Positions 1 through 47,564 of a DNA stretch of 47,564 nucleotides are shown here, piece after piece. The notes under the pieces were generated by a model. It searched no databases. It was not told the DNA's origin and worked only from the letters and a program-made list of their open reading frames with translations. A program made the translations under genes and the position numbers. The stretch is taken from contig JAPUIX010000134.1 in the NCBI GenBank assembly GCA_027296625.1, positions 1 through 47,564 on the forward strand, given 5' to 3'. Each line of letters starts with the position of its first letter. Position 1 is the stretch's first letter. The stretch comes from Gammaproteobacteria bacterium (GTDB lineage: Bacteria; Pseudomonadota; Gammaproteobacteria; JAKEHO01).

Positions 1-3
1 GCA

Positions 4-2445
4 CTAATGAGTTCTTATCACGTCGCCCTTTAGATCCGTCTCGGGCTCCTCCTGCTTGACGAGTTCGTCCGGTTCGTCACTGACGGACAACGCTTCTGGC
101 ATTCGCTGCAGTGCAATCTCGAGCACCTCATCAATCCAACGGACAGGACGAATTTCTAAATTGTGTTTAATATTCTTCGGTATTTCCACGAGTTCGCGCT
201 CATTTTCCTTCGGGATCAAGACCGTCGCAATGCCGCCGCGTAGTGCCGCCAGCAGTTTTTCCTTCAAACCACCAATGGGCAAAACTTCGCCGCGAAGCGT
301 GATCTCACCCGTCATTGCGACGCTCGAACGAACCGGGATCCCGGTCAGCGCAGAGACCAAGGCTGTGCACATCGCGACACCGGCACTGGGACCGTCCTTG
401 GGAATCGCCCCCTCCGGCACGTGGAAGTGGGCATCGTGCTTCTGGTAGAAATTGGGATCGATGCCCAGCGTGTCACTCCGGCTGCGCACAACAGTCATGG
501 CCGCCTTGATCGATTCCTGCATTACTTCGCCGAGTTGCCCCGTGTAGGTTTCCTTACCTTTCCCCGCAACGACGGCTGCTTCGATCGTGAGCAGCTCGCC
601 ACCAACCTCAGTCCAAGCCAGCCCCGTCGCCAGACCGATCCGATCTTCCTCTTCAGCCCGGCCGTAACGGAAGCGCTTAACACCGAGTAACTTCGCTAAA
701 TTCCGCGAACTCACTGCCGTGACCTTCTTCTCCGGCTTCAGCAACACCTGCTTAACAACTTTACGGCAGATCTTGGCGATCTCGCGTTCAAGGTTCCGCA
801 CCCCAGCTTCACGGGTGTAGTAGCGAACGATTTCCCGAATCGCACTTTCACTGATCGACAACTCACTCGATTTAAGACCATGGTTCTTGAGCTGCTTGGG
901 AACAAGATATTTCATGGCGATCTGGACCTTCTCGTCCTCGGTGTATCCCGATAGACGAATGACTTCCATACGATCGAGTAACGCTGGCGGAATGTTTAGA
1001 CTATTGCCTGTGGTAACAAACATGACCTCTGAGAGATCATAATCCACTTCCAGATAGTGATCGTTAAACGTGTTATTCTGCTCAGGATCAAGCACCTCAA
1101 GGAGTGCGGAAGCCGGATCACCGCGAAAGTCCATCGCCATCTTATCGACTTCATCGAGTAGAAACAGCGGATTTCTCGTGCCAATCTTTGCCATACTCTG
1201 AATGATCTTTCCGGGTAACGAACCGATATAAGTGCGACGGTGTCCCCGGATCTCCGCTTCATCACGGATTCCGCCCAAGGACATACGCACAAACTTACGG
1301 TTGGTTGCACGCGCGATCGACTTGCCTAGTGAAGTCTTACCAACACCTGGTGGTCCAACAAGGCACAATATCGGACCCTTAAGCTTTCTGACGCGTTGTT
1401 GTACAGCAAGATATTCAAGTATCCGTTCCTTCACCTTTTCAAGACCATAATGATCCTCATTAAGGATCGTCTCGGCCTTCGCAATATCGCGGCTGGTCTT
1501 CGTGCGCTTTTTCCACGGTACACTCAGTAGCCAGTCGATATAATTGCGCACAACAGTTGCCTCGGCAGACATGGGCGACATCAGTTTGAGTTTATTGAGC
1601 TCTGAGGTCGCTTTTTCCTTAGCTTCCTTGGGCATGCCGGCTTTCTCAATTTGCTTCGCGAGATCCTCAACCTCATTCGGAGTCTCTTCCATCTCGCCCA
1701 GCTCTTTCTGAATGGCCTTCATCTGCTCATTAAGAAAGTACTCCCGCTGACTCTTCTCCATCTGCTTCTTAACCCTGCCACGAATACGTTTCTCAACCTG
1801 GAGCAGGTCGATTTCCGACTCCATGAGGGCAAGCAGGCGTTCAATTCGTCCAGCAACATCAACGATCTCAAGAATTTTCTGCTTCTCTTCAATCTTTACG
1901 GACATATGCGCCGCAACGGTGTCTGCCAAACGGCTTGGATCGTCAATGCCAGCCAACGAAGAGATGATTTCAGGAGGGACCTTCTTGTTTAACTTGACAT
2001 ACTGGTCGAATTGACCTGTAACGGAACGAACCAGTGCTTCCAGTTCCAAGTCGTCCGCTGACGTGGATTCTAAGAGTTCGATCTGAGCGGAAAAGTAATC
2101 ATCCGTGCCAACAAACTGCAGAACACGAGCGCGGACAACACCCTCCACTAGAACCTTGATCGTGCCATCAGGCAATTTGAGGAGTTGGAGAATATTCGAC
2201 AGGGTGCCGACGGAATAGAGATCGTCCATGCTCGGCTCGTCTTGAGCGGCACTGAGCTGCGCCAGCAGTAAGACCTGCTTGTTGCCCCCCTCCTCCATGG
2301 CCCTTTCCAAGGCCTTAATGGATTTCTCCCGCCCTACAAAGAGCGGAATCACCATGTGCGGATAGACAACAACGTCCCTTAGCGGCAGAACAGGGGCCAC
2401 CTGAGCTTGTAGTTGCAAGTCTTTGGAAGACTGATCGTTTTCCAT
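4..2445 (-). CDS. lon: Lon ATP-dependent protease (LonA type)
   Basis: Cytosolic AAA+ serine protease that degrades misfolded and regulatory proteins. The 813 residues have the LonA layout: N-terminal substrate domain (about 1-210), coiled helical region, AAA+ module with Walker A GPPGVGKTS and Walker B LFLLDEVDK, and a C-terminal protease domain with Ser687 in DGPSAG and Lys730 in GLKEK as the catalytic dyad. Length is slightly above the usual 780-800 because of an acidic C-terminal tail. It is the last gene of tig-clpP-clpX-lon, but the 162-bp gap to clpX carries its own heat-shock-type promoter, so it is probably transcribed both with the operon and alone. The family assignment is certain. 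Confidence 0.98.
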   Translation of the reverse strand: MENDQSSKDLQLQAQVAPVLPLRDVVVYPHMVIPLFVGREKSIKALERAMEEGGNKQVLLLAQLSAAQDEPSMDDLYSVGTLSNILQLLKLPDGTIKVLVEGVVRARVLQFVGTDDYFSAQIELLESTSADDLELEALVRSVTGQFDQYVKLNKKVPPEIISSLAGIDDPSRLADTVAAHMSVKIEEKQKILEIVDVAGRIERLLALMESEIDLLQVEKRIRGRVKKQMEKSQREYFLNEQMKAIQKELGEMEETPNEVEDLAKQIEKAGMPKEAKEKATSELNKLKLMSPMSAEATVVRNYIDWLLSVPWKKRTKTSRDIAKAETILNEDHYGLEKVKERILEYLAVQQRVRKLKGPILCLVGPPGVGKTSLGKSIARATNRKFVRMSLGGIRDEAEIRGHRRTYIGSLPGKIIQSMAKIGTRNPLFLLDEVDKMAMDFRGDPASALLEVLDPEQNNTFNDHYLEVDYDLSEVMFVTTGNSLNIPPALLDRMEVIRLSGYTEDEKVQIAMKYLVPKQLKNHGLKSSELSISESAIREIVRYYTREAGVRNLEREIAKICRKVVKQVLLKPEKKVTAVSSRNLAKLLGVKRFRYGRAEEEDRIGLATGLAWTEVGGELLTIEAAVVAGKGKETYTGQLGEVMQESIKAAMTVVRSRSDTLGIDPNFYQKHDAHFHVPEGAIPKDGPSAGVAMCTALVSALTGIPVRSSVAMTGEITLRGEVLPIGGLKEKLLAALRGGIATVLIPKENERELVEIPKNIKHNLEIRPVRWIDEVLEIALQRMPEALSVSDEPDELVKQEEPETDLKGDVIRTH

Positions 2446-2492
2446 TCCGTATCCCTCTAATGAGATTGTGAGGTTAACATGCCACTCAGGCT

Positions 2493-2523
2493 ATATATGG
2501 GGGAAATAACAGGGCTTTTCAAG
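2493..2523 (-). promoter_or_regulatory. Sigma-32 type heat-shock promoter of lon
   Basis: Read on the minus strand, CTTGAAA (2517-2523) is followed after 14 nt by CCCCATATA (2494-2502). This matches the RpoH consensus CTTGAAA-N(13-15)-CCCCATnT. It lies about 50 bp before the lon ATG, which fits the known heat-shock control of lon in gammaproteobacteria. Function is inferred from the match and position. Confidence 0.8.
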
Positions 2524-2607
2524 TCTTTAGGCCACAAAAGCACACCGTAGGCGTGCCCATGGGTAGGCAGGCGCGCCACCGCCCCCCAAGGGGCCCAGCC
2601 CTCGAGC

Positions 2608-3888
2608 TTAGTCAGAGGCGACCTTCGGTATCTTCGATCCCTCATAGATCATCAGCGGCTTCGATTCCCCAAGGATGGCCGCCTCATCGACCACAACTTG
2701 GGTCATCCCCTTCAAGGAAGGCAGATCATACATCGTGTCTAACAATACGTTCTCAAGGATCGAACGCAGTCCCCGAGCGCCGGTCTTGCGTTCCATAGCC
2801 TTTCGAGCAACGGCACGCAGGGAATCTTCGCGGAATTCGATCTCGCAACCTTCCATTTCGAAGAGCCTGGAATATTGCTTGGTGATCGCATTTTTTGGTT
2901 CCACCAGGATCTGGACCAATTGGCTCTCTTCCAGCTCGTCAAGGCTGGCAACCACCGGCATGCGCCCCACAAATTCGGGGATCAATCCGTATTTGATCAG
3001 GTCCTCGGGTTCCACGCTACCCAAGATTTCATTCATGCTCTGCTTGTCGTTCTTGCTCTTGACCTCAGCCGAGAATCCAATCCCACCCTTCTCTGAACGC
3101 TCCCGAATGATCTTGTCGAGGCCGGCAAAGGCGCCACCGCAAACGAACAAGATGTTGCCCGTATTGACCTGCAGAAATTCTTGCTGGGGATGCTTGCGCC
3201 CCCCCTGCGGAGGTACCGACGCGATCGTTCCTTCAATGAGTTTGAGCAGGGCTTGCTGCACACCTTCGCCAGATACGTCGCGCGTGATCGAAGGATTGTC
3301 TGACTTGCGTGAAATCTTGTCGATCTCGTCAATATACACAATCCCGGTCTGGGCCTTTTCAACGTCATAATCACATTTTTGCAAGAGCTTTTGAATAATG
3401 TTCTCAACATCCTCGCCCACATATCCCGCTTCCGTGAGTGTGGTCGCGTCGGCGATTGTAAATGGGACATTTAAGAAGCGTGCAAGAGTCTCAGCAAGCA
3501 AGGTCTTTCCAACACCTGTTGGACCAATTAGCAGCACATTACTTTTTGAAAGTTCTACATCGGATTTCTTTGTGCCTTTCTCTAACCGCTTGTAATGGTT
3601 ATATACCGCGACCGACAGGATCTTCTTGGCCTGTTCCTGACCAATGACATATTCATCTAGGATTTTTTTGATCTCATGGGGCGTAGGTAAGATACTTCCC
3701 GCACCACTGGAAGTTTTTTCCTGGATCTCCTCACGCACGATATCATTACAAAGTTCAACGCACTCGTCGCAGATAAATACAGAAGGACCTGCAATGAGTT
3801 TACGAACTTCGTGCTGACTCTTACCGCAAAAAGAACAATAGAGGAGCCGATCGCCGTCTCCACCCTTGCTGTGCTTGTTATCAGTCAT
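2608..3888 (-). CDS. clpX: ClpX, ATPase subunit of ClpXP protease
   Basis: AAA+ unfoldase that recognises substrates, unfolds them and feeds them into ClpP. The 426 residues open with the ClpX zinc-binding domain (paired CxxC motifs, CSFC and CDEC). The AAA+ core follows with Walker A GPTGVGKT, the pore-loop GYVG, Walker B VYIDEIDK and the RKH loop (GGRKHPQQ). Length is normal for the family. It lies 70 bp downstream of clpP on the same strand, so the two protease subunits are probably co-transcribed. Nothing is unusual in the sequence. Confidence 0.98.
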
Positions 3889-3958
3889 AAAGCACCTTTG
3901 CGCCTACCCGTGCATCCGTAACGTATTAATATCAAACATAACGTAATCTAGGTGTAAT

Positions 3959-4618
3959 TCAACTGCGATTCCTCCACGATTCAGCTGTTGTGTCCCTTTG
4001 TGAGAGCACCGCATCAACGAGCCCATAGTCCCTGGCTTCTTCAGCACCCATAAAATTGTCGCGCTCAGTATCAGCCTCAATCGCCTTAAGCGGCTGTCCC
4101 GTATGCTTTGACAGGATATGGTTCAGCCGTTCACGCACCTTAAGTATCTCCCGCGCGTGAATGTCAACGTCCGTTGCCTGGCCTTGAAATCCCCCCAGCG
4201 GCTGGTGAATCATAATCCGCGAATGCGGCAGACAGAAGCGCTTGCGCTTAGCTCCACCTGCCAACAATAGCGCACCCATACTAGCAGCCTGACCGACGCA
4301 CATCGTACTCACATCGGGCTTAATAAATTGCATGGTGTCATATATTGCAAGTCCCGCAGAGACAGGCCCGCCAGGCGAATTAATGTATAAGTGGATATCC
4401 TTATCAGGATTCTCAGACTCCAGGAACAAAAGCTGTGCCACGACTAGATTCGCCACATTGTCCTCGACCGCACCAACGATAAAAACCACGCGCTCCTTTA
4501 AGAGCCGCGAATAAATATCATAGGCACGTTCACCTCTGGCCGTCTGCTCAACCACCATTGGCACGAGATTCAATGCCTTGATTTCTCCAGGAGAATTGGT
4601 ATTTGGGTTATCTGCCAC
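3959..4618 (-). CDS. clpP: ClpP proteolytic subunit
   Basis: Serine peptidase that forms the double-heptamer chamber of ClpXP or ClpAP. The 219 residues carry the catalytic Ser in [11 protein letters not shown], the His in [11 protein letters not shown] and the Asp in the TERDNFM segment. The short N-terminal extension ahead of the [10 protein letters not shown] segment is probably the self-cleaved propeptide seen in this family. It begins 14 bp after the trigger factor stop codon, the usual tig-clpP-clpX order. Assignment is certain. Confidence 0.98.
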
Positions 4619-4632
4619 TCGCCACGTCTCCG

Positions 4633-5952
4633 CTATCCAACATCAGTCTGCCCTTTATTCATCAAGGCGTCAAACGCGGTCTCGACCTCATTAACCTGGG
4701 CGCGATCCAAGATCCAATTGACGACCTCCTCTTCAAGGACAGCGGATTCCACTTCCATCAACCGGGTTCGATCACTGTAGTACCAGTTAATCACCACAGA
4801 CGGGTCCGCATAGCTCGCGGCAATCCCTTCGACCGCGGCGCGCACCCTCCCCGCGTCAGGCTTCAGATTGTTGTTTTGGATGATCTCTCCCAGTATCAAC
4901 TTCAACGCCACACGTCTTTGCGCCTGCTCAGTAAACATGGCAGGCTGCAAATTCTCATAACTTTCGTTACTAGCCCCCTGTTGCTTCATCGCATTCTGCA
5001 TCTCAATTAAAAGACTCTGTGCCTCAGAGTCCACAAGTGCTTTTGGCAAATCAATGGGATTAGCTGCAAACAATGCATCCATAATCTCATGTTTAACCCT
5101 GTTCTTAATTGTTTGATCGGCCTCCCGCTCCATGTTCTTACGAACTTCCTCCCTGAACTTTTCCAGTCCGCCCTCAGCGACCCCAAACGCATTAAATAAT
5201 GATTCGTCAACTTCCGGGAGTATCGGCTCAGATACTTGGTGGACCTTGACCTTAAACTGTGCGGGTTTGCCCGCTACATCCTTGTTGCGATAGTCATCAG
5301 GTAATTTCAAACCTAAGGTCAACTCATCAGACGCACTAGCTCCCACAAGCCCTTCTTCAAAATCTTTCAACGCACGCATTGAACCCAATTCAATTTCAAA
5401 ACCGTTTGCTTCGCTACCCTCGAAGATCCTCCCGTTAACCGTTCCCGTAAAATCGATTTTCAAAACGTCACCGAGCTGCGCGGGGCGGTCTACCTTCTCC
5501 AACTTCCGTTGCTGCTTGCGAAGTACCTCGACCATATTGTCGACGTCTTCATCTGCCACGGCGCAGACGGGCTTCACGAATTTGATCTTTTCTACAGCGC
5601 CAACCTTGAACTCCGGATAAATTTCGAACGTCGCTGTATACGACAGCCCCGTACCCGGATCATCATTGAGCGGGTCAATGGTCGGGTGACCAGCAGGCCT
5701 CAGCTTGTGCTGGGTCACCGCTTCGCGAAAACTCGATTGAACAACCTCTCCGACCACCTCGCGACGAACTTGCGGTCCATATCGCTTCCGGACGAGGCCT
5801 ATGGGCACTTTGCCCGGACGAAATCCATCCAACCGCGTCTTACGGGATAGATTGCGTAAGCGAGTCTGTACTTCATGCTCAATGCGCTCTGGCGGTACTT
5901 CGACTTTCATGCGTCGTTCGAGTGGACCGGTAGTTTCAACTGAAACTTGCAT
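4633..5952 (-). CDS. tig: Trigger factor, ribosome-bound chaperone
   Basis: Chaperone and peptidyl-prolyl isomerase that binds the ribosome exit tunnel and shelters nascent chains. The 439 residues show the N-terminal ribosome-binding signature GFRPGKVP (about 43-50), a central FKBP-like PPIase domain (about 150-245, starting near the [11 protein letters not shown] segment) and the C-terminal helical chaperone arms. The start at [11 protein letters not shown] is the normal family start. It is the first protein gene of the quality-control operon and lies about 90 bp downstream of tRNA-Leu on the same strand. Confidence 0.97.
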
Positions 5953-6041
5953 TGGTGCGTACTGTTAACCCGATTCTAGCGAGAAGCAAGGCTATGGTAG
6001 CAAAACCCTGTTCCGGCTTGTTGCGCAACATAGCGGCCTAT

Positions 6042-6128
<87 letters not shown>

Positions 6129-6286
6129 TTCCCCCAAGTCACTCTTCTGCCAGGTAACCGCCCAAATTCGGGCCGAGCTGCAGAGATGAGTGGAGACAAT
6201 CGACACAAGAGACCTTCCCGGGGACCCGTCAGGCCATACGCGTTGCGCCCCGCCGGCTGTCGGGTCGCAGAGCGTTGGCTGGCCAC

Positions 6287-6314
6287 ATTATATGTGCCGT
6301 GCCAGGCATTGTAA
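6287..6314 (-). promoter_or_regulatory. Probable sigma-70 promoter for tRNA-Leu/tig operon
   Basis: On the minus strand, TTACAA (6309-6314) and a consensus TATAAT (6287-6292) are separated by 16 nt. This would start a transcript about 155 nt before tRNA-Leu. The -10 box is perfect and the -35 box is only partial. Confidence 0.5.
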
Positions 6315-6481
6315 CCCCTCTCCCAATGACCCCTTAGGCCCCCGCGGCGGCCACCGTGACACCCCGCTGGCGCCTCTCGCGCTGCCCTATCATCCCATGA
6401 CCCTATGGTTTCTACTTCTGAAAATAGTCAGCTTCCCATGATGTTGCAAGCATTAATTCGTCCTCACCATTAAGACATACA

Positions 6482-6502
6482 CTTGCTATACTGTATGGCA
6501 AG
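6482..6502. promoter_or_regulatory. Imperfect 21-bp dyad overlapping a TATACT box
   Basis: CTTGC and GCAAG arms flank TATACTGTATG. The 21-bp segment matches its own reverse complement except at three positions. It lies 31 bp before the glutaredoxin-like gene and overlaps a possible -10 element (TATACT, 6487-6492), so it could be a repressor operator. No known operator is claimed. Confidence 0.3.
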
Positions 6503-6532
6503 CACTTTTGTAACCATAAGGCAACCAGCGGC

Positions 6533-7054
6533 ATGAGATTGGTCACCACCGTGATTCTTTCAACGCTGTATCTATTTGCAGCGTCTAAGCTCAGCGCCGT
6601 TAAGGTCTATGAGTGTGTGGATGAAGAGGGTACCCATTCCTTCCGCGATTACTGCCCGCCAGGTAGCACACCCGTCGGCGAGAAAAAGCTATCAACAGGC
6701 CAACATCCGGCGGGCCAGGACGGCGGTACAAGGTCGTCGGTCGACGAACTCGCAGAGAAGTACCCGATCACGCTTTATGGGATCCCTGAATGCGACGCCT
6801 GTGACCTCGTCAGAAACTTCCTTAATCAGAGGGAGATCCCGTTTACCGAGAAAAACGTGGCCGATGACGTTGATGTGCAGCTTGAGCTAGAAGAAAAGAT
6901 TGGTTCTCTTTCAGTGCCTGCCATCACCATCGGCGAAGACAAGGTATTGATGGGCTATCACCCGACAAGGCTTAAGGAGGAGTTCGACGCGATCGGATAT
7001 CCCGATGCCACGGCAGCCGGGAACTCTACCAAAAACACAAGCGAGGCGGAGTAG
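6533..7054 (+). CDS. Exported DUF4124-glutaredoxin fusion protein
   Basis: A 173-residue protein with an N-terminal hydrophobic export signal (about 1-22), a DUF4124-like beta segment (VYECVDEEGTHSF, about 25-48) and a glutaredoxin-type domain (about 78-155). The redox motif is PECDAC (two cysteines spaced CxxC), and a cis-proline region SVPAITIG follows. It resembles proteins annotated as glutaredoxin family with DUF4124. It probably acts as a thiol-disulfide protein outside the cytosol; the redox partner is unknown. The ATG at 6533 has only a distant AAGG upstream, so the start is supported mainly by the signal sequence. It converges with the PilZ gene that follows. Confidence 0.75.
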   Translation: MRLVTTVILSTLYLFAASKLSAVKVYECVDEEGTHSFRDYCPPGSTPVGEKKLSTGQHPAGQDGGTRSSVDELAEKYPITLYGIPECDACDLVRNFLNQREIPFTEKNVADDVDVQLELEEKIGSLSVPAITIGEDKVLMGYHPTRLKEEFDAIGYPDATAAGNSTKNTSEAE

Positions 7055-7186
7055 CGCTAAGATCCGATCACCTTTCGCCCAGGTGCGTTTTGAGGGAGAT
7101 GCTTGAGGGTACCGAGTCCCAGCTAATTTAAGGCATACGATTAAAGGGTGTGTCCCGCACGACCCCACCCGATGATCCAAGCAACC

Positions 7187-7627
7187 CTATGCGGGTTCCA
7201 TGGACTCTTCGATAAAGCGCCTGAGGACGTTGGCACTGTCCCCGTCAAATTTGGTGAACTTCATCCCGAAGGCGATGCTACCCGGGACGACGGCAATGTA
7301 CATCAATCTGCAATGGGCCTTGACCTCCACTTCTCCTTTCTTCAGTGCCACGCTCAGCCGGATATCCACCTCTGGTGCATCCTCCGGTTTAATGAATGCT
7401 CCACTCGGATGGATGAGCTTCGCTGCTTTCCGGTCACAGCGTACCTGTAATCCATCCGGCGAGATGTCATGGACCACCGCATCGACCAGATCACCATTTG
7501 ATGTACGGACCTCGACACGGCGTTTCACAATGAGTCTCGGAAATCGCCTTCTTTCTTCAAAGACCTTCTGGTGCCAGGCACCCGATACCTGGGATTTGAC
7601 CTGTCCTTTGCTATTATCCGTCGACAT
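7187..7627 (-). CDS. PilZ domain protein
   Basis: Small (146 aa) cytosolic protein made of essentially one PilZ domain, which binds c-di-GMP in known members. The two signature motifs are present: RRRFPR near residue 27 (RxxxR) and HDISPDG near residue 59 (DxSxxG). The N-terminus MSTDNSK closely resembles that of the PilZ protein at 39127, so the two are paralogues. There is no output domain, so it is likely a c-di-GMP adaptor acting by protein contact. The partner is unknown. Confidence 0.85.
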   Translation of the reverse strand: MSTDNSKGQVKSQVSGAWHQKVFEERRRFPRLIVKRRVEVRTSNGDLVDAVVHDISPDGLQVRCDRKAAKLIHPSGAFIKPEDAPEVDIRLSVALKKGEVEVKAHCRLMYIAVVPGSIAFGMKFTKFDGDSANVLRRFIEESMEPA

Positions 7628-7655
7628 AGGTGTGAACGCCGGTGCTTTGTAAGGT

Positions 7656-7736
7656 TTTTGCGGAAATCGATGGCTTAATAACTAAAACGAATACACATGC
7701 CCCTGTGTTCACCATTTTCAGATGATTTCCGCAAAA
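7656..7736. repeat. 81-bp element with perfect 13-bp terminal inverted repeats
   Basis: The left arm TTTTGCGGAAATC (7656-7668) is exactly complementary to GATTTCCGCAAAA (7724-7736), with 55 bp between. A smaller nested dyad, ACACA (7693-7697) and TGTGT (7704-7708), sits inside. It lies upstream of the PilZ gene at 7187-7627. It could be a MITE-like remnant, a structured RNA or a pair of operator sites; no second copy was seen in the window. Confidence 0.6.
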
Positions 7737-7809
7737 TAGTGATCAATTGCTCTGGTTCAGTATAGAAGCTCCTTGAACGTTGTGCGCCCTGTTATTCGCA
7801 ATTCTTTTT

Positions 7810-8394
7810 TCACCGCAAGGGGGACGTATCCTGTGCCGACGCAGATAGGGAAATCGTGCCTTGCATGCTTTTCGAAAGACACTCGAGTGAACGAACTAAG
7901 CGTGTATTTGTCTTTGCCCGAGTCATATCTGGATCGGGGACGGCGTTGACTGCACCAAGCTGATCAATATATGACCGAGGTAGCGCATGATCGCGTGCAC
8001 CATATACAACAAAGGCTTTGTACCAAGTAAACGGCTTTAGTGAGTCATCGATAAACTGTGGATCCGCGAGATACGTAAAGGCGGTTTGCTCTTCCCCTTC
8101 AATTGTCACTGTAACATTCGCCTTATGATAGCCATTACCCAAACCCTCAACGGTATCGAGCTGCACCTTGTCACGTGCCCTGATTTCATAGACTACACCG
8201 ATAACACGGTCAGATTTCACGCCCGTGTAGTAGGCATTACATTTCCCAGAACTATCCTTGAGGCCCCTTTTATGAAAGCGCAACACAAATTCAGGCAGCT
8301 CTGATACACCCAACGAACGAAACGATAAAACCCGCTGACGAAAGCGTCCACGGTGCATGTTAGACCCATAGGCAAAATATTTGAGATGTGACAC
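7810..8394 (-). CDS. Gamma-glutamylcyclotransferase-like protein
   Basis: About 194 aa of the GGCT/AIG2 fold, a family that releases 5-oxoproline from gamma-glutamyl compounds. The substrate-binding YFAYGSNM motif is near the N-terminus, and a conserved acidic residue in TVEGLGNGY is the likely catalytic glutamate. I chose the GTG start at 8392-8394 because GAGG lies 7 nt upstream and YFAYGSN normally lies close to the N-terminus. The frame also continues to a TTG at 8458-8460 behind GGAGG, so a 22-residue longer form cannot be excluded. The substrate is not predictable. Confidence 0.75.
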   Translation of the reverse strand: MSHLKYFAYGSNMHRGRFRQRVLSFRSLGVSELPEFVLRFHKRGLKDSSGKCNAYYTGVKSDRVIGVVYEIRARDKVQLDTVEGLGNGYHKANVTVTIEGEEQTAFTYLADPQFIDDSLKPFTWYKAFVVYGARDHALPRSYIDQLGAVNAVPDPDMTRAKTNTRLVRSLECLSKSMQGTISLSASAQDTSPLR

Positions 8395-8507
8395 AGTTAT
8401 GCCTCGCGCGCAACTACACCGGCATGGCAGGCACGAGTCCTGGGGAAGAATAAACAGCAAATTCCTCCACAGGAGATAGCGTTCGGCTGCAAAGGGAAAC
8501 CAACCCC

Positions 8508-9635
8508 TTAATCCGTGTACAAGGGCGGCTCACCCAAGTGCAAGAACCAACGATCCATTACGACGTGACGGGTGAACCAATGAGTCGCTAGCAGCTTCTG
8601 CGCAAGGGATCTTTTTAGCCAGTCGGGCAGCTTTGCCGAGATGCTTGGGTCCGCCTCCCGTTCACCGAAGCGTTGCCTGAGGCGCGCCAGGTAGCCCGCG
8701 AGTTGCTCACGCCGATAATCCCCCTGGGCTGCCCGGATCACGTCCGCCGCCATCATCCCCGACTCCACGGCAGGCCGAATACCCTCACCGCTCTGTGGAT
8801 AAGCCAATCCCGCTGCATCACCAACCAGGAACGCGCCATCAACAAACTCCTGCCGGGCGGCGTGCTGATACAACAGATAGGCATGGCCGTTAAACTTATG
8901 GTTTACGTCATGGGGCAGCTTGTCCTGCTCTTGCAAGAATGCACAAAATTCCTCCACGTGTTCTGAGAGTTTATGATTGTCCTCTCGGCCGAGTCCGACA
9001 TTCAAATAGTCCTGTTTCCGAAACACCCAGCCATATCCTCCGAGGTCTTCACAAAAAAACAATTCGGGCACCTCTGGTTTGACGTTACAGGCCGCGCTTT
9101 CTTCCGGCCTCAGCTTGAATTCAATCTCTTGGGCGGCCACCACCATCTCGCTTCGTCCAAGTTTGGCACCTATGGCCCGGGCCACTGGGCAAAAGTGTCC
9201 TCCAGCGCCCACTACGAGCGGCGTTTCAATCTGCTCGTTGACGATCCATGTATCACCGTTACGTACCATGCCCTTAAAGGGCTCTCCTAAACGCAACGTG
9301 GCGCCCGAACGTTCCAGAAGGTAGTGATCGAACTCGTACCGGCGGATGCCATAACTGACTGGTTGCCCTGAATAGAATGTTTCAACCTGCTTACCCCCCA
9401 TACAGCTGATCCGAAATCCATGGATCGGCTGAAACACCCGGCCTTGTCGATAATCCTCCATATCAAGCTGTAACACATCGATGACCGCCGGCGTGACCCA
9501 GCCAGCGCAAACCTTATCACGGGGAAACGTTTTCTTATCCATGACGATTACGTCTAGCCCAGACCCCCTTAATGCCCAGGCCAATGACGATCCCGCGGGA
9601 CCCCCACCGACGATCAATACATCACATCGATCCAT
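8508..9635 (-). CDS. FAD-dependent oxidoreductase, geranylgeranyl reductase-like
   Basis: A 375-residue flavoprotein of the geranylgeranyl reductase/PHBH superfamily. It shows the N-terminal dinucleotide-binding GGGPAG loop (about 10-15), the DKVCAGW motif characteristic of geranylgeranyl-reductase-like enzymes, and the second FAD motif LVGDAAGLAYPQSGEGI (about 272-288). These enzymes reduce isolated C=C bonds in lipids or prenyl chains, or act as hydroxylases. It starts 27 bp after the CFA-type methyltransferase on the same strand, so the two probably form an operon acting on acyl chains. The exact substrate is inferred, not shown. Confidence 0.8.
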   Translation of the reverse strand: MDRCDVLIVGGGPAGSSLAWALRGSGLDVIVMDKKTFPRDKVCAGWVTPAVIDVLQLDMEDYRQGRVFQPIHGFRISCMGGKQVETFYSGQPVSYGIRRYEFDHYLLERSGATLRLGEPFKGMVRNGDTWIVNEQIETPLVVGAGGHFCPVARAIGAKLGRSEMVVAAQEIEFKLRPEESAACNVKPEVPELFFCEDLGGYGWVFRKQDYLNVGLGREDNHKLSEHVEEFCAFLQEQDKLPHDVNHKFNGHAYLLYQHAARQEFVDGAFLVGDAAGLAYPQSGEGIRPAVESGMMAADVIRAAQGDYRREQLAGYLARLRQRFGEREADPSISAKLPDWLKRSLAQKLLATHWFTRHVVMDRWFLHLGEPPLYTD

Positions 9636-9662
9636 TCTCTCACGACGCTCCGAACGACACCC

Positions 9663-10967
9663 TTATAACTCATACAGGTGCGCTCTCGACCACGGTAAAT
9701 CATTGTTTCTCTGTCGTGTGAAAACAATCTGAAATAGCTGCATTGAACCGGTAGTAAATCCCGCGATGGACCCAGCTAAGTACAGACGCCAGGCGCGAAC
9801 AAACGGGTCATCATACTGTTCCCGAATCTCATCAACGTGCGCCTCAAAACGTGCGAGCCAATGCTCCAGTGTCTTCGCATAGTGCAAGCGCAAATTCTCG
9901 ACATCGAGAACTGAAAAAGACCACGGCTCAAAGATATCCATCATCTGGCGAAGGCTAGGGGGACTCGCGCCCGGGAAGATACGCTTCTCGATCCAAGTAT
10001 TCAGCATCATCTCTTTATTGCGACCGATTGAATGGATAAGGCCAAAGCCCTTGTCCTTCAAAGTCCGATCAACTACGCCGCCTAATTCGTACTCGTTCTC
10101 AGGACCGGCGTGCTCCAGCATACCAATCGACACAAACACGTCGTACTCGCCCTGGATATTGCGATAGTCATCTTCAACATACTCAACACGCTTGGACAAG
10201 CCTTCTCGCGCAGCCCGTTCCTGTGCATAGGCCACTTGCGCATGGGAGATGTTGTATGCCTTGACCGTTACGCCATAGTGTTTCGCCATGAAGGCTGCAA
10301 GACCGCCCCACCCACATCCGGCTTCCACAACAATTTGACCGGGCTCCAGGCGCAATTTGCGGCAGATATGATGCATCTTGGCAGTCTGTGCATCTTCGAG
10401 GGATATTGTCGGGTCTGGAAAATAGGCACAGGTGTACTGCATGGCTGGACAGTCTAGCCACAATTCATAGAAGGCATTACCGATATCGTAATGGTGGTGA
10501 ATGTTATTGCGCGAACCAGAAAGCGTATTGGTGCGCCGGCGGCCACGTAGCAATCGTGATAACCACCGGGAGATCTTATGTCCCTTGCGACGAGCGAGCG
10601 CCATATAAGTGGACTCGAGGAACGCCACGAAGTCCCCTTCAATGTCAACACGGCCCGCACTATACAGATCACCAAAATGCAGATCAGGATCGATCATCAA
10701 CTTGTAGATGGCGCTGCGGCTATCAATCTTCACCCTGGCCTGCGGCACGATGTTTGGCGCAATAATCTCTTGTCCATCCCACAACACAATAGAAAACGGT
10801 GGATCGCCCACAATGCGCAATAGGGTGCGTGCCAACCACCGATCAAACCTCGTCACGGCACCAGAGCGAGCGCGCACCGCGGCGGTATCAACTGCATTGC
10901 CCTGCCGGTTCAGCTCTGAGAGGTTCGGCGCGTTTTTTTTATTGTCGTGCATCGAATGAGCCCGCAT
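9663..10967 (-). CDS. cfa: Cyclopropane-fatty-acyl-phospholipid synthase family methyltransferase
   Basis: SAM-dependent methyltransferase acting on unsaturated phospholipid acyl chains. The 434 residues include the SAM-binding motif EAGCGWGG, the YTCAYF segment with the conserved Cys, LEHAGPE with the conserved active-site Glu, and LIHSIGR with the conserved His. These match the bicarbonate and active-site residues known from E. coli Cfa. The segment equivalent to FPNGCLPS in E. coli reads FPGASPPS. The first ATG has AGGA 5 nt upstream. The adjacent flavoprotein raises the possibility that the product is a methyl-branched rather than a cyclopropane acyl chain. Confidence 0.88.
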   Translation of the reverse strand: MRAHSMHDNKKNAPNLSELNRQGNAVDTAAVRARSGAVTRFDRWLARTLLRIVGDPPFSIVLWDGQEIIAPNIVPQARVKIDSRSAIYKLMIDPDLHFGDLYSAGRVDIEGDFVAFLESTYMALARRKGHKISRWLSRLLRGRRRTNTLSGSRNNIHHHYDIGNAFYELWLDCPAMQYTCAYFPDPTISLEDAQTAKMHHICRKLRLEPGQIVVEAGCGWGGLAAFMAKHYGVTVKAYNISHAQVAYAQERAAREGLSKRVEYVEDDYRNIQGEYDVFVSIGMLEHAGPENEYELGGVVDRTLKDKGFGLIHSIGRNKEMMLNTWIEKRIFPGASPPSLRQMMDIFEPWSFSVLDVENLRLHYAKTLEHWLARFEAHVDEIREQYDDPFVRAWRLYLAGSIAGFTTGSMQLFQIVFTRQRNNDLPWSRAHLYEL

Positions 10968-11173
10968 CAGGATCCTATCGTTAGACTCGGTAAATAGGCC
11001 AGAGCCGCATGTCCTTGCATGATACTACGAGTCGATGGCGGGACGCACATCTTGCGATTAAATCGGTGGTTCGTGGTGGCATCGACTTTGAGATCGGCTC
11101 AGAAGAAAAAGGCGGCGCACGTCGCCTGCCACCCGCCTGTATACACCACCATAGCGCTAAGCGGTGTGTACCG

Positions 11174-11359
11174 TTATTTCTTGCCGATGGGTAGTCCAAT
11201 CGGGACACGAAACTTGAGTCGGCTGACATACCAGCTGCCTTCGGGGGCGACGCCCTTGCCTTCCACCGCCAGCACAGAGATCACCTTCGATTTCTCATCA
11301 TTCTTTTGACTTGCCACGGCCACATCGAAGTCAACGTACTGGAGCTCTCCACCCCCCAT
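11174..11359 (-). pseudogene. Short beta-rich ORF, possible gene fragment
   Basis: A 61-codon frame ending in VSRLKFRVPIGLP that looks like real protein, with alternating hydrophobic strand patterns and a conserved-looking YVDFDVAV segment. No ribosome binding site precedes its ATG. The same frame stays open for about 21 codons further upstream to a TAA without a good start. I read it as the 3' end of a decayed gene. The pattern loosely recalls small trypsin-co-occurring (trypco2-type) domains, but I cannot confirm this. The remaining sequence between 10968 and 11605 shows no gene. Confidence 0.3.
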
Positions 11360-11605
11360 GAGCGCCAGCCCGCGTGGCGTTCCACGCGTGACCGGATTGA
11401 TGGCACCGCCGCTATTGGTTTGCTTAGGTTAGTGTCGCGCTAGCTTGAAAAGCTGCATTTGGGTGAGCGTTAATCCGGAAACCTCCTTTACCCGCACAGG
11501 TAAGGATTATGATTTCTTTGTATGGCGCGGTGATCTGGACCGCAACCTATGAAAATTAAACAGATTTGCCCGATAACTCCCGACAAAACGCTGGCGGCAT
11601 TGGCT

Positions 11606-12124
11606 TCAGGCTTCCGCTTTTGCTTTTGTTTTTCGCGTTCTTGAACTTGTCTTAGGCTTTGCCAATTGTAGTTCCAATTTTTTCTGCGTCCTTTCCATCA
11701 TTTTTATAAGGGCTGCATTACTTCTTGCTGCCATCTTTAAAGCCGCGAGTTCAGCGCTAGAGGCAGCATCCGCAAGCTTCGATTTCCTTAACCAAACGGC
11801 CATATTGTGCAGTTCTTTATTGAGTTTTGCGATCTCCCGTTTCGTTACGGGTACAGCTTTCTTTCTGTACCGTACTGTTAGCCTTTTCAACTTTTTCGCC
11901 GCTTGTTTTTGTTGTTTCAGCAAACGATCCATCGTCCTTTTACCAGCAGCAACTTCCTTATTGATGAGCCGAATAGCTTTACTGTAGGAATTCGTGATCG
12001 ACTTAGCCAATTGGCCTTGCCGAGTACTCATTGCCTTAATATATTTCATTCTTTTTGACCCGGCTGTTGGCATTGCAGATTTAGTTGCCGCCTTTTTTCT
12101 TGCCACTTTTTTCCTCGCTGCCAT
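11606..12124 (-). CDS. Lysine/alanine-rich basic protein, histone H1-like
   Basis: A 172-residue, strongly basic, low-complexity helical protein. It begins with AARKKVARKKAATKSA, has a central predicted coiled coil (about 35-155, rich in Lys, Leu and Ala) and ends in another basic tail (RTRKTKAKAEA). Composition is like bacterial histone H1/Hc1-like and AlgP-type nucleoid proteins, so DNA or RNA binding is plausible. No enzymatic motif is visible. It stands alone with about 400 bp of non-coding sequence upstream. Function is inferred from composition only. Confidence 0.65.
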   Translation of the reverse strand: MAARKKVARKKAATKSAMPTAGSKRMKYIKAMSTRQGQLAKSITNSYSKAIRLINKEVAAGKRTMDRLLKQQKQAAKKLKRLTVRYRKKAVPVTKREIAKLNKELHNMAVWLRKSKLADAASSAELAALKMAARSNAALIKMMERTQKKLELQLAKPKTSSRTRKTKAKAEA

Positions 12125-12528
12125 CTTGCCTACCCCTCTTTTATCAATAACTGATTAGAATAGTACCTGTTACCCACGCATCCGCTCGCCGTCACCATTT
12201 ATCACAATTAACGATCTCCAAATAAAATTATGCGTTTTTCACAGCTTATGGGGTAGCGAAAACCTCATCAACCCTGTTTGCTAAGAATCGTACCTGTGGA
12301 TCGAGGATAGCCCACAGTCAGGAAAAACTCTTCTTGTTCGATAATGAATATAATTCGCCCTCGGTCAGCTTTGCGTAAATGCGAACTACAGCGACACGAG
12401 ACGTATCCTCGGATCGCGCTCTACAGAGCCGTAACCGAAGTATAGAAAATCTATTGGAATTGCGCCCCTACTCTCTTACCGGATTTGCGACTTAGTCACT
12501 AAGGGGCGGTGGGAAGTTAAGGTAACGG
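12125..12528. other. Intergenic region upstream of the basic protein
   Basis: About 400 bp, AT-richer than its surroundings, with no supported ORF or structured RNA that I can recognise. It should contain the promoter of the basic protein; a GAGG motif lies about 10 nt before that ATG. Confidence 0.5.
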
Positions 12529-12975
12529 CTAATGCCGTATTCCAATTTGTTCCTTATACGTTTCGAATAGCTGGCAAGACAGCTTTCTTGCCGCTTCGAT
12601 CTCAGCTGGCGTCATTAAGTCAACCATGATATCCCGACTCTTGCTCGCCGTATCATCTCCCGCGGCTGCGCCCACGTTAAACCAGGCATACGCCACTACA
12701 TAGTCCTGCGGGACACCTGTCCCCTTGAGATAGGCGACACCGAGGTTGTATTGGGCATGGACCTGACCTTGTTCTGCAGCTCTCCGCCACCATTTCACCC
12801 CTTCCACGGGGTCTAGCAGTACCCCCTTGCCATTCATGTACATATCCCCAAGGAAGCACTGCCCAACAGGAGCTCCCTGCTCGGCCATCAGCCAAAATGT
12901 GCTAAGCGCCACGGTATAATCGGCTCGTTCATAGGCGGCTACGGCAGCGTCAAAATCTTGCAATGTGAGCATCAT
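12529..12975 (-). CDS. Sel1-repeat protein without signal peptide
   Basis: About 148 aa with two to three Sel1-like (TPR-type) repeats: FLGDMYMNGKGVLLD, WWRRAAEQGQVHAQYNLGVAYLKGTG and QDYVVAYAWFNVGAAAGDD. It ends with the cap MTPAEIEAARKL...Y shared with two other Sel1 proteins in the window. Such proteins are interaction scaffolds. The ATG at 12973-12975 has GGGGAG 9 nt upstream and overlaps the stop codon of the upstream small ORF (ATGA), implying translational coupling. Unlike the paralogues it has no signal peptide of its own, so a frameshift separating it from the upstream signal-bearing ORF is an alternative. Confidence 0.75.
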   Translation of the reverse strand: MMLTLQDFDAAVAAYERADYTVALSTFWLMAEQGAPVGQCFLGDMYMNGKGVLLDPVEGVKWWRRAAEQGQVHAQYNLGVAYLKGTGVPQDYVVAYAWFNVGAAAGDDTASKSRDIMVDLMTPAEIEAARKLSCQLFETYKEQIGIRH

Positions 12976-13235
12976 AAGGCGCATCTCCCCTGAGGATCCA
13001 ACGGCAAGCACCGTTTCTGCTGGTGCCGATTCTGTAACGCCACTTTGGCTTGGTCGCTTTGCCGACTGCGTTCAACCGGCGGTAACCGCCGATCTGGCGT
13101 ATAGGACATTAGGTCGTGCCGATATGCACCCTGCGTACCAGCGGTCCTTTGCAGATCCCCATGGCCGCCTGTCGCAGCGAGCAGGGAGACGGCCAGCACG
13201 GCTGGAATCAAAAAGTATTGCATGCTTGTTGTCAT
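12972..13235 (-). CDS. Small putative exported protein coupled to Sel1 gene
   Basis: An 87-codon ORF with a good ribosome binding site (GAGG, 7 nt spacing). Its N-terminus looks like a signal peptide (hydrophobic core in YFLIPAVLAVSLLAATGG). The remainder is polar and basic with no recognised domain. Its TGA overlaps the ATG of the downstream Sel1 gene. Either it is a genuine small exported protein, or it is the signal-peptide end of an ancestral longer Sel1 gene split by a frameshift. Confidence 0.45.
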   Translation of the reverse strand: MTTSMQYFLIPAVLAVSLLAATGGHGDLQRTAGTQGAYRHDLMSYTPDRRLPPVERSRQSDQAKVALQNRHQQKRCLPLDPQGRCAL

Positions 13236-13552
13236 CGCAGCGCCTCAAATGAACGAATGAGATTGCCTTTAAAACTCTGCATCCGCTCGACCTCTTCATA
13301 AAACTACTTCTAGCAACCCGAATGCAGCATGTCAGCCTCTGCACGACAGGAGGTGCGGATCGGCCGACAAACGGTCCCAGCCCTGCGCAAATTGTGACGT
13401 AGGCCCGAGGGACGCCCTTTAGCGGAAGCCGGGTTGTTTGTGCCATACGGCCAATATAGGGAAAACGACGCGTCGGTTAGAGCGCCGCGACAAAGCGTTG
13501 TTGACCTGGAAGTGTGACGTGATGCTAGCTGCGGGGAACGTGCCGGTTACAG
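13236..13552. other. Intergenic region
   Basis: About 315 bp between the DUF4124 gene and the small exported ORF. I see no gene, terminator or recognisable RNA. A 124-codon frame overlapping this region on the minus strand has no Shine-Dalgarno sequence and protein-like features are absent. Confidence 0.5.
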
Positions 13553-14119
13553 TCAACGATACCCACGAAAATAGCGTTTAAGTCCCTCAAGTGTTTGATT
13601 GATGTCCTGCATCTCTGCATCTCGCTGTTGTTCCTTAAGCCGGTTTTCGGCAAGTGCAAGTTCCTCCTCCATATCTAGATTCTCTATCGCTCTCGCTTCA
13701 CGTCGAGTTTCTTGATCCGGCTTATCATAGAATTTATCTAGCTTTTCGTCGATGGCAAATAATTCATCGCCAACGACGCGAGCTTCTGTCAATTCTTCAT
13801 ATGTAATAGTGGCCGTTTTTAGGCGCCGAAATACAGCGGTGCGATCCGCCTCAACCCGTTCCTTCTCGTCCAGTAGTTTCTGATACTCAGCTTCTGCGGT
13901 GCGACGGGCCCGTTCCGCTTCCCTTTGAAGTCTCGCTTCTTGGCTAGGTGATGTCGGCATGCACTCGATCCGAACAGTTTTTTCACGGGTAATACACGAG
14001 CGCGGGACGGTGCTGATGTGCTTCACGCCTTCACTATCAACCCAGACGTAGAGCGCATGACTATTGCAGCACACAGCGAATAACAATACGCCGATGCAGT
14101 AGCGAATCAATGTTCCCAT
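13553..14119 (-). CDS. DUF4124 coiled-coil exported protein
   Basis: A 188-residue protein with a signal peptide (hydrophobic core IGVLLFAVCCNSHA), then a DUF4124-like segment (LYVWVDSEGVKHIS) and a long charged coiled coil (about 60-180, rich in Glu, Arg and Ala). The frame is open for 92 more codons upstream, but that part has no signal peptide or domain. The ATG at 14117-14119 is chosen because the signal sequence follows directly. It is downstream of the kinase and a second DUF4124 gene on the same strand, so a shared envelope role is likely. Specific function is unknown. Confidence 0.7.
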   Translation of the reverse strand: MGTLIRYCIGVLLFAVCCNSHALYVWVDSEGVKHISTVPRSCITREKTVRIECMPTSPSQEARLQREAERARRTAEAEYQKLLDEKERVEADRTAVFRRLKTATITYEELTEARVVGDELFAIDEKLDKFYDKPDQETRREARAIENLDMEEELALAENRLKEQQRDAEMQDINQTLEGLKRYFRGYR

Positions 14120-14343
14120 CGTTTCCACGCCTCTGGGTACTTGAGCATCCGTTGAAGCTGAGCCATTGATCATACAGCTTATCCCATTGTCGGCTGATGC
14201 ACGAAACGCGCTACGTATTCTCCCATCTCTCACGTAGTATAGCTCGCTGCATCCAAATAGCCTGCGAACACACATGTTGCCAGATTTAATCTTCGACCTC
14301 ATGTTACCGAGGAATTGTGCGTTTGCAGATCCAACCCTTAGCG

Positions 14344-15087
14344 TCAAGGACAGTAAGTGCCACCGTCCGCAAGTTGCGCCATTACGTCGATCCATTCCTC
14401 AGAAGATTTCACCATTCGAGTGTCGACTCGTGAAGACACCGACTGCCAATGAACACTCCATACTTTAGGATCACTGTCGCGTGGGTTGTCTACACAACCG
14501 CTCCAATGACATACATAGACTGCGATCCAATAGTCCTTGCATTTTAGGCCTCGCAGCTTAGGAGAAATAAATCCCTCGACCTCCGATCCATGCCGCGTCC
14601 TGCCAATTACAATCGGAGCATACGGATCCAACGGGTCTTCAAAAAAAGCCTCGAGATAGACGCCATCAGGCATACTCGGCTTGGGCCGTAATACAATTGA
14701 AAACTGTCCAACTACTTCGCCCGCGCTCCAGTCCAGTGCAATGTCGGCATTGACCGTTTCAAGGTATTCAGATGATTCATAAAATGGCACAGCATCTGAC
14801 ACCACCGGCAAATGATCGTCCCCCTCGTGTGCATCACCTCCGGGCGAAGACTGCTGGTTGTTCAATTGCTCTCTCAATCGCTGCCGCGCTTCTCCTGTCG
14901 CTTCGTAAAAAGGTAACGGCCTAACGTCAACGATTTCTCCCTTGTGTTCCTCAGATGGATTATCGGAGTAGGTGACATTGCCCTCATCATCCTCCCACTT
15001 GTAGACGGCAGCGGCAGCGTTCATGGTGGCTGCAATTAAAACGATACCAGCCGCTAAGTACGTCTTCACATATCGAACCTTACTCAT
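14344..15087 (-). CDS. DUF4124 domain exported protein
   Basis: A 247-residue protein with a signal peptide (AAGIVLIAATMNAAAA), a classical DUF4124 motif (VYKWEDDEGNVTYSDNP, about 28-44), a polar linker and a beta-rich C-terminal domain (about 110-247) with several cysteines. DUF4124 is common in gammaproteobacterial periplasmic proteins and has no fixed function. Its ATG overlaps the stop codon of the upstream Ser/Thr kinase gene (ATGA at 15084-15087), so translation is coupled. The pair may form a membrane kinase and periplasmic partner. Confidence 0.75.
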   Translation of the reverse strand: MSKVRYVKTYLAAGIVLIAATMNAAAAVYKWEDDEGNVTYSDNPSEEHKGEIVDVRPLPFYEATGEARQRLREQLNNQQSSPGGDAHEGDDHLPVVSDAVPFYESSEYLETVNADIALDWSAGEVVGQFSIVLRPKPSMPDGVYLEAFFEDPLDPYAPIVIGRTRHGSEVEGFISPKLRGLKCKDYWIAVYVCHWSGCVDNPRDSDPKVWSVHWQSVSSRVDTRMVKSSEEWIDVMAQLADGGTYCP

Positions 15088-16706
15088 CGATCCGTTTCAC
15101 CACCTATGCGTTCCTTGAATTCTTCTCCCCGTATGCCCGAATCAGCTGATTCTTGCTGCCCCGTTTTTGAGCGTGAAAATCGCTCCCTAAACTCCTTAAG
15201 ACGTTTTTTCGAAGAATATGTCTGAGCTTGTTCGCGTTTTGCAAGCCACGCCTTTGTTGCACGTTGAACGTTATCCGCATCCGGTGCTAGGCGCGAGGCT
15301 TTCCGCAAATAGTATCTCGCCTGTTCAATTTTGTTAGCATCGAGATCGCGGTAGACAAGATGAACATACCGATTGACGATCGCTTCGATACCATCTTTCG
15401 CATCCTGGTTATTCGGGTCAAGCGCTAATACTTCATAGTACTTATCCAGCGCATTTTTCCCCTTAGGACTGGAAAGTCGCCATGCCTTGAAATCTGTCTC
15501 GGCGCCTTTCAAGAGTTTGTCGATGCGCTCGGCATTCTGTGAGGACACAACGGGCTGTGCTGCTTCGGGAACACCCGGCGCTTCGGTGGAGACCCCCGGC
15601 TCGGTTTCCCGCGGCCCGACCATCACCGCCTGCTCAACGGTCTGGGCGGGTTCATCAATGTCAGAAACCTCCGGGCCAACATGCTGTTCAGGCATCGATG
15701 CAATGATAAAGAGACCAACGAAGATAACGAGCAGAAACAAAAGGGCAACGATAAGGCCCTTGTGAAGCCCCCATTTGACCATCTTCTTGCGTGGGCGCGT
15801 TGGGCCCGTTCTTGTTACGCCAAACTCTTCCCGCCACTCACGCACTGAGCTCGGACGGTCTTGGGACTTGAACGCCAGTGCATGATCTATGGCGCGCAGA
15901 AAGCGATCAGAATACCTTCCAGCGGCCATTTCAATGCTCGCCTTGTATTCATCTGCAGCGTTTTGTGTGATTCCTGCGCTTCGTTCGACCGCGTCCGCCG
16001 GCGTCACTCCCGTAACCGCCCGATACAGCGTCGCTCCGAGCCCGTAGATATCGGTCCAAGGGCCCTCCATCTCGCTCTTACCGGCGTATTGCTCGATGGG
16101 GGCGTAGCCAGGTGTGGCAATGTTTGTCAGCGTGCGTGATTGTTGCTGCAGGGCTTGGCGTGCGGAGCCAAAATCCAGCAGGACCGGGCTCCCATCGCCG
16201 CGAATAAAAATGTTGCCGGGTTTGATATCCCGGTGAATAAAGCCTGCCTCATGGACCTCTTCTAGGCCGCTAAGAATGGGCAGAAGGATCTTGATGAGTT
16301 CTGCCTCTTCCAATGTCCCTTGGCTAACCAGAAAATCTTTTAGGCTCTTACCGACTTCATAGCTCATCACCATATAGGCCGTATTATTCGCCTCAAAAAC
16401 ATTTATAACCCGCACAATGTTCGGATGCTCGAACTTCGTGAGCGTGCGCGCCTCACTGATAAAGCGGTCAAGTCCCCACCTGAACTGTTCTGCATGCTCC
16501 TCAGAAAGCGGGTGGACTGTTTCATCCGTCTCACGCATTGCGAACTGGGCCGGTAGATATTCTTTGATTGCCACATGCCGATCGAGGTTGATGTCGTGAC
16601 AGAGGTAGGTGATCCCAAATGCACCCTGTCCCAGGATCCCTTCTATCCGGTACCAGTGCAGTTCGTAGCCCAATGGGAGTGCATTGCGGTGCGATGTTTG
16701 CTCCAT
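15084..16706 (-). CDS. Membrane Ser/Thr protein kinase (PknB/Hanks type)
   Basis: A 540-residue eukaryotic-like kinase. The kinase domain (about 14-290) has the glycine loop GQGAFGITY (26-34), the ATP-anchoring Lys48 in VAIKEY, the catalytic loop HRDIKPGN (158-165) and DFG (178-180). All catalytic residues are intact. One transmembrane helix (about 317-337) is followed by a C-terminal region with TPR-like helices, predicted to lie in the periplasm. The gene is followed by two DUF4124 exported proteins, the first with an overlapping start codon, which suggests signalling across the inner membrane. Substrates are unknown. Confidence 0.92.
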   Translation of the reverse strand: MEQTSHRNALPLGYELHWYRIEGILGQGAFGITYLCHDINLDRHVAIKEYLPAQFAMRETDETVHPLSEEHAEQFRWGLDRFISEARTLTKFEHPNIVRVINVFEANNTAYMVMSYEVGKSLKDFLVSQGTLEEAELIKILLPILSGLEEVHEAGFIHRDIKPGNIFIRGDGSPVLLDFGSARQALQQQSRTLTNIATPGYAPIEQYAGKSEMEGPWTDIYGLGATLYRAVTGVTPADAVERSAGITQNAADEYKASIEMAAGRYSDRFLRAIDHALAFKSQDRPSSVREWREEFGVTRTGPTRPRKKMVKWGLHKGLIVALLFLLVIFVGLFIIASMPEQHVGPEVSDIDEPAQTVEQAVMVGPRETEPGVSTEAPGVPEAAQPVVSSQNAERIDKLLKGAETDFKAWRLSSPKGKNALDKYYEVLALDPNNQDAKDGIEAIVNRYVHLVYRDLDANKIEQARYYLRKASRLAPDADNVQRATKAWLAKREQAQTYSSKKRLKEFRERFSRSKTGQQESADSGIRGEEFKERIGGETDR

Positions 16707-16878
16707 CGGTGTCTTTCCTTACTCAGTGGGCGATTGCAGGATCAGGGTGTACTGTCGAGCGTAATTGAAGAAAATCAGCCTACAGAATTTCTAATTCTGA
16801 GCTTCTGACGCAGGCGGTACGCCCGGCATTGCATATGGGCGCGCGCTATACGGAATCGTATCGGCTCGCCAGTGATCG

Positions 16879-17148
16879 CTAGTGGTGATATTGATCAAAG
16901 ATACTCTCGAGCTGGCCCTCGGAATTAAAGTGCAGGACCTTGCTAGCTGAGCCATGCCGAACATAGATCCATTGATCGCCAGAGTCATCCGTTGGCGGTC
17001 CACACAACTGAAGGATTTCGTTTTTATAAGGCCCAACGGTCTGGCCATCTTCGATGATTTCACCGCCACAGCGCATATTGCCGGCCGATAGCGCTTGTGC
17101 GTAAAAAAATAGGCACAAGATGCTCACCTTTAGAACGAGTCGTTTCAT
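16879..17148 (-). CDS. DUF2845 domain exported protein
   Basis: An 89-residue exported protein with a signal peptide ending near AQALSAG, then a DUF2845-type domain (MRCGGEIIEDGQTV, KNEILQLCGPP, YVRHGSASKVLHFNSEG). Two conserved cysteines may form a disulfide. The ATG at 17146-17148 has GGAGG 7 nt upstream; the frame extends 8 codons further, but that start is poor. Its function is unknown in all members I know of. Confidence 0.75.
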   Translation of the reverse strand: MKRLVLKVSILCLFFYAQALSAGNMRCGGEIIEDGQTVGPYKNEILQLCGPPTDDSGDQWIYVRHGSASKVLHFNSEGQLESIFDQYHH

Positions 17149-17792
17149 ATCCGAGCCTCCTCGGGGTTTCAAGTCACAACATCACCGCAAGCCAAGCGCG
17201 GCGCGAGAGTACCTTCTACCTCACATGCCAATAAAAAGTCTAGCCTGTTTCCAAGCCAACCGAGTTCTGCGCTCACACGGGTGTCGGCGATGCCAGCGAC
17301 CCGCCACACGGGACACCCGACGCGGAGCCAACAAGCACCGGGCGAACCGAGAATTTTCCCCCTACCCATGCCTTCCCGGTTTAGCAGACGCCACAGGTGC
17401 TACAATTAAAAAATTGCTCTCCTATTGCGGTGAACGGCGAAACGGTTCGGCGGGCGCTCTTCGCGGGGGTAGACGATCTAGGGAGCCGCCTGACCTTAAT
17501 AATAAGAATGATCAAATGGAGATGAACTAAGCTATCAATGCGATCGATGGTCATGCCCTGGCCTTCTCAGAAGGAAGAGGCCCGGGCAAGGTGTCGATCG
17601 GTCTGCTCGAGTTAACACCCCAAACCAGGGCCCGGGATCGGTGCACTGGCAACGAGAGATGGGGCACCTGGCTTGGGTAGCTGCCGAGATGGCTGAAGCA
17701 AACAATACCATTAAATCGACCCGACCAGCGGTTGAGGGCACGCCTGCGACTTGCGGCTGACGTCGCCCCGACGTGGAGAGGGCCAGCGCAAA
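17149..17792. other. Non-coding leader/intergenic region with GC-rich hairpin
   Basis: About 640 bp without a supported gene on either strand. At 17554-17588 the plus strand can form a stem of TGCCC-GGCCT against AGGCC-GGGCA with one mismatch. It has no U-tract, so it is not a typical terminator. It may lie in the 5' leader of the GGDEF-EAL gene. I could not match it to the known c-di-GMP riboswitch consensus. Confidence 0.4.
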
Positions 17793-20700
17793 ATGAGTGA
17801 AAAGGCCAGCATTCTGATCATTGACAACGACGAGAGCAGCCGTCGCAGCCTGTCGCTCGCGTTTGAGCAAAATGGCTACGAGGTCGAAACTGCGGAAACG
17901 GCGCTCGAGGCCCTAGAAAAAGCGGGAGGCCAGTCGTTTGAGGTCGCGCTCTTAGAGATCGGGCTGCCGGACATGCAAGGCGTAAAGCTTGTGGCACCAT
18001 TAAGGGAAAGGCACCCCAATATGGTGGTCATTATCATTGCTAGCCATGCCTCGCTGGACACGGCGGTAGGGACATTAGACGACGGAGCATCGGCGTTCGT
18101 CGTAAAGCCGCTGGACCTAGAAGAGGTGATGTCGACAATCAGGCAGGCCCTCAGTGAGCCGCCCCTCATCATGAAGAACCGGATGCTCGCTCAGGCGGCG
18201 CAGCGGGAAATCGCCCAGCGTAAGCATGCCGAGGAAGCGCTCCGGGAGGCCCAGACACATTTCCAACACCTGTTGAATGCGAGTCCCTCCGTTACCTACG
18301 CGACGAGCGTCGAGGACGAACACGCGTGCAACTTTGTGAGCGAAAACTTGTTGGAGGTTATGGGCTATGAGCCTGGGGCGATGACCAGCGATCCGAGGTT
18401 CTGGATCAACCATGTCCACCCAGACGATGCGGCGCGTATCACCCGTGAGGTGGAGGGAGCACTCAAACAAGGTGGCGGTACGCTCGAATATCGCTTTCAG
18501 GCCGCCAACGGCAAGTACCGCTGGACCCATGATGACTTTCGTCTGATCCGCGACGAAGCCGGGGAACCAGTTAAAATTGTCGGCTCGTGGACGGACATCA
18601 CCGAGCGCAAACAGGCGGAGGACTCACTTGGGGAGCGTTTAAAATTTGAGCAGCTTGTCTCAACGATCTCCACGAGCTTTGTCGACCTGCCGATCTCAGA
18701 AGTCGACAAGGAAATCCAGCACGGTTTGAAGCGCATTGTGGAGCTTTTGGGCCTCGACCGCAGCACTCTATACCGGTTTTCGGATGATAAGTCCCGACTT
18801 CGGGTAGTAAATTCCTATGCTACCTCTGGAATCAAGCCGGCAACGAACCTCCATAGGCAGGACGAATTTCCCTGGTTTACCGAAACACTGCGTCGTGGTG
18901 AGATTATTCGTATATCGCGGCCGGCGGATGTGCCGGAGGTCGCAGTTAATGAGCGGGCCTACTATTTGAGGGAGGGACTCAAGGCCAACCTGACCATCCC
19001 CTTGACGGTGGGCGGTTCGACTCTGGGCGCAATGGCACTGGCGTCATTTCGTTCGGAACGAAGCTGGCCTGACGGGCTTGTCAAACGACTGCGACTCGTC
19101 GGGGAAATCTTTGCCAACGCCTTAGCGCGCAAGCAGGCAGAAGAAGCACTACGCGCAAGTCAGGAACGCCTTACACGAATCTATGCCTTCGCCAATGACG
19201 GCATCTTCATCATCGATTCGGAGAAGGACGAGATCGTTGAAGTGAACCCGAGGGCAGCTGCGATGCTGGAGTACACACCTGAGGAACTGGCCGGAATGCC
19301 GGTCCGTCGGATCTACCCGAAGGAGATGGGCCATTTTAGCCGTATTGCGGCTGAGATACGTGAGAATGAGCAGCGCTATACCCGCGAGATGACCTGTCAG
19401 ACAAGATCGGGGGCAACGATCCCAGTCGAGATCTCAGCGTCGACGATCCAAATTGGCGAGCGGGCTTTGATACTGGCGATTGCACGTGACATTACAGAAC
19501 GCAAGCGAGCCGAGAGTGCGTTGCGGGCCAGCGAAGAAAGACATCGCGTCTTGTATGACGACATTCCCTCGATGTACTTCACCGTCGGTGCAAAAGGGAC
19601 CATCTTATCCGTCAGTCGTTTTGGTGCTCAGCAGCTTGGCTACACGCGAAAGGAACTCGTTGGCACCTCCATTATTGATTTGTTTCACGACCAAGATAAG
19701 GAAACGGCCAAGCAGATGCTGGAGAAGACGCTGAGCGAGCCGAATCGCTTGCACCGTTGGGAGATCCGCAAGGTGCGCAAGCACGGGACCATGCTGTGGG
19801 TTCAGGAAACGGCTCGGGTCGTGAAAGGTGCCGATGGTCAATCAACCCTGTTGATCGTATGTGAGGACATCACAGAGGCTCGCCAGCTATCCGAAGAGCT
19901 TTCCTACCAGGCCAGTCACGATGTCTTAACGCGACTGGTTAATCGCCGGGAATTTGAACACCGTTTAACGCGCACGTTACAGAATGCGCGCAAAGGCAAA
20001 AACAAGCACGCCCTGTGCTACTTAGACCTCGACCAGTTCAAGGTCATCAATGACACCTGTGGGCATGTTGCCGGTGATGAATTACTGCGGCAACTTGGCG
20101 AGGTCTTGAGGGGGAAGGTAAGGCAACGCGACACCTTGGCCCGCTTAGGGGGAGATGAGTTCGGAGTCTTGATGGAACACTGCTCATTGACGCAAGCGAG
20201 CCGGGTTGCCAATGCATTGCAGAAGGCAATTCAAGAGTTTCGGTTCGTCTGGAAAGACAAACGTTTCAGCATTGGCGTCAGCATCGGCTTGGTGCCCATC
20301 GACGAAGCCAGTGAAGGTGTGGAAAGTGTATTAAGGATGGCCGATGAAGCGTGTTACGCCGCCAAGGACGCCGGACGCAATCGAACGCATATTTACCACA
20401 AGGCCGATACCGATCTGGCAAGGCGACGTGGGGAAATGCAATGGGTCTCTCGGATCCACCGGGCACTCGACGAGGATCGCTTCCATCTGGTATTCCAGCC
20501 TATCGCGCCTATCGTCACAGCGGATGATGACGGCGATCATTATGAACTCCTGCTTCGGATGGAAGGTGACGAAGGGCGTCTTGTGCCGCCGGGCGCCTTT
20601 CTCCCTGCAGCGGAGCGTTACAACCTCTCAACGAAGGTCGACAGCTGGGTCGTCGCCAAGGCGCTTGAGTGGCTGACGAGCAACCCGAAGCACTTGGCAA

Positions 20701-21185
20701 GCTTAGCCATGTGCTCCATTAACCTATCCGGCCACTCCCTGGGGGAGGATACGTTTCTTGAATTCGTCGTCCGTCAATTCAACAAGACAAAAATTCCACC
20801 GGAGAAGATCTGCTTTGAGGTAACAGAGACAGCGGCCATTGCAAACCTCTCGAGCGCAACCCGATTTATTAAAGCACTGAAAGAGCTTGGCTGCCTGTTT
20901 GCGCTAGATGATTTCGGGAGTGGTCTGTCCTCGTTTGCATATCTTAAGAACCTGCCAGTGACCTTCCTAAAGATCGACGGCTCGTTTGTGAAAAACATTG
21001 TGGAGGATCCCATCGACTTCGTTATGGTTAACTCGATCAATGAGATTGGACGGGTAATGGGTAAGAAAACGATTGCCGAGTTCGTTGAGAATGAGTCTAT
21101 CTTGCAGATGCTTCGAGAGATTGGGATCGATTACGCCCAGGGCTATTACATTGGCCGCCCACGACTCTTGACGGAAATGACGTGA
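17793..21185 (+). CDS. REC-PAS-GAF-PAS-PAS-GGDEF-EAL c-di-GMP signalling protein
   Basis: A cytosolic 1130-residue protein without membrane segments. Domains: receiver (about 5-120), PAS/PAC (about 155-280), GAF (about 290-450), PAS (about 460-585), PAS (about 590-710), GGDEF (about 715-880) and EAL (about 895-1130). The cyclase motif GGDEF is intact (near 787), with an RxxD inhibitory site (RQRD) five residues upstream. The EAL domain keeps ELLLR, NLSG, FEVTET, DDFGSG, LKIDGSF and QGYYIGRP, so both activities look possible. The receiver has Glu55 instead of the phospho-accepting Asp and D-N-D in the acidic pocket, so it is probably not phosphorylated normally. The ATG at 17793 is preferred over an upstream TTG because the receiver domain starts there. 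Confidence 0.93.
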   Translation: MSEKASILIIDNDESSRRSLSLAFEQNGYEVETAETALEALEKAGGQSFEVALLEIGLPDMQGVKLVAPLRERHPNMVVIIIASHASLDTAVGTLDDGASAFVVKPLDLEEVMSTIRQALSEPPLIMKNRMLAQAAQREIAQRKHAEEALREAQTHFQHLLNASPSVTYATSVEDEHACNFVSENLLEVMGYEPGAMTSDPRFWINHVHPDDAARITREVEGALKQGGGTLEYRFQAANGKYRWTHDDFRLIRDEAGEPVKIVGSWTDITERKQAEDSLGERLKFEQLVSTISTSFVDLPISEVDKEIQHGLKRIVELLGLDRSTLYRFSDDKSRLRVVNSYATSGIKPATNLHRQDEFPWFTETLRRGEIIRISRPADVPEVAVNERAYYLREGLKANLTIPLTVGGSTLGAMALASFRSERSWPDGLVKRLRLVGEIFANALARKQAEEALRASQERLTRIYAFANDGIFIIDSEKDEIVEVNPRAAAMLEYTPEELAGMPVRRIYPKEMGHFSRIAAEIRENEQRYTREMTCQTRSGATIPVEISASTIQIGERALILAIARDITERKRAESALRASEERHRVLYDDIPSMYFTVGAKGTILSVSRFGAQQLGYTRKELVGTSIIDLFHDQDKETAKQMLEKTLSEPNRLHRWEIRKVRKHGTMLWVQETARVVKGADGQSTLLIVCEDITEARQLSEELSYQASHDVLTRLVNRREFEHRLTRTLQNARKGKNKHALCYLDLDQFKVINDTCGHVAGDELLRQLGEVLRGKVRQRDTLARLGGDEFGVLMEHCSLTQASRVANALQKAIQEFRFVWKDKRFSIGVSIGLVPIDEASEGVESVLRMADEACYAAKDAGRNRTHIYHKADTDLARRRGEMQWVSRIHRALDEDRFHLVFQPIAPIVTADDDGDHYELLLRMEGDEGRLVPPGAFLPAAERYNLSTKVDSWVVAKALEWLTSNPKHLASLAMCSINLSGHSLGEDTFLEFVVRQFNKTKIPPEKICFEVTETAAIANLSSATRFIKALKELGCLFALDDFGSGLSSFAYLKNLPVTFLKIDGSFVKNIVEDPIDFVMVNSINEIGRVMGKKTIAEFVENESILQMLREIGIDYAQGYYIGRPRLLTEMT

Positions 21186-21219
21186 CTGCGTCGCATTGCG
21201 CGGCGGTGAATTGGCCTGT

Positions 21220-21765
21220 TTATCGTGGGGAACTCTCCACCGCTTCTAGTCTCTTGCGATAGAGTAATTTCCAGCTTTCGACATCTTGCCTGTCCCTGAC
21301 AGATATTGGCGTTGCGATTGCCCGCACTTCATCAAAGTAAATATTGGGTTCAGGGATGATCAATGACGCAGCGACCTTCTCCTTTTCCGCCTCACTCATC
21401 GAGTGATAGATCAAGCTCAGATGTGGATCAAGGACATAATCAGATGGCTTTGCCAAGCGTTGCCTCAAGGCGTCTGATAAGGCACTCAGCCTGTGTGATG
21501 GATGAAACTGCACGAATAACGTCTTCGTAAAATCACTTGTATGACCAATGCGATCGATACGAAGCCAAACGCCTTCCATCCCGGCGGTTGCCTCCTCAAT
21601 CACATCCCCAAGCGATTCATTGTCACTGCGCTCCCCTACAAAGATCGTCACATGGGGTTCAAACACCGGTGCACCATAGGTGTTCGCTAAGGTGTTGATC
21701 ATCTTTTGGAAAGGCGGCCGACCCCTATCCGACGGCATCAGCCAGTAGGCCACTCTTGGCAGCAT
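21220..21765 (-). CDS. 2H phosphoesterase family protein (cyclic phosphodiesterase-like)
   Basis: About 181 aa with the two HxT/S motifs of the 2H superfamily: PHVTIFVG and PHLSLIYH. These place two catalytic histidines as in 2'-5' RNA ligase/cyclic phosphodiesterase proteins, which hydrolyse 2',3'-cyclic or 1'',2''-cyclic phosphates. The start at MLPRVAYWLMP (ATG 21763-21765) puts the first beta strand at the N-terminus as usual; the open frame runs 26 codons further up without support. The cellular substrate is unknown. Confidence 0.78.
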   Translation of the reverse strand: MLPRVAYWLMPSDRGRPPFQKMINTLANTYGAPVFEPHVTIFVGERSDNESLGDVIEEATAGMEGVWLRIDRIGHTSDFTKTLFVQFHPSHRLSALSDALRQRLAKPSDYVLDPHLSLIYHSMSEAEKEKVAASLIIPEPNIYFDEVRAIATPISVRDRQDVESWKLLYRKRLEAVESSPR

Positions 21766-21878
21766 CACCGACCCCCTACTCGCCAAGCGCATCACGCCCC
21801 CCAGTGTGGCAGCGGACGACCCTGCGCGGCTCCCGTCAACCACATGATCTGATAGATGCGGCAGGGGTGATGAGTCGC

Positions 21879-22463
21879 CTATTCTCCCTCGCGCGACTTT
21901 CTCCCTGGGAGCGGTATGAGCATCGACACCTGGCGACTGTATTCGTTGTACCGTTGCCCAAGAAAAGTCCTCAGATCCCGCTCTTCGAATTGGATACCAA
22001 TGAGAATGTAGCCTGTCGTTGCAATAGCGAATAAGAGATGGCCTTGTGTCATCTCCGGTGTCGCCCAGAACACGATCACGAACCCCAGCATGATGGGATG
22101 GCGCACATACCGATACAGCGCCGTGGTCTTGAATTCAACCGACGTATATTCCAGGCCACGCAGATGCAGATAGACCTGACGTAAGCCGAAAAGATCGAAG
22201 TAGTCAATCATAAAAGTCGAGAGGAGCACGGTACCCCAGCCAATCCAGAAGAGCCCTATCAAAACAAAGCGACCGGCTGTATTCTCGACCTGCCAGACGA
22301 CATCCGCCATCGGGCGCCACTGCCAGAAGAGTAGTATCAGAATGAGACTGGATATCAGTACATAGGTGCTGCGCTCAACAGGCCTTGGAACGAACTGCGT
22401 CCACCACTTTTTAAACCCCGGGCGGGCCATCACGCTGTGTTGAACCGCAAAGAGGCCGAGCAA
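21879..22463 (-). pseudogene. mddA: N-terminally truncated MddA-like methanethiol S-methyltransferase
   Basis: The frame encodes 194 residues strongly resembling the membrane-bound isoprenylcysteine methyltransferase-like MddA family, which methylates methanethiol to dimethyl sulfide. Recognisable segments are VQHSVMARPGFKKWW, LILLFWQWRP, YRYVRHPIMLGF and GIQFEERDLRTF. Full-length members are about 260 aa with roughly 60 more N-terminal residues (one to two membrane helices). Here the frame begins mid-helix at a TTG with no ribosome binding site, an in-frame TAG lies four codons upstream, and no frame upstream encodes the missing part. I therefore read it as a 5'-truncated pseudogene, although a shortened functional form is possible. 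Confidence 0.6.
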
Positions 22464-22645
22464 AAGGCAAAACTACGCCTTTATTACGGCCTAAACAAGC
22501 CACCTCAGGACGTCGCTTGCTTAGAACCTGTCCAAGCGATCAACTTGTGCGTACGATTCTCAGGTAAGTTGTGTAATATGATATGCGATCAATCAACAGA
22601 AAATTTTACAGTGCCCCCTCAGAGCCGAGACAACGGCGTCGGATC

Positions 22646-23368
22646 ATGAAAGGAGATTCACGTCCATTCTGTGCAGCCATAAGCTGCCTGTTTGCCACCG
22701 TGCTGTTGTGCGTTGCGAGCCCTGTGGCGCATGCAGCCGTCATCTATAAATCGGCCAGCCTCGGCCCCATCGGACAATCCGGTGGCCATGAGGTCAATGC
22801 ATCGCTCTATTTCGCAAACCGCTTCACGGTAACTCAAGATACGCAAGTCACGCGTATCGGGGGCCACATGCGCTGTAACACAGGCTGCGGCGAACAGGGC
22901 GCTATCTTCGGTGCCATCGTAAAGATCTCGCCAGAGACGGGTTTTCCCTCGTTCAAACCCTCGGAGATCGGGCAACCAAGTAAGGTGCTCGCCTATACAC
23001 GGCTGACACCAACGCAGCTCAGCAAGGATGTGCGCGCAATCCTCCGCGTGGTCCTACCACCCGGTGAATACGCGCTCGTCTTCGGCTCTGGGGCCCTTGG
23101 CGCCTCCGGATCAGCCAGTCTACCGGACAACAATCCCGTTCTTCCCGGGGCTTCGTTTTTCCAGGGAACCGTTGAGACAGACACCTGGACCAACATCGAC
23201 AGCTTACCAATGCGATGGCGATTAGTCGTCGACGGGGAGCCCCTTCCCTGGTGGCATATCTTCCTCAGGAAGACCACGCTCGTCAGTGTCGGCATCGGCA
23301 TTCTGCTGGCTGTGGTCTTCGTCTGGGCGCTCAGGCGACGGCGCCAACGGGGCGAGGCAGAAAGCTAG
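22646..23368 (+). CDS. Exported protein with C-terminal membrane anchor
   Basis: About 240 aa. A cleavable-looking signal peptide (hydrophobic core LFATVLLCVASPVAHA) is followed by a beta-rich domain with two close cysteines (RCNTGCG) and a C-terminal transmembrane helix ending in an Arg-rich tail (WALRRRRQR). The topology is an externally exposed domain held by a tail anchor, as in sorted surface proteins, but no PEP-CTERM or LPxTG motif is present. The ATG at 22646 is chosen for the signal peptide; an ATG at 22583 is the alternative. The family was not recognised. Confidence 0.65.
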   Translation: MKGDSRPFCAAISCLFATVLLCVASPVAHAAVIYKSASLGPIGQSGGHEVNASLYFANRFTVTQDTQVTRIGGHMRCNTGCGEQGAIFGAIVKISPETGFPSFKPSEIGQPSKVLAYTRLTPTQLSKDVRAILRVVLPPGEYALVFGSGALGASGSASLPDNNPVLPGASFFQGTVETDTWTNIDSLPMRWRLVVDGEPLPWWHIFLRKTTLVSVGIGILLAVVFVWALRRRRQRGEAES

Positions 23369-23423
23369 CTGCTTGCTGGCGTCGCTGAACTCCCCGCCCC
23401 GTCCCCTGACCTCACCCCGATCC

Positions 23424-23481
23424 GTAAGCGATCTGTAAGCCGCTTGTAAGCAGCCTGTAGCCCTCCCCCTGCCAGTATGGC
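23424..23481 (+). promoter_or_regulatory. Four 11-bp-spaced GTAAG half-sites plus promoter core (copy 1)
   Basis: GTAAG/GTAG half-sites begin at 23424, 23435, 23446 and 23457, exactly 11 bp apart, with consensus close to TGTAAGC. A core TATGGC begins 19 nt after the last half-site start (23476). Tandem 11-bp repeats are typical of OmpR/PhoB-family response-regulator binding. The arrangement is repeated at 23945-24002. Confidence 0.65.
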
Positions 23482-23565
23482 GTCACACGGCAATTTCTAT
23501 TGCGATTGCTGAGGACCAAATCAATTTCGTGAGATGGACGTTATCTGGACAGAAGAGGTGCTGCG

Positions 23566-23892
23566 ATGTACGAATTAATCTTTGCACTCTGGGTGACCTG
23601 GACCGACGGCAACGTATCAGCGAACCATTGCCACCAGTTTGCCCACGCCGCAGAAGCTGCTGCCGTGGTAAAAAATAAAGACCTCCCCGCGGTACTTGCA
23701 GCTTTTGAAGGCGCAGATATTACCGACTACAAGCGGGATATGTTCTCAACCGCACTGCAGTTCGTCGCAGCAAACCAGATCGTAAACCCGACCGCAGCTC
23801 ACGATATCGCCTTAGCGATGTGCATGGGTAAGCGCAAGGATGGTCCCGCTAACACGTGGACGAATAAAAGTCGGTGGCAAGGCCCATTCTAA
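23566..23892 (+). CDS. Hypothetical 108-aa protein
   Basis: An ORF with a good ribosome binding site (AAGAGGTG about 6 nt before the ATG). The protein starts with a short hydrophobic stretch (MYELIFALWVTW) that is too short for a clear signal peptide, followed by mostly helical, Ala-rich sequence with two cysteines (HCHQF, AMCMG). No family was recognised. It is controlled by the first of the twin direct-repeat promoters and shares that architecture with the downstream DUF992 gene, so it is probably part of the same response. Confidence 0.6.
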   Translation: MYELIFALWVTWTDGNVSANHCHQFAHAAEAAAVVKNKDLPAVLAAFEGADITDYKRDMFSTALQFVAANQIVNPTAAHDIALAMCMGKRKDGPANTWTNKSRWQGPF

Positions 23893-23944
23893 TCCTGGGC
23901 CACACGCTGCCCTATCCTCCGACACATCCCCGGTTCGCACAACT

Positions 23945-24002
23945 GTAAGCAACTTGTAAGTCGTTTGTATGCGGCCGGTAAGGACGACCCTGCGATGATG
24001 GC
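23945..24002 (+). promoter_or_regulatory. Four 11-bp-spaced GTAAG half-sites plus promoter core (copy 2)
   Basis: GTAAG/GTATG half-sites begin at 23945, 23956, 23967 and 23978, again 11 bp apart. GATGGC begins 19 nt after the last half-site start (23997), the same distance as in copy 1. A CCCTGC segment between them is also shared. This drives the DUF992 gene with a leader of about 25 nt. Confidence 0.65.
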
Positions 24003-24033
24003 ATCGTCATTCTACTGAATAGGAGATGATGTG

Positions 24034-24585
24034 ATGAAACTTAGCAATTTAAATATGAGTAATCTGTTGAGTACCCGTTGGTCGAGGTTTATAGCGACCA
24101 CGGTTTTTCTGCCTGTCATCGTCGCCACACTGGCTGTGGTATCTACGATGGAGGCCAATGCAGCGCCCGGCCTCCAGGTTGGGGTGCTGACCTGTGAAAG
24201 CGTCCCCGGTACGCGTTTCAATATGCTCATTCACTCCTCCGTGGATGTTGAATGCGTCTTCAACTACGGTGGCGTCGAAGAGCAGTATTACGGCGAGACA
24301 GGTATCGGGATCGGACTTGATCTAAAGTCGGTGGGCGATGAGCAAATCGCATACATGGTGTTTGCTCTCTCCGGCGATGTCGAACCCGGTGCGCATGCGC
24401 TCGCAGGTGATTACATTGGCGGGAAAGCCAGTGCCGCGGCAGGCGTCGGTGTGGGCGCCGCGGTTCTCGTCGGCGGTGGCGACAAGAATTTCAGCTTGCA
24501 GCCACTGGCCCTTGAGACCAGCACGGGCTTCGGTGCCTCAGCAGGTGTGAGCTATCTCTCGATCTGGCCGGCCGACAAGGAGTAA
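24034..24585 (+). CDS. DUF992 domain exported protein
   Basis: A 183-residue exported protein with a signal peptide (TTVFLPVIVATLAVVSTMEANA) and a DUF992 domain: VGVLTCESVPG, VECVFNYGG, YYGETGIGIG, and a Gly/Ala-rich C-terminal part with VGVGAAVLVGGG and SLQPLALE. The function of DUF992 proteins is not known. The ATG at 24034 lies 8 nt after AGGAG; a GTG one codon upstream is also open. It is followed by a clear terminator and preceded by a four-half-site promoter. Confidence 0.8.
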   Translation: MKLSNLNMSNLLSTRWSRFIATTVFLPVIVATLAVVSTMEANAAPGLQVGVLTCESVPGTRFNMLIHSSVDVECVFNYGGVEEQYYGETGIGIGLDLKSVGDEQIAYMVFALSGDVEPGAHALAGDYIGGKASAAAGVGVGAAVLVGGGDKNFSLQPLALETSTGFGASAGVSYLSIWPADKE

Positions 24586-24634
24586 AAGTGCAAGCACCAC
24601 TTCTCGAACAAGGATCGTCATGATGTGCTATCAC

Positions 24635-24661
24635 AGCCCCCGCCCTGGCGGGGGCTTTTTC
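24635..24661 (+). terminator. Rho-independent terminator of the DUF992 gene
   Basis: The stem AGCCCCCGCC/GGCGGGGGCT with a short CT loop is followed by TTTTT. It lies 50 bp after the DUF992 stop codon. Confidence 0.92.
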
Positions 24662-24750
24662 TTGCGGCAGAGCGCGAGAGTCTAATTTAAAGTGCGATAG
24701 CCGTTGCTAAACGAACCTCTATTGCACCCTGCCGTTTTATTACAGCAGCA

Positions 24751-25539
24751 TTATTGCTGCTGCTCACATTGGGGATTTTTGCCTTGGGCGCGGGCCTGGT
24801 CGCGCAGTTGGATGGCATCCGGCATGCGCGCTTCGAGATCATGGATCCGGGTGCCATGGGATGGATGGGTGGACAGAAACTCGGGGGGCTGTCCCCCGCC
24901 GGCTTCGCTCATATTGACCCATAAGTTGACGCTTTCCTGCGGGTCAAAACCCGCCTCAGCCATGAGATCCAGGCCATACAGGTCGGCTTCGCTTTCATGA
25001 ACGCGGCTATAGGGGAGCAAGACGCCATACTGCGCCCCTACACCGAGCGCACCCATCAACGCCTCACCCGACGCGCTGTGCGGGTTTGCCACAGCGCTAG
25101 CAACACTCAGCCCCGTATGCACGGCAAACTGTTGCGAAACCCGCTCATTGCTGTGATGGGACAACACATGCGCCACTTCATGACCAAGCACAGCGGCCAG
25201 TTGATCTTGATTCTCGGCAACGGTTAACAAACCCCTATGAACCCCAATCTTGCGACCCGGGAGCGCGAAGGCATTGGGTCTATCATCCTTGAATACAACC
25301 ACTTCCCAGTTGCCCCCCATTTCTTGCGTTATGGCGTTGGCGACACAGTCAACGTACGCGTTAATATGCTTATCCTGCTCAATGGGTTCTTCTGCTTTAA
25401 TGCCCTGAAACGCTTCCAGTCCCATCGCATCCATCTGTGCTTCCGAAAAGATCACGAGTTGTTGCCGCCCCAGTGGAGACGTAGCACAACTCACGAGAAT
25501 AAGTGCGCTAACGAGAGCGACTGACAGCGCTTTAAACAT
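24751..25539 (-). CDS. M48 family metallopeptidase, lipoprotein
   Basis: A 262-residue zinc protease related to LoiP/YggG and the BepA catalytic domain. The N-terminus is a lipoprotein signal with lipobox LVSC, so it should be anchored in the envelope. The active site is HEVAH (within VLGHEVAHVLSHHSNE), and the third zinc ligand is the Glu in SEADLYGL. Family members take part in outer-membrane protein quality control. The ATG is preceded by AGGAGG. It is a single gene; no TPR domain is attached, unlike BepA. Confidence 0.88.
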   Translation of the reverse strand: MFKALSVALVSALILVSCATSPLGRQQLVIFSEAQMDAMGLEAFQGIKAEEPIEQDKHINAYVDCVANAITQEMGGNWEVVVFKDDRPNAFALPGRKIGVHRGLLTVAENQDQLAAVLGHEVAHVLSHHSNERVSQQFAVHTGLSVASAVANPHSASGEALMGALGVGAQYGVLLPYSRVHESEADLYGLDLMAEAGFDPQESVNLWVNMSEAGGGQPPEFLSTHPSHGTRIHDLEARMPDAIQLRDQARAQGKNPQCEQQQ

Positions 25540-25902
25540 ACCTACCTCCTGAGTCGGGCTCCGATCACATAGCCGTTAGGCAACAGGATATTCCGAGCGC
25601 CTGACGTAAAAGACCATGCTCAGCCCCAATAGTTGCGCTCATGCTGCCGGTGCGTTTAGCCATGACCTTGCAGCATGCGACGCAGCACCTGCTTTATTAG
25701 CCAGGCAGTTTAAGGGAGGCGTATGATAAATAAAATTTAATATTTTTATAGTGAGGGTAGAAAAAAACTATTAAGCCCCGCCGGCCATGATAGCGTGTCA
25801 GAAGGGCGATCGTGGCGTTTTGTTCTAGGTTGTTACACGCACACAGCGCCTGATACCACTGCGCTGGCCGCTACAAAACAAACCAGCAAGGTGTCGAGTC
25901 GA
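25540..25902. other. Intergenic region between M48 gene and tRNA cluster
   Basis: About 360 bp with no gene. It contains a markedly AT-rich stretch around 25725-25770, including a run of seven A on the plus strand (minus-strand T-run) preceded by GGCCGGCGGGGC, which may serve as a weak terminator of the tRNA operon. Confidence 0.45.
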
Positions 25903-26216
25903 TGGTGGGCCGTATAGGAATCGAACCTATAACCAATGGATTCAGCTACCCCGCCGTTTCCGGCCGGACTGGACTATCTCACGACCCTCAGCCTTACCTG
26001 TTAGGGTCCCGGGCGCTTCAGGCGGTGATTAAGGGGACTGGACCCCTCCGCTAGTCTCTGGACCTTCCGGGGGTGCACCCCCGGCTTGGCTGCGGATTGC
26101 CATAGGCTAACGCCCTTAGGTTCCCCGCAATTCACCCGGATCATCTCACGTCTTTCGAACGCAAGCGCTCACTTGTTGCAAGAGTCCACTGCTCTACCTA
26201 GTTGAGCTAACGGCCC
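25903..26216 (-). tRNA. tRNA-Lys (anticodon CUU), split by a group I intron
   Basis: The 5' exon (26180-26216) begins GGGCCGTTAGCTC and ends in the anticodon loop CTCTT. The 3' exon (25903-25942) continues AATCCATTGG and ends CGGCCCACCA. Joined, they give a 77-nt cloverleaf with 7-bp acceptor stem, A73, anticodon stem GTGGA/TCCAT and loop CU-CUU-AA, very like E. coli tRNA-Lys. Anticodon CUU reads AAG. A register giving Gln (CUG) is disfavoured by A73 and by the terminal G that group I introns require. It is the last gene of a Pro-Arg-His-Lys operon. Confidence 0.92.
25943..26179 (-). other. Group I intron (IC3-like), 237 nt, in tRNA-Lys(CUU)
   Basis: The intron starts after U36 of the exon and ends in G (TAGCTG). 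The core matches the IC3 type known from the Azoarcus tRNA-Ile intron: GAACCTAAG and TATGGCAA...CAGCCAAGC (P4-P6), a perfect P6 hairpin (26067-26084), GAAGGTCCAGAGACTAG, P7 strands GACTA (26052-26056) and TAGTC (25972-25976), and P9 GCCG-GAAA-CGGC (25953-25964). A candidate guide GAGA (26144-26147) would pair with the exon end UCUU with G-U at the splice site. It encodes no ORF. Self-splicing is inferred from the core. Confidence 0.9.
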
Positions 26217-26255
26217 AGTAATACCAGAATTATTTTATCTTAAACGTAACAAGAT

Positions 26256-26332
26256 TGGGGTGAGCGATGGGATTTGAACCCACGACCGCCGGAACCACAA
26301 TCCGGAGCTCTACCAACTGAGCTACGCTCACC
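26256..26332 (-). tRNA. tRNA-His (anticodon GUG)
   Basis: The acceptor GTGAGCG pairs with CGCTCAC. The anticodon loop TTGTGGT gives GUG. The discriminator is C73 and an extra G-1 is encoded at 26332, both hallmarks of bacterial tRNA-His. The CCA end is encoded. Confidence 0.95.
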
Positions 26333-26347
26333 ATGACCAGCCTGGGT

Positions 26348-26371
26348 CAACTTCTGCTCGCTCAGAAGTTG
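26348..26371. repeat. Perfect 9-bp hairpin in tRNA-Arg/His spacer
   Basis: CAACTTCTG (26348-26356) and CAGAAGTTG (26363-26371) flank a 6-nt loop, just upstream of tRNA-His in the transcript. It is probably an RNA-processing structure. Confidence 0.6.
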
Positions 26372-26407
26372 TCGAACCTTTATACAGTGCTCGCCTGCCA
26401 ACAACAG

Positions 26408-26451
26408 CAACTATTCGAATAATCCAGATTGCTGGATTATTCGAATAGTTG
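26408..26451. repeat. Perfect 20-bp inverted repeat abutting tRNA-Arg
   Basis: CAACTATTCGAATAATCCAG (26408-26427) and its exact complement (26432-26451) flank the loop ATTG. The right arm overlaps the CCA end of tRNA-Arg by two bases. It has no U-tract. It could be a processing hairpin or the trace of an integrated element at the tRNA 3' end. Confidence 0.85.
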
Positions 26452-26526
26452 GCGCGCCTGGCAGGACTCGAACCTGCTACCCTCGGCTTAGAAGGCCGAT
26501 GCTCTATCCGGATGAGCTACAGGCGC
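26450..26526 (-). tRNA. tRNA-Arg (anticodon UCU)
   Basis: The acceptor GCGCCTG pairs with CAGGCGC, followed by encoded GCCA. The anticodon stem TCGGC/GCCGA closes the loop CTTCTAA with anticodon UCU (codons AGA/AGG). 77 nt with CCA. Confidence 0.95.
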
Positions 26527-26559
26527 AGTCACATCAAACCCATGCCAGCGTTTATCATC

Positions 26560-26636
26560 TGGTCGGGGTAGAGGGATTTGAACCCCCGACATCCTGCTCC
26601 CAAAGCAGGCGCGCTACCAGACTGCGCTATACCCCG
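26560..26636 (-). tRNA. tRNA-Pro (anticodon UGG)
   Basis: The acceptor CGGGGTA pairs with TACCCCG, followed by ACCA. The anticodon stem CTGCT/AGCAG encloses TTTGGG-type loop sequence with anticodon UGG. It is the first gene of the tRNA operon. Confidence 0.95.
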
Positions 26637-26674
26637 AAAATACCGCCACAATCGCGCGCTACGAGGGCTGTGCG

Positions 26675-26703
26675 ATGATACGCGCAGGCACAATTAGCGT
26701 CAA
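26675..26703 (-). promoter_or_regulatory. Sigma-70 promoter of the Pro-Arg-His-Lys tRNA operon
   Basis: TTGACG (26698-26703) and TATCAT (26675-26680) are separated by exactly 17 nt. The following sequence CGCACAGCCC is a GC-rich discriminator typical of stringently controlled stable-RNA promoters. It lies about 38 bp before tRNA-Pro. Confidence 0.8.
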
Positions 26704-26752
26704 TGAACGCCAATGACCGCGCACCTCCGTAGCAAATAGGAACAGAGAACCT

Positions 26753-28141
26753 TTAACTCCGCCGCCAGGTAGTGCCTGACGCCGCGTCCTCAAGAACGAT
26801 CCCCTTCTCCGCGAGCAGCACGCGGATTCTGTCTGACTCAGCCCAGGCCTTGTGCTTGCGCGCCTCATCACGCTGCACTATGAGTTGCTCGATCATCTCA
26901 ACGAGTATCGATTGATCCGCCCCTGCCTCAGCGCGCTTAAGGAAAGCCTCTGGATCATCTTGTAACAATCCGAGGATTTCACCTAGTCCGCGTAACGTTG
27001 TCGCCAGTTGTCCCGCCTTGACCGGATCACGCTCGCGAACCCGATTAATCTCATGAGCAAGGTCAAAGAGTACGGCGATGGCTTCCGGTGTATTGAAATC
27101 ATCATCCATCGCCGCAAAAAAACGATCCGCGTGCACGTCTTCGCCTTCATCGTGCATTTTCGGTAGGCCGCGCAACGCAGTATAAAATCGCGTGAGCGCC
27201 GCCTTGGCTCCGTCCAGGTGTTCCTTGGAGTAATTGAGTGGGCTACGATAGTGGCTGGAGAGAATAAAATAGCGTACCTCCTCCGGATGATATTTCGCCA
27301 ACACCTCGCGAACCGTGAAGAAGTTGCCGAGGGACTTCGACATCTTTTCATCATCTACGCGCACGAAACCGTTGTGCATCCACACATTTACGAAGGGCTT
27401 GCCCGTTGCCCCTTCCGATTGGGCGATCTCGTTTTCATGGTGAGGAAATTGCAGATCCTGACCGCCACCATGAATATCAAAATGATTACCGAGGCAGTGC
27501 GTGGACATGGCGGAACACTCGATATGCCAACCTGGCCTACCTGGGCCCCAGGGCGACTCCCAACTGGGCTCGTTGGGTTTGGCCGCCTTCCATAGGACAA
27601 AATCAAGCGGGTCATCCTTGGCCTCTTCCACCGCGACGCGGGCACCTGCGCGAAGTTCTTCCGGGCGTTTGCCTGATAACTTTCCATAGGATGGAAAACG
27701 GCTTACATCATAATAGACATCGCCGTTATCGGCGGCGTAGGCGTATCCGTTTTCCATTAGCTTATTGATCATGTTAATGATCTGATCGATATGCTGGGTT
27801 GCGCGAGGTTCCGCATCCGGCATCTCAACGCCCAGCGCCGCCGTATCTTCGTGCATGGCTTTAATGAAGCGCGCCGTCAATTCACTGATATCTTCTTTGT
27901 TCTCGTTGGCGCGGTTAATGATCTTGTCGTCGATGTCTGTGATGTTGCGTACGTACGTTACATCGTATCTACGGGCACGAAGATAACGCACCACCATATC
28001 GAATATGACCATGGCGCGCGCATGTCCGAGGTGCGAATAATCGTATACCGTCAATCCGCAGACATACATTCGCACTTTACCGGCTTCAAGCGGTTTAAAC
28101 GGTTCTTTCTTACGGGTGATGCTGTTGTAGATCGTTAACAT
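26753..28141 (-). CDS. cysS: Cysteinyl-tRNA synthetase
   Basis: Class I synthetase that charges tRNA-Cys. The 462 residues contain the zinc Cys in [15 protein letters not shown] with the HLGH form of the HIGH motif, the HIECSAMS and HHENE zinc-site segments, and the KMSKS loop ([11 protein letters not shown]). Length is normal. It lies 14 bp downstream of gltX on the same strand, so the two synthetases form an operon. Confidence 0.98.
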
Positions 28142-28155
28142 TTTAATGGTGCCCT

Positions 28156-29562
28156 TCAGGCGCCCTTTTCAAAACGAGATCGTATGCGCTTAGGATCCAT
28201 CAGCGGGAAAAGCGCCTTGAGTTCAGGTCCATCCATCCGCCCGGTCAAAGCTGCACGAAGCGGCGCAAAGAACGCCTTACCGCGGAGCGCAGACTTCCCC
28301 TGCAACTCAGCTACGAACGCCTGGAAGTCGCGGGGATGCTTTTCAAGCACATCGATTGAATGAAGAAAAAAATCGCTGCCCGTCTGCTGGATCACCTCAT
28401 TGGCGGCAGCCGTGACCTCCAACGCATCCCCATAGATAACACGAGCCCACACCAATGCGTGTTCTGGAAACCGCACATTGGCACGTACCGTATTAATAAA
28501 TGGTTCTCGGTCACGCTGGGGCACCAGTTCTTGTACACCTCGGCCCATCCATGTCCAGAGATCATCGGCCTCTGCGTGCGCAACGGTCTCACGCTGCCAA
28601 TAATCTAACTGGGCCAGATCAAAGCGGGCAGCCGCTCGGCCAAGCCGCTTGAGTGAGAAACCTGCGGCGAGCCGCTCCAGGTTCATATAAGGCGTCTCCT
28701 TATAATAATGACCCAATCGAGCCAAGAGATTGTTGACGGCCATCGGCAGATATCCCCGTTCACGTAAGGCCTTGACACTGTAACTGCCATGACGCTTGCT
28801 AAGGGGCGTGCCGTCATCCCTCACTACCAGTGCTATGTGTCCATAACGGGGCACTTCGAGACTGAGCGCGTCTAGCAGCATGATCTGACGCGGTGTGTTG
28901 CTCAAATGATCCTCGCCCCGCAACACATGGGTTACCCGCATCAACGCATCGTCAACGGCGTTGGTGAAGAAAAATGCCGCAGCCCCGTTGGCTCGGCGGA
29001 TGATAAAGTCACCAATATCATTACTAGCAAAGGTTTGTGGTCCTCGGACTAGATCATCAAATTTGAGTGTCTCACCCTCGGGAACCCGAAACCTCAGGGT
29101 GGGCACAAGCCCCCGCTCCAGGTGCTGGGCGATCTCGGCCTCGCTTAGACCCCTGCAGGTACCCAAATACCGCGGGGCCTTACGCCGAGCCAATTGTTTC
29201 TCACGTGCAGCGGCAAGCGCCTCGGGAGTACAAAAGCACGGGTACACCAGGCCCTGCTCCTCGAGTTGCCGCATGTGCTGATCATAAATGGAATGGCGTT
29301 CCGACTGGTGATAGGGGCCCATATCGGTCTCTTTTCCCGGCCCTTCCTGCCAATCGATGCCAAGCCAGCCAAGATCCTCAATCAGCGCATCGATCGTTTC
29401 ACGCTGGGTTCGCGTAACATCCGTGTCCTCAATGCGAAGAAGAAATATCCCGCCATGATGTTTTGCCAACAGCGCATTGAACAAGGCGGTACGGACATTG
29501 CCGATATGAAGCAGCCCGGTTGGGCTAGGGGCAAAACGCGTCTTGACGGAGTAAAACGACAT
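28156..29562 (-). CDS. gltX: Glutamyl-tRNA synthetase
   Basis: Class Ib synthetase that attaches Glu to tRNA-Glu. The 468 residues have [13 protein letters not shown] (HIGH region, about 11-23), a CFCTPEAL segment and the KMSKS-equivalent [11 protein letters not shown]. Length is normal. The PLSKRHG-type loop and the following [16 protein letters not shown] are also common in GltX2-type paralogues, so this may be one of two enzymes, possibly with altered tRNA-Glu/Gln preference. I cannot decide that from this window. It is divergent from ppiB and precedes cysS. Confidence 0.95.
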
Positions 29563-29661
29563 ACGCGGCGGATGTTAACGGGAATATGCTAGTTGCTCAA
29601 AATGAATTTGCCTTGTAAGAAGGCGTGCACCCATTATGATACGCACGTACCCGATCTGAGG

Positions 29662-30171
29662 ATGCCGCGCCTGAAGACAAAGTTCACCACCAACTGGGGC
29701 ACGATCATTATCGAGCTTGACGAAGAGAAAGCGCCCGTCACGGTTGATAATTTTGCCGGCTATGTAATCCGTGGCCACTATGACGGTACGATTTTCCACC
29801 GCGCCATTGATGGCTTCATGATCCAAGGAGGCGGTATGAGCGCTGATATGAAGCCGAAGCCAACCGAAGCGCCAATTGTGAGTGAAGCAAATAATGGCCT
29901 CAGTAATCTCACCTACACGGTTGCCATGGCACGTCTACCGGATCCGCATTCCGCTACGGCACAGTTCTTCATCAATGTTGCCAACAATACCTTTCTAGAC
30001 TATCGTAAGTCGACAACGGACGGCTGGGGCTATTGCGTATTCGGCAAAATCGTGGCGGGCATGGATGTAGTAAACAAAATCAAGAATGTGGAGACGACCA
30101 CGCGTGCCGGCCATCAAGACGTGCCAGTGGAAGGCGTGATCATCGAGAAAGCTGAACTGCTACAAGATTAA
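29662..30171 (+). CDS. ppiB: Peptidyl-prolyl cis-trans isomerase, cyclophilin type
   Basis: A 169-residue single-domain cyclophilin without signal peptide, so cytosolic and PpiB-like. It shows [37 protein letters not shown] and [12 protein letters not shown], which together form the active site (Arg in FHR, Gln in IQGG). The ATG at 29662 starts the normal N-terminus, but a GAGG sequence directly abuts it with no spacing. The frame is open to 29593 and a start at 29602 is possible. It converges with ampE. Confidence 0.93.
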
Positions 30172-30224
30172 TTTGCCCTGTCACGAGCGATAAAAGTAAC
30201 GGGCGTATAACTAATCCCTTGATA

Positions 30225-31103
30225 CTAAGTCATCCAGCCTACCAGTGTCATGATCGCAAGCACGGTCAACCACACAATCAGCGTGCGATCCGCCAAGCCC
30301 TTGGTCGCAGTGATCCAATACGCCTCGTTTTCAGTACTTTGTTCAATATCTACATCAACCTGATGCAGGCTGAATTGCAGGGCATTTAGTCCGCTTGCTT
30401 TGATTATTGATTCATTTACGCGCAATGACACCTCTTCATTCGCCTGCCACCCATCGAGTGCATCTACCAAGCTTCCACCAATCGCATAACCCAGTGCGAG
30501 TAGACGGGCAGGAATCCAATTCAAAATGTCATAGAGATCGTCGGCTGACCCCGCGAATCCTTTGTATTGACCAGCCGGTTGCAATGTGAGTTCTGAGGCA
30601 AGGCGGTATAACAATGCGCCGACCGGACCAAGAACGGCAAACCAAAATAACACGGCAAACAGCCGATTATTCGCCTGTACCAGAATCGTCTCGATAAGCA
30701 ACTGCCCGCGAACGTTCTTGCTAACCGGGGCTTCGCCCGCCACGATTTCTTTGGCGATGGCCTTGGCACGTGTTTTGTTACCCTCCTTTAACACCTCGAG
30801 ATACGCCTTAATCTGCGAATTCAGGTCCTTTGGGCCCAAACTATAGAGCAGGACAACGATGGCAAAGACGTAATCTAAAAAGCCTAAGACGTTGTCCATC
30901 CACGCGTAGATTAACCCCACAGCAAGAACTGGTGGCGCGATCACAACGAGGACTCCTGTAGGCCCATCCCATGGTCTGAAGCGAGCGAGATAATTCTGCA
31001 ACCATTCGCAATATCGCCTGAACCAGTCCAGTCCGCGTAATTCGTTCAGTGTTCCGACAAAGCGTTCCAGCGCGAGGCTGAGCAAGATCATGATTAACGT
31101 CAT
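30225..31103 (-). CDS. ampE: AmpE family inner-membrane protein
   Basis: A 292-residue multi-pass membrane protein of the AmpE/CobD-like family. Visible features are the N-terminal LALERFVG segment, helices around VLVVIAPPVLAVGLIYAW and FAIVVLLYSLG, the conserved polar loop with GPKDLNSQIKAYL, and the C-terminal helix LIVWLTVLAIMTLVGW. AmpE accompanies AmpD and is linked to beta-lactamase induction and cell-wall recycling. It is 62 bp downstream of ampD on the same strand. Confidence 0.88.
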   Translation of the reverse strand: MTLIMILLSLALERFVGTLNELRGLDWFRRYCEWLQNYLARFRPWDGPTGVLVVIAPPVLAVGLIYAWMDNVLGFLDYVFAIVVLLYSLGPKDLNSQIKAYLEVLKEGNKTRAKAIAKEIVAGEAPVSKNVRGQLLIETILVQANNRLFAVLFWFAVLGPVGALLYRLASELTLQPAGQYKGFAGSADDLYDILNWIPARLLALGYAIGGSLVDALDGWQANEEVSLRVNESIIKASGLNALQFSLHQVDVDIEQSTENEAYWITATKGLADRTLIVWLTVLAIMTLVGWMT

Positions 31104-31165
31104 TGCCCTATACTCAATTCAAAGTCTGCCAAATGGTCGCAAGCATACGCCACATCGCTCCCGCA

Positions 31166-31720
31166 CTACAGTAGGCGCAAGTAACGTTCCCAGTCAAACG
31201 TGCGACCCGGATCGGTCTTTCTTTGCGGTGCAATATCGCAATGACCTACGATTCGATCCTTTGTTATTCCAGGCCACAGCCCCATTAATAGTTTTGTCAG
31301 CGGCATCAGTGCTTCATATTGAGCCGCTTCATAATTCTTATCATCGCACCCTTCCAGTTCGATGCCTATCGAAAAATCGTTGCAGGCTACACGGTCGGAG
31401 AAGCACGAATCGCCAGCATGCCACGCCCGTCTGTGGAAGGGCACGTACTGGGTGAGGATACCATTTCGTTGGATCAATACATGAGCTGAAGCTTTAATAT
31501 GCGCGATCTCTTCAAAATACGGATGGGCACCGAGATCCAAAGTATTCGTGAAGAATTGATCGATATAGGGCCCACCAAATCCCCCGGGCGGCAGGCTAAT
31601 TCCATGGATTACCAGCAGATCGATCTCCGTGCCAGCTGGACGCTCGTCACAATTGGGTGACGGCACACGACGCACATCTAAAAGCCACCCGCTTTCAGGG
31701 TCCAGTTTCATGCGATCCAT
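31166..31720 (-). CDS. ampD: 1,6-anhydro-N-acetylmuramyl-L-alanine amidase
   Basis: Cytosolic zinc amidase that cleaves the stem peptide from anhydromuropeptides during cell-wall recycling. The 184 residues carry the first zinc His in VIHGISLPPGGFGG, FSIGIELEGCD with the catalytic Glu, and IVGHCDIAPQRKTDPG with the remaining zinc ligands and the active-site Lys. Length is typical. The gene is in an operon with ampE and divergent from egtC; nadC lies a few genes away. Confidence 0.96.
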   Translation of the reverse strand: MDRMKLDPESGWLLDVRRVPSPNCDERPAGTEIDLLVIHGISLPPGGFGGPYIDQFFTNTLDLGAHPYFEEIAHIKASAHVLIQRNGILTQYVPFHRRAWHAGDSCFSDRVACNDFSIGIELEGCDDKNYEAAQYEALMPLTKLLMGLWPGITKDRIVGHCDIAPQRKTDPGRTFDWERYLRLL

Positions 31721-31917
31721 AACGTATCCCAGTCTACGGCCTCAAAGATAAAATCCAATAACGTGCGTGCGGTTGCAGTCGGGCACAATGTGCACCCGAA
31801 CAAGCCACCCGATCTACCCGCTATGGATCATCGTCTCCACCTCCTGTAGGCTAGCAACCGGCAAATACAAGCAGAAAAGCCCCATTTGGCTGTCCTTGCA
31901 ACGACGATGCTTCGCTC

Positions 31918-32697
31918 ATGTGCCGGCTTGCCGCATACCTAGGGCCACCGATCACACTACAACGTTTCCTGGTTGATCCCGCCCATAGTCTCATCGAACA
32001 GGCTTGGAACCCCAGAGAAATGGAGAACGCGCGTTTGAATGGGGACGGCTACGGATTCGGCTGGTACACATCCACAGGACGGTCTGCCGTCTACACAAAC
32101 CCCATGCCCATCTGGTCAGACAGCAATCTTCCCAATCTGGCCCATTCGCTGCAAAGCAGCCTTTGGATGGGCAATGTTCGTAGCGCCACCCCCGGCCAAC
32201 CCGTGAGTCAGGAAAACACGCAACCGTTCATCGATGGCACTTGGTTGTTTATGCATAACGGTTATATCGAAGAATTTACTACCTCGCTGCGTCCTCGCCT
32301 TCATCGGGTTTTGGAACCTGAAGTGCAGGCCAAAATACAAGGAAGTACAGATTCGGAGTACCTGTTCGCACTGCTTCGTCAGCAACGTTACCAGGATGAT
32401 CGCTGTGAGCCCGATATTGCCATGATGCGCGCGTTTGCCGATCTCGCTGATTCACTGGATGGGGAAAGCGCGCTCCTGAATATGATCGTCAGTGACGGAA
32501 CGAAGCTCTATGTCGTCCGGCATGCCGTTGCCGGAGCCTGCCCGTCGTTGTATTACACAACCGAAGATACGTCCTACCCGCGCGGCTGTATTGTTGCGTC
32601 CGAACGCTTGACCGGATCGGACGCCTGGCTCCCGGTTCCGGAACATCATTTGATGATCGTTGATCCCAAAAAACCGATTGAATTGATCGCCCTGTGA
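31918..32697 (+). CDS. egtC: Class II glutamine amidotransferase, EgtC-type
   Basis: A 259-residue N-terminal-nucleophile amidohydrolase. It starts MCRLAAYLG, so Cys2 becomes the catalytic N-terminal residue. The segments NGDGYGFGWY, WMGNVRSATPG and FMHNGYIEEF are the typical substrate-binding motifs. In the ergothioneine pathway EgtC removes glutamate from gamma-glutamyl-hercynylcysteine sulfoxide. Its stop overlaps the start of egtB (GTGA), supporting a joint pathway. Taken alone it could also be a YafJ-like protein. No strong Shine-Dalgarno is visible. Confidence 0.82.
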   Translation: MCRLAAYLGPPITLQRFLVDPAHSLIEQAWNPREMENARLNGDGYGFGWYTSTGRSAVYTNPMPIWSDSNLPNLAHSLQSSLWMGNVRSATPGQPVSQENTQPFIDGTWLFMHNGYIEEFTTSLRPRLHRVLEPEVQAKIQGSTDSEYLFALLRQQRYQDDRCEPDIAMMRAFADLADSLDGESALLNMIVSDGTKLYVVRHAVAGACPSLYYTTEDTSYPRGCIVASERLTGSDAWLPVPEHHLMIVDPKKPIELIAL

Positions 32698-33860
32698 GTC
32701 TGCACTCCCTGTTAACTGAGCTCAATAAACACCAGAAGATGGTCTGGTGGTGCGTCCAGAAGGTCGGCGCACACGACTACCGGATACAGCACCATACCAA
32801 TCTGAGTCCATGCGGATGGCACCTGGGACACTGTGTTTTCACGGAGATTTTTTGGATCCGGGAGGTAATACTCAAAAATGAAAGTCTTCCCACCGAAATT
32901 AAGTCGCTCTACATTCCTGAGAATCTGGCAAAGCCAAATCGAGGAATGTCACTTCCACCCTATTCGGAATTGCTTGGGTGGGCGAAGAAAGTACAGCACG
33001 AAGATATCGTCCTTTTGGATAGGCTCATGCAGACCCACACCAACCATCCACTCATTCGTAATCACTATCTTGTCAACTTTCTCACGCAGCATTATGCCCA
33101 GCACTACGAATTGATCCAGATGGTGCACACACAAAGAGCACTAAAAAAGAGTAACGGCACATTCGAAATCTCGACGCCTTTGCAAGAACAGGAAGTCAAC
33201 CGCACATCCCGCTATCTTCCGCGCAACCGCTATCGGGTGGGCGCAGATGAGCCTGTTCTTCCTTACGACAATGAGTATCCAGCCCACACCGTTGAACTCG
33301 ATGGCCTACGAATCGCTGCCCAACCGGTCACCAACGCTGAATATCTCGCCTTCGTCGAAGCCGATGGCTACAGCAACAAGAGATTCTGGAGCGTGGAAGG
33401 TTGGAACTGGCGCGAGCGGAACAACGTTACGCACCCGGATCGTTGGCGACGTAACGCAGCCGGCCACTGGTATGGCACAAACGTATACGGTCCCCATGAG
33501 TTGGATAACACAACACCCGTCAACGGAATAAGTTATTACGAGGCATCTGCTTTCGCATCGTGGGTGGATGCTCGCCTGCCGCACGAATACGAATGGGAAA
33601 CCGCCTGCCGCCAAGGACTATTGGATAAGACGGGCGCTGTGTGGGAATGGTGTGCCAATGCCTTTCATCCCTACGAAGGGTTCAAGGCATTTCCATACGA
33701 AGGCTATTCCTCTCCGTATTTTGACGGTAAGCACTACACGCTGCGGGGTGGCAGCCAACACACGCGGCCTATGATAAAGCGACCTACATTTCGCAATTAT
33801 TATCAAGCCGATAAACGCCATATTTTCGCTGGCTTAAGGTTGGTGTTCCCGACCGCGTAG
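32694..33860 (+). CDS. egtB: EgtB-like sulfoxide synthase (hercynine oxygenase family)
   Basis: A 388-residue non-heme iron enzyme with a DinB-like N-terminal domain and a C-terminal formylglycine-enzyme-like (SUMF1) domain. Iron ligands are visible: His in WHLGH (about 43-47) and the H-x3-H-x-E motif HYAQHYE. The C-terminal domain shows VTNAEYLAFVE, AVWEWCANAF and FAGLRLVFP. EgtB joins a cysteine-containing donor to hercynine. The start is GTG overlapping the egtC stop. The related SenA (selenoneine) or OvoA functions are possible alternatives, but egtC next door favours the gamma-glutamylcysteine route. It is somewhat shorter than mycobacterial EgtB. Confidence 0.82.
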   Translation: MSLHSLLTELNKHQKMVWWCVQKVGAHDYRIQHHTNLSPCGWHLGHCVFTEIFWIREVILKNESLPTEIKSLYIPENLAKPNRGMSLPPYSELLGWAKKVQHEDIVLLDRLMQTHTNHPLIRNHYLVNFLTQHYAQHYELIQMVHTQRALKKSNGTFEISTPLQEQEVNRTSRYLPRNRYRVGADEPVLPYDNEYPAHTVELDGLRIAAQPVTNAEYLAFVEADGYSNKRFWSVEGWNWRERNNVTHPDRWRRNAAGHWYGTNVYGPHELDNTTPVNGISYYEASAFASWVDARLPHEYEWETACRQGLLDKTGAVWEWCANAFHPYEGFKAFPYEGYSSPYFDGKHYTLRGGSQHTRPMIKRPTFRNYYQADKRHIFAGLRLVFPTA

Positions 33861-33918
33861 CGACACAAAGCGTACGCTCACGACGCGACTACAACAACAA
33901 TCCTAAGGGGGGATCCAC

Positions 33919-35289
33919 TTGGAAGAGCTGTTAGATACGCTCACGACACTGACCGGCGAGCTGTCCGGCCTGCTTTGGGGCAATGCTCTGACGCTGGGGC
34001 TCCTTCTGGGGACGGGATTGTATCTCACCATCCGGCTGCGGCTTATCCAGGTACGTGGCTTTGGCGCATCTTTTCATCTCATCCTTGGAACTCGCAGCCG
34101 AGAAAAGGGCAAGGGCGAAGTGTCGTACTTTCAAGCGCTCAGCACTGCGCTTTCGGCAACTGTCGGGACCGGCAACATCGCCGGGGTGGCCACGGCGATC
34201 TCGCTCGGAGGGCCGGGGGCGCTGTTCTGGATGTGGGTCACCGCGGTACTGGGCATGGCAACGAAATTCACGGAATGCACCCTGGCAGTGAAATTTCGTG
34301 AAGTGGATCCCAATGGCGAAGTGGCCGGTGGACCGATGTACACGCTGTTGCACGGTCTCAAGATGCGGCGTATGGCGATCGCCTTTGCCGCTTTTGCGAT
34401 GATCGCCTCGTTCGGCATCGGCAACATGGTTCAGGCCAACTCGGTGGTCGACGGGATCGCCTTTATCTGGCCAGAGTTGGAGGGCCACGGTTGGACACTG
34501 GGCGTCGTCATGTCGATCCTGGTCGGGTTGGTCATTATCGGCGGATTAGTTCGCATTGCCAAAGTTGCCAGTGCCCTGGTGCCGTTCATGGTCGCGCTCT
34601 ATATCGGCGCAGCCTTGATCGTACTGTTCAACCATAGCGCTGCGATCCCCGCCGCACTCGCGCGGATCTTCAATCTTGCACTGAATCCCTGGGCCGTCAG
34701 CGGTGCGGCTGTCGGTGAGGCGATCCGTTGGGGCGTCGCACGTGGGCTATTTTCAAACGAGTCTGGATTGGGATCAGCCCCAATTGCGTATGCCGCTACC
34801 AAGACCAATGAACCGGTTCGAGTTGGTCTGGTTTCGTTGATGGGACCCTTTATCGATACATTAGTGATATGCACAATGACGGGACTTGTGATTATCGTCA
34901 CCGGCGCATACGACAGTCATCCGCCGGAGGTGGAGGGTGCAGCGCTGACGTCCTATGCCTTTAGCCAGGTTCTCGGCCAGGGTGGGGCCTGGGTCGTGGG
35001 GATCGGATTGGCCCTGTTTGCCTATTCCACCACTTTGGGCTGGTCTTATTACGGCGACCGATCTGCGAAATTCCTCTTCGGTGAGCGGGCCGTGTTACCT
35101 TACCGGGTGATCTACACGATATTGATCATCGTCGGCGCTGCGGTACCCTTGAGACTGGTCTGGAACATCGCCGACATCACCAACTTATTGATGGCACTCC
35201 CCAACATTGTCAGCTTGCTCCTGCTCGCCGGGCTGGTAAGCGGGCTCACAACCAGTTATTTCGCGCGCCAGACGCCAAGTGCTGAATGA
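33919..35289 (+). CDS. Sodium:alanine/glycine symporter (AGCS family)
   Basis: A 456-residue inner-membrane transporter with about ten helices. Family hallmarks are ALSATVGTGNIAGVATAISLGGPGALFWMW, WGVARGLFSNESGLGSAPIAYA and a C-terminal FAYSTTLGWSYYGDR segment. It takes up alanine or glycine with Na+. The start is TTG with a strong AAGGGG about 8 nt upstream. It lies between egtB and nadC on the same strand with short gaps; a functional link to either is not evident. Confidence 0.93.
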   Translation: MEELLDTLTTLTGELSGLLWGNALTLGLLLGTGLYLTIRLRLIQVRGFGASFHLILGTRSREKGKGEVSYFQALSTALSATVGTGNIAGVATAISLGGPGALFWMWVTAVLGMATKFTECTLAVKFREVDPNGEVAGGPMYTLLHGLKMRRMAIAFAAFAMIASFGIGNMVQANSVVDGIAFIWPELEGHGWTLGVVMSILVGLVIIGGLVRIAKVASALVPFMVALYIGAALIVLFNHSAAIPAALARIFNLALNPWAVSGAAVGEAIRWGVARGLFSNESGLGSAPIAYAATKTNEPVRVGLVSLMGPFIDTLVICTMTGLVIIVTGAYDSHPPEVEGAALTSYAFSQVLGQGGAWVVGIGLALFAYSTTLGWSYYGDRSAKFLFGERAVLPYRVIYTILIIVGAAVPLRLVWNIADITNLLMALPNIVSLLLLAGLVSGLTTSYFARQTPSAE

Positions 35290-35298
35290 CCCTTGAAC

Positions 35299-36150
35299 AT
35301 GCCGCCACGTCTCCCTGACGATATCGATGCCGTCGTCTCTCAAGCGCTTACAGAGGATTTGGGCAAAGGTGATCTCACAGTGCCCCTCATCCCGGAAGCT
35401 GCGCTCGCGAGGGCCCATGTACAGAGCCTCGAATCCGCCACACTATGCGGTACCGCTTGGTTCGACCGGGTGTTTAAGCAGATCGACGAACGCATTCATA
35501 TCACATGGCGCTTGGGCGACGGCGAGCAAGTTTCCCAAAACCAGATACTGTGTGAGTTACAAGGCCCAACCCGGGCACTCTTGTCCGGTGAGCGGACTGG
35601 CCTTAACTTCCTGCAGACGCTCTCGGGGACTGCAACCATAACCAGAAAATACGTTGAGGAACTCCACGGTACCCGCGCTAAACTCCTGGATACCCGCAAG
35701 ACGATCCCGGGTTTGCGAAGCGCGCAGAAGTATGCGGTCCGATGTGGCGGCGGCCACAATCATCGTATTGGCCTCTACGACGGCATACTGATCAAGGAAA
35801 ACCACTTACTTGCCGCAGGCAGTATCCAAAACGCCGTCACTGCGGCAAAGGCACGCCATCGGGATCTACCCATCGAAGTGGAAGTCGAGACGCCTGATCA
35901 GATCGAAGAAGCGATCGAGGCCAGCGCGGATATCGTGCTGCTCGACAACTTCACCGTGCCCGCGTTGCAGAAAGCCGTTGCGTTGACGCGCGGTCGGGTC
36001 AAACTCGAGGCCTCAGGTGGCATTGAGCTATCGACCGCACGCGAAATTGCAGCGACGGGTGTCGATTTCATTTCGGTTGGAAGTCTCACCAAACATGTTC
36101 GTGCAATCGACATTTCAATGCACATCGAACGCGAGGACACCGACGATTAA
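35299..36150 (+). CDS. nadC: Nicotinate-nucleotide pyrophosphorylase (quinolinate phosphoribosyltransferase)
   Basis: Converts quinolinate and PRPP to nicotinate mononucleotide, the last committed step of de novo NAD synthesis. About 283 residues with EDLGKGDLTVPL, SGERTGLNFLQTLSG, LLDTRKTIPGLR, GGHNHRIGLYDGILIKENH (active-site Lys, His, Arg) and EASGGIEL. It starts a few bases after the symporter stop. The ATG at 35299 is preferred; a TTG two codons upstream is also open. Confidence 0.97.
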   Translation: MPPRLPDDIDAVVSQALTEDLGKGDLTVPLIPEAALARAHVQSLESATLCGTAWFDRVFKQIDERIHITWRLGDGEQVSQNQILCELQGPTRALLSGERTGLNFLQTLSGTATITRKYVEELHGTRAKLLDTRKTIPGLRSAQKYAVRCGGGHNHRIGLYDGILIKENHLLAAGSIQNAVTAAKARHRDLPIEVEVETPDQIEEAIEASADIVLLDNFTVPALQKAVALTRGRVKLEASGGIELSTAREIAATGVDFISVGSLTKHVRAIDISMHIEREDTDD

Positions 36151-36219
36151 TATGCCACGCGCGTTATCGATGCGGTGCCAAACAACCTCATCACCGGCAT
36201 TCAGGTAAGCCAATCCCCC

Positions 36220-36843
36220 TCACAGCTTACTTTTCACCAACGCATACACTTCCTCTGTCAATTGATCGGTGCCTGCTAAGACACCCTGTAGCTCTGCGCG
36301 TTTCTCGTTAATAAATACCTCGTCCTTTATAGCACCAATGTTGATGTGGACATTCAAAGCCGCACTGCGCAACGCAGCATATGCTGCCAGCACGGCAACA
36401 CCTGCATCGCTGATGACATTTAAGTTACCTTTCTCAGCCGCCGTTTTGCTGAGAATGATGACATCAGCACAAGCATGAGCACAGGATAAGGGCACAATGG
36501 TTGCTTCCTTAAGCGCTGCTTGAATTGCCTGCGTGCGGGCGACCTTCTCATCATCGGTATCACGCGGCAAACCATAGGCACCCATCACTTTATTGAATAC
36601 CTCAATGTCTGCCTTGACCATGCCGGTCAGCTGTTCGCGCAGCGTTTCAGCCTTTTGAAGGAGCGCATTAAACTCATCTTCAACATCGGCATAGTTTTTT
36701 TTGCCGATGGTCAAATTGCAAACCATACTAACCAAGGCTGCGCCCATCGCGCCGATAATGGCCGCAGCACTGCCCCCACCAGGTGTTGACGCCTTGCTCG
36801 CTAGTTCATCTAGGAACTGTCGTAGTGTCTTTTCTTCTATCAT
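36220..36843 (-). CDS. fchA: Methenyl-tetrahydrofolate cyclohydrolase, FchA-like
   Basis: About 207 aa of the formiminotransferase-cyclodeaminase/cyclohydrolase family. Recognisable segments are LASKASTPGGGSAAA (about 13-27), GAALVSMVCNLTIGKK and the AAEKGNLNVISDAGVA region. FchA converts methenyl-H4F to formyl-H4F, the step after MtdA. An mtdA gene lies 5.1 kb away on the other strand. The ATG at 36841-36843 has GGAG 7 nt upstream; the neighbouring in-frame ATG three bases earlier is possible. The alternative is a cyclodeaminase in histidine degradation, but no partner genes are here. Confidence 0.85.
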   Translation of the reverse strand: MIEEKTLRQFLDELASKASTPGGGSAAAIIGAMGAALVSMVCNLTIGKKNYADVEDEFNALLQKAETLREQLTGMVKADIEVFNKVMGAYGLPRDTDDEKVARTQAIQAALKEATIVPLSCAHACADVIILSKTAAEKGNLNVISDAGVAVLAAYAALRSAALNVHINIGAIKDEVFINEKRAELQGVLAGTDQLTEEVYALVKSKL

Positions 36844-36911
36844 CATACCTCTCCGAAGTTTCCCAACCGAACCCTTGAAGCAACATAGCACCGGCTACTC
36901 CATGCTGACAA

Positions 36912-36937
36912 TAAAAACCCCGCTGCCTGACGGGGCT
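36912..36937 (-). terminator. Rho-independent terminator of the cyclic-nucleotide-binding gene
   Basis: On the minus strand, GCCCCG and CGGGGT arms flank an 8-nt loop and a run of five T follows. It is 27 bp after the stop codon of the upstream gene. Confidence 0.82.
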
Positions 36938-36963
36938 TGGTAAAGTCACTATTGCATTTTGTG

Positions 36964-37839
36964 CTAATCCGTTGCATCGCTAGAACTACGCAGTTTTGCA
37001 ATTTCTTTCTCCTGTGCTTGACCTACCGCAGAAAGCGCCTTAATCAGCTTAGGATCACGCTTAACAATAGAAAGAAAAGCCGACTTCGCTATCTTAATAA
37101 GCTTCGCTTCATCGTCCGTCCGCGCATTCGCATTTCTTTTCCCGGAACCGCCAGGCAGCAAAGCCTGTTCGCCAAAGTAGCTCCCCCGCGTTAAGACCTC
37201 AAGCGTGATGACTTTGCCAAGGTCACTGACAATAAAGATTTCCACCCTGCCCTCAAGTACCACGTGCAATGCGTCACCAACCTGGCCTTCCTTGAAGATA
37301 AACTGTCCAGGCTCACATTCGATCACTTCAGTCCATTGTGACATCGTATCGGCTTCGAGATCGGTTAGCCCTCTAAAGAGGCGAACACCGCGTAACAATC
37401 CACGAACCTCGTGATACTTAAATGATGCAATGGCCTTAGGCCGGCTTGGTGTGAAGTCGGGATTTCCTTTCAATCCGAGGAGCACATCCGGCTTAGAAAT
37501 ACGAAACAGCTTGGTTGCCCCCAAGCAGCGCACACTCGCATTGCGCTTGCCGGTACCTCCTGGCAAGAGCGACTGTTCTCCGAAATAACCCCCGGCTTTG
37601 AGTGTCTGCATCGAAATTTGTCGGCCACCCACGGTGCGGATGAAGACGTCCACGGCGCCATCCAGAATAAGATACATGCAGTCACCGATCTCACCCTCCT
37701 TGAAGACCACGTCACCCGCATGACACTCGATGATCCGATTAGATGGCGAGCGCAATATCTCATTAATTGCGCCGTCGCCCAGATACCGAAATATTGGGAT
37801 CTTATGAAGAACGTCTGGCGTGACCCACACAGCAGTCAT
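36964..37839 (-). CDS. Protein with two cyclic-nucleotide-binding domains
   Basis: About 291 aa with two CNMP/CAP-type domains in tandem and no DNA-binding or enzymatic domain. Domain 1 (about 15-120) shows YLILDGAVDVF and GGYFGEQSLLPGGTGKRNASV. Domain 2 (about 150-270) shows HVVLEGRVEIF and GSYFGEQALLPGGSGKRNANA. The FGE and R/N-A segments are the phosphate-binding cassette. The arrangement resembles PKA regulatory-type sensors. The ATG at 37837-37839 has GAGG 9 nt upstream. The longer frame upstream has no domain. The ligand (cAMP or other) cannot be decided here. Confidence 0.85.
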   Translation of the reverse strand: MTAVWVTPDVLHKIPIFRYLGDGAINEILRSPSNRIIECHAGDVVFKEGEIGDCMYLILDGAVDVFIRTVGGRQISMQTLKAGGYFGEQSLLPGGTGKRNASVRCLGATKLFRISKPDVLLGLKGNPDFTPSRPKAIASFKYHEVRGLLRGVRLFRGLTDLEADTMSQWTEVIECEPGQFIFKEGQVGDALHVVLEGRVEIFIVSDLGKVITLEVLTRGSYFGEQALLPGGSGKRNANARTDDEAKLIKIAKSAFLSIVKRDPKLIKALSAVGQAQEKEIAKLRSSSDATD

Positions 37840-38302
37840 GTCATCAACCCTCACATGGACGGCCTGGATGTAGCCATCGCAAGGCCCAAACCGGTGGATG
37901 CTAAGCAACGGATATACCCGCACGCGCGGGTGGATCCCGACACTCCTGAGCAGGCCATCCGACGCCCCGTGACCGCTTCCTAAAGCAATATGGCAGCCAG
38001 AATTCGGTGAGTCAAGAACACCGAATTCAAGGCCCCGCGGCATCGGAATAGCTTTAGCGCAGGGCGACTCCGTTGATCCAATTTGCCCCTTCAGCGGGGG
38101 ATGACTTGCCGGACGCACACGAAAGCGGTGTCACTGTGGCAACTCGCATTCCAGCGGTTTGTCACGTCGCGCCAGGCGCATGGCAGAACACGTCATCTAA
38201 CCTATTAGCTTGCTAATTTTCGGCAACCTCTCAGCTTGTCAGCTATACTCTTCTTACTTTACAAACCGATCGATCCAATAGTTCAAACCGTTTGCTAATA
38301 GT
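37840..38302. other. Divergent intergenic region
   Basis: About 460 bp between the cyclic-nucleotide-binding gene (minus) and a PilZ gene (plus). No gene is supported. A TATACT element (38244-38249) could be the -10 of the PilZ gene. No clear operator was recognised. Confidence 0.45.
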
Positions 38303-38314
38303 TTGTTGGCCACA

Positions 38315-38755
38315 ATGATGAATCAGATAAAGAGCCGTAAAAGCAACCGTACGCCGGAATCTCACGGTGACAATGGCAAGCCAGACAAGAGGCAATACCC
38401 GAGAATCGTCATCAACACTCCCATTGCGATCCAGCAGTCCGATGGAAATGTAATTAATGCGTTGGCGCATGACATTACCCTCGACGGAATTCAGGTTCAG
38501 TGTGACCGGGCAACGGCGCACTGCTTAGCGCCAGCCGGGAGATATTTAACTGATGAGAAGGCCCCGGAAATTGATGCGAGGTTGGCGCTTCCTATCAAAG
38601 GGGCGCTTACAGAAATTTCCGCCCGCTGCCGAATCTTATATGTCGCCGACGTACCGGACGAACGATGCGCAATTGGATTACGTTTTGCGGGCACAAAAAA
38701 CGATAGCTCTAGACAGTTAGACCAATTTATGCAGGAGTTCATGGGTTCGAAGTAG
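38315..38755 (+). CDS. PilZ domain protein
   Basis: About 146 aa, a single PilZ domain. The RxxxR motif is RQYPR and the second motif is HDITLDG, in which Thr replaces the usual Ser of DxSxxG. The sequence after it (IQVQCDRATA) matches that of the two PilZ paralogues in the window. It is probably a c-di-GMP adaptor. Start choice is uncertain: ATG at 38315 or 38318, or TTG at 38303; none has a strong ribosome binding site. Confidence 0.8.
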   Translation: MMNQIKSRKSNRTPESHGDNGKPDKRQYPRIVINTPIAIQQSDGNVINALAHDITLDGIQVQCDRATAHCLAPAGRYLTDEKAPEIDARLALPIKGALTEISARCRILYVADVPDERCAIGLRFAGTKNDSSRQLDQFMQEFMGSK

Positions 38756-38898
38756 ATAATCAAATCCAGCATTTGTCTTGGACCCCGGCTCCGAGCTATC
38801 TGCACAAAGCTCCTACTTTATTACTCCCTATATCGCAAATTTTGATCCGTGTGACGAGCAGCGGTAACACGCTGAAATAACGAGCACATTTGCGTCAA

Positions 38899-38918
38899 AT
38901 TTCTCATTTTTGAGAAAT
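38899..38918. repeat. 8-bp inverted repeat
   Basis: ATTTCTCA and TGAGAAAT flank TTTT. It lies 25 bp before the CRP-like site, in the upstream region of the PilZ gene that starts at 39127. It could be an operator or a weak terminator for the preceding PilZ gene. Confidence 0.45.
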
Positions 38919-38942
38919 AAGTCACACGCTAGCCCCCAAGAG

Positions 38943-38985
38943 TGTGATTCATGTCACGATTTACGCGCAACCCTGTTGCTATAGT
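38943..38985 (+). promoter_or_regulatory. CRP-like site and -10 box (class II geometry)
   Basis: TGTGATTCATGTCACG (38943-38958) matches the CRP consensus TGTGA-N6-TCACA except at the last base. A -10 box TATAGT follows (38980-38985). If transcription starts about 7 nt downstream, the site is centred near -41.5, as in class II CRP promoters. The promoter lies about 140 bp before the PilZ gene. No transcription data are available. Confidence 0.6.
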
Positions 38986-39126
38986 CAACCCAAGGTGCAA
39001 CGGAGAAGGCGTTACGTAGGTGCTTAGATGCTTTCTCAGCGTTGGCCTGGCTGCTTTATGCAGTCAAGTCCGTTAACTCATTGGCAGACGCTACTTGACA
39101 TGTTTGACTTATTGACGTTCGCTACA

Positions 39127-39567
39127 ATGCCAACCGATAACAGTAAAGAAGAGAAAGGCAGCCGTATGTCGGGAACTGGATACTACGAAGTCCAGGAAGA
39201 GAAAAGACGATATCCGAGGATTGTGATCGATTGTCTCGTCGAGATTGAGCACGCCGATGGGAAAGTCGTTAGCGCACTAGCGCATGATATCTCGCCGGAC
39301 GGATTACAGATTCGATGTGACCGTGAAACGGCAAAGACCCTTTGCCCGACGGGCAAAGAAATACAAGGCGGCAAAGGTCCAGAGTTTAAGATCAGGCTGA
39401 GCCTCCCGCTCCAAGAAGGGTTAGTCGAACTCGGTGCCCGTTGCAAGACCTTATACCAGGCAGTCGTTCCGGGAGAAGGCGTCGCCTTTGGAATGCAGTT
39501 TAAAGAATTCGAAGGCGATAGTTTTAAGTACCTCCTCATAGGCTTGTGGAGTCCAATCGGCCTATAG
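39127..39567 (+). CDS. PilZ domain protein, possibly frameshifted at the C-terminus
   Basis: About 146 aa, paralogue of the PilZ protein at 7187-7627. The motifs are RRYPR and HDISPDG. The ATG at 39127 starts MPTDNSK, parallel to MSTDNSK in the paralogue, and is preferred over the more upstream in-frame start. The last residues (LLIGLWSPIGL) do not match the paralogue's helix LRRFIEESMEPA, but another frame over the same bases reads HRLVESNRP, so a frameshift near 39525-39535 is possible. It sits behind a CRP-like promoter. Confidence 0.78.
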   Translation: MPTDNSKEEKGSRMSGTGYYEVQEEKRRYPRIVIDCLVEIEHADGKVVSALAHDISPDGLQIRCDRETAKTLCPTGKEIQGGKGPEFKIRLSLPLQEGLVELGARCKTLYQAVVPGEGVAFGMQFKEFEGDSFKYLLIGLWSPIGL

Positions 39568-39777
39568 ACCGCCTTGCAGCCAGCGCTGCCTCCAAACTAG
39601 CAACTCCCTCATCAAAAGACCCGCGCCGGCATTGCAACCGGCCTAGGCGAATACCGCCTACCCCTACCGAACCTTAAGGGCCAATGATGATCAACGTTTC
39701 GGGCGCCTAGAGCGCTACACCCGCAATGCAGCTCTTCTGGTAGTTTATGCCACCGAGTGCGATCATTGGCGCCCAGC

Positions 39778-40467
39778 ATGGCGAGTAAATCTCTTCTGGT
39801 CACCGTGCTGTTGTTGGTGTCAGCGTCCGTATGCGCAGATTTCGATGCGGGGGTTGGCGCGCTGGAGCAAGGTGACTACCCAACGGCTATCCAGCAATTC
39901 AAAGACGCTGCGGAGGCGTTGGACGCCGCCGCCCAGTTTAACCTGGGTGTGATGTACGCTACGGGACTGGGCGTCAACCAAGACTATGCACAAGCCCTAA
40001 ATTGGTGGCGTATGGCTGCACTGCAGGGGTACAGCGCCGCCCAGTTTAACCTGGGTGTCCTATACGCGACAGGACTTGGCCCCTCTGAGGACCTCGCAGA
40101 AGCGGTGAAATGGTATCGGAAGGCCGCAGATCTTGGCCACGCTGAGGCCCAATACAACCTGGGTGCGCTATATGACGACGGCCTCGGCGTTCCGCATGAT
40201 TATGGTAAGGCAATCAAGTGGTTCCGTAAGGCAGCCGAGCAAGGGCATCCCGGTGCTCAAGGCAATATCGGCTATATGTACGCGAATGGCCGCGGCGTGA
40301 ACCGGGATTTTGTGCAGGCCTACGCTTGGTTCAATCTTGCTGCGAGTGCCGGGCACGATACAGCGAGAGACAATCTGTCCTTCCTGAAAGAGGAAATGAC
40401 CCCTACAGAACTCAATAAGGGTAAGGCCCTGTCTCAGCAACTCATAAAAAAGTACCGTCGGCCCTGA
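39778..40467 (+). CDS. Exported Sel1-repeat protein
   Basis: A 229-residue periplasmic repeat protein with a signal peptide (LLVTVLLLVSASVCA) and about five Sel1 repeats of 36 residues, e.g. AAQFNLGVMYATGLGVNQDYAQALNWW and AEAQYNLGALYDDGLGVPHDYGKAIKWF. It ends in the cap EMTPTELNKGKAL...KKY common to the Sel1 proteins here. It likely serves as a protein-protein scaffold. The ATG at 39778 is chosen for the signal peptide; a GTG seven codons upstream is open. It converges with a membrane protein gene. Confidence 0.85.
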   Translation: MASKSLLVTVLLLVSASVCADFDAGVGALEQGDYPTAIQQFKDAAEALDAAAQFNLGVMYATGLGVNQDYAQALNWWRMAALQGYSAAQFNLGVLYATGLGPSEDLAEAVKWYRKAADLGHAEAQYNLGALYDDGLGVPHDYGKAIKWFRKAAEQGHPGAQGNIGYMYANGRGVNRDFVQAYAWFNLAASAGHDTARDNLSFLKEEMTPTELNKGKALSQQLIKKYRRP

Positions 40468-40485
40468 ACCATTGGAGATTACTGT

Positions 40486-40872
40486 TCACTGATTCTGTGC
40501 CCGATAGACCAGGAACAAGATACCGATGATGATGCCAGAGACGAGATCCCCGTAGAAAGTGCTAGGCAAACTGGAGGTCCAAACAAGCACGCCACTCACA
40601 ACCGCCCAGGACAGGAAGTACAGACCGAGCCCCGTGAGCACCGCGCCATATTTAGCGGGCTCGCGAACAGCAAGGACGATCAACACGCCCACCCAGAAGA
40701 ATGTCAACAGGATCGCTCGAACCATGTATCGGACGACGGCATCATCCGGGAAGATGGTGTCTGAAAACAGGCCGATAAAAGCATTGAAATACTCCCACGG
40801 CAGGAACACAAAGATCGCTGATACCAGGCAAAAGGCCGCGACAAGATAAAGGATAAATTTAAGAACGCTCAT
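40486..40872 (-). CDS. Small multi-pass membrane protein of unknown family
   Basis: A 128-residue protein with about four hydrophobic helices: FILYLVAAFCLVSAIFVFLP, VRAILLTFFWVGVLIVLAV, LGLYFLSWAVVSGVLVW and GIIIGILFLVYRA. There are no catalytic motifs. The ATG at 40870-40872 has AGAGG 7 nt upstream. It resembles small uncharacterised inner-membrane proteins. It is convergent with the Sel1 gene and divergent from ybaK-like. Confidence 0.7.
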   Translation of the reverse strand: MSVLKFILYLVAAFCLVSAIFVFLPWEYFNAFIGLFSDTIFPDDAVVRYMVRAILLTFFWVGVLIVLAVREPAKYGAVLTGLGLYFLSWAVVSGVLVWTSSLPSTFYGDLVSGIIIGILFLVYRAQNQ

Positions 40873-41067
40873 ACGTGCACCTCTCATCCTGCCGAGTCTA
40901 TAATTTCAGTGTAATGCTTCTGCTGACCTTAGACAAAGCGCAGTTTGGCCGACGCCAAAAAACGATTCCACACAAAAAATCCGGCAAGTAGCAAAGAGAG
41001 GGGCAACCAAAAAACTAACCTGTTTAAAGCGCGCACCTATCACATCGAGCTCTACAAGGAGATCATC

Positions 41068-41535
41068 ATGCCAGTGAAAAAATTAAAAGACTTTCTCGAT
41101 AAAACTAAGACCAAATATGTTTCCATCAAACACTCTCCAACATACACGGCACAGGAAATAGCAGCCTCGGCACACATCCCCGGGAAAGAACTGGCTAAGA
41201 CCGTGATGGTTAAGCTAGACGGTAAGCTGGCCATGGCGGTCTTACCGGCATCCTTTCGTGTAGATCTTAACCGCTTGAAGGATGCTGCGGGTGTAGGCGT
41301 GGTTGAAATTGCAAATGAACAAGACTTCAAGAACTTGTTCCCCGAGTGTGAACTTGGTGCCATGCCACCCTTCGGTAATCTCTACGATATGGATGTTTAC
41401 GTCGCACAAAGCCTTGCTGAGGATGAAGAGATTGCATTTAACGCCGGGTCACACACGGAATTAATCAAGTTAGCCTATAAGGATTTTGAAAAATTGGTAG
41501 CGCCGAAAGTCGTCGAGTTTGCCTCACTCGATTAA
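41068..41535 (+). CDS. YbaK/ProX-type aminoacyl-tRNA deacylase domain protein
   Basis: A 155-residue single-domain protein of the YbaK/EbsC superfamily, which hydrolyses mischarged aminoacyl-tRNA in characterised members. It shows the segment IPGKELAKTVMVKLDG with the conserved Lys region, MAVLPASFRVD and GAMPPFGNLYDMDVYV (Gly-x-x-Pro-Pro loop). The ATG at 41068 has AAGGAG 6 nt upstream; the frame extends 41 codons further without features. The specificity (Cys, Pro or Ala type) is uncertain. Confidence 0.85.
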   Translation: MPVKKLKDFLDKTKTKYVSIKHSPTYTAQEIAASAHIPGKELAKTVMVKLDGKLAMAVLPASFRVDLNRLKDAAGVGVVEIANEQDFKNLFPECELGAMPPFGNLYDMDVYVAQSLAEDEEIAFNAGSHTELIKLAYKDFEKLVAPKVVEFASLD

Positions 41536-41908
41536 CGCAAAATCGTATCGCTTACACATTGGCCGATCCATCTTGCGAGCGATCGGAGAAATCAGCAGAA
41601 GGTCTCGCCCGTGGCGCGTTAGCAAAGAGCTCTCGCGGGCTTTAGGTGCCTCGGTTGTCGGTGACTGCGCATTGCGTTACCTTATGAGCACGACCTTTTT
41701 TGCCCGGATCGGTTACACCTTAAATTAGATCGGCCATAGGGAAGTCCTTCCGCCGCGCAGCATGTTCAAGGGGAAGAAATAGTGGTCACGGCAGGAAAGG
41801 AAAAGGCGGGGGCTAAAGGGGGATGTGAAACACCAATTGCGACTTTTGCCGGGCATGGCTGCCAGGTCATGGGCCTTGCCCGAGACGACATAGGTTCAAG
41901 GAAAAACG
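41536..41908. other. Intergenic region upstream of mtdA
   Basis: About 370 bp without a convincing gene. An 80-codon frame starting with GTG at 41782 overlaps mtdA in another frame and has no protein-like features. mtdA itself has AAGGAAAA ahead of its ATG. Confidence 0.5.
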
Positions 41909-42766
41909 ATGAAGAAATTACTGTTCCAATTCGATACGGATCCGATACCAAATGTGTTCGACACAGTCGTCGCGTACGACGGAGGCGCAGACCATGTGAC
42001 CTCCTATGGCGGTCTAACCCCTGATAATGTTGGGGCATTGGTGGACGGCGCCATCTTTACTCGCCCGCCGAAGGAAAAAAAGTACACCGCACTATTTATC
42101 ACTGGTCGCGACCTGGCCGAGGGCCAGGCGCTATTGAAAGCAGTGCAAAAGAAATTCTTTGCCGATTTTCGGGTTTCAGTCATGTTGGACAGCAACGGCA
42201 GCAATACCACAGCGGCAGCAGGTGTCGCACTGATGTCACACGCGGGAACGCTCGCGGGGAAACGTGCGGTCGTGCTAGCCGGGACTGGCCCCGTGGGCCA
42301 GCGTGCCGCGGCACTGCTGACAAAAGAAGGCGCCGAAGTCACACTCACCTCGCGCAAACAGGCGCGGGCAGAGCGTGCGTGTCAATTGATGAAGAAGCGC
42401 TTCGGCGTTTCAATCACCCCACTGGAAGCCTTCGACATTGACGCCAGAAGCGCCGCGCTGGAGGGTGCGCACATTGTCTTTGGGGCAGGCGCGGCCGGCG
42501 TGCAGTTGCTGGAAGAAAAGCACTGGCAGCAAAACCCCACGATAGAGATAATGGCAGACACCAATGCCCAGCCACCACTCGGCTTCGAAGGGGTCGACAT
42601 GATGGACAAAGGTGCCGAACGGCAAGGAAAGATCGTATTTGGTGCAATCGGTGTCGGTACCCTCAAGTTAAAACTCCATCGAGGCTGCATTCCCAAACTG
42701 TTCGAAAGCCACGACCAGGTATTCGATGCCGAGGAGATCTACGCCTTGGCCAAAGCAATGGTTTGA
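41909..42766 (+). CDS. mtdA: NADP-dependent methylene-tetrahydrofolate/H4MPT dehydrogenase (MtdA)
   Basis: A 285-residue cytosolic dehydrogenase that interconverts methylene- and methenyl-H4F (or H4MPT) with NADP. The sequence follows Methylobacterium MtdA closely: LLFQFDTD, AYDGGADHVTSYG, MLDSNGSNTTAAAG, the nucleotide-binding VVLAGTGPVGQRAAALL, and LKLKLHRGCIPKLFES. With FchA (36220-36843) it gives the route from methylene-H4F to formyl-H4F. Alternative MtdB assignment is less likely from the conserved segments. Length matches the family. Confidence 0.94.
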   Translation: MKKLLFQFDTDPIPNVFDTVVAYDGGADHVTSYGGLTPDNVGALVDGAIFTRPPKEKKYTALFITGRDLAEGQALLKAVQKKFFADFRVSVMLDSNGSNTTAAAGVALMSHAGTLAGKRAVVLAGTGPVGQRAAALLTKEGAEVTLTSRKQARAERACQLMKKRFGVSITPLEAFDIDARSAALEGAHIVFGAGAAGVQLLEEKHWQQNPTIEIMADTNAQPPLGFEGVDMMDKGAERQGKIVFGAIGVGTLKLKLHRGCIPKLFESHDQVFDAEEIYALAKAMV

Positions 42767-42911
42767 TGCCCTCTTACCAGACCCACACGCCGAACCAGCG
42801 CCGCATTACGTGTTTTTTGATTTGAATCTTGGACCTTGGTACAGAAATCAGTCACCACCCAAGAGCGGGTAGCCGTGCAGGCCCTGCTGTGTAAATCGCG
42901 TACGTAACCCA

Positions 42912-43586
42912 ATGTGTGGACGTTTCGCCCTGGCCACAGATCCGGAGAGGTTAGTCAGCCTCTTCGACGTCGAGCGAGTACCTGAACTTAAGCCGCGCTA
43001 TAACATTGCGCCTGGCCAGGACATTGCGGCGATCCGAGTGAGTCAGGAGGGACAACGGGAGATAGTACTGCTGCGCTGGGGGCTGATCCCTTCGTGGTCA
43101 AAAGACCCACGGATCGGGGCACGGTTGATCAACGCCCGTTCTGAGACGGTGGCGGAAAAACCGGCCTTTCGCACCGCGTTCCAGCGCCGGCGCTGCCTCG
43201 TTCCCGCGGACGGATTTTATGAATGGACAAAACAAGGGACAACTAAGGCACCCTATTACATCTCGGGGCGCGAAAAAGTGCCGTTTGCGATTGCCGGCCT
43301 ATGGGAATCCTGGACCGGTGGCCCCGGTGAGCCCATCCAGTCGTGCACACTGGTTACTACCGAGGCAAACTCGTTTATTCGCAAACTACATCCGCGTATG
43401 CCTGTGATCTTGAAGCGCTCGGACTATGCAAACTGGCTTGATCCAGAAAACCATGATACCGAGGCACTGCGTTCGCTTTTGCAACCGGCGCTACGAGCTT
43501 CACTTACGGCGCACGCTGTCAGCACGCACGTCAATAGCCCCAAAAATGACGATGCCGAGTGCATCGCACCGTTACCTGCAACGTGA
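42912..43586 (+). CDS. yedK: SOS response-associated peptidase, YedK/HMCES type
   Basis: A 224-residue SRAP protein that forms a covalent thiazolidine crosslink with abasic sites in single-stranded DNA. Key residues are visible: Cys2 after Met (MCGRFAL), Asn in LINARSETVAEKPAF, Glu in PADGFYEW and His in KLHPRMPVIL. Length is normal. It lies downstream of mtdA with a separate 145-bp gap. No clear LexA box was seen upstream. Confidence 0.95.
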   Translation: MCGRFALATDPERLVSLFDVERVPELKPRYNIAPGQDIAAIRVSQEGQREIVLLRWGLIPSWSKDPRIGARLINARSETVAEKPAFRTAFQRRRCLVPADGFYEWTKQGTTKAPYYISGREKVPFAIAGLWESWTGGPGEPIQSCTLVTTEANSFIRKLHPRMPVILKRSDYANWLDPENHDTEALRSLLQPALRASLTAHAVSTHVNSPKNDDAECIAPLPAT

Positions 43587-43635
43587 TTCCCATTCAACAT
43601 ATTAGAACTGACTGATCACAGGAGGAGACCGGCCC

Positions 43636-44730
43636 GTGAATCAAACGCCAATGAGGCAACCCAAAAAAACCTGGGCCATCCTGGTGCTGGCGCTTTTTGC
43701 AGCTCCCGTTGTGTCGGACACATTTGAGGAAGGCAAGACCGCCTACCGGGCAAAAGATTATGAGCGGGCCTTTAAAATCCTCAAGCCGTTGGCAGAAGAG
43801 GGTGATCCAGAGGCGCAAAAAACCATTGGCCTGATGTATGAATACGGGCGCGGCATTTCGAAGGATGAAAGTGAGGCGATCGCCTGGTATACAAAGGCCG
43901 CCCTCCAAGGGGATCCTGTGTTGCAACACGATCTCGGTATCAAATATTTCACTGGGCAAGGCGTTTCCCAGGATTATGAGGCGGGGGCAAAGTGGTGGCA
44001 AATGGCGGCTGATGCAGGCCTTGCCAAATCGCAGGCCAACCTTGGAATCATGTACTACCAGGGTCTCGGTGTTGAAAAAAACTACGTTGAAGCAGCCAGA
44101 CTATTCAGGGCTGCTGCCGAACAGGACCTCGCACAAGGGCAATACAACTTGGGCTTAAGCTACGAAAAAGGCAACGGTGTGCCACAAGATTATGCCGAAG
44201 CGCTAACGTGGTACGAAAAGGCCGCCAATCAAGAACTGGCGCTCGCCCAATACCGCCTCGGGATCATGTATGAACATGGCTATGGGACAGAGAAAAATGC
44301 GCAAGAGGCGGCCAGATGGTACCAGCTTGCGGCCGATCACGGACTTGAACAGGCCGAACAAGCCGTCAAAATGCAAGAGCGCGAGGCGCCACCACCGCCT
44401 CCCCAAAAGGAAGCTGCCGGCACACGGAGCAAGACGTTAAACGGTGACGACTGGGTGCGCGCACAGGACCCGAGCCACTATACTTTGCAACTGACGAACG
44501 TTGGCAATGAAAAAGCGGTTGTCAAGTTCATCAAACAAAACGGGCTTGAGCATGAGGCCGTTTATATTAAGCTCAGTGTAGATGGGGTCACGCGCTTCGC
44601 TGCACTCTACGGTATCTATCGGACGCACGATGAGGCGGACAAGGCCCGCGGGACATTGAAGGCGCCTCTTCGCGAAGCGCGGCCGTGGATCCGAAATTTC
44701 GGCGAGCTACAAGCACTGATCCGGCCATAG
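43636..44730 (+). CDS. Exported Sel1-repeat protein with C-terminal SPOR-like domain
   Basis: A 364-residue protein with a signal peptide (WAILVLALFAAPVVS), about six Sel1 repeats (about 30-250, e.g. AQKTIGLMYEYGRGISKDESEAIAWY), a Pro/Lys linker, and a C-terminal SPOR-like domain (about 275-364) starting SHYTLQLTNVGNEKAVVKF. SPOR domains bind denuded peptidoglycan at septa, so a cell-wall role is plausible. The GTG at 43636 has GGAG 8 nt upstream; the ATG at 43651 is an alternative. It is the only Sel1 protein here without the common C-terminal cap. Confidence 0.87.
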   Translation: MNQTPMRQPKKTWAILVLALFAAPVVSDTFEEGKTAYRAKDYERAFKILKPLAEEGDPEAQKTIGLMYEYGRGISKDESEAIAWYTKAALQGDPVLQHDLGIKYFTGQGVSQDYEAGAKWWQMAADAGLAKSQANLGIMYYQGLGVEKNYVEAARLFRAAAEQDLAQGQYNLGLSYEKGNGVPQDYAEALTWYEKAANQELALAQYRLGIMYEHGYGTEKNAQEAARWYQLAADHGLEQAEQAVKMQEREAPPPPPQKEAAGTRSKTLNGDDWVRAQDPSHYTLQLTNVGNEKAVVKFIKQNGLEHEAVYIKLSVDGVTRFAALYGIYRTHDEADKARGTLKAPLREARPWIRNFGELQALIRP

Positions 44731-44880
44731 AATGCAATATGTCAAAAAGGTGTTTTTAACCGGGCGCTGGGGCTTGAAACAAACGCGGGTTCGCCCACTT
44801 AGATAGCAGTATTTGAAGACAATATCCTGCAGACCCAATATCGCATGAACTCGAACCCAATTTAATCTGGAATCACTAAC

Positions 44881-45630
44881 ATGACAGCTTTCCAAGACGT
44901 CCTGAGCGCATCGCAGGAACAGCTTGTCAATATATTTTACAAGCTGGAAACCGACGATCGCGAAGACACAAAAAAGAAGCACTCGCGGATTGCAAAAAAG
45001 CTCAAGCTTAATCCGACCCAATTGGTTTGTGCCTTGGGGTTTAACAGGGGTACACGCGATTTAACTGAGATCCTGGCTCTCCTGGATTTTGACTCGTTTG
45101 AGGAACTCGCCAAAAAGCGAAACGAATTTTTCATTAATGACATCTATAAGCAACTGTCATTAGACAATGTTTTATCTATCTACTCAGTGGTTAAAGATGA
45201 TGCGGATTCCGTCCAGATCATGCAATATCTTCTCATGAGCCGCTTACAGAACATTGAGAGTCGCATCGAACAGACCGTTAATTCGCTCACCATCGAAAAA
45301 TACAAAGCTGAAATGAGAGCGGTCTATGCAGATGGAATTGCTCAGATTGACTTCGCCGAAGAACGACTTAATCCAACGAACAGCGGTTTTCGAGCGTTGC
45401 TCAACGAAGTCAGCGTCATTGTTGACACTAAATTGATCCCCGTCGGTGATATTTTTTTCAGGGATAGCATCTTGCCGGAAGAAAAGCGAAAGCTTCTTAT
45501 CAAAGGACTGATACCGAGAGATCTGATCTGCAGCCGCCTTGAGGATCAAACCATCTCCCGGCAGGAGCGCACCATGTTGGAAGAGTATCTGCGCCAGATG
45601 GGAAAGGAACAATCGGGGCCGAGGCAATAG
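44881..45630 (+). CDS. Unknown helical cytosolic protein
   Basis: A 249-residue, charged, predominantly helical protein without signal peptide or membrane segments. It starts with MTAFQDVLSASQEQLVNIF and contains segments rich in Lys/Arg and Leu, such as HSRIAKKLKLNPTQLVCALGF. I do not recognise a family. The helical N-terminal part could be DNA- or protein-binding, but no helix-turn-helix is clear. It is alone between the SPOR protein and a convergent Sel1 gene; base composition is somewhat more AT-rich than its neighbours. Confidence 0.65.
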   Translation: MTAFQDVLSASQEQLVNIFYKLETDDREDTKKKHSRIAKKLKLNPTQLVCALGFNRGTRDLTEILALLDFDSFEELAKKRNEFFINDIYKQLSLDNVLSIYSVVKDDADSVQIMQYLLMSRLQNIESRIEQTVNSLTIEKYKAEMRAVYADGIAQIDFAEERLNPTNSGFRALLNEVSVIVDTKLIPVGDIFFRDSILPEEKRKLLIKGLIPRDLICSRLEDQTISRQERTMLEEYLRQMGKEQSGPRQ

Positions 45631-45640
45631 AACCCATGTC

Positions 45641-45664
45641 CAATGGCAGCCACCCTTGCCATTG
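45641..45664. terminator. Possible bidirectional hairpin between convergent genes
   Basis: CAATGGCA and TGCCATTG arms flank an 8-nt loop between the helical protein gene and the convergent Sel1 gene. No U-tract is present on either strand, so termination is uncertain. Confidence 0.35.
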
Positions 45665-45696
45665 AGTTAACTTGTCGGTGAGCATTGGGTGACACC

Positions 45697-46386
45697 CTAT
45701 TTCTTCGGATATTTTTCTGCAAACTCGCTCGCTAGCTTGTTCCCGTCCTCGCGTTCATCCGGGGTCATTTCATCTTTGATGAGAACGCGATTCATCTTCG
45801 CCGTCTCATTCCCGCCCTCAGCAGCCATATTTAACCAAGCGTAGGCCTGTACCCGGTCTTGGGGCACACCGCGGCCTTGGGCGTACATGAAACCCAAGTT
45901 GTTTTGTGCGTCCAGGTGCCCTTGCTCGGCAGCCAGACGATACCACTTTGCCGCTTGTGCAAGGTCCGGGGTGGTGTTGATGCCTTCATCGTATTGAACG
46001 CCTAGCGTGAACTGTGCTTCAGGCAATCCCTGGTCCGCCGCTTTCCCATACCATTTAATCGCTTCGGCCGAGTCTTGTTCGACGCCTTCACCTTTGTCAT
46101 ACGCAAAGGCGAGATTGTATTGTGCTTTTCGATGTCCTTGCTCCGACGCCTTGCGGTACCAATGTGCGGCTTGAGCGTGGTCTTGTGAGACCCCCTGCCC
46201 TTCGTCGTACATGATGGCAATGGCGAACTGGGAATTGATTTCCCCTTCCTCCGCCAAGATCTTGAACTCGTCAAATGCCGTGTGAAAGTCGCCCTGACTG
46301 TAAGCAGTTAAGGCCGTATAGAAGTCTGCCGCCAACGCGGTGGATGAGCAGAAGAATAAAACAACAACGAAAAGCGACCGTTTCAT
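45697..46386 (-). CDS. Exported Sel1-repeat protein
   Basis: A 229-residue protein with a signal peptide (SLFVVVLFFCSSTALA) and about five Sel1 repeats, e.g. HRKAQYNLAFAYDKGEGVEQDSAEAIKWY and HLDAQNNLGFMYAQGRGVPQDRVQAYAWL. It ends in the cap EMTPDEREDGNKLASEF...KY shared with the Sel1 proteins at 12529 and 39778. It probably acts as a periplasmic scaffold. It faces the unknown helical gene and lies downstream of a COG3650-like gene. Confidence 0.87.
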   Translation of the reverse strand: MKRSLFVVVLFFCSSTALAADFYTALTAYSQGDFHTAFDEFKILAEEGEINSQFAIAIMYDEGQGVSQDHAQAAHWYRKASEQGHRKAQYNLAFAYDKGEGVEQDSAEAIKWYGKAADQGLPEAQFTLGVQYDEGINTTPDLAQAAKWYRLAAEQGHLDAQNNLGFMYAQGRGVPQDRVQAYAWLNMAAEGGNETAKMNRVLIKDEMTPDEREDGNKLASEFAEKYPKK

Positions 46387-46520
46387 TTGAAAAATGGCGC
46401 CACGACGAATTCCGCTTCACCCAACTTCGGTAATCAAATTAAGTACACACGCAACGATTGTTGAAAAATGCTTCCCGGATTGCAAGGCCAAGCCGAACGG
46501 ATCATTGATCGATGCGGGCG

Positions 46521-46928
46521 CTACCACCAATCGTCCCTTGCCCAGCCCTGATAGCTGCGTCCATCCAAGATTACGTAGGCAGTGAACTTATAATAGGCGT
46601 CCGCCATGGTATCGATACAGCGTGTTTCATCCAGCACAATCGCGATGTGATGCCTATCAGGCTCGTCGATTTTCGATCTATAGATCCGTTGCCCGGCGGA
46701 GATAACCGGTGGCGAGTAAGGGAATTCGAGCGCCGCGTGTCGCCCCAGCTCGGAAAAGACGATACCACCCATGGCGATGTCCACATGCCAGAAGGGTTCA
46801 TTGCCAAAGGCGCGAAACTCACGTGCCGCGGCGATTGATTCACCAGGGGCGTTTTCGTCCGCGTGCGCCGATGATGTGCTCATCACCGAAGCAAAGACCA
46901 CGAACAACAAAAGGCCCGTGCGTTGCAT
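46521..46928 (-). CDS. COG3650-like exported protein
   Basis: About 135 aa with a signal peptide (LLLFVVFASVMSTSSAHA), followed by a small beta-rich domain with the FRAFGNEPFWHVDI motif and a C-terminal YVILDGRSYQGWARD. This pattern is found in the uncharacterised COG3650 group of envelope proteins. The function is unknown. The ATG at 46926-46928 is chosen for the signal peptide; the frame continues upstream toward the GlsB-type gene. Confidence 0.7.
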   Translation of the reverse strand: MQRTGLLLFVVFASVMSTSSAHADENAPGESIAAAREFRAFGNEPFWHVDIAMGGIVFSELGRHAALEFPYSPPVISAGQRIYRSKIDEPDRHHIAIVLDETRCIDTMADAYYKFTAYVILDGRSYQGWARDDWW

Positions 46929-46961
46929 TGCGGCAACCGCCGACGCGTTCCTTGTTGGCAC

Positions 46962-47213
46962 TCAGGCCTTTTTGATCAAACTGACGAGATACAACAGCAC
47001 GATGGCGCCGACGGTCGCGGTGATCAAGAATCCGATCAAACCGCCTGCCGTGATGCCAAGTAGGCCAAACAGAAAACCACCAAGCAGCGCGCCGACGACA
47101 CCGACGATGAGATTGCCGATAAGGCCAAATCCTCCACCCTTCATGATGTTGCCGGCAAGCCAGCCAGCAATGAGTCCAATCAACAGAAATAAAATCAGAC
47201 TTGTAATGTCCAT
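46962..47213 (-). CDS. GlsB/YeaQ/YmgE family stress-response membrane protein
   Basis: An 83-residue protein with three hydrophobic segments: TSLILFLLIGLIAGWLAG, LIGNLIVGVVGALLGGFLFG and GLIGFLITATVGAIVLLYL. The glycine-rich pattern GxIxGxLAG and KGGGFGLIGN is diagnostic of the transglycosylase-associated (GlsB/YeaQ) family of small inner-membrane proteins. The ATG at 47211-47213 has GGGAGG 5 nt upstream. Confidence 0.9.
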   Translation of the reverse strand: MDITSLILFLLIGLIAGWLAGNIMKGGGFGLIGNLIVGVVGALLGGFLFGLLGITAGGLIGFLITATVGAIVLLYLVSLIKKA

Positions 47214-47466
47214 AACATCCTCCCTTGTAAAACCACTAACACACGAGGGATAGTCCGATTGCAGATCTCTGCACAAGCCGCCGCTAGATTCATTGGACGC
47301 GAAATCTACCGCGGGACCTGCGTGGGATACCGGGCGTTACGCTGTGCGCCTATGCCAAAAGAGCACGACTGCCCTAGCGAGCACTGCAGGCACGAGCAGT
47401 ATCCAGAAATATTCCTCGAGAAACGCGGAGTTCCGTATCCGAACCGAAGACGGCGACGCTAAGTAT

Positions 47467-47564
47467 TTACTTCGCAAGTGCTTCCTGCAACGGTTCGAGA
47501 TATTGTTCGTAATTTTTCCAGCGGTTAACGGAACTATGGTATATAGGTTGTCTTGCCTGCCACA
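47467..47564 (-). CDS. C-terminus of probable sulfotransferase family protein (partial)
   Basis: Only the last 32 codons are inside the window. They read WQARQPIYHSSVNRWKNYEQ... and end ALAK. The QVRQPIY-x-SSVxRWxxYE pattern is typical of the C-terminus of bacterial sulfotransferase or TPR-sulfotransferase proteins. The TAA is at 47467-47469. The rest lies beyond the window edge, so the domain content is unknown. Confidence 0.5.
   Translation of the reverse strand, partial: WQARQPIYHSSVNRWKNYEQYLEPLQEALAK

Follow-up and report, generated by a model that had tools for sequence, protein, structure and literature searches.

A predicted phage-type group I intron directly after the anticodon of a gammaproteobacterial tRNA-Lys(CUU)

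In a gammaproteobacterium, a group I intron splits a chromosomal tRNA-Lys(CUU) gene immediately behind the anticodon; the lineage of this intron and its arrival at the site are considered here. Introns of the tRNA-Leu(UAA) type belong to subgroup IC3. In 2007, four bacterial tRNAs were counted as hosts of group I introns (PMC1995217), and tRNA-Ile2 introns have been described in Acidovorax and Burkholderia (PMC8450103). Subgroup IA2 is mainly viral and bacterial, and horizontal transfer has been suggested for it (PMC11835236); the introns of phages have been stated to lie all in protein-coding genes (PMC3984707).

Results

The window, that is, the whole stretch of DNA analysed here, is a contig of 47,564 nucleotides (JAPUIX010000134.1). 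On its minus strand, between 26636 and 25903, ARAGORN finds the genes for tRNA-Pro(UGG) (26636-26560), tRNA-Arg(UCU) (26526-26450) and tRNA-His(GUG) (26331-26256), a cluster spanning 26256-26636, and then the split tRNA-Lys(CUU) gene (26216-25903). A sigma-70-like promoter is predicted upstream of tRNA-Pro (26703-26675, promoter scan), and an inverted repeat with perfectly matching 20-bp arms and a loop of 4 nt lies between tRNA-Arg and tRNA-His (26408-26451). The split gene is missed by ARAGORN without the intron option and by the Rfam tRNA model, because default tRNA finders skip intron-split genes. With introns allowed, ARAGORN reads it as tRNA-Lys(ctt), ctctt-intron-aatcc, with an intron of 237 nt.

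We derived the splice sites from the cloverleaf and from the required U.G pair and omega-G, which places the insertion between U36 (26180) and A37 (25942). The 5′ exon (26180-26216, minus strand) holds tRNA positions 1-36 and ends in ...GUGGACUCUU, the 3′ exon (25903-25942) runs from A37 onward with an encoded CCA, and the ORF-less intron fills 25943-26179, with omega-G (25943) as its last nucleotide; the junctions read ...GUGGACUCUU^GCAACAAGUGAG...GGGGUAGCUG^AAUCCAU.... Once the intron is removed, the exons form a full cloverleaf (ARAGORN) with a CUU anticodon and a Lys-type body. The covariance model RF00028 matches over its full length at 26189-25950(-) with 78.8 bits (E 1.8e-18; gathering score 50), and this is the only group I intron that Rfam finds in the 2.42-Mb genome. 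A preliminary description had proposed from the sequence a 237-nt ORF-less group I intron between positions 36 and 37, and both the covariance search and the derived splice sites agree with it.

The fold was assessed by covariation in an alignment of eight introns, comprising those of the window and of a second gammaproteobacterium (L081, see below) and six tRNA-Ile(CAU) introns. From P1 to P9, 96.7% of cells are paired and 33 of 70 pairs show double changes, against 34.9-43.6% and 5-8 pairs in controls with slid partner strands; these counts come from eight related sequences and are supportive, with no probability attached. In the outer helix of P2 (26145-26165), double changes occur at 6/6 pairs. 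P3 (26139-26133 with 26015-26009, spanning 26009-26139) has all cells paired and double changes at 2 pairs, and covariation supports the P4-P5-P6 domain (26062-26129; P4 26129-26124 with 26096-26091, P6a 26084-26078 with 26073-26067), P8 (25983-26008) and P9 (25950-25967), a hairpin with a GAAA loop that is also present in the Rfam alignment. The guanosine-binding helix P7 (26056-26052 GACUA with 25976-25972 UAGUC, spanning 25972-26056) is invariant in the eight sequences. An additional hairpin, P7.1 with an inner P7.1a (26022-26051), lies between the 5′ strand of P7 and the 3′ strand of P3, and has 9 pairs with all cells paired and double changes at 5. Together with the RF00028 match, the covariation thus identifies a group I core with conserved P3-P9 and the guanosine site in P7.

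P1 (26168-26182) consists of C34-G12, U35-A11 and U36.G10, extended by G1.U9 and C2-G8, so that the internal guide GAG (26170-26168) pairs with the anticodon CUU in the minimum-energy fold; the U36.G10 pair and G25943 form the splice-site signature. In the tRNA-Ile(CAU) relatives the guide is GUG, opposite CAU (C34-G, A35-U, U36.G), which shows that the two have changed in concert. An earlier P1 register, GUG with a U.U mismatch (alignment A1), was dropped, as the Rfam alignment and folding both pick GAG.

A survey of the same site in related bacteria, which the preliminary description had called for, found one further intron and, at the syntenic place in a congener, an empty site. The intron is at 36/37 of tRNA-Lys(CUU) in L081 (JAOTXR010000062.1, a Gammaproteobacteria MAG; 215 nt, RF00028 79.9 bits), a genome only distantly related to that of the window (trigger factor 40% identical) and with the gene order Pro-Arg-His-Lys-Leu-tig. 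A genome of the same genus as the window's, G001, has an intronless tRNA-Lys(CUU) at the syntenic place. We considered an assembly artefact, which is unlikely because the same-site intron is present in the independent genome L081. In the window (6042-25903), about 20 kb separate tRNA-Lys from tRNA-Leu(UAG)-tig-clp-lon; the distance is about 17.5 kb in G001, and the two tRNA genes are adjacent in L081. This gap is an old insertion or rearrangement within the genus. In the L081 genome, tRNA-Lys(UUU) (L163) has a body very unlike those of the window's genus and may lie on a contaminant contig.

A pattern scan of genome contigs for tRNA-Lys broken after UU returned 72 stretches. Of the full introns read from these, 25 are inserted at 35/36, one nucleotide before the window's site (L022, L025, L028, L054-L058, L068-L085, L089 and L091, with L060 and L082 in tRNA-Lys(UUU)); they come from Acidobacteriota, Alphaproteobacteria, Clostridia and Bacilli/Mycoplasmatota, and L081 alone shares 36/37 with the window. 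The 35/36 introns have the guide GGAG and U35 at the splice site, many score below the Rfam gathering score, and they are unrelated to the window intron. The scan undercounts because its pattern is strict in the D-arm. Among pattern matches in 369 genomes of the class there was no further tRNA-Lys(CUU) intron at 36/37, and an intronless tRNA-Lys(CUU) was found in 103 of 185 genomes of the class.

At the same site in another tRNA, the relatives are gammaproteobacterial tRNA-Ile(CAU) introns after U36 (L002-L005, L007, L008). ARAGORN isotypes for other introns (Gln, Thr, Leu) were off by at least one base and were replaced by a reading of the splice sites with the terminal G. In two of the class's tRNA-Ile(CAU) genes (L012, L013) the intron follows U33, so across tRNAs the anticodon loop has been entered after each of U33, U34, U35 and U36. 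Members of the class have more group I introns outside tRNA anticodon loops (L009, L014, L017-L019), and some of their flanks (GAACGGTCCTAAGG, GCGAAATTCCTTGTCGGG) resemble 23S rRNA.

Introns of the phages MQM1 (L204) and ZC08 (L202) and of a 735-kb uncultured phage (L203) match the window intron (blastn, RF00028), and the P7.1 motif of the window recurs in L203 and in no fewer than 120 viral contigs; contigs from IMG/VR were counted as viral as labelled by that collection. Among viral contigs with a tRNA(CAU), Ile or Met, broken after CAU, 23 show a matching 3′ exon and an intron of 188-751 nt. Several of these introns have the same P7.1 (L248, L352 and L354, 232-235 nt; L356, L379 and L386, 751 nt), and the introns of L354 and the window share 73% identity across 181 nt. 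There was no convincing tRNA-Lys(CUU) intron among 11 viral pattern matches, and no plasmid match. In L203 (1080-1760), the T-loop of the tmRNA is interrupted by a group I intron from this phage-type clade, and ARAGORN recognizes this tmRNA after both flanks are joined.

In a maximum-likelihood tree, the introns of the window, L081, the bacterial tRNA-Ile(CAU) 36/37 sites, five phage tRNA(CAU) genes (L248, L352, L354, L340, L390) and three other phage loci, tmRNA and DNA-polymerase introns among them, form one set with 100/98 support. Within it, the relative branching of the introns from the window, L081, the Ile genes and the phages is weakly resolved. The window and L081 stand apart in the best tree, and their single clade is not rejected (AU p 0.39), nor is a single clade of Lys36 and Ile36 (AU p 0.38). 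The AU test rejects one clade for all Lys introns (p 0.002; 1.7e-5 on a smaller set).

The preliminary description had assigned the intron to IC3, like the tRNA-Leu(UAA) introns, and the location in an anticodon loop, the small size and the lack of an ORF would fit that class. To compare the subgroups, we trained two core models, R1 exclusively on six phage introns and R2 on eight IC3-type tRNA introns. The window intron scores 155.9 bits with R1 against 32.5 bits with R2, a weak match such as any group I core would give, whereas tRNA-Leu(UAA) and further IC3-type introns kept out of the training (L016, L011, L012, L058, L060) score higher with R2 than with R1. IC3 introns are marked by the absence of P7.1/P7.2 and by kinship with other IC3 tRNA introns; the window intron has a covarying P7.1 and groups in the tree with phage and tRNA-Ile(CAU) introns. 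The IC3 assignment thus becomes highly improbable. P7.1/P7.2 is a named feature of IA2, some members of which also have P9.1/P9.2 and a separate P7.2 (PMC4227781), and the intron of phage Twort carries P7.1/P7.2 as well (PMC1995217). In the window intron, P9.1/P9.2 and a separate P7.2 were not found, and P9 is a single hairpin. From P7.1 and the phage kinship, rather than from published subtype models, we infer that it is phage-type (IA, closest to IA2).

The nearest bacterial relatives lie in tRNA-Ile(CAU), so the host gene might itself be a former tRNA-Ile(CAU) whose anticodon mutated to CUU while the intron was retained; it shares its anticodon stem, GUGGA/UCCAU, with some Ile genes (L004, L008). 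The 5′ strand of this stem, however, recurs in intronless tRNA-Lys(CUU) genes of the class (G035, G177, G106, G062), the acceptor stem (GGGCCGU/ACGGCCC) is that of the G001 tRNA-Lys(CUU) and of the genome's own tRNA-Lys(UUU), unlike that of Ile, and the gene stands between His and Leu (20 kb on), where G001 has its intronless tRNA-Lys(CUU). The genome's own tRNA-Ile(CAU) is also intact, as is its tRNA-Leu(UAA). Conversion from tRNA-Ile is thus extremely improbable; the host gene is an ordinary tRNA-Lys(CUU), since its anticodon arm is also found without an intron elsewhere in the class. Very unlikely, too, is that the intron is degenerate and unspliced in a tRNA pseudogene, tolerated as tRNA-Lys(UUU) wobble-reads AAG. 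Such a tRNA-Lys(UUU), whose existence elsewhere the preliminary description had raised, is present and intact (G000:C129:32870, 76.6 bits), so tRNA-Lys(CUU) may be dispensable. Against decay, every helix of the intron is intact apart from a single mismatch in P9; U36.G, P7 and omega-G are conserved; the exons pair fully with CCA encoded; and L081 keeps the same intron. In 11 neighbouring ORFs the lysine codon AAG is also commoner than AAA (200 vs 97), so tRNA-Lys(CUU) would be useful, though perhaps not essential.

Discussion

Our preferred reading, which we consider highly probable, is that of an ordinary, functional intron, predicted to be self-splicing, whose ancestry is phage-type (IA2-like) and whose target has shifted from tRNA-Ile to tRNA-Lys. 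In the precursor, P1 would arise from the pairing of guide GAG with anticodon CUU, and its U36.G pair would define the 5′ splice site. Attack after U36 by a P7-bound guanosine would be the first of two GTP-dependent steps, and the freed U36 would then attack after omega-G (25943), leaving an intact tRNA-Lys(CUU). The predicted ribozyme is small and complete, with no homing endonuclease. Its source would be the tRNA-Ile(CAU) 36/37 intron family, common to gammaproteobacteria and phages and possibly phage-borne, and its target the near-identical ACUCUU/AAUCC loop of tRNA-Lys(CUU), reached with a one-base change of the guide from GUG to GAG. Reverse splicing or recombination of phage-borne tRNA genes might have provided the route, and in G001 the intron would have been lost or never gained. 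The direction from Ile to Lys is tentative, given the weakly resolved branching within the set.

The intron is a ribozyme of known type in a new location, and it suggests phages as carriers. These results add tRNA-Lys(CUU) as a host, connect the tRNA introns of bacteria with the IA-type introns of phages, show that phage tRNA(CAU) genes carry such introns, and provide a clean case of guide/anticodon compensation; spread between tRNA loops becomes testable with a short synthetic transcript. More generally, and with slightly less than even confidence, we propose that a family of IA-type introns travels on phage tRNA genes, enters the anticodon loops of bacterial tRNAs behind U36 and passes from one isoacceptor to another (Ile-CAU to Lys-CUU) through one change in its guide; the tRNA introns of bacteria would then derive from IC3 and, separately, from phage IA2.

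Within the openly available literature covered, we found no tRNA-Lys(CUU) intron after U36 and no such combination of host, site and lineage. The novelty suggested in the preliminary description therefore holds for the 36/37 site, but not for the host as such, which recurs at 35/36. Those tRNA-Lys(CUU) introns (L022-L091) share the host isoacceptor with the window intron, but differ in splice site (U35) and guide (GGAG) and belong to other lineages, a single origin of all Lys introns being rejected. The IC3 introns of Azoarcus tRNA-Ile(CAU) and cyanobacterial tRNA-Leu(UAA) are also group I introns in anticodon loops, and the Azoarcus intron has, like that of the window, a short P1 on the anticodon and a U.G pair at the splice site; unlike it, they are without P7.1 and fall in another clade, and the tRNA-Leu site is 34/35. 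The preliminary description cites the Azoarcus intron and that of Agrobacterium tRNA-Arg(CCU) as IC3 cases at the 36/37 position. The 'group I introns' described in cyanobacterial tRNA-Lys (PMC5733544) measure 22-49 nt, too short for a group I core, and were not counted. Phage introns with P7.1/P7.2 (IA2), such as those of the Pf-WMP3 DNA-polymerase gene (PMC3428280), MQM1, ZC08 and the huge-phage tmRNA, resemble the window intron in core sequence and P7.1 architecture, but their hosts are mostly protein genes or tmRNA and some carry HNH ORFs, whereas the window intron is ORF-less and lies in a chromosomal tRNA gene. The gammaproteobacterial tRNA-Ile(CAU) introns are like it in the 36/37 site, size (232-260 nt), P7.1 and clade, and differ in the host tRNA, their guide being GUG for CAU and that of the window intron GAG for CUU.
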